DNA of 64,000 nucleotides from Ischnura elegans (taxonomy: Eukaryota; Arthropoda; Insecta; Odonata; Coenagrionidae). Below the pieces are notes generated by a model. It did not search any database. It had not been told where the DNA came from and saw nothing but the letters and a program-made list of their open reading frames with translations. Location of the stretch: positions 95,590,566 to 95,654,565 of the forward strand of contig NC_060251.1 of the NCBI RefSeq assembly GCF_921293095.1, written 5' to 3'. Made by a program: the position numbers and the translations under genes. Below are positions 1-64,000 of this stretch, piece after piece (position 1 is the stretch's first letter; the number at the start of each line of letters is the position of its first letter).

Positions 1-114
1 AGGTTTTAATAATATGTACTTAATGAGAATTATAGTGATATATCAGTATAATGTCATTTGATATTATTATCTTCATACTCATAAAAACTCAAGTAAAAAA
101 TTCAATTAGAAGCC

Positions 115-1359
115 GTGTTTGCAGAGATCAGGAAGGACGTCATCCTACTTGATCACGCATGGGAGAGCACGATACACAATTTGCTTAGCCCTTACTTCAT
201 TAACCCCGCTGACCTGTTAAGTTCTTTAAAACAAATCCAGCCACACCTTGCGACTGGAACAAAATTTCCCTTCCCCCTCACCCCCGCTGAAATTTATAAG
301 TATTACGCATTGGCACGCGTATCTTACGCCATTGTATCGGGAAAAATTAAAATTATGGCGGAAACCCCGATGCAATCGGGAAATCAATTATTTCGGCTCC
401 TTAAAGTAGTGCCACTTCCCGTCCAATTATCAAACGTAAACGCCTCGATTGTAATAGTCCCGGAGGCGCCCTATTTAGCTGTTTCAGAAAATCGATTGAG
501 ACACATGCTACTGTACGAGGGAGACATGAATACCTGCACTTATGGCCCCTTGACCATATGCCCCACTAGGCAGCAAGTGACTGAGTATCCGTATTCATCA
601 TGCCTCGATGGTATTTACACGGGGGAAGACGAACCCCTTGACTGTGACACACGGTTCATCACCCGCCCCAGTCCCCGATTTTTTCGAAGCCGAGGCACTA
701 ACCGCTGGGTCTTTAGCGTGCCGCACCGCAGCCGCCTCCTGCAGCGATGCCCCGCGGGGAAGGAGTCACTCAACGTCACAGAGACCTTCCTCGCCAGGAC
801 GGGCATCGTGGAGCTGAACGACGGTTGCTCTGCCTACTGCGAGGGCCAGGTGCTGACGTCATATCAGCACCGCAGCCAACGCGTCTCGCCGAGAGCGGAG
901 GAGGTCTCTATGCCAGACATCCACCGAATTTTTCCGGCAGGACTTCGCGACTACATCACCGCCCCCACCATCGAACGTCAGCAACGGCTCGCATACATCA
1001 TCGCGGCAGCGGCAGCAGCGCACGGCGAAGGAGCTGACATCCCGACGGCACAGGTGGAGAGGATGCTGTCGGAGGCTGAGGACCTGGAGGAGACGACGGG
1101 GATAGGCGTCACCGCGTCATTCCTCCCTAACATAGGAGGGGCACTGCTGCTACTCGTCATCCTACTCATCGTAGGCGGCCTGATCATCCGCCGATGGAGG
1201 AGGGCGACGACGCCGACACCAATGCCAGCGGCACGGGAAGAGACGGAATGGCTGCAACTTCATTCAGCACCTACCCCAAGGCTCATCCCAGCGGCTACCA
1301 AGGAGACGGTGTGGCGGCACACGCGCGCCCCGCCCCCCCCCCCCCCAGCCACAGCGCAA
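115..1359 (+). pseudogene. Env (F-like) fragment of an endogenous insect retrovirus
   Basis: An open frame of about 415 codons resembling the C-terminal half of the envelope/fusion glycoprotein of insect errantiviruses (Gypsy-type, related to baculovirus F proteins). The similarity call is from family knowledge of the spacing: a proline-rich hydrophilic segment, a conserved Cys cluster (residues 141, 149, 163, 177, 212, 238, 242), then a single hydrophobic transmembrane helix at about residues 340-358 followed by an Arg-rich cytoplasmic tail. The N-terminal half, with signal peptide and furin site, is absent, and the sequence upstream of 112 is unrelated AT-rich DNA. No gag or pol lies beside it. 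The frame is interrupted after residue 415 by a reverse-oriented I-element tail. The proline/charged reading beyond 1700 may be the displaced end of the cytoplasmic tail. It is a relic and cannot be functional as it stands. Confidence 0.6.
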
Positions 1360-1699
1360 GAAGTAGTAGTAGTATTTGGATTTAGGGTGCGTCAACGGCT
1401 AGGTCATGTTGCACCACTACTGTGTGATTTAATTACAAAAGTTATGTATAAAGTTATCTTCTGCATCTGATGTCTTCATTCAAAGTATACATAATAAGAC
1501 TTTATTAAAATGCTTATTTCTCTGATAAACCGAAATGTACAGATTAAGTTAGTAGGGTGGTCTCCTAAAAGGGTTTTTAGGTCTCCCCCTAGATTATTTC
1601 GTCTTCGCGCTTCGCGGTACTTAACACAATGTAGCATGATGTGTCTAATACTTAATGGACACTTACAATCCTCACATTGGGGAGGTTCCTTCTCTTCAG
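1360..1699 (-). mobile_element. I-clade element copy D, 3' end only
   Basis: About 340 bp closely matching the 3' ends of the I-clade copies that begin at 21061 and 29114. It has the trinucleotide tail (GTA repeats on the plus strand), the same 3'UTR and the C-terminal tail of ORF2. Similarity stops at about 1699, so this is an ordinary 5'-truncated retrotransposon insertion. Candidate target-site duplications are CAGCGCAAG on the left and CAGCGGAAG on the right, one mismatch. It sits in the 3' end of the env fragment. Confidence 0.8.
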
Positions 1700-1952
1700 C
1701 GGAAGCAGAAGAGACGAAGACGCCCCCGGAACCAGATAGCCCCCTACCCCAAAGGGGAAGGATACCCCCAAGATGGTTAAGGAGAGGTGGTCTCAGTTAC
1801 CTCGCCGAAGTCCTGTGACGTCACGGCAGACACCAGCCATTTTCGACGGATGAAACGCATGGTAATTCAGTTTATTCAGCAACAAATATTGCGCTCCCTG
1901 ACTAATACTTCCGATCTACTAATCTTTTTGCGTGCTAAAAGCATCATTAAGA

Positions 1953-2377
1953 ATGCGTTGTACGGTGGCTACTTGTAGTAATAGCTATAACAAAGCTAAG
2001 AAGAGCGGACTTCAAATATCCTTCCATAGGTATGTAAATCGTTGCGATGTTGTGATTATATTATTTGAGGCATTATTCCTATTATTAATCTATTTATCTT
2101 GAATAGTTTTCCGAAGGATCCTAGAATAAGGAAGGAGTGGATTATTAAATGCAAGAGGGACGGTGCGTGGAATCCCGATTCTTGCCATGTGTGCTCGGAA
2201 CACTTCTCCTTGGAAGATTTTAAACGGGATTTGCAAGCGGAGCTTCTGGGTTATCGACCGACTCGGAGATTGCATCCGTTTGCAATTCCGAGCTTTAATT
2301 TGCCTGCGAATTTAAAAGGTCTTCACCCAGCTGCTGCCAAACGGAAGGCAAAACATGAGGCGAAGAAGCTGAAGGAA
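1953..2377 (+). CDS. THAP zinc-finger exons of P-like gene 1
   Basis: Two exons that splice in phase to give a THAP DNA-binding domain. The start MRCTVATC supplies the first two Cys. After the intron come FPKD, EW, the pair C-X2-H of VCSEHF, and the closing leucine/proline motif seen in THAP domains. Intron 2030-2106 has GT and AG ends. The exon 2 donor is GAA followed by GTAAGT at 2378. THAP domains of P-type transposases bind the transposon ends. Confidence 0.85.
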
Positions 2378-2570
2378 GTAAGTTCTTTATGTTTTTTAAG
2401 AATATGCTCACAAAATTAGTTCATTGGACGGTGAATTTTGTTCGTAAGCATACAGAAAGTTGATAAAGGTGTCCATTTTATCTCTCGTATGAAGGATCGA
2501 ATTGCCTGAAATTGAAAGAAAAACCTAGTAACCAAGACTGACTACATAGATATTATTGGAGAAAGATAAG

Positions 2571-3029
2571 TGTTCGGGCCGGAACAGCCTTATGTTTTTC
2601 TTTTCGTTTCATTTGAATTTCCCTCCTAGTTTCTTTTTTCCCGCCTGCCTTGGTTTTTGTTGTTTGTCGTTCTTTTCGCCTATAGAGGGCTCGAGAAGCC
2701 CAGAAAGAATCGTGCAGGCCTGGCACCAGTAGTCGTTCATCTGTGTCCAGGCGAAAGGGACGCATCTTCTTTCGCCTGATGTCAAGGCGAAGGGGACGGC
2801 TTTTATCTCGCCGAAGCTCGGGCGAGGAGCGAGTGATCAACGGACGCCAAGGTAAGGCGGGATTCTTATTTTCTTTTCCACCCCCGTCATTTCTTTCGTT
2901 CACTTTATTTAATTCTTTGGTTTCCAGTCCCTCATTTCTCTTTCTAATTATTTTCGTATATATAAGGCCAACTTCCGGCCCTGCATGACTTGCATTTCGG
3001 GCGGGACGCAACGACCCCGTGACGCGACA
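2571..3029. mobile_element. Solo LTR (459 bp) with 5-bp TSD
   Basis: The segment begins TGTTCGGGCC and ends GCGACA (TG...CA) and is flanked by a perfect 5-bp direct repeat ATAAG (2566-2570 and 3030-3034), as expected of a retroviral-type integration reduced to one LTR by recombination. It is GC-richer than its surroundings, has a TATATAAG box near 2960, and lies in the intron between exons 2 and 3 of the P-like gene. It shares its terminal GCGACA with the LTR at 13317-14126, so both may be Gypsy-type. Confidence 0.75.
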
Positions 3030-3205
3030 ATAAGAAAAGTGAGAAGTCCTACTTATAGCTTTGTGATTGCTTATTTAACACGAAGTTTTTCTTCTACTTA
3101 TCTGTAGTTTGCTCTTCATGCCATGTATTATTAAACGTGTGTGTTATTCGGCAATATTTTAATTTCCTTATTAATTAGAATATTGGCAATGATGTTTTTT
3201 TTAAG

Positions 3206-3489
3206 GTCCATGATAGCACAATAGGAAATATACTGCAAGAGCATGTAGCGACTGAAGAGAACATTGCCTTGCAAAGTCCTCTGCCAGCTAATTACCAAGA
3301 TTTGTTTGAAAAGGAAAAGGAGCGTGCAGCAACTCTGGAGCAACAAGTGGTACATGTAAATAAGAGAATTGTCGAGCTGGAAAGGGAAGTTGCAATGCTC
3401 AAAAATAAAAGCGAAAAAAGCATGCAAACGGAAGTGGAAAATGCTTTACAAAAGGATAGTTTTCATTGTAGTGATTTTGGTTTTTGCTG
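3206..3489 (+). CDS. Coiled-coil exon of P-like gene 1
   Basis: Acceptor TTTTTTAAG precedes 3206 and the exon continues the THAP exon in phase 0. It encodes a Glu/Lys/Leu-rich heptad segment (EKERAATLEQQVVHVNKR and following), the leucine-zipper dimerisation region usually found just after THAP in P-type transposases. The frame ends in a TGA at 3487-3489 with no convincing donor before it, so the 3' boundary is unresolved. Confidence 0.65.
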
Positions 3490-4324
3490 AAGTATTTCCA
3501 TCAATTGATTGTGATACTTACGTTTTGGTTTTATGCACAATTCTTTTTTAGTCTTGCATACGATAAAAGAATCTGGAGGTGCATAAATTACAGAAAAGTA
3601 TAAGGTTTTAGTAATGCAGTGTATATAGTAAACAATGTATGCTCTAAACAATTATAAATGTGAATATTAAATACTAGAGTTTTTCAATATTTCAGTTCTC
3701 TTAGATAGAATTTCTTAAATGTCACTCTTGATGTAGCTGAAGTTCTCCTTATGATTTAGACTTGTGTGTTTAACTTGCATGTTACATTTTAAGTACTATA
3801 GTTATGTATCCAATTTTTTATGAAGGCCATCACTTAAGCTTGCTTGAACTCTGGCCACCCTTGACCTACTGGGGCGTGGATACATTTTCTTGGCATACAT
3901 GCGGACACTAGTTGAATCTCTCAGCTTCTTTCTCAAAACTTTGGTCATAATGAATATTTTATTTTTTAATAATTGCTCATCCATAATATTTAAATACCTA
4001 TTAATATTCACTGCTTGCAAATATTATTGCTATTTATGTCCCAGATGTTGCTCTTCTTGTGTGGCTGGCCATTATAAATAAATTTTGCTGTACATGTTCA
4101 CTCATCACTCAGTCTCACTTTTACAGTGAGCATGCATATCTAATTATGTTGATTTGAAAGTGGGTTTCCCATTAGCCTAACTAGAGATTCAATTAGCTGT
4201 CTTTCTGAATTATGAAGTGATTTGTGTAGAGCATAGCCGTTATTGAAGCGGTGCTATTGGTGTACATGCTAGTGTCATTATAAACTTCTTTCATGGTGCT
4301 AAATTCATAATTCTGTAAATGTTT

Positions 4325-4870
4325 GTGAGTATATAAAAATATGAATGTTGTACTTTTATATATATCCAACATAAACTCTTACTGCATGATAGAAAAAAGT
4401 TACAATTCTTCCAGGGAAGATGATTTACTAACTGAAGATAGTTCTAATACAATACATTGCTTCTAATTGGTTCTAATACATGGCACGAGATAGAGGCGCA
4501 TCCAAGGAAATGAAACCATAATGAGATTACTTCTAACACCTCCCCTTAATCAAGGTTTTTGCTATAAAATCAAAGGCCGTAGGCACTATTAATATGTTTT
4601 TGTTTGCTCAAACTCTTCGTGTTTACATCAGCAATTATACTTTCAGTGTGAACATATTCATCACTTACAACTATATCATCAATCACTTTTCTATTAATCC
4701 CTTCAGTCAATATATTTAGGAAAAATAGCATCTTCAGCAGCAGGAAAAAGTGCCAGATACTCTGCTTCAGTGCTATACCCAATGCAATAGTGCATTTTTT
4801 CATTGTCCCAAGTATTTGGACCTCCAGCTAATTTGAAAATGAAGCCAGGATATGATTTTCTATCAGTCCT
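4325..4870 (-). mobile_element. Copia-type retroelement 3' end (RNase H remnant, PPT, LTR)
   Basis: On the minus strand about 300 bp encode the end of a Copia-type Pol in two frames: a STEAEYLAL motif and the final ADVNTKSLS-x-KH segment, characteristic of Ty1/Copia RNase H. A stop codon is followed by a polypurine tract (AAGGGGAGG, plus positions 4539-4547) and a TGTTAGAA start of an LTR at 4538. The LTR appears to run down to about 4325, with a TATATATAAAAG box. It lies in the large intron of P-like gene 1. The LTR outer end is uncertain. Confidence 0.6.
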
Positions 4871-5110
4871 GGTAGTGCAACTTGTAGAGCTTTACAATTA
4901 CATGAATCTTTTCAATCATCAGTGTCATTATTTATTGAATGAAGTTTAAATACAGTACTACTGTGCATGGCTCTAGGAAGATGCCCATCAAAGGAAACTA
5001 AGCAATAGTGATAGGTGATAGAGTTTTTCCAGCAACTCTGAATCTTTTTCCATATCATTTGTTTACTTATCTCTGCTAATAATAATTATTGAGTACTACT
5101 ATTGTTTGCA

Positions 5111-7151
5111 GGTGTTCTCCAAAAATCAAGTGGCACTTCTGTTTAAGAAGAAGAAGCTAGTGCATTGGACAGGAGATGAAATTTCCCAAGCCTTTACCCT
5201 ACGATACTTGGGAAAAAGGGCATATATATATTTAAAATCAGAGCTCAACTTCCCATTGCCCGGTTGGTACATGTTTCATATTGCTGGGGTAACTTATATA
5301 AAATTCAGTGCCCTGGAGTGAATCAATATTGATGTTAATGAATTTTAGCATTATGACTTTAAGTGCCTTCAGAAAATAACATTATGCATTATCGTTACTT
5401 TCAGGGTTATCAAGTCTGCAAAGGTGGGCATCTAGGATCGAAATGCGGCATGGTATTTTACCTGATGTTATGCGTGTCCTCAAAGTGACTGGTGAAGGTA
5501 TGGACAATCTTCAGCGATTGACTGTACTGCTATTTGATGAGATTGTTGGCCCTAACTCATCAATGATGGTGGTCATGGCAAGAGAGTCAGCTATGGCAAG
5601 AGAGTCAGCTGTGGCATATGGAAGCAGCCAGTATATGTGGACTTCGATAAGAAAATGACAATGTGCATTTTGTACAGAATTATAACAGACCTTCAACATG
5701 CAGGGCTTAAAGTGGTGAGCTGTGTGAGTGACATGGGTGGAGGTAATGTTGGGTTATGGAAAGAGTTGGGAATTTCACATTTTGACCCATCTTTTGACCA
5801 TCCTGTTACTCGGGAACCAATATATTACTTTCCTGATGTCCCCCACTTGTTCAAGCTCTTAAGGAACTGGCTGCTTGATACAGGCTTTGTGCTCCATGGT
5901 GGCAGGTCAGTAACCCGACAGCCTTTGGATTTCTTATTGAACTTAACCTCAACAGAAATGAGTGTGCCACAAATTGCAGGAGACGCATCTAACATGCGAA
6001 CGAAGTCAGCGGCAGAATGTGAGGTTGGCAACACAGCTGCTATCCCACACTACTGCCACTGCTTTCTTGCACTATCTGTCTGGCCCTAATGAAGAGGTCG
6101 CAAGGGAGACTGGTAGGTTCATAGACTTAATGAACGACTGGTTTGATTTAATGAACGTATATACTCCACTTCATTCACTTCGCCCTAGTCGATGTGCTTA
6201 TGGCAAGCAGATGGAGCTGCAGAATGCTCTGCTTGATGAGGTTTACCAGACCATCAATGGTATGAGGTGCTGTGGAAAACAATCCCTCCAGCTCTTTCAG
6301 CGGGGTATTCTGATGTCTGTGACATCTTTAAAAATGTTATTGGGACATTTGAATACATTCGGTGTGTCCTATATTTTGACGACTAAATTGAATCAGGTGC
6401 TCTGGAAAATTAGTTTTCTCAGCTCCCGACAAGGGGAGGGCTGCATGATCACCCTGCAACCCTCAATGCTCTCAATCGATTGAGAATGATAATCCTTGCG
6501 AAGAATCCTGGTGCCGTGCAAGTGCGGGCAAACACAAATTCTGCTGCAGATTAAGAATTTGTTTTTGCAGCAGCAGTCCAAGCAGCGGAATTAGATAGTT
6601 GCGATTTGAACAAAACCTGTTCTAGAATCACCAGCAGTGAAACAGACACGGATAAAGATGTGGCTAGTTATTGCAAGACTTCCAACTCAGCAATGGCAGG
6701 AGTTTCTCCTGGGCAAGGCAATGAGGCTATGAGGCAGCAAGAAACAGTTATTGAGGCTACAGAAGATGCCTTAGAATACTTTGCTGGGTGGATGGCCAAG
6801 AAATTTAAAGGCACTCATCCTCATCTTGGCAGCATTGGTGAGAAAGTGAAATGCCACGATTATGCCTTGCCCTCCTGGATAACACACCTTACATATGGTG
6901 GCTTGGTATCCCCCCCAGCAGTTTTCAAAAATCAGGTTTTGAAATTGGAGAATTATTTCCAGGAGTTTGCTGGCCCCTTGCTTCCGAGAAGAAGGAAGAC
7001 AGTGAAGAGTATTACAAAAATAATTTTGGAGAAACTTGATGAAGGGGAGTTGGATCAAAAAATTGTTAGAACTTTTGTAAAGCATAGAGTTGGTATTGGA
7101 CTCAAGTACCTGAAGAATAAAGGACTTCTGGGGCTGGAGAAAACAAAATAA
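5111..7151 (+). pseudogene. Catalytic and C-terminal part of P-like transposase 1
   Basis: Acceptor TTTGCAG precedes 5111. The first stretch (NQVALLFKKKK to LNFPLPG) matches the start of the P-transposase core; a donor at PLPG splices to 5405 (LSSLQRWASRIE). Two tandem 18-bp units at 5575-5610 replace the usual sequence before the WKQP-like motif and shift the frame. Downstream pieces keep SDMGGGN (a catalytic Asp), DVPHLFKLLRNW, a QPFQ-like motif and the LTTKLNQ segment. The last open segment, 6606-7151, ends KYLKNKGLLGLEKTK. At least three frameshifts are needed to read through. Confidence 0.75.
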
Positions 7152-7217
7152 AGACTGCAAAGTCTAAGCAAGGTGAAGAAGCAAATAACATATGAGTCTA
7201 TTACTCCCTGCTCGACT

Positions 7218-9950
7218 AAACTTAAATAATTATTCAGTGTTATTCCTCTGTTCCAATGCTACTTTGCGGACTCTTCAATGCGCCAAAACTTAAATATTTT
7301 TCAGTGTCATTCCTCTGTGCCTCCATTTTTACTTTGCGGACTCTTCAATGAGCCAAAACTTAATTAATTGTTCAGTGTGATTTCTCAGTGCCACCATTGC
7401 TACTTTTCAGACTCATCAATGAGCGAAAGCTTAATTAATTATTCAGTGTGATTTCTCTGTGCCACTATAGACATGTGCTCCTGACTATACCCTCCTCAGT
7501 GCCACGACTGTTACTTTGCGGACTCATCAATGAGCCATAACTTAATTAATTATTCAGTGTGATTTCTCTGTGTCACCATAGACATTTGCTCCTGACTTTA
7601 CCCTCCTCAGTGCCAAGACTGTTACTTTGCGGACTCATCAATGAGCCAAAGCTTAATTAATTATTCAGTGTCATTCCTCTGTGCCATCATTGTTACTTTG
7701 CGGACTCTTCAATGAGCCAAAACTTAATTAATTATTCAGTGTGATGACTCTGTGCCACTATAGACATATACTCCTGACTTTACCCTCCTCAGTGCCACGA
7801 CTGTTACTTTGCGGACTCATCAATGAGCCAAAGCATAATTAATTATTCAGTGTGATTTTTCTGTGCCATCATTGTTACTTTGCGGACTCTTCAATGAGCC
7901 AAAACTTAAATATTTTTCAGTATCATTCCTCTGTGCCTCCATTTTTACTATGCGGACTCTTCAATGAGCCAAAACTTAATTAATTGTTCAGTGTGATTTC
8001 TCTGTGCCACTATAGACATGTGCTCCTGACTATACCCTCCTCAGTGCCACGACTGTTACTTTGCGGACTCATCAATGAGCCAAAACATAATTAATTATTC
8101 AGTGTGATTTCTCTGTGCCATCATAGACATGTTCTCCTGACTTTACCCTCATCAGTGCCACGACGGTAACTTTGCGGACTCATCAATTAGCCAAAACTTA
8201 ATTAATTATTCATGCGGACTCATTACTTATGCGGACTCATCAATGAGCGAAAGCTAAATTAATTATTCAGTGTGATTACTCTGTGCCACTATAGACATGT
8301 GCTCCTGACTTTACCCTCCTCAGTGCCACGACTGTTACTTCGCGGACTCATCAATTAGCCAAAACTTAATTAATTATTCAGTGTGATTTCTCTGTGCCAC
8401 CATAGACATGTGCTCCTGACTTTACCCTCCTCAGTGCCAAGACTGTTACTTTGCGGACTCATCAATGAGCGAAAGCTTAATTAATTATTCAGTGTGATTT
8501 CTCTGTGCCACTATAGACATGTGCTTCTGACAAACCACTCCTCAGTGCCACGACTGTTACTTTGCGGACTCATCAATGAGCCAAAACATAATTAATTATT
8601 CAGTGTGATTTCTCTGTGCTTAATTAATTATTCAGTGTGATTTCTCAGTGCCACTATAGACATGTGCTCCTGACTTTACCCTCCTCAGTGCCACGACTGT
8701 TACTTTGCAGACTCATCAATGAGCCAAAACTTAATTAATTATTCAGTGTGATTACTCTGTGCCACTATAGACATGTGCTCCTGACCCTACCCTCCTCAGT
8801 GCCACGACTGTTACTTTGCGGACTCATCAATGAGCCAAAGCATAATTAATTATTCAGTGTGATTTCTCTGTGCCACCATTGTTACTTTGCGGACTCATCA
8901 ATGAGCGAAAGCTAAATTAATTATTCAGTGTGATTACTCTGTGCCACTATAGACATGTGCTCCTGACTTTACCCTCCTCAGTGCCACGACTGTTACTTTG
9001 CGGACTCATCAATTAGCCAAAACTTAATTAATTATTCAGTGTGATTTCTCTGTGCCACCATAGACATGTGCTCCTGACTTTACCCTCCTCAGTGCCAAGA
9101 CTTACTTTGCGGACTCATCAATGAGCGAAAGCTTAATTAATTATTCAGTGTGATTTTTCTGTACCACTATAGACATGTGCTCCTGACTTTACCCTCCTCA
9201 GTGCCAAGACTGTTACTTTGTGGACTCATCAATGAGCCAAAGCTAAATTAATTATTCAGTGTCATTCCTCTGTGCCATAATTGTTACTTTGCGGACTCAT
9301 CAATGAGCGAAAGCTTAATTAATTATTCAGTGTGATTACTCTGTGCCACTATAGACATGTGCTCCTGACTTTACCCTCCTCAGTGCCACGACTGTTACTT
9401 TGCGGACTCATCAATGAGCCAAAACTTAATTAATTATTCAGTGTGATTTCTCTGTGCCACCATAGACATGTGCTCCTGGCTTTACCCTCCTCAGTGCCAA
9501 GACTGTTACTTTGCAGACTCATCAATGAGCCAAAGCTTAATTAATTATTCAGTGTGATTTCTCTGTGCCACCATTGTTACTTTGCGGACTCATCAATGAG
9601 CGAAAGCTTAATTAATTATTCAGTGTGATTACTCTGTGCCACTATAGACATGTGCTCCTGACTTTACCCTCCTCAGTGCCACGACTGTTACTTTGCGGAG
9701 TCATCAATGAGCCAAAGCATAATTAATAATTCAGTGTGATTTCCCTCTGCCACCATTGTTACTTTGCGGACTCATCCCTGAGCGAAAGCTTAATTAATTA
9801 TTCAGTGTGATTTCTACGCGCCAACATAAACATGTGCTCCTTACTTTACCCTCCTCTGTTCCACAACTGTTACTTTGCGGACTCATCAGTGAGGGAAAGC
9901 TGAATTAATTACTATGCTCTTGACTCTACCCTCCTCAGTGTCACCACTCG
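7218..9950. repeat. Tandem array of 71-bp and 111-bp units
   Basis: About 2.7 kb of tandem repeats built on a TTAATTAATTATTCAGTGTG start and a TTTGCGGACTCATCAATGAG end. The short unit is about 71 bp. The long unit is about 111 bp and carries a 40-bp insert (TATAGACATGTGCTCCTGAC and following) between two GCCAC motifs. Short and long units are interspersed, several in higher-order runs, with a few truncated units near 8205-8230 and 8610. The array starts directly after the end of P-like gene 1. No coding potential is apparent. Confidence 0.9.
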
Positions 9951-9964
9951 TGGATTATTCGTTG

Positions 9965-10485
9965 AGGTAATTATTGTTTTCATAATGTAAATTAACTCCT
10001 CTTCTTAGGACCCTCATTAAAAGTTGCTTTCCTTTCCAGGATTGGTGATAACTAGATCCTGCTATGCATTATACTATGTTGAATGAAGTAGATGAGGAAT
10101 GTTTACGTCACGTTCTGTGCTGGTGTACATTGAAATTCTAAGGTTGTCATCATCATGGTGACAAGATTCAGTAATTTGAGGATTTTGATTGACTTGGACT
10201 CTTTGGGGAACTGCATTATGACATTTGAGGTCACTTCTTCATAAATGAGAATATTTTCCTTTTATAGGTAAGTATTGTTTTGATAATGATAAATTCACTG
10301 CCCTTCTTAGTATCCTCATTAACAGTTGCTTTCCTTTCCAGGATTGATGATAACTAGATCCTGCTATGCATTATACTATGTTGAATGAAGTCGATGAGGA
10401 CTGTTTACGTCACGTCATCGTCATACATGACTAGGTTCAGTACTTTGAGGCTTTACATTGACTTTGACTCTTTGGGAAAAATACA
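9965..10485. repeat. Direct duplication of about 250 bp
   Basis: The segment at about 9965-10215 recurs at 10266-10485: both contain TTGCTTTCCTTTCCAGGATT and an ATGCATTATACTATGTTGAATGAAG-type stretch. The second copy lacks about 30 bp. Period is 301 bp at the start. It flanks the right end of the satellite array. Confidence 0.75.
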
Positions 10486-12235
10486 ATGGTCATTGTTAAG
10501 CAATGTAATATTGTTTATGAATGTAATTAGAAATGCGTATATCTTGGTAAATGTTGATATCTTTGTGTCATGAAATAATTGTTGTGTGTGAACGGTAATA
10601 TTATATAATGTGCATATGAATTATTATTGTAGGCAATTTTAATATCGGCTTAATAATTGTTTCTTATAGTAAAGCTGGATGCTCTTTTATGCCCGATTCA
10701 CTTTGTCTCCTTTATGGATTTTTTGGATAAATGCTTTTCAGGTCTTAAGCTGAAGAAGGGAAGAGTCCAGGAGATAGAGTGTTGGCAGAAAGAGCACCAT
10801 CTTCGCATTAGATTACATTTGCAGAATGTGTTCTGCAAATTGATATTGCTCAACCTTAGTTTTCCTGTAGCACAGACCGTGAATTATGAAATAGAAACTC
10901 GAGTGATATCATGTTTGATACAAATCCAATGAATGATTTGATGAGACTGAAAATTTGGTTTACTCTGGTGCTATTCATTGAAATTGTTGAATAGTTCATT
11001 TTTTAGTTCCTCTAGTAAAGCTCACCAATTTATACACATTTTTAAATACAGGTTCGGCTATTCCAGTAACAATGGAAGATTTGTGGTGGCTTTCATCATG
11101 TATTCATGATTCTTTTACTAATTTGAAACTATATAAATGTTCCATCTATTATACTTTATTTTTAATTTGCATGCCTTGCATTGGTTGTATAAATAATAGT
11201 TTCAATAGCAATCTGAAAATGTAAAATTTGCTGTGTGTACATTACATAAATTTGAAAAATGTGTATTGTTTTCCTTATTAATTCCTCCATCTGTGATTTT
11301 ATTTGATGCAGCTTTTATCCATGCTGCAAATCTCTTGAATAGCACTTACACTGCATACCTGCTTGTGGTTTGCGTACATGTTCATGTCTAATTTTGGGGA
11401 ATGATATAGTAATGGTTAACCCTTCAAATTGACCACATATTAAATTTCCTCGAATTATGTTTATTGTGCTATCTTAATGGAAGTTTCCCTGAAAATTCTG
11501 TGTGGAAACCCTTCGATCTTGTTCCTCAGGTAATACTTTATCAAGTTCAAATTATTCCATATGAAGCATTGCTACTTCAGAGCTATGAGGGTAATATCAG
11601 TACTTCTACAAAGGATTTACTCTGTTTACTATTCAAATATGTACGGAAAAATGTCCTGTAAAAACATCATAACTTAACTGAAGCACGCTTATAGTTTTCC
11701 CTTCATTACCTTTTTTTAAGAAGAAACTTCTATTGGTGATTCAAATGACTCTTAAAAGAAATAATCACCGTTTGCACAAATGCATATGATTAATATACAC
11801 AAATTTTACTGTGTACATTGCGTAAAAGTTCTACATGGTATCATTATGGCTAGATGGTTATAGTTAACGACAATGGTGCAGAAAATTTAAGACAGTATAT
11901 ATAAGAATTCACTCTTGTAGACGAGAGGGGAAGAGTTGGACTCAACAAATGCTAGTTTTTAGAAACAACTCTTAGTAGTTAAATTTTATATTCACGAGTT
12001 TCTAGGATTACTTTTCGAAATGGCATTTTCAGTTATTCTTCGGAAATTCCGCTTTTTCAGTTCAGCCAAGGTAATTCTGTTTGTAAATTAAAAAATAGCA
12101 GCCGTTCGGCGTCGTCCTTTATTTATTCACTTTAAAAAAATACCTTTCGTTCATGACAAGCTATTCTATTGAACCCATTCAAATGTCATACATATAAATT
12201 CCACCACCTCACAGCCGTTTCATCGACATATCTAG
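10486..12235. other. AT-rich region, no gene recognised
   Basis: Short open frames at 10657-10932 and 11464-11661 lack any recognisable domain or splice support. I see nothing else. Confidence 0.5.
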
Positions 12236-12239
12236 CCCA

Positions 12240-13316
12240 AAGGCGAGAATGTGAATAAGTATGACAGGAAAACCCGGGCATAGCATGTTAATCCTGCCAA
12301 GCGGCTGAGCGAGGTGTCGGCCGTGACGACACCGCCGAAACGTAAACAGCGAAGTGAGGCCACCTTACTTCTATCACCTTGGGATACCCCAACCCCTATA
12401 GATTCATTTTTTAATATTTTTTTCTCTTCTTTCGTCGTTTTTTTTATTGCATGTCATCCGTGTCACAGCCTGTGGGCACGTGATAATAAATCGTATTTTT
12501 ATATGTATGTATTTTTTTGGTGGTTTGCTGTGATCAGTACTCATTCCTATTTTTTTTCTATCTCCATTTATAGATCTAATCTTGTAATAATAAAATGCCA
12601 GTGCCCCAGGCGACCGAGCGAAGGTGGAGGTCAGCGGAGCTGTGGGGGGAGTACTAGGTAGTGGTGGACGGGTTAACATGGGAGGCCGACTCATACCAAT
12701 GGAGGGAGGACCTAGAGTACGCTGCCCGCCCCCTGGAACACCGAGAGTGGGGAAATATGACCGGCCCCACGTTCTGGCTAAGTTTCGGGACTCGGGAGGA
12801 GACAGAAGCAGTCTTCCTCTTCGGCCAGATACCGGTGGCGGGGGCACCGGACCTGGGTGTACAACTGTGCCATCCCCTCGATGTGCGGGGAATCTGAACG
12901 ATGTGTGGGGGGGGGGGGGTTGTGAGAAATGAACTGGAAAAAAAAAAATTTGTGGATACTGTGATGTTTAATTTTAGGAATTTTAGGAGTTTAGTATTGT
13001 AAAATGTTATTTGGGGAAAAGGGTAATAGAAATCATCTTATAGGACAGCTTAGTGTAATTTTTTTTCTCTTCGTCCTGGCAATATTACTTCTTCTTTGGC
13101 TGTCCTTTTTTTACGGGAACCGATTAGGAACCCGTCTACCTATTTGTTTGTATTTTCTTTCTTCTTTCTCTGTATTGTACTGTCTAAAAGAGGAATGAGT
13201 GTGAATAAAATGGGGAAAAAGGAAACCTACCTAAGAACTAAAACGGCAACTACAGGCACATATAAATGCGAGTAGCCTCGTCGGAGGCTGCTCGATTTCG
13301 CGAAAGGAGGGAGTAT
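12240..13316 (+). mobile_element. 3' internal part of an LTR retroelement
   Basis: A GC-rich block ending in a polypurine tract (GCGAAAGGAGGGAGTAT, 13300-13316) immediately before an LTR start. This identifies it as the 3' internal end of an LTR element. It holds a small frame at 12661-12897 (78 codons, WEADSYQWREDLEY near the start) that I do not recognise; it could be the end of a third ORF. Runs of G and A at 12907-12950 may harbour sequence errors. Gag, pol and the 5' LTR are absent. Confidence 0.45.
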
Positions 13317-14126
13317 TGTAATGGCCCGAAATTCGGAGGCCATTTACAAAATATTTCGCGAAGGACAGGGCTGTTTGCGAGGCAGAGGACGATGCTGTTT
13401 GTCATAAAATGGGAGATCCGGGAGGATGGAGAAGGAAGGCGATGACCGAAAGACTGGCAAATAAGGATAAAAACCATTAATAGAACGCTCGCGGGTTCTA
13501 ACTTTTCGAAGGGGGGGTTTAGTTTAAAATATATGTCTCCGCGGAATACCTGGGCTTTTTGAACGTCTCTACGTCATTCGAGAGACACTATATAAGGGTA
13601 AACTGAGAAGACGAGTGGGTCTTCTACTTCGAGTCTTCCACTACTTCGGGGTGAAGTTGTGATCGCGAAAGGCGTGATTGTGCACGTCTTGATTATCGTA
13701 AACTCTTGTCTCGCGCCTGCTTGGCTCGTCAATACCCGCTTCCCGGGCAAGTTTGGCTTTTACTTTCACTCTCAGCGTTCCTTGCTTTTAGGCCCTCTTG
13801 TGGGCGACATTAGCCTTAACTTCCGCTACTTGCGAAATTCCAAATTCATAATCCCTTCCCCCTCTGGGAACTTGGGAAATTCCTCGCACTCTATCCATCG
13901 CTAGGCCAGTATTTGCCAGTCCGTCGGTCGCCGCCACCCAGTACGCCGCCTTCTCCTGCCTCCCGCCTCTCCGAGGGTTTAGTGCCAGCCGCTGAAAAAG
14001 GTAGTTCCTTTTTATTTTTATTAAGATGCAATCTGTGCTATCATTGATACCCGACGCCAAGGGCAAGAGCCCACGTTAAACGCGTTCGGATTCGAGTCCC
14101 GGCTTATCCGGGGCCGGGTCGCGACA
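13317..14126 (+). mobile_element. 3' LTR (about 810 bp)
   Basis: It starts TGTAATGGCC right after the polypurine tract and ends GCGACA at 14126 before AT-rich flank. A TATATAAGG box lies at 13588. Orientation and the TG...CA ends fit a Gypsy-type LTR. With no 5' LTR the TSD cannot be tested. A tRNA T-arm-like stretch (GATTCGAGTCCC) near 14090 is probably coincidental. Confidence 0.5.
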
Positions 14127-15024
14127 ATAACATTTAAGTGTTAGTCTCAACCTCAATTAACTCGTTTATGAAGGATTTTTCTTCAAAATAAATAACTATT
14201 GGGAATATGTCGTAGAATAATAGTAATTAACAAGCTGTTCTAAACACAGCCATCAGTTGAACTCTCTCCGATCATTTTACTTTAGGCATTGATTCTTGCT
14301 TTAATACCTTTTTTACAAATGCCCATGCATATATCGTACATTTCTGCCAGTACATTTTTAACCGACATGTTGCACTTCAAGGCATAAGTAACACATTTCT
14401 AAGCTGTTTCTGTGCAATAAGATTGCAATCCATTTTTGATATGTAAAGTAATCAATTACTCGTGTTTGTTGACAGAAAAATTAGAGGTATATTAAAATCT
14501 ATGGTTAGCACCTGTTTGATAAGCATCTATGCTGTACCATGACAATTGTGTTCATTTTTTAGTGAATTTTTCTTCTGGCTGTGAACATGATTTTTGCTAT
14601 TCTTGTATTAGCTGTAAACTCTTCATTGATCTAGTCTTTTTTATCTCTAGATGCAATGTTTGGTATCAGGTGGTAGAAGAAATGAATGAGCACTACTACA
14701 AAATATTCTGCGTCGTCTTAGAATGACGATGTAGCAGAGCTGTATTCCCTCACGGGCAAACTTCAGAAGAATTTGGTTAAGAAATCATTTTATAGCAATA
14801 CAGTATGTCTTGTTATTTTTCATGAGTGCATCCAATAAGATATTCTAGGATTATTATAATAATTGATCATTGAAATGAACTTTAAACATGTTACATTAAG
14901 TGACATTAAGTATGTTTTTTATAAGTTCATATAGGTGAATGCAGAAGGGTCTACCCTGCTGCATCAGATGTGGTGCTGAAAGGGTGTCCGAGTGATAGGC
15001 TGAACCATGCTTAAGTCAGGTAAA
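14127..15024. other. AT-rich region, no gene recognised
   Basis: This is the pre-insertion flank of I-clade copy A. The only longer frame (14529-14726) has no domain I recognise. Confidence 0.5.
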
Positions 15025-15036
15025 TAAGAAAGTAAG
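15025..15036. repeat. Target-site duplication of I-clade copy A (left)
   Basis: TAAGAAAGTAAG is repeated exactly at 20182-20193, directly outside the two ends of copy A. Confidence 0.9.
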
Positions 15037-15387
15037 CCCCGCACGGGGGTAAGAGACTAATCTCTTCCTTTGGGGAGCCGCGCCCCCACGGACCCGAGCC
15101 CACCAAGGGCTCGTTAAAAAACCCCGTCGCTCACTCGGATAGTGTCCAGACAGCATGTGACTCTGCTGTTCTGAGTAGCCGTAACATCTGGCGTCCTGAA
15201 TCACCCACGTGTTTGCCGTGCGTGGAGACCCGTACAAGGGGGAGAAGGGGATCCTGGTGGGTGAGTTCTCCGGCACCCAGCTGGGCGTCGGAAACCCGGT
15301 ATGGGCCGGAGTTCAATACCCCACTTCGGCCCTGGATTCCCCGAAAAACGGGCGGCCGAGAAGAGCCCAGCTCGGTCAATCGGCTCC

Positions 15388-15503
15388 TGGCGGCTGGGGA
15401 GCTTGGCGGCTGGGGAGCTTGGCGGCTGGGGAGCTTGGCGGCTGGGGAGCTTGGCGGCTGGGGAGCTTGGCGGCTGGGGAGCTTGGCGGCTGGGGAGCGT
15501 GGC
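15388..15503 (+). repeat. 16-bp VNTR in the I-element 5'UTR
   Basis: Seven tandem copies of CGGCTGGGGAGCTTGG (last copy GCGTGG). Copy C has only one unit at the same place (about 33844-33870). Confidence 0.9.
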
Positions 15504-15748
15504 GGCTCCTTCCGAGCGTACGCCAGGACGGGTTAGTGCTGGAGATATGGGGGTCTCCGTAGGGCGGCCGAAGGCGTGTGGGTTCAGGGGGCCCCTGCGC
15601 TGGAGGTTCTAACCCGAAAGGGATCCCCTGTCAAAGGTTCCTATATCCCTTGGGTAGCCCTGACGTCCATTCCGGCTTGCGGGTGGCGTCCCAAATGTGT
15701 GGCTCCGTGGTGGGTGGGGAGCCCAGGGGATGAATTCTATATACTTGG

Positions 15749-16366
15749 ATGGCTGAAGAAACTCTACCTCCAACCAAAAGATCCCGTCCAGACGACGGGA
15801 GAGTTAAAGTTCACGGCGCTAGTCAGCGCTACCTAGTAATGAGGTGCCAGAAGGAAGGGGAGAACCTGAAAAAGGTTTCCCCCTTCCTTATTCGCAAAGT
15901 TTGCCGGTATGAATGGTCGCACTTCCTTCCAGTGCGACCATTCATACCGGCACCCCTGAGATGTTTCCAGTGCCAGCAGTTCGGTCATATGGCCACGAGG
16001 TGCCAAGGTAAAGCCACCTGCCCACGATGCGGCCTGGACAAGCATGAGGGTGAGTGCAATGGTGACCAGCGTTGCGTCAACTGCGAGGGTGCTCATCCCG
16101 TGTACTCCCGCAAATGCCCGAAGCTGATAGAAGAGCGGAAAATAATGGAGATCAAGACGGTAGAAAAGATCCCGTACTTTGAAGCGAGGAAAAAGTACAG
16201 AGCTCAAGTAGCTCCTACTTTTTCCAGATCTTTCGCCCAAATAGCTTCCGCTCCTATCGCCAAAATCACCATCTCGACTCAGACGGAAGAAATTTTGAAC
16301 AAAAAGGCTGGAGAACAAAAATCGGCCGCGCCGGCTAAGGCCACAGATCCGGCAAACAAGGATTAA
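15749..16366 (+). pseudogene. I-clade ORF1 (Gag-like), copy A, internally deleted
   Basis: The start MAEETLPPTKRSRP matches ORF1 of copy C. RNA-binding Gag-like protein of the element, with three CCHC-type zinc knuckles (CFQCQQFGHMATRC, CPRCGLDKHEGEC, CVNCEGAHPVYSRKC). Compared with copy C about 130 residues between SPFLIRKV and RPFIPAP are missing and replaced by a few residues read from a hairpin at 15902-15952. A TAA at 16364 and a TAG at about 16495 cut off the basic C-terminal tail still visible downstream. Confidence 0.85.
15902..15952. repeat. Perfect 22-bp inverted repeat at the ORF1 deletion junction
   Basis: Arms 15902-15923 and 15931-15952 are perfectly complementary around a 7-nt loop. 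The right arm is native ORF1 sequence (VRPFIPA); the left arm is its inverted copy and replaces the deleted segment. Confidence 0.9.
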
Positions 16367-16629
16367 GTCGTGGGAACGAAATCTCCAAATAAGAAACCCA
16401 ACAAAAACAACGCCGGGGCTACACAAACCAAACGCGGGAACTCTCAGTCCCCCGGCCCCTCTGATAAGGCTCCAAAGAGCCAAACCAATTTAATGTAGTT
16501 GGAATACCTATCCGATACGGATATTTTAAAAATTGAGAGCAAAGGGAAGAAGAGTCACGGCAAGCGCCTCAAGCGCCCTTCGTGACTCAACTGCTCCTTT
16601 TAGTTTTAATCCTCTTTCATATTTTAATC

Positions 16630-19600
16630 ATGGCTTTTATCGTGCAGTGGAACTGCAATGGTTTTTATAAGCATAAGGAGGAACTTGAAATTTTAATAAG
16701 AGATTTTAACCCTTCCTGTATATGTTTGCAGGAAACGCGTTTTAAAGATACAGACAAGGGATATTTAAAACATTTTAACGGTTTTAGACTGGACGATACT
16801 AGTGGCCAACGAGCCCATGGTGGAGTTTCGGTTTTTGTCCGGGAGGCTCTTTACACCTCCCGAATAAATCTTAACACACCGTTCCAAGCGGTAGCGGTGA
16901 CGGTGCACGCTCCCGATGCGATAACGGTGTGCAACGTTTACCTGCCGGAGGGTGCACCCATCACCCGTTTTAATCTAGAATCCCTTGTTCACCAGCTACC
17001 TCAGCCTTTTATTTTACTCGGAGATTTTAATGCTCACGATCGTCTATGGGGAAGCACCCCGGGACAGTGCTACCGCAGGGGACGTATTTTATCCAGTTTC
17101 ATTAGTGATTTTAACCTATTTTTACTCAATAACGGCGAGAAAACCCGTTTTAACTCTTTTAGCGGCGATTTCTCCTCCATTGACTTGTGTATTTTATCGA
17201 CTAGTTTGGTCAACAAAATTTCATTTCGCGTTCACGACGACCTTAGTGGAAGCGACCATTTCCCTATTTTACTCTCCAAGGACCGAAATTTTAACCCTGA
17301 TTTTATCAGACCGGGCAGCTGGGTTATCCAGAAAGCCGACTGGTATAGTTTTAAAGAAAATTTTAAGTATAATTGTGATAAAAACCGCGATAGCGTCTCC
17401 AATGTCAAATGTTTAACGGCAGCTATCATCAACGCGGCGGACATAAGTGTTCCACGGTCTCGGGGCATTACGTCGAGGCCTGCCGTTCCATGGTGGAACG
17501 ATGAATGCGCCAAGGCTATCCGTCTTCGTAAGAAAGCGTTGAGAATTTTCAACAAGTATCCCACGGCTAATAACCTGTCCGCTTTCCGACGCCTAAGAGC
17601 GAAAGCCCGCCAAGTTGTGAAAGAGGCAAAGAAGAACTCTTGGATGAAATACGTCTCTAGTATTAATATTAGGACACCACTAGATCAGGTATGGCGTAAA
17701 GTGAAGCAAATTTCGGGTAGCCGTCAGCAATGTGGGGTCTCCTACTTGAAAGTCAACGGAACCACCATAACTTCACTCCCTGTCATCGGCGACATCTTCG
17801 GCCAGCTACTCACCAAAACAAGCAACGACGAAAGCTACGACCCATCTTTTTGCTCTTTCAAGCGGCGCCTAGAAGCCATCCCTATTTGTTTTAAGGAGAC
17901 GTACATGACGGCAGATTACAACGTTCCGTTTTCTATGTGGGAGTTGCGTTCTGCCATCCATGAATCACACGATACCTCTCCAGGACCAGACGAAATCCAC
18001 AATGCCTTCCTTCGTAACCTCCCGGAATCCGCGTTGCTGGAAGTCCTGCGAACCTATAATCAACTATGGGTGGCAGGCACTTTTCCTTCATCCTGGCGGG
18101 AGAGTGTCATCATCCCCATACCCAAGCATGGGAAAGATAGGACTGACCCAAATTCTTACCGTCCGATCTCACTCACCAGCTGCTTATGCAAGCTCATGGA
18201 GAGAATGGTTAATCGGAGGCTCATTTGGTGGTTGGAACGCCGAAACCTTCTCTGCAATATTCAAAGTGGATTTAGAAGGGGACGCTCCACCTTGGACCAC
18301 TTGGTGAGGATCGAAAATTATATCCAAGAAGCCTTCATCCTCCGCCAACACGTGGTTGGGGTATTCTTCGACATAGAGAAGGCCTACGATCGGGTTTGGC
18401 GCAGAAAAATCTTACGCACTCTGCATGATTGGGGTTTTAGGGGTAACTTACCAACTTTTATTCAAAATTTTTTAACAAACCGTATTTTTAAAGTAAGGAC
18501 GGGGCAGTTCCTAACGCGTCCCTACCCTCTTGACAACGGAGTCCCCCAGGGGTCCGTCTTGAGCGTGACGCTTTTCGCTATTGCGATCAACGACGTAGCT
18601 AAATACATCCAGACGCCGATAATGGCCACTCTGTTCGTTGATGACCTGGCGATATTCTGCAGGTCATCTTGAGTGGCCAACATATCGAGATTGATCAAAC
18701 TCACGTTAAACAAATTAGACCAATGGACCCATAGTGGCGGTTTTAGATTTTCAACTGATAAAACCAAATGCGTTCACTTCCACCGTGTCAGAGGCGTCCA
18801 CCTTCCTCCTACACTTCGTCTTAGCGGAAGAAATCTCCTTTTTGTGGAGTCAATCCGTTTTCTGGGGCTAACATTGGATCAAAGACTCAACTGGCGAGAT
18901 CACATCAATAATCTGAAGGCAAGTTGTTCTAAGTCTATAAATATTTTAAAGTTTTTGAATCACATATCGTGGGGAGCAGACCGTACCACCCTACTCCTAC
19001 TATATCGCACATTGGTGCGGTATAGAATAGACTACGGCTCCTTTGTTTATGCATCTGCCCGCCCATCGTATCTACGAGCGTTAAATTCTTTGCACAACGC
19101 CGCGCTACGACTCTGCACTGGGGCCTTTCGAACCAGCCCAGTTCCAAGCATCCACTCTGACGCAGGAGAACCTCCCTTTTACTACCGTAGGACTTGGCTG
19201 CTTTGCAGTTACGTATCCAAAATTTTATCTATGACGAGTCACCCATGCTACGACATACTTTTTAAACCTCGGCTTTTAAATGTTTTTAATCGAAGGTCTA
19301 GGGCAACGAGACCTGTAAGTATTCGTTTTAATGATTTTATTCTCGGATGTGATTTTGAACTACCAGACGTATACCCTGTTGCGTACTCAACTTACGCACC
19401 TTGGTTGACTCCCACTCCTACAGTTAATGTCTTTACTATCTCGGCCAAAATCCTCCACTACTCCCTTGGAATACCAACGTGAGTATTTTAAGTTTCGGTG
19501 GAACCACTCCAATTTAATCCCCATTTACACGGACGGATCGAAATGTAACTCTGCCTGTGCATGTGCAGCGTTCTCTCCTCTACATGGAGCCATTCAGGCG

Positions 19601-20046
19601 AAGCTGCATCCGCTGTGCAGCATTTATACGGCGGAACTCTTCGCAATTAAAATGGCTTTGGAAGCCTTGAGTGACGAAAATGGCTCGTTTGTCATATGCA
19701 CCAACTCCCTTAGCTCCTTACAATCCATTTCTGGCTTCTTACCCATGCATCCATTTGTTCAACACATTCATGCCACGCTGCTGACTCTCATGAACAAGGG
19801 AGGATAGGGCACTGCCCTCTGACTCATGCCTTTCTTTTTACCGAAGAGAAGCAAGCTCCTCAATGTGACGAGTGTAGGTGCCCTTTAAGCATCCGACATA
19901 TCTTGACAGAGTGCGACAAATACCGTGGTGCGCGGACACGGTTCAATCTGGATGGGGACCTAGAATCTATTCTAGGAGACCACCCCACCAATCTAAGTAG
20001 TACAATTTTGTTTCTCAAGGAAATAGGTCTTTTCAACAAAATTTAA
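16630..20046 (+). pseudogene. I-clade ORF2 (endonuclease-RT-RNase H), copy A
   Basis: Starts MAFIVQWNCNGF, the typical I-clade APE endonuclease N-terminus, with LQET, GDFNAHDRLWGS and GSDHFPI endonuclease motifs. RT motifs follow (RPISLTSCLCKLMER, FFDIEKAYDRVW, NGVPQGSVLSVTLF, LFVDDLAIF). A TGA at 18670-18672 replaces a codon that is Arg in copy B. The frame shifts at about 19440. The RNase H core (YTDGSK, TAELFAI) is followed by CTNS where copies B and C have CTDS, so a catalytic Asp is lost. About 300 bp are then deleted (19801), and the Cys/His-containing C-terminus resumes at 19810-20046. Confidence 0.9.
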
Positions 20047-20181
20047 AAGCTTCCCTCTATTTTATGTTAAAAATTGCGTAGTAAATATCCATTTATAATG
20101 AGTGTTGAATCAAACGATTGAGTAGTGGTGCAAAATGACCTTGCCGTCGACGCACCCTTTATCTCAATTCTACTACTCTAC

Positions 20182-20193
20182 TAAGAAAGTAAG
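20182..20193. repeat. Target-site duplication of I-clade copy A (right)
   Basis: Exact copy of 15025-15036. Confidence 0.9.
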
Positions 20194-21048
20194 TAGTCGT
20201 TTCTGATTTCTCTGCCACATTAATTCGATCATCCCAGACATTTTCTTCATATTTTCCATTCCCTCGTACAATAGGTACACACTATAATGTCCCGTGGAAG
20301 TTGAATCATTTACCGCCATTTTGAGAATGTGGGGGTACAATATGGACATCTTACTTATTAAATCTGATTGCTTATTCTTTTTGGAATATTAGTCAATAAT
20401 TTCTCAGTTTACCTCCCTGATTTAATCAAATGATACATGATATATCATTTCACATGGAGTAATTACTATTTTCTCTTCAAGGATTGGCAGGATAAACAGA
20501 TCAGGCTGATGAAGACAATAATTTTGCTTAATAAGTTCATCACTAATGATCTCTAAATATGTAACCATATAAGTTCCATGCACAACCTTGTACTCCCATA
20601 ACTAAACATGAATTCAAAAGAATGAAGCTTAAATTTTACATCCTCAAAGCCAATCAGCATACTTTTGAATGTTTTGATAAACTTTGAGCAATATATTTTT
20701 ACCTTTTGAAGATTTCTGTATTTTAGTTATCACCATGTATGGCCTCGGGGGTCCTAAATATTTTAAGTGATTCCGTCTTTGATGTTTCCTATTCAGTTTG
20801 TAAGTATTTCACTCACTTCATTAATAATGAATAACTATCGATGAATAGATATCTATCTTCGGAATGTCTACCGCTGCCTCAACATGTACATAATTAATGA
20901 GGCAAATTAACTCTTCAGCATTTGTTGCCCATTTAATTAAAAAAATTTAGCAGCCAAATTCTGTGCATGCGAAATGACTAACAATTGATAGAGAAGAAAA
21001 TTTTCAATTTTGTTGTTGTAAATTGATCATTATTTAGGAGAGTATTTT
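20194..21048. other. AT-rich spacer, no gene recognised
   Basis: Many stops in all frames; nothing recognisable between copies A and B. Confidence 0.6.
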
Positions 21049-21060
21049 ATTTAGCATCAA

Positions 21061-24000
21061 GTAGTAGTAGTATTTGGATTTAGGGTGCGTCGACGGCAAG
21101 GTCATTTTGCACCACTACTGTGCTATTTAATTACAAAAGTTATGTATAAAGTAATCTACTGCATCTGATGTCTTCGTTGAAAGTGTACATAATTAGACTT
21201 TATTAAAAATGTTTATTTCTCTGAGAAACCGAAATGTACAGATTAAGTTGGTAGGGTGGTCTCCTAAAAGGGTTTTTAGGTCTCCCCCTAGATTATTTCG
21301 TCTTCGCGCTTCGCGGTACTTAACACAATCTAGCATGATGTGTCTAATACTTAATGGACATTTACAGTCCCCACATTGGGGAGGTTCCTTCTCTTCAGTA
21401 AAGAGATACGCATGGGTCAGGGGGCTGTGCCCTATCCTCAATCGTGTAAGTACTACTTCCTCTCTCCGATTACTACGAGCTGAGGAGGGCCACGCTGCTA
21501 CCATGTCCTTGATGCCACGGAGCTTGTTATTATTTAGAATCCTCCATGACTCCCTCCATTTTCCAAATACCACGTTTCTTAGAGATGCTCGTAAGTCCTC
21601 GTGGGGAACCAGCGTTGAGACAAGAACTTCGTTATTCAGAGCTTCCTTGGCCATAGCGTCTGCTATCTCATTCCCGGCTATCCCCTCATGTCCCGGTACC
21701 CACAGAAAATGGATATTCAAACCCTTTCTCGAAAGGGTCAGCAGGAGAGAGTGTATTTCTTGCACGATCGGGTGCACGGGTGAGAAGCCAGAGATGGCTT
21801 GTAGCGAGCTCCTGGAGTCAGTGCATATGACAAAGGAGCCGCCGTGGTCACCTAGGGCTTCTAGAGCTGTCCTTATGGCATAAAGCTCCGCCGTGTACAC
21901 ACTGCACATCGGGTGAAGCTTTGCTCTGATGTTCCCGTGGATAGGGGAGAACACTGCACATGCACAAGCAGAGTTATCTTTCGAACCGTCAGTGTAAACG
22001 GGGGTAAGGTTGGGGTGATTCCATCGGAACATGGCAAACAAACGCTGGTACTCCGAGGGAGTTGTGGAAGACTTCGGTCGAGATCGTGAGAGAATATTCA
22101 CCACCGGAGTGGGAGTGATCCAAGGGGGGTGTTCCGAGAATGAAACAGGATACACTTCAGGTAGCGTGAATTCGCATCCGCGAATAAAATCGTTAAAACG
22201 AACGCTTACTGGTCTGGTTGCTTTAGTCCTTCGGTTAAAAACATTAATAAAACGGGGTTTAAAAAGTAAACTATAACATGGGTGACTCGTCATTGCTAAA
22301 ATTTTGGAAACGTAGCTACAAAGAAGCCAGGTCCTTCGGTAGCATAGAGGAGGCTCGCCTGCGTCGGTATATATGCTGGGAATCGGGCTGATCCTAAAAG
22401 CCCCAGTGCATAGTCGTAGACCTGCGTTGTGCACTGAATTAAGTGCTTTCAAATACGTCTCGCGAGCGGACGCATACACGAATGAGCCGTAGTCTAATTT
22501 CGACCGCACCAGTGTGCGGTAAAGTAAAATTAAGGTGGTGCGGTCTGCTCCCCAAGATGCGTGGCTTAAAAACTTTAAAATGTTCAAAGACTTCAAACAG
22601 TTTACCTTGACAGAATTAATGTGCTCCTTCCAGTTGAGTTTGTGGTCGAGGGTCATCCCCAGAAAACGGACTGATTCCACAAATGGGAGGTTTCTACCAG
22701 CTAGGTGTAACGTGGGATTTACATGGACGCCCCGAGTGCGAGAAAAGTGAACGCACTTTGTTTTCTCCAAAGAGAAAAGGAAGCCGTTATTTTGGGTCCA
22801 TTTGTGAAGTTTATTGATGGTGAGTTGCGCCATACGCGATGCATTCACGACCCTAGATGATCTGCAGAAAATCGCGAGATCATCCACAAACAGTGACCCT
22901 AACACTGGCTCCTTGATGCAGTGAGCTATGTCGTTGATCGCAATAGCGAACAACGTCACGCTCAGAACGGAGCCTTGGGGAACTCCGTTGTCAAGAGGGT
23001 AAAAATTTGACAACAACTGTCCCGTCCTTACTTTAAAAACACGGTTGGTTAAAAAATTTTGTATAAAAATGGGCAAACAGCCTCTAAAACCCCACTCGCG
23101 TAATACGCGTAGAATCTTACGTCGCCAGACCCGGTCGTAAGCCTTCTCTAAGTCGAAAAATACACCGACTACGTGTTGGCGGAGAAGGAAGGCTTCTTGG
23201 ATGAAATTTTCAATTCTAACCAAGTGGTCCATTGTGGAACGGTTCCGTCTGAATCCGCATTGTATCCTAGAGAGGAGTTTTCGACGCTCCAGCCACCAAA
23301 TGAGGCGTCGATTTACCATTCGCTCCATTAACTTGCACAGGCAGCTGGTGAGAGAAATCGGCCGGTAAGAATTCGGATCAGCTCGGTCTTTTCCATGTTT
23401 TGGGATGGGAACAATGACGGACTCCCGCCAGGACGGAGGAAAATCCCCATTGGCCCAGAGCTGATTAAAAGTTTCAAGGATTTCCAGCAACGCCGATTCC
23501 GATAGATTTCGGAGGAAGGCATTGTGGATCTCGTCGGGTCCTGGGGACGTGTCGTGGGAGTCATGGATGGCAGATTTCAGCTCCCAAATGGTAAATGGCA
23601 TATTGTAGTCTGCCGTTGTTTTAGGCTCCATAAAGGATATAGGGACGTTCTCGAGCCTTTTCTTGAGGATCGCAAAAGAAGGTTCATAGCATTCGTCGCT
23701 GCTCACTTTGGCGAGTAATTGGGCGAATACGTTCCCTATCGCAGCTGGAGAAGTGATAACCTTTCCTTCGACTTCTAGGAAGGATATACCTAGATGCTGG
23801 CTGCTACCCGATATGCTCCTCACCTTACGCCATACCTGTGCAAGTGGAGTCCTGTGGTTGACACCGGAGACAAAATTCATCCAAGAAATCCTCTTTGCGT
23901 CCTTTATTACCTGACGCGCTTTCGCTCTTAGTCGCCGAAAAGCGGAGAGATTATTTGCTGTAGGATACTTGTTGAAAATTCGGAGAGCTTTCTTACGTTT

Positions 24001-24477
24001 TTTAATGGCTTCTGCGCAGGTTTCATTCCACCATGGCACAGCATTTCTTGGAAGGATGCTTTGAGATCGTGGTATGCTAATTTCGGCGGCTTGAATGATG
24101 CTGGATGTCAAAAGATTTACGTTTGTTACACAGTCGTTGTTTTTATCCCACACGTAGTTAAAATTTGAGTTAAAAAGATGCCAATCAGCTTTCCGGACAA
24201 TCCAACAGCCTGGTCTAATAAAATCGGGGTTTAAATTTTGCTCCCTTTTGATTAAAAGGGGAAAGTGATCGCTCCCACTAAGATCCTTATGCACAGAGAG
24301 TTTGAGTTTATTGACCAAACTAGTCGATACAATACCCAAGTCAATGGAGGAAGAATCGCCGCTATAAGAGTTAAAACGGGTTTTCTCGCCGTTATTGAGC
24401 AAAATTAGGTTAAAATCACTAATAAAACTTGATAAAATACGTCCCCTACGGTTGCACTGTTCCGGGGTGCTTCCCCA
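21061..24477 (-). mobile_element. I-clade non-LTR retrotransposon copy B, 5'-truncated
   Basis: A 3417-bp insertion flanked by a perfect 12-bp TSD, ATTTAGCATCAA (21049-21060 and 24478-24489). The 3' end is on the left with GTA repeats. The 5' end is truncated inside the endonuclease domain at the WGSTP motif. It is nearly identical to copy C in shared parts, so insertion was recent. Confidence 0.92.
21193..24477 (-). CDS. I-clade ORF2, copy B: partial endonuclease, RT, RNase H
   Basis: Open for nearly 1095 codons without a stop or frameshift, but lacking the ORF2 start and the first part of the APE endonuclease. What remains: the endonuclease C-terminal GSDHFP motif; RT with RPISLTSCLCKL, FFDLEKAYDRVW, GVPQGS and FVDD; RNase H with YTDGSK, TAELYAI, CTDSRSS and the WVPGHEGIAGNEIAD motif; and a C-terminal Cys/His cluster (CGDCKCP, RHIMLDC). 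The encoded enzyme reverse-transcribes element RNA at a nicked target. The apparent start codons at the right edge are created by flanking sequence. It serves as the best local reference for the family. Confidence 0.9.
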   Translation of the reverse strand, partial: WGSTPEQCNRRGRILSSFISDFNLILLNNGEKTRFNSYSGDSSSIDLGIVSTSLVNKLKLSVHKDLSGSDHFPLLIKREQNLNPDFIRPGCWIVRKADWHLFNSNFNYVWDKNNDCVTNVNLLTSSIIQAAEISIPRSQSILPRNAVPWWNETCAEAIKKRKKALRIFNKYPTANNLSAFRRLRAKARQVIKDAKRISWMNFVSGVNHRTPLAQVWRKVRSISGSSQHLGISFLEVEGKVITSPAAIGNVFAQLLAKVSSDECYEPSFAILKKRLENVPISFMEPKTTADYNMPFTIWELKSAIHDSHDTSPGPDEIHNAFLRNLSESALLEILETFNQLWANGDFPPSWRESVIVPIPKHGKDRADPNSYRPISLTSCLCKLMERMVNRRLIWWLERRKLLSRIQCGFRRNRSTMDHLVRIENFIQEAFLLRQHVVGVFFDLEKAYDRVWRRKILRVLREWGFRGCLPIFIQNFLTNRVFKVRTGQLLSNFYPLDNGVPQGSVLSVTLFAIAINDIAHCIKEPVLGSLFVDDLAIFCRSSRVVNASRMAQLTINKLHKWTQNNGFLFSLEKTKCVHFSRTRGVHVNPTLHLAGRNLPFVESVRFLGMTLDHKLNWKEHINSVKVNCLKSLNILKFLSHASWGADRTTLILLYRTLVRSKLDYGSFVYASARETYLKALNSVHNAGLRLCTGAFRISPIPSIYTDAGEPPLCYRRTWLLCSYVSKILAMTSHPCYSLLFKPRFINVFNRRTKATRPVSVRFNDFIRGCEFTLPEVYPVSFSEHPPWITPTPVVNILSRSRPKSSTTPSEYQRLFAMFRWNHPNLTPVYTDGSKDNSACACAVFSPIHGNIRAKLHPMCSVYTAELYAIRTALEALGDHGGSFVICTDSRSSLQAISGFSPVHPIVQEIHSLLLTLSRKGLNIHFLWVPGHEGIAGNEIADAMAKEALNNEVLVSTLVPHEDLRASLRNVVFGKWRESWRILNNNKLRGIKDMVAAWPSSARSNRREEVVLTRLRIGHSPLTHAYLFTEEKEPPQCGDCKCPLSIRHIMLDCVKYREARRRNNLGGDLKTLLGDHPTNLICTFRFLREINIFNKV

Positions 24478-24554
24478 ATTTAGCATCAATTTTAAGCCAG
24501 TTTTTCCTCAGCAAGTGTCACTACAGAAATGGTAACCAGTTTTCCTCTTATATA

Positions 24555-24800
24555 GCAGGTGTGTCACTACACGTTTTCAGCAGGTGTGATGTGACAACTT
24601 TACAGCAGGTTTGATTTGACAAGTTTGTAGCAGGTGTGATGCGACAAGTTTGTAGCAGGTGTGATGCGACAAGTTTGCTGCAGGTTTGATGCGACAAGTT
24701 TGCTGCAGGTTTGATGCGACAAGTTTGCTTGTCATGACAAGCTTGCTGCAAACTTGCAACTTTGTCGCGACAAGCTTGTGGCAAGCTTGCAGCAAGTTTA
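24555..24800. repeat. 25-bp minisatellite with terminal palindromes
   Basis: About seven degenerate tandem units of the type GACAAGTTTGTAGCAGGTGT + GATGC. They are followed from 24720 by an inverted stretch of the same words (AAGCTTGCTGC, GCAAGCTTGC). It lies about 70 bp beyond the 5' end of copy B. Confidence 0.75.
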
Positions 24801-25421
24801 GAATGCTATCTGGGCTATCGTTGGAAGTGCGTAAATTATTTTCATGTTATTGTTTGGTGGAGTCAAGGTGTCAATTAAGCCTTGCTTGCCAATTATTCAA
24901 GTAAATAATAACTTAATCGTGAATAAATTAAGCACAGCCGTGGTAACATTTAAAGAAATATAAAATAATTCTACCGGTTAGAGTAGCATTTATTAATCGC
25001 TCTTTTTTATTAGAAGGCTTATATTACTGATCGCAGCGAGAGAAAAGTCATTGCTTGCTAGCTAAAAAGTTGGGCAATTCGTCAAATTTTATCTATTCAA
25101 GACTCCTATTTGGTAAATCAATTCTTATTAATTCCTGTAAGTCATAATTCCCAATTATTTATAGTTAGAGAAATATTTTTGTCATTGGTGTCCCTACACA
25201 CACCTTAGTTTTCTCAAGGTTAAAAATTAAAGACATGAGGGGTAGAATAGATAAGTAGGGAAGACTAGAGAATCAAAAATGCTATAAAATAAATTAATAG
25301 TCATCCAAAATATCATGTAATGGGAAGTGAGGGACTACATTTTTATATGAGCGTAAAGATGTAAAATATTTAATTTGATTGTTGTACTGAGACCTAAATA
25401 ATGAATTTAATTACTTTTACA
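24801..25421. other. AT-rich region, no gene recognised
   Basis: Nothing coding recognised. Confidence 0.5.
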
Positions 25422-25538
25422 GGTGTGTGTGAAGAGAATTTTGCTCCTCATGGCATAATTCGTGAATTAGAGAAGTATGACGAGAGGACAGCGAGATTAC
25501 TTTCCACACCATTGAAATGGTCACGACCACGGACTTAG
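25422..25538 (+). CDS. Possible terminal exon of an unidentified gene
   Basis: A pyrimidine-rich acceptor (TTTTACAG) is followed by an open 38-codon stretch containing CEENFAPHGIIRELEKYDE and ending in TAG. It resembles a last exon in composition (charged, no repeats), but I found no matching upstream exon and recognise no family. Confidence 0.25.
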   Translation, partial: GVCEENFAPHGIIRELEKYDERTARLLSTPLKWSRPRT

Positions 25539-25763
25539 AATAATCAGGACTGGGCGCTTGAGACTTCATCTGTCGTCGCTATTGCCGCTGAGGAGAAACT
25601 ATTCGCGTAGGTGGCAGCACTATTGATCGCCCTAAACATCTTAGGAGCTACATGGTGATTGTATGGGAGTATACGGAAGTGACCTTTATTAAGTGTACTT
25701 TCGGATATAGTAGCGAGTTTAGAACGATCAATTTTACTTAGATTCTTGGAGAATTGTATAAAG

Positions 25764-26003
25764 ATGCCAGGACATCGATGCAATGCTCCGGGATGCACGT
25801 CTGGTTACGACAGTAATCCGGAGAAGGTGCGATTTTTTTTAGTACCCCGGGACATGTTGATGCTGAAGAAGTGGGCTGATGCTATTCCCAGAAAAGATTT
25901 TATCGTCAAACCGGGACATAGGGTTTGCCAAAAACATTTCTTGGCGGATGAAATTATTTGGAAGAAGCCCCTATATGACCGAAATGGGGGAAAAATATGT
26001 GAG
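25764..26003 (+). CDS. Isolated THAP-domain exon
   Basis: The ATG at 25764 opens an 80-codon exon (MPGHRCNAPGCTSGYDSNPE...) with the full C2CH signature: C-X4-C at the start, a Trp in KKWADAIPR, and C-X2-H in HRVCQKHF. A donor GAG followed by GTACGT is at 26004. The sequence type matches THAP domains of P-element-like transposases (THAP9 group). No downstream exon was found on this strand before 28 kb; a MITE and an RT fragment lie there instead. Probably the surviving first exon of another P-like element, or a small THAP gene. Confidence 0.7.
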
Positions 26004-26096
26004 GTACGTACCGTTAGCGTTATTCCGTAGCAAGTATTCGTTTGCTTAACATTTATTATGACTATGTTAAAGCTGAGCGGAATAAAGGCCCTTTAA

Positions 26097-26477
26097 CCCC
26101 TTAACGTCCAAGGGACATACGTCCCAAATTTTTTAAATTCTCTCAAATCCAATTGATACGGTCTATTATTGTATGGATTGGAATTATTGAAGAATAGGAT
26201 CTTGGCTTCAAGTTTTATATTATTTTTTTGAGATCCTTTAGATATTGCACTTTTCACATTGTTATAAACTTTCACTTGAAATGCTGTTTTAGAAACGGAA
26301 ATTTGATATTTTATAAAAAATTAATGATGAGATGAACTGGAAAAGGACTTTCGGTTTATCCTTTATATGTATCTGGTCTGTGGAACTACAGCCAAAAACT
26401 TCGCATTTGTGCTTTAGTTTTGACAAAATTAGTGTTTTTATGCAATGGGACATATATGTCCCTATGGACCATAAGGG
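26097..26477. mobile_element. Short piggyBac-like MITE
   Basis: Left end 26097-26125 (CCCCTTAACGTCCAAGGGAC and on) follows a TTAA. The right end 26447-26477 is its imperfect reverse complement, ending CCATAAGGG. About 380 bp, noncoding. TTAA on the right is not preserved. Confidence 0.45.
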
Positions 26478-26734
26478 AGCGAGACTTGGTATTCTTTCAT
26501 GAAAACTAGTATATAGTAACTGAATTGCTAACGATGTTAGCACCCCCTGAACGGTAACTGAGGTTGAACACAATGCTCCACATATGGAGAAGGGTTTTAA
26601 TTTTTGATTTTTTACTGTTCTGGATATGGAAACTTGTTTGCTGTGTCCCAAATAAGAAGTATTGTTTTCAAGTATTTCGACTGTCGCTGGTATGTATTAT
26701 TATAAACTCCTCTCGGCATCATATTCGCTGGCAG

Positions 26735-26774
<40 letters not shown>

Positions 26775-26798
26775 ATCTACATCTACATCTACATAATA
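26735..26798. repeat. (TA)n plus (ATCTAC)n microsatellite
   Basis: Tandem TA and ATCTAC units form the 3' tail of the minus-strand RT element described next. Confidence 0.8.
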
Positions 26799-27900
26799 CC
26801 CCGCAAGCCGCCTAAAAGGCGTGTGGCAGGGGGTGTTAGGACACCAGCCGTTTACAGCAAAAAATAAAATAAAATAAAGTGCTCAAACGAAGTTGGGACT
26901 AGCGTTTATTAAAGTCCTTTATGGTTCGGGGGAAAAACGATTTCGCGTATCTATCCGTTCGGCAAAACATCTCTCTTAATTTATCACTTCTATCGGACCT
27001 GGAAATATAGTGTGGCTCTAATATTATGTTCTCTGTGTCGCTCTTAAAGATATCCATTCTCAATTGTTCAAGCAATCTAAGCCTAGCGCGCAGCCTCCGA
27101 GTCTCCAACGGCTCCCAGCCTAATTCGCTTAACATCTGGGTAACACTGTCTGTACGCCCGTAGCAGTTTTTGACGAAACGCGCAGCCTTCCTTTGAATTT
27201 TATTCAGTTCGCGGATTAAGTCTTTCTGCACCGGATCCCATATGCTCGCTGCATATTCAAGGTGCGGTCGGACGAGAGCGAAATAGCACCTTTCCTTTAC
27301 TTTCTCATCCGAAAATCTTCCCACAATACGTTTGACGAAACCTAATTTCTTCAGTGCTGTGCCGCAAATATTCTTTATATGTGTTCCCCACGTGAGGTTC
27401 GAGGTTATCGTAACTCCCAGGTACTTCACTTCGTCTGTTGCCTTTACATTAATGCCATCCACTGCATAAACATGGTTAGAGTTGGACGAATTCCGCAAGA
27501 AATGTACCGCCATGCATTTGCTCAGATTGAGTTTGAGTCCCCACTCTTGGCTCCACAAATGAACGTTGTTTAAGTCAGATGATAGAATTTCATAGTCAGA
27601 GTGATCACTAATTTCGCGATAGATGACAGCGTCGTCAGCAAATAAACGTATTTTACTTCTAATGCGGGAGCAGAGATCATTAATGTATATAATGAACAAC
27701 AGGGGGCCGATTACGCTTCCTTGTGGAACACCTGATGTAACGTTTACAACATCGGAGCTAAGTCCGTCAAGAACAACTTTTTGTTTACGATCTCTGAGAA
27801 AGTCGCGTATCCAGTTTAAAACTGTCTCGTTTAATCCGCATGACTGTAATTTGTATAAAAGTTTGTTGTGAGGTACAGTGTCGAAAGCTTTCTTAGGTAT
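26773..27900 (-). mobile_element. CR1/L2-like non-LTR retrotransposon 3' fragment
   Basis: The last third of an RT ORF, a 3'UTR of about 120 bp with a GC-rich hairpin-like stretch (CACGCCTTTTAGGCGGC), and a GTAGAT microsatellite tail, a common ending of CR1/L2-type elements in arthropods. 5' truncation is at about 27900. Confidence 0.75.
26899..27900 (-). CDS. RT C-terminal part, CR1/L2-like
   Basis: Open from the truncation at 27900 to a stop at 26899. In order: KKAFDTVPHNKL (catalytic motif A Asp), SGVPQGSVIGPLLFIIYIND (motif B), LFADDAVIY (motif C), KYLGVTI and LVRPHLEYAASIWDP, then the basic C-terminal domain. No RNase H. There are no internal stops, so the insertion may be fairly young, though the endonuclease and first half of RT are absent. 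Confidence 0.85.
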   Translation of the reverse strand: MPKKAFDTVPHNKLLYKLQSCGLNETVLNWIRDFLRDRKQKVVLDGLSSDVVNVTSGVPQGSVIGPLLFIIYINDLCSRIRSKIRLFADDAVIYREISDHSDYEILSSDLNNVHLWSQEWGLKLNLSKCMAVHFLRNSSNSNHVYAVDGINVKATDEVKYLGVTITSNLTWGTHIKNICGTALKKLGFVKRIVGRFSDEKVKERCYFALVRPHLEYAASIWDPVQKDLIRELNKIQRKAARFVKNCYGRTDSVTQMLSELGWEPLETRRLRARLRLLEQLRMDIFKSDTENIILEPHYISRSDRSDKLREMFCRTDRYAKSFFPRTIKDFNKR

Positions 27901-28508
27901 TTATTTATATTTCTTATATATATATATCCATGTTTTATTTCATAGCGTAGATAGTATTACTATTAATAAAAGTCTAGACGTTGCCCCTTAGAAAAATAGA
28001 TGTATGCTATACTGACTTGCCGGCGCTGACCCCAACTATCCTCCGTGGTTCAGAACTTCTGCGCCATTCCAACGGGGGTAAAGACCCTCGAGATTGTGGC
28101 TGTGTTCGCCTTCTAGAAGGCATACAGTGAATCTCGTGTTTTTTCTTACTTTGTAAGCGCTATGACGTAGCTTGGGAAAGACACATTCGACCAAATAACG
28201 CATTAGGCCTGGTATAAGGAGCGAGAAATAGAGGGAGGGTAAAAAAAAGTACATTGTAACAGGGGCTTGGGGTTCCTCTGAAGAAAAGGTACACCATACC
28301 GCTTTGCTGGTGCCGAATCCCCCCTTTCTTCTGTGTCAATAGTTCTCCTCCCACTCTAGTGGGACGGTCAAGGTTCTCGACTTTTAGTCTGCCCCCTGCT
28401 GTGTTTTGATGCAGTTCTGTGCATAGAATACCTTCCTACGACGCAAAAGTATCCGCTGGTTGAGTGATTCTCTTCGTGTTGCTGTGGCCTGATACTGAGA
28501 GTAACAAG
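27901..28508 (+). other. Upstream region and 5'UTR of piggyBac gene 2
   Basis: AT-rich at first, then a less AT-rich stretch ending at a strong donor (AACAAG followed by GTGAGT, 28509). Probably holds the promoter and noncoding first exon of the transposase; no TATA box identified with confidence. Confidence 0.35.
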
Positions 28509-28630
28509 GTGAGTAAATATACTTTAAGTATTTATCCCCTTTTGCGAATGTAGTTCATACATTTTACAATAATTGCGGTGCTAATACGCTTGTAGACTGC
28601 TTCGTTGCAGTGGTTAGCCAACTGAATAGA

Positions 28631-29113
28631 ATGCCGATAATTGATCGCTTATTCGCCGTATCTGACAATGCTATCGAGCATATTCTGCTTGCTGATGAGA
28701 GCGATGATGAAGACAATCTTCCGCTTGACGAAGAAGATTTAGGCTTCCTTGGTGAAGATTCTGATATCGTGGGCGTTGAAATAATCATCGAACGCCCAAT
28801 TCCAGAATTATCACTTGCTGGTCCCTCTTCTACGCCGCAACCATTCTCATCTGTGAAATCAAAATTGATACCGACTTCTGTCCCACCTGCTATCATTTCA
28901 ACTTTGCCATCACCTGACGACCCACCTGAAGCAAAACGAAGCAAACGCCATTCAAAAATAATCCCAAGCAAAGACATTAAATTCACCTGGAAGCCACGTA
29001 AATCACATTTCCAAATGAAAAAAATTGATTATGAATATGGAGCGGTAAACCTAGATGTAGACTTGAGTTTAGAACCCAATGCTTATGATGCATTTAGGAA
29101 AGCTTGCGGTTTT
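28631..29113 (+). CDS. piggyBac transposase 2, N-terminal part
   Basis: Begins MPIIDRLFAVSDNAIEHILL after the intron acceptor at 28610. Acidic, low-complexity (DESDDEDNLPLDEEDLG), then a basic linker and the start of the transposase domain. Ends at the TSD GCTTGCGGTTTT. Confidence 0.8.
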
Positions 29114-29243
29114 AGTAGTAGTATTTGGATTTAGGGTGCGTCGACGGCAAGGTCATTTTGCACCACTACTGTGCTATTTAATTACAAAAGTTATGTATAA
29201 AGTAATCCACTGCATCTGATGTCTTCGTTGAAAGTGTACATAA

Positions 29244-32200
29244 TTAGACTTTATTAAAAATGTTTATTTCTCTGAGAAACCGAAATGTACAGATTAAGTT
29301 GGTAGGGTGGTCTCCTAAAAGGGTTTTTAGGTCTCCCCCTAGATTATTTCGTCTTCGCGCTTCGCGGTACTTAACACAATCTAGCATGATGTGTCTAATA
29401 CTTAATGGACATTTACAATCCCCACATTGGGGAGGTTCCTTCTCTTCAGTAAAGAGATACGCATGGGTCAGGGGGCTATGCCCTATCCTCAATCGTGTAA
29501 GTACTACTTCCTCTCTCCGATTACTACGAGCTGAGGAGGGCCACGCTGCTACCATGTCCTTGATGCCACGGAGCTTGTTATTATTTAGAATCCTCCATGA
29601 CTCCCTCCATTTTCCAAATACCACGTTTCTTAGAGATGCTCGTAAGTCCTCGTGGGGAACCAGCGTTGAGACAAGAACTTCGTTATTCAGAGCTTCCTTG
29701 GCCATAGCGTCTGCTATCTCATTCCCGGCTATCCCCTCATGTCCCGGTACCCACAGAAAATGGATATTCAAACCCTTTCTCGAAAGGGTCAGCAGGAGAG
29801 AGTGTATTTCTTGCACGATCGGGTGCACGGGTGAGAAGCCAGAGATGACTTGTAGCGAGCTCCTGGAGTCAGTGCATATGACAAAGGAGCCGCCTTGGTC
29901 ACCTAGGGCTTCTAGAGCTGTCCTTATGGCATAAAGCTCCGCCGTGTACACACTGCACATCGGGTGAAGCTTTGCTCTGATGTTCCCGTGGATAGGGGAG
30001 AACACTGCACATGCACAAGCAGAGTTATCTTTCGAACCGTCAGTGTAAACGGGGGTAAGGTTGGGGTGATTCCATCGGAACATGGCAAACAAACGCTGGT
30101 ACTCCGAGGGAGTTGTGGAAGACTTCGGTCGAGATCGTGAAAGAATATTCACCACCGGAGTGGGAGTGATCCAAGGGGGGTGTTCCGAGAATGAAACAGG
30201 ATACACTTCAGGTAGCGTGAATTCGCATCCGCGAATAAAATCGTTAAAACGAACGCTTACTGGTCTGGTTGCTTTAGTCCTTCGGTTAAAAACATTAATA
30301 AAACGGGGTTTAAAAAGTAAACTATAACATGGGTGACTCGTCATTGCTAAAATTTTGGAAACGTAGCTACAAAGAAGCCAGGTCCTTCGGTAGCATAGAG
30401 GAGGCTCGCCTGCGTCGGTATATATGCTGGGAATCGGGCTGGTCCTAAACGCCCCAGTGCATAGTCGCAGACCTGCGTAGTGCACTGAATTAAGTGCTTT
30501 CAAATACGTCTCGCGAGCGGACGCATACACGAATGAGCCGTAGTCTAATTTCGACCGCACCAGTGTGCGGTAAAGTAAAATTAAGGTGGTGCGGTCTGCT
30601 CCCCAAGATGCGTGGCTTAAAAACTTTAAAATGTTCAAAGACTTCAAACAGTTTACCTTGACAGAATTAATGTGCTCCTTCCAGTTGAGTTTGTGGTCGA
30701 GGGTCATCCCCAGAAAACGGACTGATTCCACAAATGGGAGGTTTCTACCACCTAGATGTAACGTGGGATTTACATGGACGCCCCGAGTGCGTGAAAAGTG
30801 AACGCACTTTGTTTTCTCCAAAGAGAAAAGGAAGCCGTTATTTTGGGTCCATTTGTGAAGTTTATTGATGGTGAGTTGCGCCATACGCGATGCATTCACG
30901 ACCCTAGATGATCTGCAGAAAATCGCGAGATCATCCACAAACAGTGACCCTAACACTGGCTCCTTGATGCAGTGAGCTGTCGTTGATCGCAATAGCGAAC
31001 AACGTCACGCTCAGAACGGAGCCTTGGGGAACTCCGTTGTCAAGAGGGTAAAAATTTGACAACAACTGTCCCGTCCTTACTTTAAAAACACGGTTGGTTA
31101 AAAATTTTTGTATAAAAATGGGCAAACAGCCTCTAAAACCCCACTCGCGTAATACGCGTAGAATCTTACGTCGCCAGACCCGGTCGTAAGCCTTCTCTAA
31201 GTCGAAGAATACACCGACTACGTGTTGGCGGAGAAGGAAGGCTTCTTGGATGAAATTTTCAATTCTAACCAAGTGGTCCATTGTGGAACGGTTCCGTCTG
31301 AATCCGCATTGTATCCTAGAGAGGAGTTTTCGACGCTCCAGCCACCAAATGAGACGTCGATTTACCATTCGCTCCATTAACTTGCACAGGCAGCTGGTGA
31401 GAGAAATCGGCCGGTAAGAATTCGGATCAGCTCGGTCTTTTCCATGTTTTGGGATGGGAACAATGACGGACTCCCGCCAGGACGGAGGAAAATCCCTATT
31501 GGCCCAGAGCTGATTAAAAGTTTCAAGGATTTCCAGCAACGCCGATTCCGATAGATTTCGGAGGAAGGCATTGTGGATCTCGCCGGGTCCTGGGGACGTG
31601 TCGTGGGAGTCATGGATGGCAGATTTCAGCTCCCAAATGGTAAATGGCATATTGTAGTCTGCCGTTGTGTTAGGCTCCATAAAGGATATAGGGACGTTCT
31701 CGAGCCTTTTCTTGAGGATCGCAAAAGAAGGTTCATAGCATTCGTCGCTGCTCACTTTGGCGAGTAATTGGGCGAATACGTTCCCTATCGCAGCTGGAGA
31801 AGTGATAACCTTTCCTTCGACTTCTAGGAAGGATATACCTAGATGCTGGCTGCTACCCGATATGCTCCTCACCTTACGCCATACCTGTGCAAGTGGAGTC
31901 CTGTGGTTGACACCGGAGACAAAATTCATCCAAGAAATCCTCTTTGCGTCCTTTATTACCTGACGCGCTTTCGCTCTTAGTCGCCGAAAAGCGGAGAGAT
32001 TATTTGCTGTAGGATACTTGTTGAAAATTCGGGTGCACCCTCCGGCAGGTAAACGTTGCACACCGTTATCGCCTCGGGAGCGTGCACCGTCACCGCTACC
32101 GCTTGGAACGGTGTGTTAAGATTTATTCGGGAGGTGTAAAGAGACTCCCGGACAAAAACCGAAACTCCACCATGGGCTCGTTGGCCGCTGGTATCGTCCA

Positions 32201-32360
32201 ATCTAAAAGCGTTAAAATGTTTTAAAAATCCCTTGTCCGTGTCCTTAAAACGTGTTTCCTGCAGACATATACAGGACGGGTTAAAATCTCTGATTAAAAT
32301 GTCTAGCTCCTCCTTATGCCGATAAAAACCGTTACAGTTCCACTGTATGATAAAAGCCAT
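29244..32360 (-). pseudogene. I-clade ORF2, copy C (endonuclease deleted)
   Basis: Starts MAFIIQWNCNGFYRHKEEL at 32360. After the VYLPEGAP motif the sequence jumps to IFNKYPTANN, removing most of the APE endonuclease including the GDFNAH region and shifting the frame. RT motifs are present in 32031-30980. A 2-bp deletion (compare copy B near 22930) moves the FVDD motif, RNase H and the Cys/His tail into another frame (about 30970-29244). The protein cannot be made. Confidence 0.9.
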
Positions 32361-32423
32361 TAAAAATTGATAAAAGGTAAATAAATAAATAGATTAATTA
32401 ATTTAAAACTGACAGAGGGAGAG

Positions 32424-33602
32424 TCAACGCTTAATGCGTCTTCTCTCCTTAGCCTTCGCCCGGATGATTTCTGACTCGGAAATATATTCGTCTTCTTCCA
32501 TAGACTCTGGTTGGCTACGCGTAGGCGAACCAGATGGACCCGGGGACTGAGATTTTTCACGCCTGCTTTGCGTGGCCACGGTGGGTGTTGTGGTTGGGTT
32601 CTTCTTTGAAGAGCCCTGACTAGCATCGTTTTTTTCCGGCGGTGTGCCCTTCTTCGTTGCCGGCTTGGTAGCCTTATCCGGCTTGGCTTGCTTTGCATTC
32701 TTAATAGTATGTTCTTCCTTATTTTTCTCTTGCGTGCCTGTATTGTTATTTTTCTCACTATCTACTACGGCAGCATACGAACGGGAGAACGTAGGCGCGA
32801 TGAGTGTTCTGTATTTCTTTCGTGCTTCTTGATATGGCAGCTTTTCCACGGTCTTTATCTCCATTATTTTTTTCTCTTCTCTCATCTTGGGGCAATCTCG
32901 AGAATAAACCGGATGTGATCCCTCGCAATTCACACAGGTTGGTGCAGAGGTGCACGCGTCACCTTCGTGTTTATCTTTGCCATAGCGCGGGCAGGTGGCC
33001 TTGCCCTCACATCTGGTAGCGATGTGGCCGAAACGCTGGCATTGAAAACACCGCATGGGGCTAGGAATGAATGGCCTTACGGAAACAGATTCGTATCCCA
33101 CATAGACCTTGTCAGGAAGTTTGTCACGACAGAAAGTGAGGATGACGGACGTGCTGTTGGTCAGCTCACCGTTCCTCTTTGTCTTTAGACGGCGGCAGTC
33201 TATTACACCCTGAGACGCCATCTCACTCTTTATCTCATCTTCAGAGACGTAGAGTAGGTCGTAATGCGAAATGACTCCCCGACATGTATTGAGTGTTTGG
33301 TGCACCTGGACCTTAACGGGTATTTCGTTAAATTTTGTCATTTTCAATAACTTTTCGCTTTGTGTTTCGTTGCTGGTTTTAATTAACAGTGATCCATCCC
33401 TTAATTTTTTGGCCGATTCTAAGTCACCGGGTATCGCTGCCGACAGAACTCGTCTTATTAGAAAGGGAGATACCTTTGTCAGGGTCTCACCATCATTAGC
33501 ACATCTCATAACAAGGAATTTCCGACATGCGGTAGACTTACTTTCTCCCCCGCCCACTTCCGGACGGGATCTTTTCGTTGGAGGAAGAAAGTTGTTATCC
33601 AT
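32424..33602 (-). CDS. I-clade ORF1 (Gag-like), copy C
   Basis: Open for 392 residues from MDNNFLPPTKRSRPE. I chose this ATG over upstream in-frame ones because it aligns with the copy A start. Order: variable N-terminus; an RNA-recognition-like central region (about residues 40-175, absent from copy A); three zinc knuckles (CFQCQRFGHIATRC; a second one reading CPRYGKDKHEGDAC with Tyr in place of Cys; CVNCEGSHPVYSRDC); then a Lys/Pro/Ser-rich basic tail ending KERRRIKR. Gag-like proteins of this type coat the element RNA. ORF2 begins 63 nt after the stop. Confidence 0.85.
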   Translation of the reverse strand: MDNNFLPPTKRSRPEVGGGESKSTACRKFLVMRCANDGETLTKVSPFLIRRVLSAAIPGDLESAKKLRDGSLLIKTSNETQSEKLLKMTKFNEIPVKVQVHQTLNTCRGVISHYDLLYVSEDEIKSEMASQGVIDCRRLKTKRNGELTNSTSVILTFCRDKLPDKVYVGYESVSVRPFIPSPMRCFQCQRFGHIATRCEGKATCPRYGKDKHEGDACTSAPTCVNCEGSHPVYSRDCPKMREEKKIMEIKTVEKLPYQEARKKYRTLIAPTFSRSYAAVVDSEKNNNTGTQEKNKEEHTIKNAKQAKPDKATKPATKKGTPPEKNDASQGSSKKNPTTTPTVATQSRREKSQSPGPSGSPTRSQPESMEEDEYISESEIIRAKAKERRRIKR

Positions 33603-34223
33603 GGACTCAAAACAGAAATTCATCCCCTGGGCTCCCCACCCACCACGGAGCCACACATTTGGGACGCCACCCGCAAGCCGGAATGGACGTCAGGGCTACC
33701 CAAGGGATATAGGAACCTTTGATAGGGGATCTCTTTTGGGTTAGAACCTCCAGCGCGGGGGCCCTCCGAACCCACGCACCTTCGGCCGCCCTACGGAGAC
33801 CCCCATATCTCCAGCACTAACCCGTCCTGGCGTACGCTCGGAAGGAGCCGCCAAGCTCCCCAGCCGCCAGGAGCCGATTGACCGAGCTGGGCTCTTCTCG
33901 GCCGCCCGTTTTTCGGGGAATCCAGGGCCGAAGTGGGGTTTTGAACTCCGGCCCATACCGGGTTTCCGACGCCCAGCTGGGTGCCGGAGAACTCACCCAC
34001 CAGGATCCCCTTCTCCCCCTTGTACGGGTCTCCACGCACGGCAAACACGTGGGTGAATCTGGACGCCAGATGTTTCGGCTACTCAGCACAGCAGTCACAT
34101 GCTGTCTGGACGCTATCCTAGCGTACGAAGGGTTTTTTGACGAGGTTGTCTCCCCGATGGGCTCGGGTCCGTGGGGGCGCGACTCCCCAAAGGAAGAGAT
34201 TACTCTCTTCCCCCCGTGCGGGG
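33603..34223 (-). promoter_or_regulatory. I-element 5'UTR with internal promoter
   Basis: GC-rich leader of about 620 bp shared by copies A and C and the fragment at 48407-48565. Because I-clade elements transcribe from an internal promoter at their 5' end, the promoter should lie here (family knowledge). One 16-bp VNTR unit only. Confidence 0.6.
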
Positions 34224-34235
34224 GCTTGCGGTTTT

Positions 34236-35425
34236 GACGAACTGGTTGCTCTGATCGTTCAACAAAGTGAACTTTATATGAAACAAAAGGGGGTATCTTT
34301 TCATACCACTGCCGAAGAGATTAGCGCGTTTCTGGGGATGAATTTCGTGATGGGGTATCATGTGGTTCCGAGTTTTAGGGACTACTGGTCCTCTGATCCT
34401 GACATGCAAGTGCCGTACATTGCCAATATAATGTCCAGGAGGCGTTTTGAAGTCATTAGGAATGCTTTGCATTTAGCAAATAATGAGGATATGCTTCCCA
34501 GAAATCACCCCAATTATGATCGAGCTTTCAAAGTTCGGCCTCTGATTAAACATTTCAATCAATGCTTCCAGAACGCGCGGAAACCATCTAAACAGCAGTC
34601 TATAGATGAGCATATGATACGCTTCAAAGGTCACAACATCATGAAGCAGTATATTAAAAGTAAACCTATAAAGTGGGGTTTTAAGATTTGGTGCAGATGT
34701 GATTCAAATTCTGGCTATTTGTATCAATTTGACTTGTATACAGGAAAAAAACTGACCCAGAGTATGGTCTTGGAGAGGGAGTTGTAACGTTGCTGAGTAA
34801 ATCCCTTGAGTACTTGTGCTGCGAAATATATATTGACAATTTCTTCAACTCACCATTGCTTCAGTTGAGATTACTTGAAAAAAATATATACCTATGTGGC
34901 ACGGCTCGAAGTGACAGAAAACATATGCCAAAAAACCTCAAGCCAGATAAAGAATTAAAACGTGGAGAAAGCCACATGCTATCAGCAAATGGTGTCACTT
35001 GCGTGAAATGGATGGACAACAGATCAGTAATAATGTTGTCAAATTTCATTAATTCAAATAAGTCGAGCACTGTCTCCAGGAGACAACAAAAAATTGCAGA
35101 AAAGATACAAATTCCTTGTCCGGAGATAATAATAGCATATAACAAGTTCATGGGTGGGGTCGATCTAATGGATCAAAAAATTACGTATGAAATTGACAGG
35201 AAAGCAAAAATTAAGTTCTACATGAGAATATTTTTCGATCTATTGGACATTGCAGTGAATAACGCACATTGTTTATACACGCAACTTAATGAGGGCGCAA
35301 ATCCTGATTATAAGGCAATTTCGCCTCTTCAATACAGACAAATCATTGCGAGGTTCCTCATAGGAAACTATTCTAATAGAAAGAGAGGTGTCCCGACTGG
35401 CCCTGTTACTCTCTTTTTGAGTTAA
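34236..35425 (+). pseudogene. piggyBac transposase 2, C-terminal part
   Basis: Continues the frame of 28631-29113. Contains FLGMNFVMGYHVVPS and MSRRRFEVI (piggyBac core start), then QSIDEHMIRFKG with the first catalytic Asp. In the A7 run at 34744-34750 the frame shifts, after which TDPEYGLGEGVV, IYIDNFFNS (second Asp) and NKFMGGVDLMDQ (third and fourth Asp) follow. Ends GPVTLFLS. A one-base change in the A-run would be either a real mutation or a sequencing error. Confidence 0.85.
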
Positions 35426-36300
35426 ACAGAGTGCATTGTATATCGTCCTAAATTAACTTATGTTTCTCTAACACAATAGCCAACGAATCCATATTTATAT
35501 TCAGTGATGCAATGTAAACACCTAATCTTACCTTGTGCTATCATTTCGAGGTTTATTGTTTCCTCAGTTGCATCAGTTTTCCTCTTGACCTCAACAGGTG
35601 ACATTCCTCGCTCTATTGGCGGTTTCCTTTTTAATTTTGGGGTTGAAGATAAATATTTGGGGCAACCAGGAAACTGAGAGGGCACAGCATTTTCTGTCAG
35701 TTGTGGTTGCTTATACATTTGCTGTAAATTTACACGAAAAAATTACTTTCCGTAAGATATTTTTGAAAAATTATGGTATCAAACATGTGAAATCTAAGCC
35801 AGTAATTTATTACTAATCGAGTAAAATTGTACTCCTATACATCATAGCATACGTATAAATTGAAAACAGCACTCACAGTGCCAAAATTCACAGGACAACT
35901 GCTGCTAAACTAATCACTTTCATAACCTTTAATTTCACCTTTTTTGATATTATCAGTTAGCTGTTTCTTGAGTGTAAGTGGTCTTGTGGCATTTGTCTTC
36001 CAAAAGTTTTCCAGTGAAGCAGATATCCATACCCTCCATTACATAAAACACTAAAATTAAAAATTTAAAGTTTCATAACCTCCAGGGATGTCTAAATTTA
36101 TAAAAAATCAGTTGTCAACACAACAAAACTCTAATCCTCTTCATTGTCAAAGACTGATGGTCTAATATATGTCTTTTCTGTCTTGAAAGCTAAAGCATAG
36201 CATCATGAAACTTGGGAGTCCAATGAAAGTAACAAAAACATTGAAAGTGCTCTAACTAGAAAGCAGACTTGAACTCTAAATGTCTCACTTCCCATATATT
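35426..36300. other. No gene recognised; possible minus-strand exon
   Basis: AT-rich. An open minus-strand stretch at about 35530-35718 (Lys/Pro-rich) ends at a GTAAGA donor, but has no partner exon and no known domain. Confidence 0.35.
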
Positions 36301-36592
36301 TTCGTCATACACTTGGAAATTATGTCGCTGCTGTGTATGAAAACAGATGGTACATTGACTGTGTCGTTCAAACACTTGAGGATGGTGAAATTCATGACAC
36401 CTGATGGTAAGGCTAGGTCATACATGTGGTCAACACATTTGGATTAGTGCTGGATAATGTCAACTGATGTGTTAATGCAAGTACCAGTGCATAAGAGCAT
36501 CACGGGAATGCAGTACAACTTGCCAGATTGCACAGTCACTGCAATTGAGAAGGCCTGGAATGCTTATCATCCGTATCAGAGGTATGTACCTA
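36300..36592 (+). pseudogene. Degenerate fragment of an unassigned transposon-associated domain
   Basis: Reading with one frameshift and one stop gives NYVAAVYENRWYIDCVVQTL, then DGKARSYMW, and finally TGMQYNLPDCTVTAIEKAWNAY, ending at a GTATGT donor. This matches my memory of a small domain (GDYV-x-V-Y-x-WYIG...ARSF-x-W) common in uncharacterised arthropod proteins, often beside transposase-like regions. I cannot name the family. It lies just outside the left end of the EnSpm element. Confidence 0.35.
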
Positions 36593-36811
36593 CTTATTCC
36601 TTAAATATTCAACCAGTTTTTTGACTAGCTGCAAATATTCAGTAAATCCACATATTTGCTAAAATGTTGCCATTTTTTACTCCTTGGAAATAAAAAAAAT
36701 AGCTTGGATTTTTCCACAATGTTACATTCTCTTAATGCATAACCTACATAATAACAACTTCGGTGAAAATTAGACAACTATTCATATGTGACTTCCAACT
36801 ATTCATGCTTT

Positions 36812-36858
36812 CCCATACAAAAATATCTGTGCTGTGACTGCACTAAATCTGCACTGTA
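36812..36858 (+). repeat. Left terminal inverted repeat of the EnSpm-like element
   Basis: 47 bp beginning CCCATACAAAAATATCTGTG; pairs with 46385-46431 with one mismatch at position 13. Confidence 0.9.
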
Positions 36859-37350
36859 ACTGGACTAAACTCTGTGTTTAGCACAGTCACAGTACACTTT
36901 TCTGTACTGGACTGTACTATGGCAGCTAGAATTTGAGAAGAACTGTACTGTAACAGTGCTGAATCACTGTGCTGGAACTGTGCTAGAGCTCAGACTGCAC
37001 TGAGACTGGGCTGGGTAACATGACTGGAACTGTACTATGGCTCTAACTGTACTCTGACAGGGCTAGATAACATGACTGGAACTGTACTGTGGCTCAAAGT
37101 GGACTGTGACTGGGCTGGGTAACATGACTGGAAGTGTACTATGGCTCAAACAGCACTGTGACAGGGCTGGGTTACATGACTAGAACTGCACTTTGACTCA
37201 AAATGCACTCTGACTGGGCTGGGTAACATGTCTGGAACTGTACTATAGCTCGAACTGGAATGTAACTGGGCTACATAACATGACTGGAACTGTGTTATAG
37301 TTCAAATTTCATTATGATAGGGCTGGCTAAAATGACAATAGAACTATACT
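36859..37350. repeat. Left subterminal tandem repeats
   Basis: About eight degenerate units of 50-60 bp with the core GGAACTGTACTATGGCTC and GGGCTGGGTAACATGACT. Subterminal arrays of this kind are transposase or accessory-protein binding sites in CACTA elements (family knowledge; binding here is inferred). Confidence 0.8.
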
Positions 37351-37660
37351 ATGGCTCATGGAAGTTTAATCTGGAAGAATTGGATTTAGATTAGAAGATA
37401 TGCTGGTGATATCGGAAGGCTATGGAATACTCACATTTAAAAACTTTGGAATCTTGGAATTAGGTAGCTGTCTTCGGTACACCCTACAACAAGTTATAGA
37501 AAAAGACTGGTGGTAGTTTGATTTTTCAACAATTTATTAATAAAAAATACTCTTCAACAAAATGTCATGATTGAATACAAATAACATTGAAATGGAACAA
37601 AAATGCAAAGCATATCAGATAACTCAAACCTCTTCCATGTAATGCAACTCCGACATGTTA

Positions 37661-40600
37661 TTACTCCTTTTCAATTGAATTAACTCGTTTAACAGAATAC
37701 AATTTGCTTTCGACATTTACTAATACATGCACCTCCACAATGTCATTCACAATTACACTTGTTGTCTCACTAGATAAAAGTATTTCGTTTATAAGGTCAT
37801 TCACAGGCAAATTGCTTACATTTTTAACAATGCATTCTCTTACCACAGCATAATAACAACTCTCACAAAGACATAATGTGGAGCAGAAACACTTTTTACA
37901 TTTCACAAAAGTTTCTACCAAGTATAAAGAATTATCTTTTGTCAAGATCAAGGATGGAGAGCATCTTTTCCCACTTACGCTACTTCTACTTACAATAATA
38001 TTATTTCCCTTTTGCAGTCGGCCAAACACCCAAACTTTTGGAATTGGGGAAATGGGACAATCCAAAAGACTTTCAATAACATTCATTAAGAATGTTGATA
38101 CAGTGGAAACCTGCCGTATGTTTCCCAAAGCATAAGTCTCTCCATCAATTTCTTCCATTTTCACTTCGTGGGAAGATAAATGTGCCACACATTTCTTGCC
38201 TAAAGAGATGTCTCCCAACTTTGATTTATACGAAGGCAAATTCTGGATGGCATGAAATGATTCTATTATCTTATATTCTGCATGTTGAGTACCACTCACA
38301 AACTTTTTCATCGTACCCAATAACCCCTCTAAAGGGAAACATGAAGTTTCAAATGCAGGGCCCAAATCCTTGACGTTTTCTGCTAAGTGTAGCAATGAAT
38401 GTAAATTTGCAGTCATAAATTGCGGTCCATAATGAATTTCATACTGCTTTACAAAATTTACTAAATGTGTATGAGCAGTATTGATATCATCCAGAGAAAC
38501 AGAGTGTTTGTGTAACATGAATGTAGCTTGAACTAGCTGATAAAGATGATTTAAAAGAGTAGAGGGTAAGATATCACACAAAACAGGGATTGCCCAATAG
38601 AGTAAAAAGTGTTTATATTCAGACGTTTTATAAAATGACAAATGCATTTTGATGGACCTTGGAGAACGAAAGATGAAAATTGGTGGAATTATCTTTGACA
38701 GCCGTGAATCAATCTTATGAATATAATTGTGCAATGAAAATGAACACTTTTTGTGTTTCGCATCAAACCAAAGATGCATCAGTGCCTTAAAAACACCTCC
38801 AAACACAGAATGCATTGTATCAATGCCAATGCCTCTAATGAAATCAGGACAGATCTTTGAAATCACATTTATCCCTTTAAATCCGTACACAGGTTTCTGA
38901 GTAACTTCCGCTTCCTCGCAGTGCTTTATAGATAGTGCATGTGAGCGTAATGTGAGATGATCTGAGTATTTATAAACAAATGTTTTCTTTTTGCCTGCAA
39001 CAGTTATTTTTTCTCCTTTAACTAGGCATTTGGGGCACCCAAAGAAGCCATTAAAATTCTTCAAATTTAGAAGAAGAGCCTTGGCTGGGAGGTCGGCAAT
39101 GCCAGCTAATATGAATGACTTAACAGCTGTTTTATTACCACAGGGCAAAACCAATTCAATGCCGTGATGGAGTTGAGAAAATATTTTATGAATCGGTGAC
39201 ATGTAAGTCCCAAAATTTGGTTTCTGCTGACTGTACCAAAGCCCAGCAAAAATTACGTTTTGGGGCAAGAAGCATAAGTTGTATGGGAGCTCATTGATGA
39301 GAAGCAAGATGGGCCAGAAAGATGATTTTGAAGATTTGTACATTTGAATCCCATCGGTGTACAGCATGACAGTGAAGTCGTAAACACCAGTGAGCAAATG
39401 CTTGAATTGCCTGTAGAGAGCTCCATCACACACATTTTCCAAATTAGTTGATGTTTTCGGATTTTTATGGTAATTGTGTGTGATGGCAGCAACAAAATCA
39501 TGTCTTCTAAACATATTCCTTATCTGAGACTCGACAGGACATATAATGAAATTCAAAGATTTTGAATTTGAACAAGAACATTCACGTATTGGTGAGATTT
39601 CTTTGCCACAATTATTACAAAATCTTCCCATTCTAGGGTCAAAATCTCCTGAGTTGAAAAATCTTTTCAATAAATACATACTTTTAATTACTTTGTTGTG
39701 CTCAGGAAGATGGTAAATCAAAAGATCAATAACTTTAGACATGCACGCATAAGAAATTTTGAAATGTAGGAAGACGGACATCAACATGACAGCACTCTCA
39801 AAAACAGTGATGTTTGAACCCTCATAAATTTTCTCACTACCTTCATTTTTTGGTCCTTCAAAATTACCTCCAATATTGCTTTCTGAAGAGCTATCGGATA
39901 AGATGTTATACGAGTCTTCGGAAGACGTGTCATAGCTTGACTCATACACAAACGAGGATTCTTCACCATCACTCACAGATTCCTGACCATCACTCACAGA
40001 TTCCTGACCATCACTCACAGATTCCTCACCATCACTCTCAATTCCATCCCTCAGGACTGTTTTCTTCAAAGTAACACCTATGAATTGAAATATAATAAAC
40101 CATGTACTCCGTCCATGATCCATATGTAATGCAGATGATAAATATATTCTATAACCAAATAAGTAAATGGGATATGTAAGAATGTGGTTCATGGGTTATC
40201 CGGTAAATAATAATAATTATGTGCTAATAGATAATGATATACCTACCACAATTATAACTTTCACCTTGGTCAGCCACAATTGTAGTCGTCACATCTGATA
40301 GTGGGTCAGGGCCTATAGGAAGATATAAATATATATCATCAATATGAATAGTTTTGAGACATTTTATATGTGACGTTATGCAGAATGATATAACCTCCCT
40401 GGCAAAAATTTCTGCGTTATCATTTTTGGCAGTAGGGTTATGAGAAAGCGCTCTTTATAGCACAGAAAGATCACCTGAAATTCACAATTTTAAACATTCC
40501 GTAACTGCACATATAGTATGAAATGTTTCTCTCTGATTTCGGAGAACCTTCGCACCAGTTGCAAGTAGATATTTTTGCCAGGGAGCTGAGAAAAAAGTAA

Positions 40601-40874
40601 TTGGAAATTTTTCCGGTTTTAGCAGAACATTGTAAACACTGAACTTCCAAGTAGTAAATGTAGCGTGAAAGTACTTACCAAGATTATTATTTAAATTGAA
40701 GAAGTCCATTTCCAGAGTAGAATCGTCACTATCAGAGCAGTCAATACATTCCTCAGAAACCGAAGCAAGCTCTTCTACTTGTACGAGAGCACTGTTCTGA
40801 TTGCCACCATAGTCAGCTTTCCTCCGCCTCCATTCAGTTGTCCGAGAGCTTTTGGTGTAAGGTCCTCTCCGCAC
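37661..40874 (-). CDS. EnSpm/CACTA-like transposase (Tnp2 type)
   Basis: Three exons on the minus strand: 40874-40679, 40312-40247 and 40077-37661, with phase-1 GT-AG junctions that join correctly. The main exon is open for about 805 codons to the stop at 37661. Features: an acidic run with three 7-residue SDGQESV-type repeats (39960-40050); a zinc-binding CNNCGKE...CSC motif; LYTDGIQMYKSS (catalytic Asp region); DLPAKALLLN and FNGFFGCPKC; GIDTMHSVFGGV; CFPLEGLLGTMKKFVSGTQ; and a Cys-rich C-terminal motif (CKKC, CLCESC). This is the animal Tnp2-like EnSpm transposase pattern, expected to cut at the element ends. The first exon has an in-frame stop upstream and no clear ATG, so the true start (perhaps the Met near 40709 or another exon) is unresolved. 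Confidence 0.8.
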
Positions 40875-41271
40875 TATTACTCAAAGAGGGTATCTATGAG
40901 ATAAATAAGGTATCTACGCTTTCAGAAAGGGCCGCTTCAATTCACGTTTCAAATCTTCACCACCCGCTCTTTGACCACTCATGACGACAGAAGTTATTTA
41001 CTTTTTTACTTCGCATTACAATCAATGATCTCCGCATAAAAATTAATGCATAAAATTATTTAAAAATTTTATTGACATGAATGCGGAAATTTATCACCAT
41101 AGCTTGCTTAATGTTATTTTTGTAAAGTAAGGTCAATAAAACAACTTCCGTTAATACTCCGCCATCTTTGATGCGCAACGTGGTCTTCGCACCAGCACTG
41201 ATCGTATCAGTAGTACATGTGCCCTCGTCGGACTAGGTTACCTCTACGGCTTTGTCGACGATCAGGCAAAT
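40875..41271. promoter_or_regulatory. Divergent promoter region between transposase and BEN gene
   Basis: About 400 bp between two head-to-head genes. An arthropod-type initiator (ATCAGTAG, 41205-41212) lies about 65 bp before the BEN ATG. No TATA box seen. The shared region would allow co-regulation of both genes. Confidence 0.45.
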
Positions 41272-44200
41272 ATGCATAGCTTGAATGAATCCGACGACTC
41301 GCAGTGCAGCATCTCCTCGCGGAGTGCGCGAGAGGTGAAGCAACGGGCGTGCGTTTATTTTTATTCTGATCAAAATACCGTAATTTGCAAAGACATTCGC
41401 CAATTTACGAAAACTGACCCCGAATGGGGTGAAGAACTGATGATAGCCTGGGATGGTGTCCAGGAGAGAGTACGCATCGTGGCTGCTGGAGGTAAGTACT
41501 CTGAAACTTCGTTTTTTAATGTTTTTTTAACTGTTAACTGAAACATTTTTTTATTGTTAACTTGCGGTCGCTTTACACGTGGCGCCAATTAGTACATTCC
41601 GTTGAAATTAAATACTCCTGAAGAATAGTATGCTTGATGGATAGGGATTGGGATTTCCTACCGACGCGCGATCACAGATATATAAATTGTATATATCAGC
41701 GCGCGATCATGTCATTTTGCTATCGTTCTCACCGTTGGAAACTTTCCACGAGATGCCATGTGATGCGTTACTTGTTAAGTGGTTCATTTCTTTATTGGTG
41801 ATGCCTATTGCAGGTCGATATTAATTATTTCCCTAGAGTTTATTGGTATCGTATTTTTATTATTTCCGGTCGCTTTACACGTGGCGCCAATTAGTACATT
41901 CCGTTGAAATTAAATACTCCTGAAGAATAGTATGCTTGATGGATAGGGATTGGGATTTCCTTCCGACGCGCGATCACAGATATATAAATTGTATATATAT
42001 GCGCGCGATCATGTCATTTTGCTATCGTTCTCACCGTTGGAAACTTTCCACGAGATGCCATGTGATGCGTTACTTATTAAGCGGTTCATTTCGTTATTGG
42101 TGATGCCTATTGCAGGTCGATATTAATTATTTTCCTTGAGGTTATTGGTATCGTATTTTTATTATTTCCGGTCGCTTTACACGTGTCGCCAATTTGTACA
42201 TTCCGTGGAATTTAAATATTCCTGATTTATAGAATGCCCGATGGAAAGGGATTGTGCTTTTTTTGCCGTCGCGAAATCATGTAACTCTGCTACCGTTCTC
42301 ACTGTAGGAAACTTTCCAGGAGACTATTTCCCTGCGTGTGCTTAAATACTGTGCAAGTCAGTGTCCCTCTTGAAAAGCCTTTAAAATATTTAAAGTGCCT
42401 TGATGAAGCTGTTTTTTATGTCTCTATTAGGTGATCGGTAGCGCTAGAAGGTCAAGGCCCCTCTGAAGTGCCTTTTCTATTTAGGCGAATGCTTATTAAG
42501 GTCCGCTTCTGAGGTCTTGATAAATGCTTTTATTTGTATAATATGCAACATTACATTTTCTTGTTGTAGGTAAGGACCAGGACATGAAAGAGGCGCAGGA
42601 GGAATTCGAGCATCTGATGGGGAAGGAAAATATGTCGCCATGCAAGGCCATCATGGTTTTGCATGGTGAGCGTCCTGCTCCAAGCAGGAGGAGGAGATGC
42701 CCAAAGATGGGCAGTAATGTCACCAATCTGGCTCCCATTCGTTTTGGGGAAGATTTGCCCCCTCTAGCCGATGCTATTGGGAATGCCCTACGGGTTCAAG
42801 GGGACGTCGATTGGTTCAATTCCGAGGCTATTGGGCCAAGAGTGCCAGAGCCAATTGGGTCAAGTGTGCCAGAGCCTGTTTCGATACAGCGCAATATTAA
42901 TTATAGTTCAGCCAACATTGAAGGTAGACCATCAATTGATGCACTGTTGGCTAACGCTGGTAAGTTCTTCATGATTTCATGTTATTTTTAACTAGAATAG
43001 TCATGGATAACTGATCACAATATAATATCCTGATTGTTTCCATTGGTTTTTAATAGATTCTTATTTCATTTCTAGCTGATGATTGTGAAAAAGGGCGCAT
43101 TCTGCTGCAACATGCACGGCATTTCTTGAAGAAAGGCCCTTCAGAGCTGACAGTAAGTCTTCTTGGTGTAGTACCTTTATATATATGTTCCAGTATCCTG
43201 TCACTGCATTCTATAAGCTAACATGTTATTTTCAGGTTTTATTGCATCCTTCGTACAACATTTATATGCAGAAAACGGATAAGATATCTGCTGTTACCAT
43301 AGGGACGACACCGAAGAAGCTGCAGGAGCAGCTTTTATTAAAATTGTTTGGGAGGGAGTACATAGGAGGACATTCTGCCAGCGGCCAAAGGAGAGGGAGA
43401 GGTGGGAACCCCGCTGCAGATGTGGAGACGATGGAGGCCGTCGATGGTAATTACTGATGTCGCATGGGAGGAATCAATATTCTTATTCTTCCCTTGGAAT
43501 GATAGGGCATGTTAAATATCCATGGAATGTTGAGTAAAGGCTGTTTTACATGATGCACGGAATTGCGCTATCTGATGTACATGCGAAGGCACAGTAAAAA
43601 TTGCATCGTGTACAGCGGTGAATTGCTAGAACACTTGTGTGGACGCTAGACTGCGAAATAGCCCATTTTCTAATTTCGTTCATGCATTCCTGCAATGCCA
43701 CGCCATTTTAGAAATTAATACAGCTCTAACCTGCGCAATTCCGTGCACCATGTAAAACAGCCTTAAGACTTTCAACAGTCCTTGAACTCTTGTGGAACCA
43801 CAATAGTCAATATTATATGTACACATTTTTATGTCAAGTTTGATGATGATAATAATAATGTCTGTGTTACGAAAGAGCTGTTCACTATGAAAAACACATT
43901 TAACAATACTGCTTGTTTTCCCAGCATCTAGTGTAGGTTTTTCTTTTATTTTGATTACCCTACTGTGAAATGGCGGTGTATTATTTGCAGCAAGCCCTTT
44001 GCAAATTGCATACTTTGTGATCATTTCAATTTATTTTAACATTACTTACTGCAACTTATGCAAATGTTGTTCCGGCTGTTGCAATAGCATTTCTTTTTTA
44101 TCTCAACATTTATCTTGTTCTTATGTAGTGTAGCTTATGTGAGTGAGTATTCACTGCTTAAAATTTGAACAGATGAAGATTGCTTTAAATCTTTCTTGGT

Positions 44201-45391
44201 TACAAATGTTTTCTATCTCATTTATATTTCAATGGAAGTAGGTACCTAGTTTGTATTATTGTTATATTTATTTATTTTTTATGAATGCGACATAGCGCAG
44301 CATTTTTATGAATGTGCAATGTAAATTTGTTATAGTAACTATCCCCAATTTCTCAGAAAAATCCATTTCAAATTAATTTCAGCACAACATTTTCATCTCT
44401 TCTCATAGAAAGCAATATGTCTGCCTACTCTGTAACTACTCATAGAGAACTAAAATCGGGCTTCATTTCGGGAGTGATATAGCACACATATTCTTAGATT
44501 ATCATTACTTTGATTTCAGCATATGTGAAGATGAAGTTCAAAGGCCAGGAGGTTCCACGGCTTTCAACAACATATAATAAACTGGCAAAGAATGTGAGGG
44601 TATCCAAGGGTTACCAGGCCGGGAAATACCATTATGTGAAGAGGTAAATATCATTTTAAATTGGTTGATGTAGAACAGGAGCCCAATGGCATATACTGGA
44701 AATATTTCTGAAAAGTCTCTGAAGAGCTTGCATTGCAAGTACTTCGCCCATAAAATGCAAAATGTCCACAAAGAAAATTATTCGTCAACATCGAAGTGAA
44801 ACAAGAATATTCCTTTGTAGAAGTGGCTAGAGTACCTAATTTTGGTTTGGGGGTCATATCACAGTCCAAGCAAACTAATTTCCCCCTTTGGAATTTTCTT
44901 AACTTTCCACCGCCACATAACCTCTAGTTTCTTGTCTTAGCCCTGATATGATCATCTCCACATGAATTCACTTTCATACAATTTTGATGAACTTAATTGG
45001 AGCCCTTTGGGAACTATTCAACCTTTCATTTGAAATGTTTCTAACTTACTAAAGTATGTGCTTGAAACAAACTACAAGTTCAGAGGTTAAAAAGATGTTT
45101 GTAAAATATGAAAATTTTTCTGGGTACTTGTCATTTTTTGGTAGCTGTAACCTGACATTTTTTTAACTTATCAATGTATTTCGGTCCATCATTGACATTC
45201 TGTCATTTAAGGAATAAATTCACCTTAACTAATGGCTCATGACTGCAATGTTATAACCAGTATTGCTATAGGGTTTAACTTTAAGGCAAACAGCACAGCT
45301 AATCCTTAAAAATTCCAGTTTTGCCTTTGAACTTTACATGTTCAAACAATTTAATGTCTATATTCTATGTAATTTCAGGAAGGCAGCCTAA
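41272..45391 (+). CDS. BEN-domain protein, six exons, 344 residues
   Basis: Exons 41272-41491, 42570-42959, 43076-43152, 43236-43446, 44520-44643 and 45379-45391. Every intron has GT-AG ends and the phases (1,1,0,1,2) join without a break to a TAA, giving 1035 nt. The N-terminal exon has an acidic/Ser start and a small domain (VYFYSDQNTVICKDI, EELMIAWDGVQE) typical ahead of BEN domains in arthropod proteins. Exon 2 is a basic, Pro-rich linker (SRRRRCPKMG). Exons 4-5 hold the BEN domain at about residues 229-325: TPKKLQEQLLLKLFGREYIG, GHSASGQ, METMEAV-like spacer, YVKMKFKGQEV. BEN domains bind DNA and proteins in chromatin factors. Here the gene lies inside the EnSpm-like transposon opposite the transposase, suggesting an accessory DNA-binding role. 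Confidence 0.75.
41566..42330. repeat. 302-bp tandem repeat in intron 1 of the BEN gene
   Basis: Two nearly identical units (41566-41867, 41868-42169) and a diverged partial third. Each starts GGTCGCTTTACACGTG and contains an imperfect palindrome GCGCGATCA...TATATAAATTGTATATAT...GCGCGATCA. Confidence 0.9.
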
Positions 45392-46190
45392 GAGGCAAGT
45401 GGAGCATCTTCATGAAGATTGAGTTGGAAGAAATACGTCAGTCATCATATCAATGACTGGCCTCAATTTTCTAAGAGGGTTATTGATAGCTAGATTTTCA
45501 TTGTTTGCAAAATGTTTTCTTACTAATTTTCAAAAATCTTCTTCGAGGCATGATTGTTCTAAAATATGGTGTATTCATGCTTGGATCTTTACACCAATAA
45601 TCTTGTAAAGTTGGCTTTTCAATTAAACCCATCACAATAACTAGAGCTAAATACACCAGTACGCTTGTGGATGTGAATGTGTTAAAGAATTGTATTTGTA
45701 TGTAATAAATTTCTTTTGTATCCATATCTTACTGTCATTTATTTTGCTCCTCAGTTACAATTTAAGCTTCAGCAGCATGAAGTACGAACGGCTCCTTTCA
45801 ATGAATTCTATTCTATAAGCAATCTACCATTTGTGGGGAAATTCAACAAAAGCAATTTTGTAAATTTAGGTGCATTTTAGTGTCTGTTGATGCACAGAAA
45901 AAGATTTTCTCACAGCTATAAATCTTTTGAGTGCCAATTTTTTCTTAATAAGGAATACAGTTTACCTTTTCTTTGACAAGTCTAAAACTGGTCATTTCAG
46001 TATGATATATCTTGATCTGTTCCATTATCAACATGGATCAGTGAATCAGGATCTTTGCAAATTTGCCTCTCCAGATTTAATTGTTTTGTCTGCTTCGTTA
46101 AAATATATACTGGGAATTCAATAGCCTTTTCTGGGCTATCAATTATTGTTTCAAGGAAAGAGTATTACAGTGAATCAACTGGCTGTACTG
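45392..46190. other. 3' region of the BEN gene within the transposon
   Basis: No gene recognised. The 45498-45725 minus frame has LQDYWCKDPSMNTPYFRTIMPRRRFLKI, which resembles a short piece of a piggyBac core (compare YWSSDPDMQVPYIANIMSRRRFEVI in gene 2), so a small piggyBac relic is likely at about 45520-45640. Confidence 0.5.
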
Positions 46191-46192
46191 TG

Positions 46193-46320
46193 GACACTGC
46201 ACTCTGACTGTGCTAGGGCAACTGCACTCTGACTGTGCTAGGGCAACTGCACTCTGACTGTGCTAGGGCAACTGCACTCTGACTGTGCTAGGGCAACTGC
46301 ACTCTGACCGTGCTATAACT
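46193..46320. repeat. Right subterminal tandem repeats (25 bp x 5)
   Basis: Five units of AACTGCACTCTGACTGTGCT + AGGGC. They differ in length and sequence from the left subterminal units but share CTGTGCT words. Confidence 0.85.
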
Positions 46321-46384
46321 GTACTGCGATGTTTCAATTCAAGTGCAGTTTCAGTAGAGTTACAGTACAGCCCTTTTAGCACAG

Positions 46385-46431
46385 TACAGTGCAGATTTAG
46401 TGCAGTCACAGCACAGATTTTTTTGTATGGG
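46385..46431 (-). repeat. Right terminal inverted repeat of the EnSpm-like element
   Basis: Reverse complement of 36812-36858 with one mismatch, ending TTTTGTATGGG. Confidence 0.9.
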
Positions 46432-46925
46432 TTAGGGTAGATACCAACTTCCTCATGCACATTGTTATCAGGCACATAAGCTTCCTATATTACGTCGTAG
46501 TACTTTGTAAGTTGCTCATTAGCTACTTCGGTATGATATTGGCAGTCTATGACTTCCAAAAATTCCTATCTACATATTGTGAAGTTAGATATAATGGGTG
46601 TGAATTGGTACTCCATATCTCGTTTAATCTCAAGGAATAGTAATTTATAGCATTTGTGAAGTACATATTAATATGACAACCATTTTCAAGAGATTCCATA
46701 CCCTGATATTTTTATGATACTTTGGTGTCCTAAAGTCACTTTTATATTTTATTCCATAATCTTACATTCTCTTAATGCATTGCCTACATTATAACAACTT
46801 GGCTGAAAATTAGACATGCCTATTCATACGTGACTACCAACTATTCATGCTTTAGGGTAGATATGAACTGCCTTAGATTTTTATGATACTTTGTTGTCCT
46901 ACAGTATTTATTTCTTCCATTTTCA
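46432..46925. repeat. Flanking tandem duplication holding an empty-site paralogue
   Basis: The about 100 bp left of the EnSpm element (36711-36811) recur at 46755-46852, where they run straight into AGGGTAGATA, the sequence that follows the element's right end at 46434. A second shared piece (TTTTTATGATACTTTG) occurs at about 46712 and 46878. The element therefore inserted into one unit of an older local duplication. Confidence 0.75.
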
Positions 46926-48406
46926 GATGGCAACATTGAGTATGCAGGAAATATGTTGAGTTTCCAGGACCTAGTAGACATTTCTGGATCTCTTTCAGTA
47001 CCATCTCCATGGACACAAATACACATTGCACATGAGAAAGTCCTTCTATTTTGCCACTTTTCTATGACTGTTGATGCAAACAGTCAGAAGAAGCCATCTG
47101 TGAATAAACTTGTATGGGTTGATGAAAGTTTGATCCTGAATTGCACAATTTCCAACATTATCCTCGACATTAGAAGACTTGGCATGACCTCTAATACTCT
47201 AAAGAGCATTAAGGAACTACAAGGCATTTTAAGAAAGATTGACCAGACATCAGCTTGCGTCGGATATGGACAAAGTGGAGAGAGAAGTGCTAAATGCCTT
47301 CTTTTGTTGGAAGAGGGTGTTGTGTGCCAAATGTGCACTGTAGAAAAGAAATCTTTGGACAGGAAAAGGCAAAGAATTAGTAAATGTAGATCATTAAAGC
47401 GGCTTCATTTTCCCAATAATTCCGACCTTAGCGGGAAAGTCAACATTCTAAAAAGGCGGTACAAGAGTTCCTTGAAGAAGAATCAGAGGACAGTCACAGC
47501 AATGTCAACATTGAAAGAACAGCTAATTAAAGCTCAAGAGGACATTGCAAACACCCTTGAGAACTGAATTGAAGAGCAACTACAAGGTAAAAAAATACCT
47601 GCCAATTTGAAGGCATCCTTTCTGCAGATAGTTGAGTCTGCTAAGGTAAATGACCGGAGAGGAATACGCTACAGTGAAAATTGGATTTTACTTTGTATGC
47701 TCTTGCATATGCGTTCGCCATGCGCTTACAATTTTCTGCGGAATAATAACATTCTCCCATTGCCATGTGTGAGAACTATCCGTAGGTGAGTGTTACATTC
47801 AAATGGATATTTTTATTTTTCTTTTCACAGTCATTGTCTCATTTTTATACTTTTGCTTTCCAGGTACCTCTCCCTTATTGAAACCAGATGTGGATTTGAT
47901 GCTTCTTTTTTTCAATTACTTGAAAATTTTTTAAAAATAAGGGAGGAGCATGAGCGTCATGGCTTAATATTGATTGATGAAATGGCCATTCGTGAATGCG
48001 TCAGTGTCAATTCAGAAACCCTTACATATGAGGGACTTATAGATTTTGGAGAAGATGGGCCTGAAGCTAAGCACTTTGCTGATAAAGCAAATCACGGCCT
48101 TGTGTTTATGTTCCAGCCTCTAGCTGGGAATTTCACGCAGCCTATTGCTGTATTTGCATCTCGTGAGCCAACAGGGGGGACTGTGTTGGCTCAGTAAATT
48201 GTGAAGGCCATCACTTGGCTGGAAAAGATTGGAGCAAAGATACATGGAGTTGTGGCAAACGGTGCTTCAACAAATTAAAAAATGTTGGTCTGAGTTGGGA
48301 GTTTATGGAAAGAGAAGCTCCCTGAAGAACTCGTTTAGCCATCCCTCAGAGGAAGGGCGTAAAGTTTTTGTTTTTTTGCGACACTCCCCATGTGTTCAAA
48401 AATATA
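46926..48406 (+). pseudogene. P-element-like transposase gene 2 (partial)
   Basis: Acceptor TTTTCAG precedes 46926. One frame runs to about 47785 with a single in-frame TGA at 47565-47567. It contains VDANSQKKPSVNKLVWVDE, a Lys-rich coiled region, and CAYNFLRNNNILPLPCVRTIRR. Then a donor GTGAGT and acceptor CCAG (about 47786-47863) lead to YLSLIETRCGFD, LILIDEMAIRE (DDE-like region of P-type transposases), FMFQPLAGNFTQPIAVFASR and a stop at 48195. Beyond are frameshifted remains ending DTPHVFKNIR at about 48406, where an I-element fragment begins. The THAP exon and the C-terminal third are missing. Confidence 0.75.
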
Positions 48407-48565
48407 AGATGTTACGGCTACTCAGAACAGCAGAGTCACATGATGTCTGGACACTATCCGAGCGAGCGACGGGGTTTTTTAACGAGCTTGTCTCTTCGGT
48501 GGGCTCGGGTCCGTGGGGGCGCGGCTCCCCAAAGGAAGGGATTACTCTCTTCCCCCTATGCGGGG
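48407..48565 (-). mobile_element. Orphan 5'-end fragment of the I-clade element
   Basis: 159 bp matching only the first part of the 5'UTR of copies A and C (5' terminus CCCCGCA at 48565). The 3' side breaks off at AGATGTTACGG. No 3' end, no tail and no clear TSD. It abuts the truncation of P-like gene 2. Confidence 0.85.
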
Positions 48566-49254
48566 CATTCAAGGTGGTGTCATTTGCATATGTCATTCTC
48601 TGTTGTATACTGTTTCATAATGTCATAATTTGTTGGCTATTGAGAGGCATTGCCTATGAAGAAATCCCAATGTCATGAAAGATAAATCTGCTGCCATGTA
48701 TACCCATAAAATTTCTTTTTCTTATAACGAAGACATTGCATGATACCTCTTTGGAGGATGAGACTTCCATTGTACAATCATCTACCCATTTCCATGAAAT
48801 CCATGAATACAGTGCCTTACTATAAAACCAAAAGCTCTTCTATGAGAAAACGTCTAGTAAAGTTGCAATGAGATTGCCTATGGCAGATCCTTTTAAGTTA
48901 ACCAATTTTAATGGATCACTGATAAATAATATTTGTAGAGCAGTGCAATGGTTACTTTTTTGTGGTGCTGTCCATTTATGTGTTCTCTTACTTCCTGACA
49001 TGCCATATATAGTGTGCAAACGTTGTGCCTAGATACACTCGGCCAATGATGTACATTGAAAAAATACGTTAAAAATTGTGTCTTCATGTCTACTTAATTG
49101 ATTTGTGATGAGCTTCAGTATTCAACTACCTATTACTTATTTTTAACTTAGTGAAGGATTCAAAGCCTATATTTCAAGTACACAGATTATGATTTAAAGA
49201 TAGATGTCTCGGACTTCTTTATTTGAACTTATATTTTTTTTCTCTTCATTTCAG
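48566..49254. other. AT-rich spacer, no gene recognised
   Basis: Lies between two P-like pseudogenes; probably intron or flank of one of them. Nothing coding recognised. Confidence 0.5.
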
Positions 49255-51337
49255 ACGTTTTTCTTGTTTATGTGCATGAGAAGCAACGTCAAGACAATAT
49301 TGTTGAACCAGTCCAGGAGGATTTAGATGTGAGCACATCAGCATTGGTGGAGACGATGGTCTCATCAGTTGAGTCTCAAACTCCACCCAGTCTCTCATTC
49401 CCATCTCCTCGAAAAGCTGTGCTGAGGAGGAAAGTGAAATCACTACAGGCATCAGCTGCCAGATTGAAGAAGAAACTGGACTTAGAGGAGAGGAGTACAA
49501 AAGTTGATCTTAACTCATTTCCATTAATGTGTGATTTACTTTTGCCTCCTGAAATAGCCTCATTTGTTAAAATCCAGGCTGATCTTTATAAGAGGAAAAA
49601 AACAAGGGTACAGGTATTCAAATGCTGTAAAGCAGCTTGCCCTTCAGGTGTATTTTTCCAGTACATCAGCATATACTGTTCTGCAACAGACCTTTATGTT
49701 GCCATCATTGAGGTCTTTGAGACGCTACACCGAGGGTTTTAATTATAGGCCAGGACTTAATGATTCTTTATTTGCTGCATTGAAGTGTAAATCTGATACT
49801 TTGTCTCACCTCTCCAAGTTTTGTGGCCTAAGCATTGATGAGATGTCTCTGAAAAGTAACCTCTTCAATGACATTAACAATGATGATATTATTGGTTTTG
49901 AAGATGACGGAGAGAACAAAGCAGTGTCTCCTCAAAAAAATGCTCTAGTGGTAATGGCAAGAGGGATTTATAGTCATTGGAAGCAGCCTATTGCTTATTT
50001 TTTTGTTGTCTCATCTTGCAAAGCCGAAGCCCTTTATGAAATACTTGTGAAGTGCATTGAGGCTTTATTTAACATAGGATTAAATGTGGTGAGCATCACC
50101 TCAGACATGGGCTCCAATTTTGTTATGTCCATGGGCTAAGTAAAATTCTAGGAATTACTCGTGAGAAGCCCTTTTTTCCTTTCAATGGAAGTGACATAGT
50201 GTATATTTTTGACCCTACCCATCTGTTGAAATCACTGCGAAATAATCTGATCAAGTATGATTTCCATTTTTATGACAAAGTAGCTTCTTGGTCTGACATC
50301 AGGGCTTTGTACAACCAAGACAAGAATGTGAATCTAAGGCTGATACCTAGAATCTCTGATTCTCAAATGATTCAACAAAATAACTTTCAGAAAATGAAAG
50401 TCAAATTTGCTAGTAAGGTACTAAGCTTCACAGTAGCTAGTGCTATTGATACCTACATAGCCCTGGGGAGGTTACCCAAAACAGCTTGTGGTACGTCATC
50501 CTTTTTGCCAGACATCGACAAAATGTTTGATATTTTAAACTCCTATAGGAGAGAACATGCGAAAATGTATAACAGGGCATGGATGGGAGCTCCTTTCCAG
50601 TTACAATTTATAGAGCGCATGAGGACAAATTTTGACAACATGAAAGTTTTCAATGTTGATGGGCATGAAATTTCTAGAACATTGAAGTTCATTTAAGGTT
50701 TCCAGATCACCATTTCATCACTTCTCCATCTCATCACTTCTCCATCTCTGGAGATAGTTAAAAATATATGGTTCCTCCTTCCTGTTAAGAAGGCTGAATC
50801 AGGACTGCCTTGAAAATTATTTTGGGTCTGTGAGGCGAGTTGGAGGAAATTCCATTAATCCTACTCCAGTGCAGTTCACAAGAGCATTCAAGAAATTGTT
50901 TGTCCTCCGATACCTGCACAGTCGTGGCACAGGAAACTGCGAAGTAGTTCCGGAAAAAGTTTTGACATTGCTGAATGAAAGAGTGACTCATGTCGATGTA
51001 GCAGAGGATAAAAAGGATTTTCTAGTTGCAGAACCTCTCCTTATTCAAAATGAAATGCACAAGGTGGATCTGCCATTCACCAATGCAGTAAAATATGTCA
51101 GCGGCTATCTTGCAAAGTGCTACTTAGGTAGGCACTCCTGCAGTAACCGCAGAAGTTATTTAAATAGGAATGGGCAAAATGTTGACATGACATCAATATT
51201 TTGCTGAAATAAGGCCAATAAATCCAACGGGAGAACCATCTATGGTGGACTCCTTATGCCTGATAATGGATTTGTGAAATTCGTTGAGAATATGGAGAAG
51301 GTATTTGTAAAAAGATTAGAGCAACTAGCATTAACGA
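49255..51337 (+). pseudogene. P-element-like transposase gene 3 (partial)
   Basis: Acceptor TTTCAG precedes 49255. The first frame holds a coiled coil (KAVLRRKVKSLQASAARLKKK) and shifts in an A7 run at 49599-49605. The second frame reads YSNAVKQLALQVYFSSTSAY, LPSLRSLRRYT, CGLSIDEMSLK (DDE region), WKQPIAYFF and SDMGSNF, then shifts at about 50140. Next come IYIFDPTHLLKSLRNNL-type and MGAPFQLQF motifs to a stop at 50694. After a damaged stretch, LRRLNQDCLENYFGSVRR and NPTPVQFTRAFKKLF follow (50789-51207). The order is that of THAP9/P transposases. A Penelope-like element truncates it near 51338. Its sequence differs clearly from genes 1 and 2. Confidence 0.8.
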
Positions 51338-52808
51338 GAACATAGGGCATATGATGGAACGAATTTCCGCTTTTGTTGACCATTACCTCCAACCCATAGT
51401 GCACTCTCTTCCCTCATACATTAAAGACACGTATCACTTCCTCCAGCGCCTTCACTCGACCACCCTTCCTGGAGACAAAGACGTCATAATGGCGACCATC
51501 GAAGTCACATCTCTTTACACCTCCATACCACACACAGAGGGCCTCTCCGCTCTCGAACACTTCCTTGAGCAGCGCTCCACTCCACAGATTCCGAGCACAA
51601 AGTTTCTCGTCGATCTCTCCGAGATAATCTTGAAACAATTCATTCTCTTTCAATAACGATCACTACACAGTCTAGAGGCTGTGCTATGGGGAGCCGGGTC
51701 AGTCCGTCCAATGCCAACCTTTTTCTTGGCCGCCTAGAACAATCTTTTCTGTCCCAATACCCACTCACACCCACCCTTTGGGTCCGATACATAGATGACA
51801 TCTTTCTCCTGTGGCCACATGGCATGGAATCCCTAATCACTTTCATCTCCTGTCTCAACTCATTTTCATTCGTAAATTTTACATCCTATTCCTCCTCCAC
51901 TCGTGTCACATTCCTTGATGTGGACATTTCTCTTACCACCAATAAATTTCACACCTCTGTACACATAAAAAACACTAACAAAAAGCAATACCTACATTAC
52001 AATAGCTGTCATCCGACACATACGAAACGCTCCCTCCCTTTTTCTCTTCCCACCCGTGGTCACAGAATATGTAATAACCCAGACTCCGTTAATAGATTTC
52101 TTTCAAATTTACTCCACGCTCTCAGGAGAAGGGGTTACCCGGAACCCCTCTTCCGGAATAAGAACAGAAAAAAATCATATGTCCCGAAAAAACTAGGCGG
52201 GGACAATTCGTCGCAGTTTCTTTCCCTCTGTACGACCTTTTTTCCGGGCGTGGACGTACTACGTAGGACCCTAAAAGACCTTTTCCCCATCCTCTCAGAC
52301 AACACGACCACTTCCAGATTTTTCCCGCGATGGCCTTCACTCGTTTTTAAAAGACCACCAAATCTGGCCAGCATCTTAAAAACAACCAAACCACTGCCCA
52401 AACAAAGTACCTATATTAAACCACAGCCCTCCCCCTGCAACCGTGCAAGATGCAAAACTTGTCACATCCTCATCACCGAACCCCTTCCCGATCAATTCCT
52501 TGCCTTCCCTCTCCCCTCAGTGTCGGACATTTCCTGCACAACAAAAAACATTGTGTATATACTGTTGTGCCAGAAATGCCCCGCTTTTTATATCGGCTTA
52601 TCCACCACTCCCCTTTGCATCCGAATGAACGGGCATCGCTCTTCATGCAATAGCGTTTCTTCTGTTTCTGCTTCCCTTCCAGTCGCCGTTCATGCTTCCT
52701 CCCACAAAGTTCTGTTTGACCAATGCTATAAAGTGGGAATATTGGCCTCCCTCCTCCCGTCTACCACCCCCCTAGAGCTGAAGGACTTGGAGCAGGCATG
52801 CATATTGT
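51338..52808 (+). mobile_element. Penelope-like element (RT plus GIY-YIG), 5'-truncated
   Basis: Starts within the RT (MMERISAFVDHYLQP, LPSYIKDTYHFLQRL). Motif A reads ATIEVTSLYTSIPH, with Glu (GAA 51501-51503) where Penelope RTs have Asp. A frameshift at about 51634-51656 precedes AMGSRVSPSNANLF (motif B) and RYIDDIFLLW (motif C). The C-terminal GIY-YIG endonuclease is present (VYILLCQKCPAFYIG, then RMNGHR) after a Cys-rich linker (CNRARCKTCHIL). Stop at 52808. Both domains together define Penelope-like elements. This copy is inactive. Confidence 0.88.
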
Positions 52809-54588
52809 GACGGTCCATTCCACCTCGCCGCTATCTGTGGTGGCCGCGGCGAAGGCGGGGGAACCGACAACACTTGTGGAGGGTCCTCGGCAACAGGGTG
52901 GGACGTTTCGTCCCCACGGCGACCTACAACCCGCCCCTATATTGACAAACCCCGAAGAATTCCTCCTTTTTGGTGGGTCGTTTTCTCATTTATCAAAGGA
53001 TTTGAGATCGGGAAATGGGTTAGGAACGATATCAAGGGGGAGGTAATCAGGAACAACGCAGCCCCAGCTCCCCAGCTGACGCCCCAAATAACCACACGTA
53101 CTCGAGTTTAGTTCAATTTCACATATATATATATATTGCACTGGTTAAATTTACAATTCCAATAAAAATGACCCTTGGCACAAAAAATACTAAAATAATC
53201 CTAGTGAGGGATGTGATGGGTGATCAATATTACGGATGATGTACGTGAAACATAAATGAATTAAATTTTAGCAACACACAATGATTTAACAATGAATTTA
53301 CAATACTCGTGGATCAATTACCCTTCCAGCGTAAGTGAATATTAGGCAGATATGAGTCAAATACAGTTCATTAGAGCACTGAATTGATTATGAATTGCTG
53401 AAGGCGATGGAGTCCTTTGAATTACTTAGCGATTGTGGTGAGGAAAGGGAAGTTGTCTAATTGTCCAGTTATACAGTGGGAAGTAATCACTGGGGATACT
53501 TGGAGGGCGATTATACGGCGTTTTCTGGGGGGGGGTTTATATGGCAGGGCGACACAAGTTTGTGTGGCCGATACACACCCACTGCCTCGTCGCTCGTAAC
53601 TTCTCGCTCCTCCTCTGCAGTCTGGATGCCTCCGTCTCCGTCGTTCCTCCTGCTCGCGAAGGATGCTGTGGCATTCACGCCCGCGGAGCGAAATTTCGAC
53701 AGATGGCAAGTCCCGCCTCGACTAGGCAGTCCTTGCACTCCGGTTAGCACGGCGTTCTCCAATTTGCACCTCAATATGCCCTTTGCCTGGCCCAGTTTTC
53801 CCAGCGATGCTCAGCGATGGTTGTCCAAGTCTCACTCGTAAGACAAATTGCTGAACACTTTTCGTAAAGTAACTGACAACTATCAGACAACTTTCACCAA
53901 TTCAATCCCCGGACTCCGCAGTACCTCACAACCAGCTAACGCGGCTCCCAAGAAGGAAGAAACCCCCCTATCACTCCCTTCCACCCGCCTTATATTCACC
54001 ACTTGCGGGGTGGAGAGGGTCCCATGACATTGCACAAAAGGACTTATATAAAACAACTCGGCCGGGTCAAGTGGCCGTTACATCATTATATAACCACTTG
54101 GTCATTCGACCCAAGATCACCAGAATACCCATTCACACACACACACGCATGCCTGGGGGCTGGAACGCTAAGGGTGGTGGGGAAGGGGAAAAGAAAGGAG
54201 AAAGACCTAGCTTTGGAAGATTACGCGAGTCCATGGCGGCCGCCGCCCAACCCCCGGAACAAGACCGTGACGGGCGTGACCGTCACAATATGGGCTTTCC
54301 GTGCGTTTTCTGGTCCAGGAATCAACCGCGCCCATTAGAAAGAACACAACCAATCCCCGTCCACCGTTTTTCCTCCCTCCATCTTTGCCCTCTGCTTTGC
54401 ACCCTTCCTTATGCCCTTTCCTCACTTTCCCTCCTCCTCTCACTTGAGAAAGATGGGCTGCGTCCCATCGAAAATTTGTAGAAACAACCTTTCCCCGTAA
54501 GTTCCTCACTTTTATTTTATTTTTTTCTATCAATCTTTAAGTTTTTTGTGTGCCTACCCTAGGGCAAGAAGAAGTTCCTTTTTATTAT
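52809..54588. other. No gene recognised; repeat-like, partly GC-rich
   Basis: 52809-53050 is probably the 3'UTR of the Penelope-like element. From about 53480 to 54500 the DNA is GC-richer, with overlapping open frames on both strands but no domain I know. A TTATATAAAAC box lies at about 54045. This may be an LTR or another repeat; I could not define ends. Confidence 0.35.
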
Positions 54589-54690
54589 ATATATGGGTTG
54601 CATCAACACTTTGCGTGCGGATGACGCAACATGTGCGTCATGATTGTACCCTTGTCAGGGGCGGACGACGCACCATATGCGTCAAGCGTA
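54589..54690. repeat. piggyBac-like end with related motifs
   Basis: GCGGATGACGCAACATGTGC and GCGGACGACGCACCATATGC occur 50 bp apart. Such GACGCA/TGCGTC words are common in piggyBac-type ends; no partner end or TTAA was found. Confidence 0.3.
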
Positions 54691-54964
54691 ACTTCTATCT
54701 GTAATAATTAGATGGCGTTCTGCGCTCACAGGAATGCTCTTTTTGATTATATATTCGTAATCTTCTTAGTTTTTACTATAACAAACATTTTTTCGTTTCT
54801 AATTTTGTCAATTAGTATATCCTTAGCGATAAAATGAATTTGAACGTCATATGTGACTGCTTTTTTCAATGTATGTGAAATAAAATATCATATATTCCGA
54901 TATAAAATTTCTTTTAAAATGTATAAACGTTATAATTGAGTATTAGGTGTGCTTCGTGAACGAT

Positions 54965-55082
54965 ATTCATTCACGATTCTACGATTCTGACGATTCTGGA
55001 TTCTACGATTCTACGATTCACGATTGACGATAGATTCACATCTCAGATTCTGACGATTCTACGATTCTGACGATTCTGTTTC
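54965..55082. repeat. Simple repeat (CGATTCTGA/CGATTCTA)n
   Basis: About 12 interspersed ACGATTCT words, directly upstream of the Jockey 5'UTR. Confidence 0.85.
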
Positions 55083-55132
55083 CGTAAACCTGCCTAAAAT
55101 TGCTGAAAATTTTCTTCCGTGACCCTATCTAG

Positions 55133-55262
55133 GGTATCGGACCATTTCGGAGACCGCTTACGGAGAGCGGTCCGAGTGTATTTTTGGTATCGTACCATTT
55201 CGGAGACCACCTCACGAATAGCGATTCTAGGGCACTCTGCGGTATCGTACCGTTTCGGAGAC
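55133..55262 (+). promoter_or_regulatory. Jockey 5'UTR monomer repeats
   Basis: Three imperfect units starting GGTATCGGACCATTTCGGAG at 55133, 55186 and 55241 (spacing 53-55 bp). By analogy with other non-LTR elements these may be internal promoter monomers. Confidence 0.6.
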
Positions 55263-55350
55263 CGTTACGTAAAATTTCCGACGGAAATTCATTCTATTAT
55301 ATACGGACTGCGGTCCACCTCCCGGACTATGCGCCTTTGGCGCCGAAATC

Positions 55351-56967
55351 ATGCCTAGCCAGCCACCGGTGACTCCTGAGGTGATGTGGATCATGGACAA
55401 GGCGAGACAACAGTGCCAACTGGCAATTACTGCACCATCATCTGCAGCTGCCTCCACCACAACGCTGATTGGTCCTCTTCCATGCCAACTGGCCAACTCA
55501 CCAGTCCTGCCGGACGAGCAAGCAGCGCCTGCTGCCGCCCCTGATGCATCCCCTGGCCTTCCTGATGCTGGGACAACCACTACGGCAACGCCGGTCACCA
55601 CTCCCCAGATGCCGCCATCGCCAGCTGCCGCAGCAGCCGCAAAATACGCCAGGCAGGCAGCCAATGATCCAAGACGGGCCAAAGCCATCTCTTCGGCGGT
55701 GAGTACTGCCCCCCCTATTGCACAATCAATGCCGCATGACACTACGCAAACCGCGCATGACCAAGGGGACGACGGCTTCACTGTCGTCCAAGGGAAAAAT
55801 GCCGCTAGAAAGCGAAACCGAGTAGATCCGGTTGCTCCCGTCCCCACGGCCAATTCATTTGAAGTGTTAAATTCCAATAATGTTGTTGAGTCCCCAATTG
55901 GGACTACTGAGCAAACTAGGTCCCCTAAGATGCCTAACATCACTGTGTACGGAGTCTCTGAGTGGGTCCCGTTGTATGCTGAACTGGAGGCAAAACTGGT
56001 GGTGCCGCCAAGGTGCTCTTTGAGGGGCCCTAACACGGTGGTCATCTCTACGTCATCCCCGCGGGACTACCACGAGGCCAGGAACGTGCTGACGGGAAGG
56101 AAGCTGGAATTTCACTCTTACCAAGCTGCAGAGGACAAGCTGACCGAGTACTGTTTCCGTGACATCCAGCGGAACACCCCGGCTGAAGCAGTGAAGGAGG
56201 CCTTGGAGAAAAAAGGCTTTCTCCCGAAGTCAGTTGTCCAACTGACAACCACAAGGCCCACTCAGAGAGACAGAGAACTAGGACATAACTCGGTCGCGAA
56301 GCGCCTCACGCCCGTGTACCACGTAATCTTTACTAAAGAATCTACCAAAATCAATTTAGATCAACCTTTTTATTTGCTTGGCATGCGCGTCAAGGTCACT
56401 CACTATCAAAAGCCTAAAGGTATTTTACAGTGCCACAAGTGCCAGGGTTTCGGGCATTCTAAAAATTACTGCAATATTCGGCCACGTTGTGTTAAGTGCG
56501 CCGGGTCGCATGAAACAGCCGAATGTTTGAGAGTTGACCGCTCCACACCACCGAAGTGTGTTAATTGCGGAGGTGACCATACTGCCAATTACCGCGGTTG
56601 CAAGGCGTTTAAGTTTGCGCAACAGCAGAAATTGGCTCGCGATAAAGCCCAAGGATCAGCCCAAGGGAAATCTTTTACTCCTGCTCCTGCTCCTTCCTTC
56701 AATGCTTGGTCACGAGGTCCCGCAACGGACCAAAGTGGCTTTCCTTCTCTAACCCAGCCTCGCCCAAGACCTACTCCCACTGTACCTCAGCCGACATCCG
56801 CCGGCACTCAATCTTGCCCGACCCAGCAACCCGAAAATACTTCCTCCGACAACCTTTTCACCTTCTTCTTGACCATCAGTTCTGAATTGAGTCTCCTTAA
56901 GACAACCAATGAGAAGAAATTGTTTCTTCTCCGGCAGATGTGCGCGCTGCTCGAGAATGACAATTAA
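55351..56967 (+). CDS. Jockey ORF1 (Gag-like)
   Basis: 538 residues from an ATG at 55351. The first about 180 residues are Ala/Pro-rich and low complexity. A PRE_C2HC-type domain follows (about residues 210-355; YHEARNVLTGRKLEFHSY, GMRVKVTHYQKPKGI), then three zinc knuckles from about residue 361 (CHKCQGFGHSKNYC, CVKCAGSHETAEC, CVNCGGDHTANYRGC). It should bind element RNA in a nucleoprotein particle. The stop overlaps the ORF2 start by 11 nt (ATGACAATTAA). Confidence 0.92.
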   Translation: MPSQPPVTPEVMWIMDKARQQCQLAITAPSSAAASTTTLIGPLPCQLANSPVLPDEQAAPAAAPDASPGLPDAGTTTTATPVTTPQMPPSPAAAAAAKYARQAANDPRRAKAISSAVSTAPPIAQSMPHDTTQTAHDQGDDGFTVVQGKNAARKRNRVDPVAPVPTANSFEVLNSNNVVESPIGTTEQTRSPKMPNITVYGVSEWVPLYAELEAKLVVPPRCSLRGPNTVVISTSSPRDYHEARNVLTGRKLEFHSYQAAEDKLTEYCFRDIQRNTPAEAVKEALEKKGFLPKSVVQLTTTRPTQRDRELGHNSVAKRLTPVYHVIFTKESTKINLDQPFYLLGMRVKVTHYQKPKGILQCHKCQGFGHSKNYCNIRPRCVKCAGSHETAECLRVDRSTPPKCVNCGGDHTANYRGCKAFKFAQQQKLARDKAQGSAQGKSFTPAPAPSFNAWSRGPATDQSGFPSLTQPRPRPTPTVPQPTSAGTQSCPTQQPENTSSDNLFTFFLTISSELSLLKTTNEKKLFLLRQMCALLENDN

Positions 56968-59629
56968 TCGACTCGGCGGTATTAACCTTTTCTGTTGGAA
57001 TTGCAACGGTATCCGACGCCGCCAACAGGAATTCTTAAATCTCATTAACTCTGGCACTTTTGATGTGATCGCTCTTCAAGAGACGCATCTAATTCCCTCA
57101 ATGCACCTCCATATTCCTAATTTCAAACTCTATCGGCGTGATCGCTCCAACCGTAGCGGTGGAGTGTTGATCGCAGTAAAATCCACCATCAAACATAAAG
57201 CACTGCCTTCGCATGCCTTTAGCACATTAGAAACCATTGGTATTTCTATTCCTACTCCAACGGGCGATTTTCATATGTATTCTGTATACCAACCTGCGGC
57301 CAAACCTCTCCTGCGTGACGAAGTTTGTTTCTTGTTATCCGCCGACAAAAAAATCATCGCTGCAGGTGACTGGAATGCAAAGCACGTAGATTGGGGCTGT
57401 CAACGCACTAACGCGCGTGGGACGATTCTTAACAGTTTCGTCTCTGATGGCGCGTGCAATGTCGAAGTGCCGCTATCGGCGACACATGTTGATACCTTGG
57501 GTAGCATGGACATTCTCGATCTCTGCGTGACAAAAAATATTCACCAAATTTCTACTCCCAAAGTAATTGACGATCTTTCTAGCGACCACTTTCCGATCCA
57601 AATGCATGTTTGGTGTTCGCCTGAAGAGTTCATTCCGTCACCTTCAGTGAAAACCAATTGGCAATTTTTTGTCAATCATACCAACGACTCCTTTTCCCAA
57701 ATTCCCATCCCAACCTTAGCCACTCCTGATGCAATTGACGCGCATGTCGAGTTAATAACATCAAAACTCCTTGACGCTCATGCCCTTGCCTCCCTTCCAT
57801 ATTTCCGGCCACCGGCCGATCCAAATATCCTTCCTGACCATATCCTTGAACTCATGAAGGAACGAAACCGAATGCGAAGACGATGGATTCGGAGACATGA
57901 CGTTACTGACAGAAGACTTTACAATTTTCTTGCCGCTCGAGTGAAGCAAGAAATTGGACGACATCGTAGGGAATTATGGATGAACAAAATTAATTCTCTT
58001 TCTGTTGACGATAATTCCATTTGGAAGTTATCGCGTTCCCTGACAAAGAAAGGGCCTTTCGAGGTTCCTTTACGACAAAACGACATGTTCATCCATGACG
58101 CTAAGGACAAAGCAGAGATCTTAGCTGACGGCTTTCAGGCCACAATGACGCTTAAAGCTGATTGGTCGGTGACTGACGACGACCATGAAGCAGAAATAGA
58201 GTATTCTGCACTTGCAAATACTCCGACTCCTCCATTCATTCCTACGACTGAGACTGAATTGAGACTACTCATCAAGTATCTCAATCCAAGGAAAGCGTCT
58301 GGACTCGACGAGGTGTCGAACAGACAGCTGATGAATGCACCTAGACCTGTCCTTCTCCATCTCTTAGCGCTGTTTAATAACTGCATGGCCGCCAGTTATT
58401 TTCCATCTGCATGGAAAGCAGCGCGCTTAGCCCTTATTCCTAAACCCGGAAAAGATCCTTCCATTCCTCTCAACCGCCGCCCAATCTCCTTACTTTCGAA
58501 CATCTCAAAAATGTTCGAAAAAATCATCAAAACCCGTCTCGACATTTACTTACGGACAAATGACGTTCTCCGCCCGGAGCAAATGGGATTCCGTAAAGGA
58601 ATCTCAACTTTGCACCAAGTCCTAAGACTAGCTGAATTTGTTGCCCAAGGATATCAACGCCGTATGTATACGGCTGTGGTTTACCTAGATGTCGCCAAGG
58701 CCTTCGATCAAGTGTGGCACAAGGGCCTAATTCTTAAGCTTTGCAGGGCAAACATTCCGCCCGGTCTCGTGAAACTCATACAGAGTTTCCTGCACGCGAG
58801 AAAATTCCAGGTAACCGAAAGCGGTGAAAAGTCGCAAGCGAGAGAAACAAACTGTGGCGTTCCCCAGGGCGCCATTTTGTCACCTACAATTTTCAACCTC
58901 TATGTCAATGACCTTCCTTCTTCTCCACAAACTCAAACTTTCATGTTTGCCGATGATACCGCAATAGCGGCTCAATCCTGGAGCGGCACTTACGCTTTGT
59001 GTAAACTCCAAACCCATCTTTCTCTTCTTGAAAAGTGGACTGTTTCGTCGAAGATGACAATCAACGCTGCCAAAAGCAGTCTTGTCGTCTTTCAACGGCG
59101 AAAAAAACCTATTTCCCATTCCCTTACCTTTAATTCCTGCAAAGTACCAATGGTTTCAAAACACAAATTCTTAGGGTTACATTTCGATTCCAAATTACTC
59201 TGGTCCGCGCACGTAAAGCAAGCCTTGAAATCAGCAACAGCAACTAGGATAGCTCTTAGTTGCTTTCTAAATTCGCGATCTGCGATCGCTAGAAAGGACA
59301 AGGTGACGCTGTACAAATCCTACATTCGACCTCGGCTGCTTTACGGGTGCGAAGTGTTCGGCAGCACTTCCCTTACGAATATCAAACGCTTAGAAACATT
59401 CCAAAATCGTACTCTGCGCTACATCACAAACCAACGTAGACTCATACCAATTACCGAAATAAGACGCGCTCACAAGGTACCCAAAATACACGAGTTCATC
59501 AAGTCACAAGCTGTGCGACTTCAGAACTCCCTTTCACGCAACCCGCTCACAAAAACTCTATGGGATTACCCAGTACATTTTAAACGCTTCAAAAGCTACA
59601 GACTTCCAAAAGAAATATTATTTCGCTAA
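56957..59629 (+). CDS. Jockey ORF2 (APE endonuclease and reverse transcriptase)
   Basis: I place the start at the ATG at 56957 (MTINRLGGINLFCWNCNGIR), because it overlaps the ORF1 stop in the way seen in Jockey-type elements. The frame is also open further upstream from 56909. 890 residues, no stops. Endonuclease: ALQETHL, GDWNAKHVDWG, LSSDHFPI. RT: RPISLLSNISKMFEK, VYLDVAKAFDQVW, CGVPQGAILSPTIFN, MFADDTAIA (near residue 665), then KHKFLGLHFD. The C-terminus has the Jockey tail (SYIRPRLLYGCEVFGS). No RNase H. All key motifs are present, so this copy could be active. Confidence 0.92.
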   Translation: MTINRLGGINLFCWNCNGIRRRQQEFLNLINSGTFDVIALQETHLIPSMHLHIPNFKLYRRDRSNRSGGVLIAVKSTIKHKALPSHAFSTLETIGISIPTPTGDFHMYSVYQPAAKPLLRDEVCFLLSADKKIIAAGDWNAKHVDWGCQRTNARGTILNSFVSDGACNVEVPLSATHVDTLGSMDILDLCVTKNIHQISTPKVIDDLSSDHFPIQMHVWCSPEEFIPSPSVKTNWQFFVNHTNDSFSQIPIPTLATPDAIDAHVELITSKLLDAHALASLPYFRPPADPNILPDHILELMKERNRMRRRWIRRHDVTDRRLYNFLAARVKQEIGRHRRELWMNKINSLSVDDNSIWKLSRSLTKKGPFEVPLRQNDMFIHDAKDKAEILADGFQATMTLKADWSVTDDDHEAEIEYSALANTPTPPFIPTTETELRLLIKYLNPRKASGLDEVSNRQLMNAPRPVLLHLLALFNNCMAASYFPSAWKAARLALIPKPGKDPSIPLNRRPISLLSNISKMFEKIIKTRLDIYLRTNDVLRPEQMGFRKGISTLHQVLRLAEFVAQGYQRRMYTAVVYLDVAKAFDQVWHKGLILKLCRANIPPGLVKLIQSFLHARKFQVTESGEKSQARETNCGVPQGAILSPTIFNLYVNDLPSSPQTQTFMFADDTAIAAQSWSGTYALCKLQTHLSLLEKWTVSSKMTINAAKSSLVVFQRRKKPISHSLTFNSCKVPMVSKHKFLGLHFDSKLLWSAHVKQALKSATATRIALSCFLNSRSAIARKDKVTLYKSYIRPRLLYGCEVFGSTSLTNIKRLETFQNRTLRYITNQRRLIPITEIRRAHKVPKIHEFIKSQAVRLQNSLSRNPLTKTLWDYPVHFKRFKSYRLPKEILFR

Positions 59630-60134
59630 TACCGAATTCTTTCCTATGTCTTTTCTTTCAAAATAATTATTAGTGTTGTATTGTTGTTGAAAAAATAAGA
59701 AAATATACTTAAAACAAAAAAAATATATATAAAATTGTTCAAAATCAAGTAAAAAAAATAATAAAAACTTGATAAAATGTACAAAAAAAATAATAAAATG
59801 AACAAAATGCATTGTATGCATCAAAAAAATGAAAAAATTGTGTAAAAATCAAAAAAGAAGTGTCATAAAAATATTTGAAGTGTCATTTTGGGGCCACTCA
59901 TGGCCGTTTCACGGCTTCAGTCGCCGTTAGTATGTAGTCTTGTTAACTTTAGAGTGCTTTTGCACATGCTCACTAGAAGCCTGTCTTCTAATTCTCCTTC
60001 ACTAACACTGGAAAGGTAACACTGGTCCCTATACACTTAAATCGTCAATTTTCCCTGATTTTCGCACTTGCGAAAAAATCACCGCCGCCGAAGAGGTGGT
60101 ATATATACTCACCGGAGGCTGGATGGTTATAGGG

Positions 60135-60142
60135 TATAAAAG
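60135..60142 (+). promoter_or_regulatory. TATA box of piggyBac-type gene 1
   Basis: TATAAAAG, about 155 bp before the first splice donor; start of transcription expected at about 60165. Confidence 0.65.
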
Positions 60143-60424
60143 CCCATCAAAACTGAGGGGATCGATCGATCGAGGTGTGCTTCGTGCAGGTTTTTATGTG
60201 GTTACGTGTAACTTTCTACAGTATTGTGCAGTTACTAGTGCGTAAACCGTTGTATGAAGACGGTGAATTCCTCAGTTCTGGTGAACACGCAGATTACGGT
60301 AAGTACCTTTCACTTCATAAATAATTTTATGTTAATAACTACGTTACTGATGTATTTATTATATTAAAAGTAATTCATCTATTTTAACATTGTTATATAG
60401 GGGTCGGAGGATACTACTTTGACA

Positions 60425-62477
60425 ATGTCTACTAGTAGGAGGTCAAAGAAAAGGACATCGCCTTCTGATTGCGAAGTGAGAGATGTTTCTGTAAGTATTA
60501 ATAATTTTTACAACCGAAATAACTACTGTAGCTCTATTTACATACAATATAGATCTTATGATATTTTTTTCGTAGCCTTTCCTTCAATCCGCCAAACCAT
60601 GGCTTCAATCTTACAGATGTTTCTTCCTACCCTACTGTACAAAACCGTTTACGAAGTTTAGTCCCCAGAGACCAAGTATATGTATTATGATCGATAGACT
60701 ATGCATGTTTTTACTGATAGACTAATTTGTATTTCTTTTTGACCATTCTGCATAGATACCAGATAATCTCCTCCCGTCCTCATCACACGCTGGAAGTCAA
60801 GGGAGCACAAAGAAGCGCTGCAAAGCAAGGGAATTATCAGAGGACGTCATCCGCGAAATTGTGCTAGACTCCGATGAAGAATACAATGTTTCCTCCAGCA
60901 GTGGGGACGAGAGCACGGAGTCAGACGACAGCTCAGGAGAAGCAGGGAGTGAAGTGATTGTTCCTCACCCAGTTAGTTCCTCTCCCGGGCGCATTGATAG
61001 CCCCTCCTCTTTCATTTGGAGTGAAATCAAAGAAAATTCTATAATAATTCCCTTCACTGGAAGACCAGGACTCAAAGTGGAACTTACAGGTCAGGACCCA
61101 AGTGATTTTTTCTTTTTAGTTGCCAATGACGAGTTTGTAAATATCATAATCCGAGAGACGAATGCCAATGCAGTGGACATACTTTCAAGAAGTCCATTAC
61201 CTCGTTCGCGTATTACCGAATGGAAAGACGTGACGAGGGATGAATTAGAGGTTTTTTTTGGGCTGCTTTTCCTCATGGGCAATATACGGCTGAATCGTAT
61301 TCCTTACTATTGGAAACGATCAAACTTATACGATTTTCCAATTTTCCGTCAAAACATGTCAAGGGACCGTTTTATGCTCATTTTGAGGGCATTGCATTTT
61401 AGCCGGAACCCTAAAGAGTATGATGCAATACCAACAGATCCACTTTATAAAGTTCGTCCCGTACTTGACGCGTTTGTAAATAATATGAATATGATTTACT
61501 ATCCTGAAAAGAACTTGAGCTTGGACGAATCTATGGTTCTATGGAGAGGACGCTTATACTTCAGGCAGTATATCAAGAGTAAGAGACATAAATATGGATT
61601 AAAATTATATGTGCTGAGTGAGCCCTCTGGCTTAGTGCTGAATTTTTGTGTCTACACAGGAGCTCAAGATTGTGTCATTGGTGGGCGTGGACATACCGAT
61701 AAAGTAGTGAAATATTTATTACAAAAATTTCTCAACGCAGGGCATGCAGTATATATGGAAAATTTTTATAATTCCGTTAATTTGTGTCTGCATCTTTTGC
61801 AAAACAATACATACGTTACTGGGACACTTCAGGGGAATCGAAAAAATAACCCTTTAGATGTAGTAAATAAGAAATTAAAGAGGGGAGAGTCGTTCAGCAG
61901 ACACACTAATGAGGGAATAAGTGTGATGAAGTGGCGAGACAAGAGAGAGGTTTTGCTCATATCATCAGAGCATGATGCAGACTTTGTTGACGTACAAACA
62001 AAGTTTGGCACTATATCCAGGAGGCCCAAAATGGTAGTGAAATATAACCAATTCATGGGTGGAATTGATAGGATGGATCAACTTTTGGCTTATTATCCAT
62101 TAGAAAGGAAATCGTTGAGATGGTACATGAAATTAGGTTTGCATTTGCTAAACCTAGTGATGAATAATGCATATTGCTTATTCAAGAAGTATGGAGGAAG
62201 GTCACGTAGTCTACTTGAGTTTCGTGATAATGTTATCGCCTCATTGATATATAAGAACACTATACCAATGATCCGAGATGCACCAAAGCCTCTAGGGGAA
62301 AATAAAAAGAACCACTTACCATCAAAAAGTTCTGAAAAACGAAGTCAGCGTAAAAGATGCAGGGTATGCTACAGCAAAGGAATGAGAAAGGATGTTAGCA
62401 CTTTCTGCCCAGAGTGCCCAGAGCTACCAGGGTTATGTCTTGAACCTTGTTTCAGGGAATACCATGCATATTTGTAA
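60425..62477 (+). CDS. piggyBac-type transposase gene 1, open but with a D-to-E catalytic change
   Basis: A noncoding first exon ends at 60298 (GT-AG intron 60299-60400). Coding exons 60425-60490 (ATG, 22 codons) and 60756-62477 join in phase 0, giving 595 residues. The N-terminus is basic, then acidic/Ser-rich. The DDE core runs from about LEVFFGLLFLMGNIRL. First Asp: LSLDESM (GAC 61524-61526). Second: AVYMENFYNS, Glu (GAA 61758-61760) where the family has Asp. Third and fourth: GGIDRMDQ (GAT 62067 and 62076). The C-terminus is a Cys-rich zinc finger (CRVCYSKG...CPECPELPGLC). A polyA signal AATAAA is at 62487. Either a recently inactivated transposase or a domesticated gene; no TTAA-flanked inverted repeats found. 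Confidence 0.88.
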
Positions 62478-62492
62478 TATAAGACTAATAAA

Positions 62493-62985
62493 ATATTTGA
62501 TATTTTTAATTCATTATTCTTATTATTTAATAATCTTTATTTTAAGGCCTAAAATTGCACCCTATGTTTCATCACTACCATCAGATGTAAAGTAACGACG
62601 CAAATAGTGCCTGGAAGATGTTAACCAGTTGTTGCAAAATTTTAAATTTCCGTATGCTGTAAATTGAGTACACAGTAAAAATAAGTACGACTAAAAGTAT
62701 ATAAACCAATAAAATATCTAAAATGAAGTTCTATAGCGAATACAGCAGTACATTTTAGCTAAAAAAATGAGGGCGGCCGCGAGTGGTGATGTGATGCGGG
62801 TTGCCTATCACCATATACCTTACCCAAGGTCGGTAAAAGCCAGGTCGTGTCACGCACTTGACCAATGTAATCCGCCATCTTGAGTCTCTAGCGCGGCGGG
62901 AATCCAAATTTTACGTGCATTTAAACGGGAGACATAGGTAAAAGGAAACACGATTTTCTCACAACGTAATCAATGCAGGGAAGTG
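62493..62985. other. No gene recognised
   Basis: A GC-richer 180-bp island (62770-62930, with GCGGCCGC) of unknown nature in AT-rich DNA. Confidence 0.5.
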
Positions 62986-62989
62986 AAAG

Positions 62990-64000
62990 TTTTGTTATAG
63001 ATAGTTAATAAAATGAAAATTTATGATACGTCTGTATTTTGAGTCTATGGTCCACGGTTCGACTCTGGAAAAATTGTCAACTCACGGGAAAAATAAATTT
63101 CGCACTTCAGCGCTCTGGATGCATGGGTTGTAAGGCACCATGTCTTACTTCCTTATTTAGGAAGTCTGGTACATGAAATTTTCTATGGTTATAGAAAATT
63201 ATAATATTCTTGCGAACACGGGCAGTTTTTGACACTGAAGACCTCGGTTCGACTCTGGAAAAATTGTCAACCCACGCGACAAAAATGTCTTACTTCAGCG
63301 CTCCGGGTGCATAGGTACAAGGAACAATGTTTTATTCCTTTATTTATGAAGTTAGATTCATGAAATCATCCAAGATTATAGAAAATTATAGTTTACTTAA
63401 TAATACGGCCGGTGTTTTAGTCTGACGACCTCGATTTGACTCTGGAAAAATTTACAAGCCAAGCGAAATAAAATACGCTCTACAGCGCTCCGTGTGTATA
63501 GGTACAAGGAACCATGTCTCACTTCCTTAATTAGGAAGTCATGTGCATGATATTTTCCATGGTCATAGGAAATTATAGTATACTTGATAATAGGGGCGGC
63601 TTTTGACCCTGAAGACCTCGGTTCGACTCTGGAAAATTCCCAACCCACGCGACAAAATTTTTCTTACTTCAGCGTTCCGAGTGCATAGGTACAAGGAACC
63701 ATGTTTTATTCCCTTATTTATCAAGTTAAATTCATGAAATCTTCCAAAAAGATAGGGAATTATAGTATACTTGATAATGCGGGCGGCATTTTACCCTAAA
63801 GACCTCGGTTCGACTCTGAAAAAATTTCCAACCCACGCGACAAACATTTTCTTACTTCAGCGCTCCGGGTGAATAGGTACAAGGAACCATGTTTTATTCC
63901 CTTATTTATGAAGTTAGATTCATGGAATATTCCAAAGTGATAGTAAATTATAGTATACTTGATAATACGGGCAGATTTTTAGTCTGAGAACCTTGATTTG
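62990..64000. repeat. 187-bp satellite, continuing beyond the window
   Basis: Five-plus tandem units. The anchor GGTTCGACTCTGG (or GATTTGACTCTGG) occurs at 63056, 63246, 63433, 63620, 63807 and begins again at 63994, spacing 190 then 187 bp. Units carry further shared words such as TTACTTCAGCGCTCCG and GGTACAAGGAAC. The anchor resembles a pol III B box. Confidence 0.92.

Follow-up and report, generated by a model that had tools for sequence, protein, structure and literature searches.

The window we analysed, a 64-kb stretch of Ischnura elegans DNA to whose positions all coordinates refer, holds a complete class II transposon of 9620 bp. Within it, two divergent genes encode a Tnp2-type transposase and a BEN-like protein, and arrays of short repeats lie towards both ends. 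The features are as follows:

36812-46431, no strand: whole transposon, delimited by inverted termini and an empty site, with the TT duplication at 36810-36811 and 46432-46433
36812-36858, plus strand: left terminal inverted repeat, starting with CCC (47-mer match)
36827-36867, plus strand: two exact copies of a 19-bp module, one within the left terminus, the other spanning its inner edge
36972-37358, plus strand: left subterminal array, 7.4 copies of a 52-bp unit with ACTGYRCT-like half-sites
37661-40709, minus strand: transposase gene, exons 40709-40679, 40312-40247 and 40077-37661; 837 aa
40710-40874, minus strand: putative former N-terminal coding stretch of the transposase, in frame and upstream of the annotated start
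40875-41271, no strand: spacer between the divergent genes, with no ACTGYRCT-like site at up to one mismatch (searched over 40873-41271)
41272-45391, plus strand: BEN-like gene, six exons, 344 aa; BEN-like region from exons 4-5
46196-46315, plus strand: right subterminal array, 4.8 copies of a 25-bp unit, one 19-bp module per unit
46385-46431, minus strand: right terminal inverted repeat (47-mer match)
46749-46873, plus strand: unoccupied paralogous target site, lying outside the element (repeat comparison)

Boundaries and genes of the element

An earlier, sequence-only reading of this DNA had called 47-bp inverted termini around two divergent multi-exon genes, and both calls hold. The termini pair at 46 of 47 positions (98% complementary), and the 47-mer, searched with up to three mismatches, has exactly two matches in the window and none in 100 shuffles, which rules out a chance inverted repeat as their source. 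Both ends begin with CCC (CCCATACAAAAA...; terminus string CCCATACAAAAAWATCTGTG). The flanks read ...ATTCATGCTTT before the element and TTAGGGTAGATA... after it, while the unoccupied paralogous target site reads ...ATTCATGCTTTAGGGTAGATA...; compared with the empty site, the occupied one carries two extra T, a 2-bp TT target duplication. Comparison with this paralogous empty copy, which lies close by, fixes both boundaries. The element was probably mobile until recently. Its terminus (with one W position) has no exact match in viral_contigs, a collection that is little informative for an insect element, and the window contains neither a tRNA nor an Rfam match at the gathering cut-off.

The three-exon transposase is letter-for-letter identical to P0004, the product of LOC124161213 of I. 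elegans. Its main open reading frame (37661-40195) scores above the Pfam cut-offs for both Transposase_21 (35.4 bits against 28.6) and DUF1258 (PF06869; 42.8 bits against 33.1). In P0004 numbering, the catalytic and the CxxC/HxxxH positions are D274, D361, C380xxC383, H592xxxH596 and E616; D274, D361, C380 and C383 are invariant and H592, H596 and E616 nearly so in an alignment of 13 of the 15 protein-search matches, some rows of which are fragmentary. The protein thus shows the arrangement given for CMC/CMCT transposases in the available text of PMC12730594, a DDE triad in which CxxC and H(3-4)H lie between the second D and the E. The in-frame stretch at 40710-40874 is probably a former N-terminal coding part, and the GTG at 40874-40872 stands opposite the first Met of the relative P0006 (comparison by eye); with GTG at its likely old start, this copy may be impaired.

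The BEN-like gene has exons at 41272-41491, 42570-42959, 43076-43152, 43236-43446, 44520-44643 and 45379-45391. As had been proposed, the six exons join in phase, with GT-AG at all five introns and a single uninterrupted frame from the ATG at 41272 to a stop codon ending at 45391.

A shared module at the ends

The termini and both subterminal arrays have in common a 19-bp module made of two half-sites 11 bp apart. The arrays had earlier been placed at 36859-37350 and 46193-46320; repeats are indeed present at both ends, but the 52-bp array starts at 36972 and the modules already at 36827. The two arrays have the same orientation, and half-sites in the left one are spaced mostly 11, 17, 24, 28 or 35 bp apart. 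With up to three mismatches, all 24 matches to the module in the window fall in the element's ends, with none in its 8.8-kb interior or in the 54 kb outside; 10 random controls gave 0-3 matches per 64 kb. The pattern was derived from these very repeats, and the count measures sharing and confinement, not an independent discovery. Exact ACTGYRCT half-sites behave similarly (26 of 30 in the ends, none in the interior, four outside), and single half-sites with one mismatch also occur away from the ends (25 in the interior and 115 outside).

This restriction suits recognition of the ends better than control of the promoters, although it does not tell which protein does the reading. It bears on the view that the BEN-like gene is integral to the element but serves counter-silencing or promoter control, with chromatin or the element's own transcription as its target, the transposase alone reading the module. 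BEN domains are described in chromatin-silencing and repression factors (PMC9579193 and PMC4574769, in the parts available), and the accessible text of PMC12730594 reports putative counter-silencing genes, of the TET/JBP type, on fungal transposons including EnSpm. The spacer between the two genes, however, lacks any copy of the end half-site, and we regard this view as unlikely.

The second protein and its family

The second protein had been named a BEN-domain protein outright. BEN (PF10523) is the only Pfam match of its C-terminal region (E 0.0049, 17.5 bits) and the top match of the family consensus (E 0.00097, 19.7 bits, with DUF2880 second at E 0.1), but neither score reaches the gathering cut-off of 23.2 bits. 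BEN is likewise the sole or top match for two of the four annotated relatives described below, P0001 and P0019; scanned whole, two of the four give no BEN match. An NCBIfam scan of P0002 and of the transposase P0004 returned nothing. On these profile matches, the second protein is likely a BEN protein.

It is decidedly unlikely, to our mind, that it is instead an unrelated DNA-binding protein resembling BEN, a view in which the element would still be a two-gene member of the CACTA group and which is compatible with the other readings. Beyond the sub-threshold scores, that view can appeal to structure prediction, which gave no confirmation of the BEN fold: AlphaFold models of P0002 and P0019, built on alignments of four sequences, are poor (mean pLDDT 35 and 43), and among 10 Foldseek matches of the P0019 model none has an E-value up to 0.001. 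Against it stands the consistency with which BEN comes out as sole or top match for the window region, the two relatives and the consensus. Other weak matches were set aside, namely Rpb5 (E 0.048) and PWWP (E 0.17) at the N-terminus and CagA_N (E 0.36). PDB sequence matches were taken as chance, both in one search (a repressor of competence/RNA chaperone, best E 0.24, and the lipoprotein OutS) and in a second (kinesin KIF18A, best E 0.096, solute-binding proteins and the same chaperone).

Elsewhere in I. elegans, four loci hold relatives of the BEN-like protein (P0001, P0002, P0003 and P0019); across the five loci, window included, identity falls to 48%. Three of the four relative gene models match splice sites of the window gene: the exon 4 acceptor in P0019, the exon 4 donor in P0001 and P0003, and the exon 6 acceptor in P0001. 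These common sites indicate that the family spread at the DNA level together with its introns, and rule out a retrocopied second gene. Two protein searches of limited sensitivity against a database of 5.8 billion proteins, one of which scored only 8000 candidates, had no match from any other species with E up to 10.

P0002 matches the window protein at 50% over 98% of the query and the transposase relative P0005 matches the window transposase at 62% over 50% of the query; compared in this way, the two have diverged from the window's genes to similar depth. Both lie on the same 10,294,136-bp scaffold, which does not prove adjacency or pairing. The other two scaffolds with BEN-like relatives (21.3 and 18.8 Mb) carry none of the 15 transposase matches, and the 115.5-Mb scaffold with the transposase P0006 carries none of the BEN-like matches.

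The alternative kept by the sequence-only reading, a host BEN gene captured as passenger cargo by one element or sub-family and without a role in transposition, is highly doubtful, for although BEN genes belong to the normal gene set of animals (PMC4574769, available part), a multicopy family of some age with common splice sites disfavours a recent one-off capture, and both the intact frame of the window copy and the absence of any host-type orthologue from the two protein searches, whose sensitivity was limited, count against cargo.

Proposed mechanism and known systems

We lean towards a two-gene transposon of TRC type in which the BEN-like gene would be an integral part of the element family; its protein most likely recognises the 19-bp module and would assist transposition as TNPA does. 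The DDE transposase would cut and join at the CCC termini, leaving the 2-bp duplication. The BEN-like protein would occupy the modules in termini and arrays, their half-sites about one helical turn apart, and, so bound, would help to bring the two ends together and to attract the transposase, perhaps with a regulatory role as well, like TNPA in En/Spm.

Transposition of maize En/Spm requires two element proteins (PMC2613891, available text), and the accessible parts of PMC1636069 and PMC4298943 describe no dedicated end-binding partner for animal CACTA-group elements. A BEN-like second gene together with a common end module offers a concrete, testable two-component animal system. It may also connect transposons with a class of animal chromatin factors. 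The parts available of PMC4574769, PMC9579193 and PMC5704228, the last naming BEN in a reference only, describe no eukaryotic DNA transposon that carries a BEN gene. PMC10781644, as far as available, treats I. elegans transposons and the morph locus and has no bearing on the element. More tentatively, and as a possibility we would not call probable, animal CACTA-group transposons may have independently recruited a BEN protein as an obligatory partner for binding the ends, a counterpart of plant TNPA that reads a one-turn-spaced double site in termini and subterminal arrays. Part of the BEN chromatin factors of animals could derive from transposon proteins of this kind or have a common origin with them.

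Of the earlier label EnSpm/CACTA-like, the Tnp2-type transposase and membership of the CACTA group stand, but En/Spm proper does not: CCC ends and a 2-bp duplication rule out a plain plant-type CACTA element, with its CACTA core and 3-bp duplication, while the plant habit of repeating one motif subterminally at both ends is present. Because it combines CCC ends and a 2-bp duplication, the defining TRC features (PMC1636069, available part), with a Transposase_21/DUF1258 transposase, we place the element by its sequence with the animal TRC elements. CCC termini and a 2-bp duplication are also found in SmTRC1 of Schistosoma, in elements of Tribolium and Aedes, and in Spongebob/EnSpm-4N1_HM of Hydra, and SmTRC1 also has a Transposase_21 transposase and a tandem-repeat region (PMC1636069 and PMC4298943, parts available). 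SmTRC1 reportedly produces alternatively spliced transcripts with different ORFs, and those parts mention no BEN-like gene; the present element has a divergently oriented second gene and an array towards each end. The match to PF06869 recalls Mirage, the family that PMC3985635, in its available text, identifies with PF06869 and places beside Transposase_21; the transposase here differs in scoring above the Transposase_21 cut-off too.

With En/Spm, Tam1 and Tgmt the element shares a Tnp2-type transposase, a multi-exon second protein and a motif reiterated asymmetrically at both ends (PMC2613891, available text). All three have CACTA ends, where ours are CCC, and Tgmt makes a 3-bp duplication (PMC2613891), where we find 2 bp. 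In En/Spm, a single alternatively spliced unit yields both TNPA and TNPD, in contrast to the two divergent genes here. The target duplication of En/Spm is likewise 3 bp. The second protein here has no Pfam match besides BEN at E up to 1, the weak matches set aside above apart. TNPA binds subterminal repeats and is needed together with TNPD, and TNP1 and others, with little similarity to TNPA, are thought to fill its role elsewhere (PMC2613891). A BEN-like fold (DBD1) also reads the inverted repeat in Tn3-family TnpA (PMC9579193, available part); there it lies inside a bacterial transposase, whereas here it would belong to a separate protein.

Boundaries of the element and its surroundings

Direct inspection of the region 36812-46431 confirmed the 47-bp inverted termini proposed by the sequence-only reading: the terminal inverted repeats are 47 nt long with one mismatch, and the 47-mer terminus (≤3 mismatches) matches only two places in the window, the element's two ends, with 0 matches in 100 shuffles. 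A host repeat of 103-106 bp, 88% identical and detected with BLAST, is an unoccupied relative of the target site. The joined flanks of the element align with 46749-46873 over ~125 bp, with two additional T in the occupied site at the insertion point, which fixes both element boundaries and a 2-bp TT target duplication. This duplication, seen against the empty site, is direct evidence of the element's transposition.

Mobile elements are very abundant in the window. ORFs adjoin the element's right flank (46887-50696). The insertion site, in both its occupied and its empty copy, is located immediately upstream of them, so another transposon may surround or adjoin the element. Two of these ORFs were scanned with Pfam: 50073-50696 encodes TNP-like_GBD, a domain of P-element type, at 59.5 bits, and Pfam matched nothing in 46887-47567.

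Other mobile sequences in the window
34122-34787: PiggyBac-type (DDE_Tnp_1_7) transposase ORF, 165 bits; its remaining part seems to be ORF 34733-35425 next to it
60756-62477: PiggyBac-type (DDE_Tnp_1_7) transposase ORF, 312 bits, 573 codons open
97-1470: 457-codon ORF, Baculo_F match of 60.9 bits, envelope-type protein, perhaps from an endogenous retroelement
16537-19482, 21193-24507, 29244-32115, 56891-59629: long ORFs resembling, by eye, non-LTR retrotransposon endonuclease/reverse transcriptase; two of the four are nearly identical in part

Within the first annotated transposase intron, a 187-bp inverted-repeat stretch (40397-40583) ends in CCCTGGCAAAAATWTCT. The pattern CCCNNNCAAAAAWWTCT occurs in the window only at both ends of this stretch and both ends of the element, against a chance expectation of 0.30 matches at ≤1 mismatch, and by this terminal likeness the stretch is likely to be a short non-autonomous relative lying within the element. 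A clean target duplication was not found around it; CT precedes and AG follows.

The transposase and the BEN-like second gene

40709-40679, 40312-40247, 40077-37661 (minus): exons of the transposase gene, spliced product 837 aa

The spliced transposase is identical to P0004 (annotated LOC124161213, Ischnura elegans, on a 126-Mb sequence), and on that ground the window is assigned to I. elegans. Its three exons and a Transposase_21 match above cut-off in ORF 37661-40195 (35.4 bits, cut-off 28.6) agree with the Tnp2-like, multi-exon gene first proposed; Pfam also reports DUF1258 (42.8 bits, cut-off 33.1) and, under its cut-off of 27, DUF4218 (25.3 bits). An alignment of 13 of the 15 search matches (P0004 to P0016; P0017 and P0018 excluded), from sources that include I. 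elegans, Branchiostoma, Lingula, a thrips and a mayfly, has D274, D361, C380 and C383 invariant and H592, H596 and E616 nearly so.

The relative P0006 begins with MPKITYKKSSRTTNWRR, and the in-frame window stretch upstream of the annotated start encodes VRRGPYTKSSRTTEWRR. Because the first-Met position of P0006 is GTG in the window (40874-40872, minus), with the annotated start 55 codons downstream, this copy may use the downstream start MDFFN. A 21-bp repeat (39957-40045, x 4.3) in the N-terminus encodes the acidic repeat SDGEESV/SDGQESV.

The six exons of the second gene join in phase, as claimed, in a single open frame of 344 aa with GT-AG at all five introns. Its BEN-domain identity held in part: PF10523 matches the full-length window protein (E 0.029), its C-terminal 115 aa (E 0.0049) and a family consensus made by hand (E 0.00097), as well as the relatives P0001 (E 0.25) and P0019 (E 0.16), but every match in the family falls under the 23.2-bit cut-off. 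P0002 and P0003 scanned whole gave no PF10523 match, and the C-terminal part of P0002 gave E 0.12. Structure prediction and fold search added nothing to the identification, and we term the protein BEN-like.

Relatives found in protein searches with the BEN-like protein (all I. elegans)
P0001: 93% identity over 53% of query
P0002: 50% identity over 98% of query
P0003: 48% identity over 86% of query
P0019: 63% identity over 34% of query

Neither of two protein searches, the second scoring the best 8000 candidates, returned a relative outside I. elegans. The window splice sites are reflected in three relatives' gene models: the C-terminus of P0001, DGRQPKRHVEHHHED, corresponds to what a direct exon 4-exon 6 junction encodes in the window, DGRQPKRQVEHLHED; P0003 continues unspliced across the donor of exon 4 (DGNY); and the start of P0019 lies in frame a short way 5' of the acceptor of exon 4 (FQVLLHP). 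These common sites argue that the second gene is a multi-locus, intron-bearing family of some age. P0002 and the transposase relative P0005 (62% identity over 50% of query) lie on the same 10,294,136-bp scaffold, a link at scaffold level that does not count as proof of pairing; the other two scaffolds with BEN relatives hold none of the 15 transposase matches.

Two introns of the gene hold further repeats. Intron 4 contains a nested inverted-repeat element (43538-43763; 32-nt arms, 97%, TAA on both sides) that resembles a MITE flanked by its 3-bp duplication, and intron 1 a 302-bp unit x 2.3 (41562-42254), copies 1 and 2 being 97% alike.

A module common to both ends, and known systems

Tandem arrays lie inside both termini, as the sequence-only reading had it (left, 52 bp x 7.4; right, 25 bp x 4.8). 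Arrays and termini have a common building block, the 19-bp module CTGBRCTSTRACTGBRCTR, composed of two ACTGYRCT-like half-sites spaced by 11 bp, about one helical turn. At ≤3 mismatches the 64-kb window holds 24 matches to it, of which some overlap: 14 at the left end, 10 at the right, and none in the element interior or outside the element. Ten first-order random sequences of window length gave 0-3 matches each; as the pattern derives from these same repeats, the count measures sharing and confinement and is not an independent discovery. Exact ACTGYRCT occurs 30 times (26 ends, 0 interior, 4 outside). With one mismatch the half-site numbers 26 + 3 on the two strands at the left end and 13 + 8 at the right, and confinement is lost (25 interior, 115 outside). 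Both arrays run mostly in one direction, so that the right array is reversed relative to its own terminus. A module common and confined to both ends implies that some protein reads it at multiple sites.

The EnSpm/CACTA-like assignment stands for the group and fails for the plant type. The element shares CCC termini and a 2-bp duplication with animal TRC elements of the CACTA group, of which these are described as marks (PMC1636069, PMC4298943), and its transposase shares the D-D-CxxC-HxxxH-E pattern described for the CACTA/Mirage/Chapaev/Transib group (PMC12730594); it lacks the CACTA core and 3-bp duplication of plant-type CACTA. The element belongs to a known kind and carries a second gene besides: among the matches listed in a limited literature search, we found no description of a BEN-like second gene in such an element.

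By analogy with two precedents, the most likely role of the BEN-like protein, in which we have moderate confidence, would be to bind the 19-bp module at the element's ends and, once bound, to help synapsis or regulation. The element's anatomy, its boundaries, the structures of both genes, the second-gene family and the end module are observed directly; the binding, the function and a constant pairing of the two genes are inferred. In Tn3 transposase, the inverted repeat is read by a BEN-like fold (PMC9579193). In En/Spm, where both TNPA and TNPD are required, TNPA fills the multi-site end-reading role; for elements that carry different motifs, proteins of little similarity such as TNP1 of Tam1 are thought to take its place (PMC2613891).
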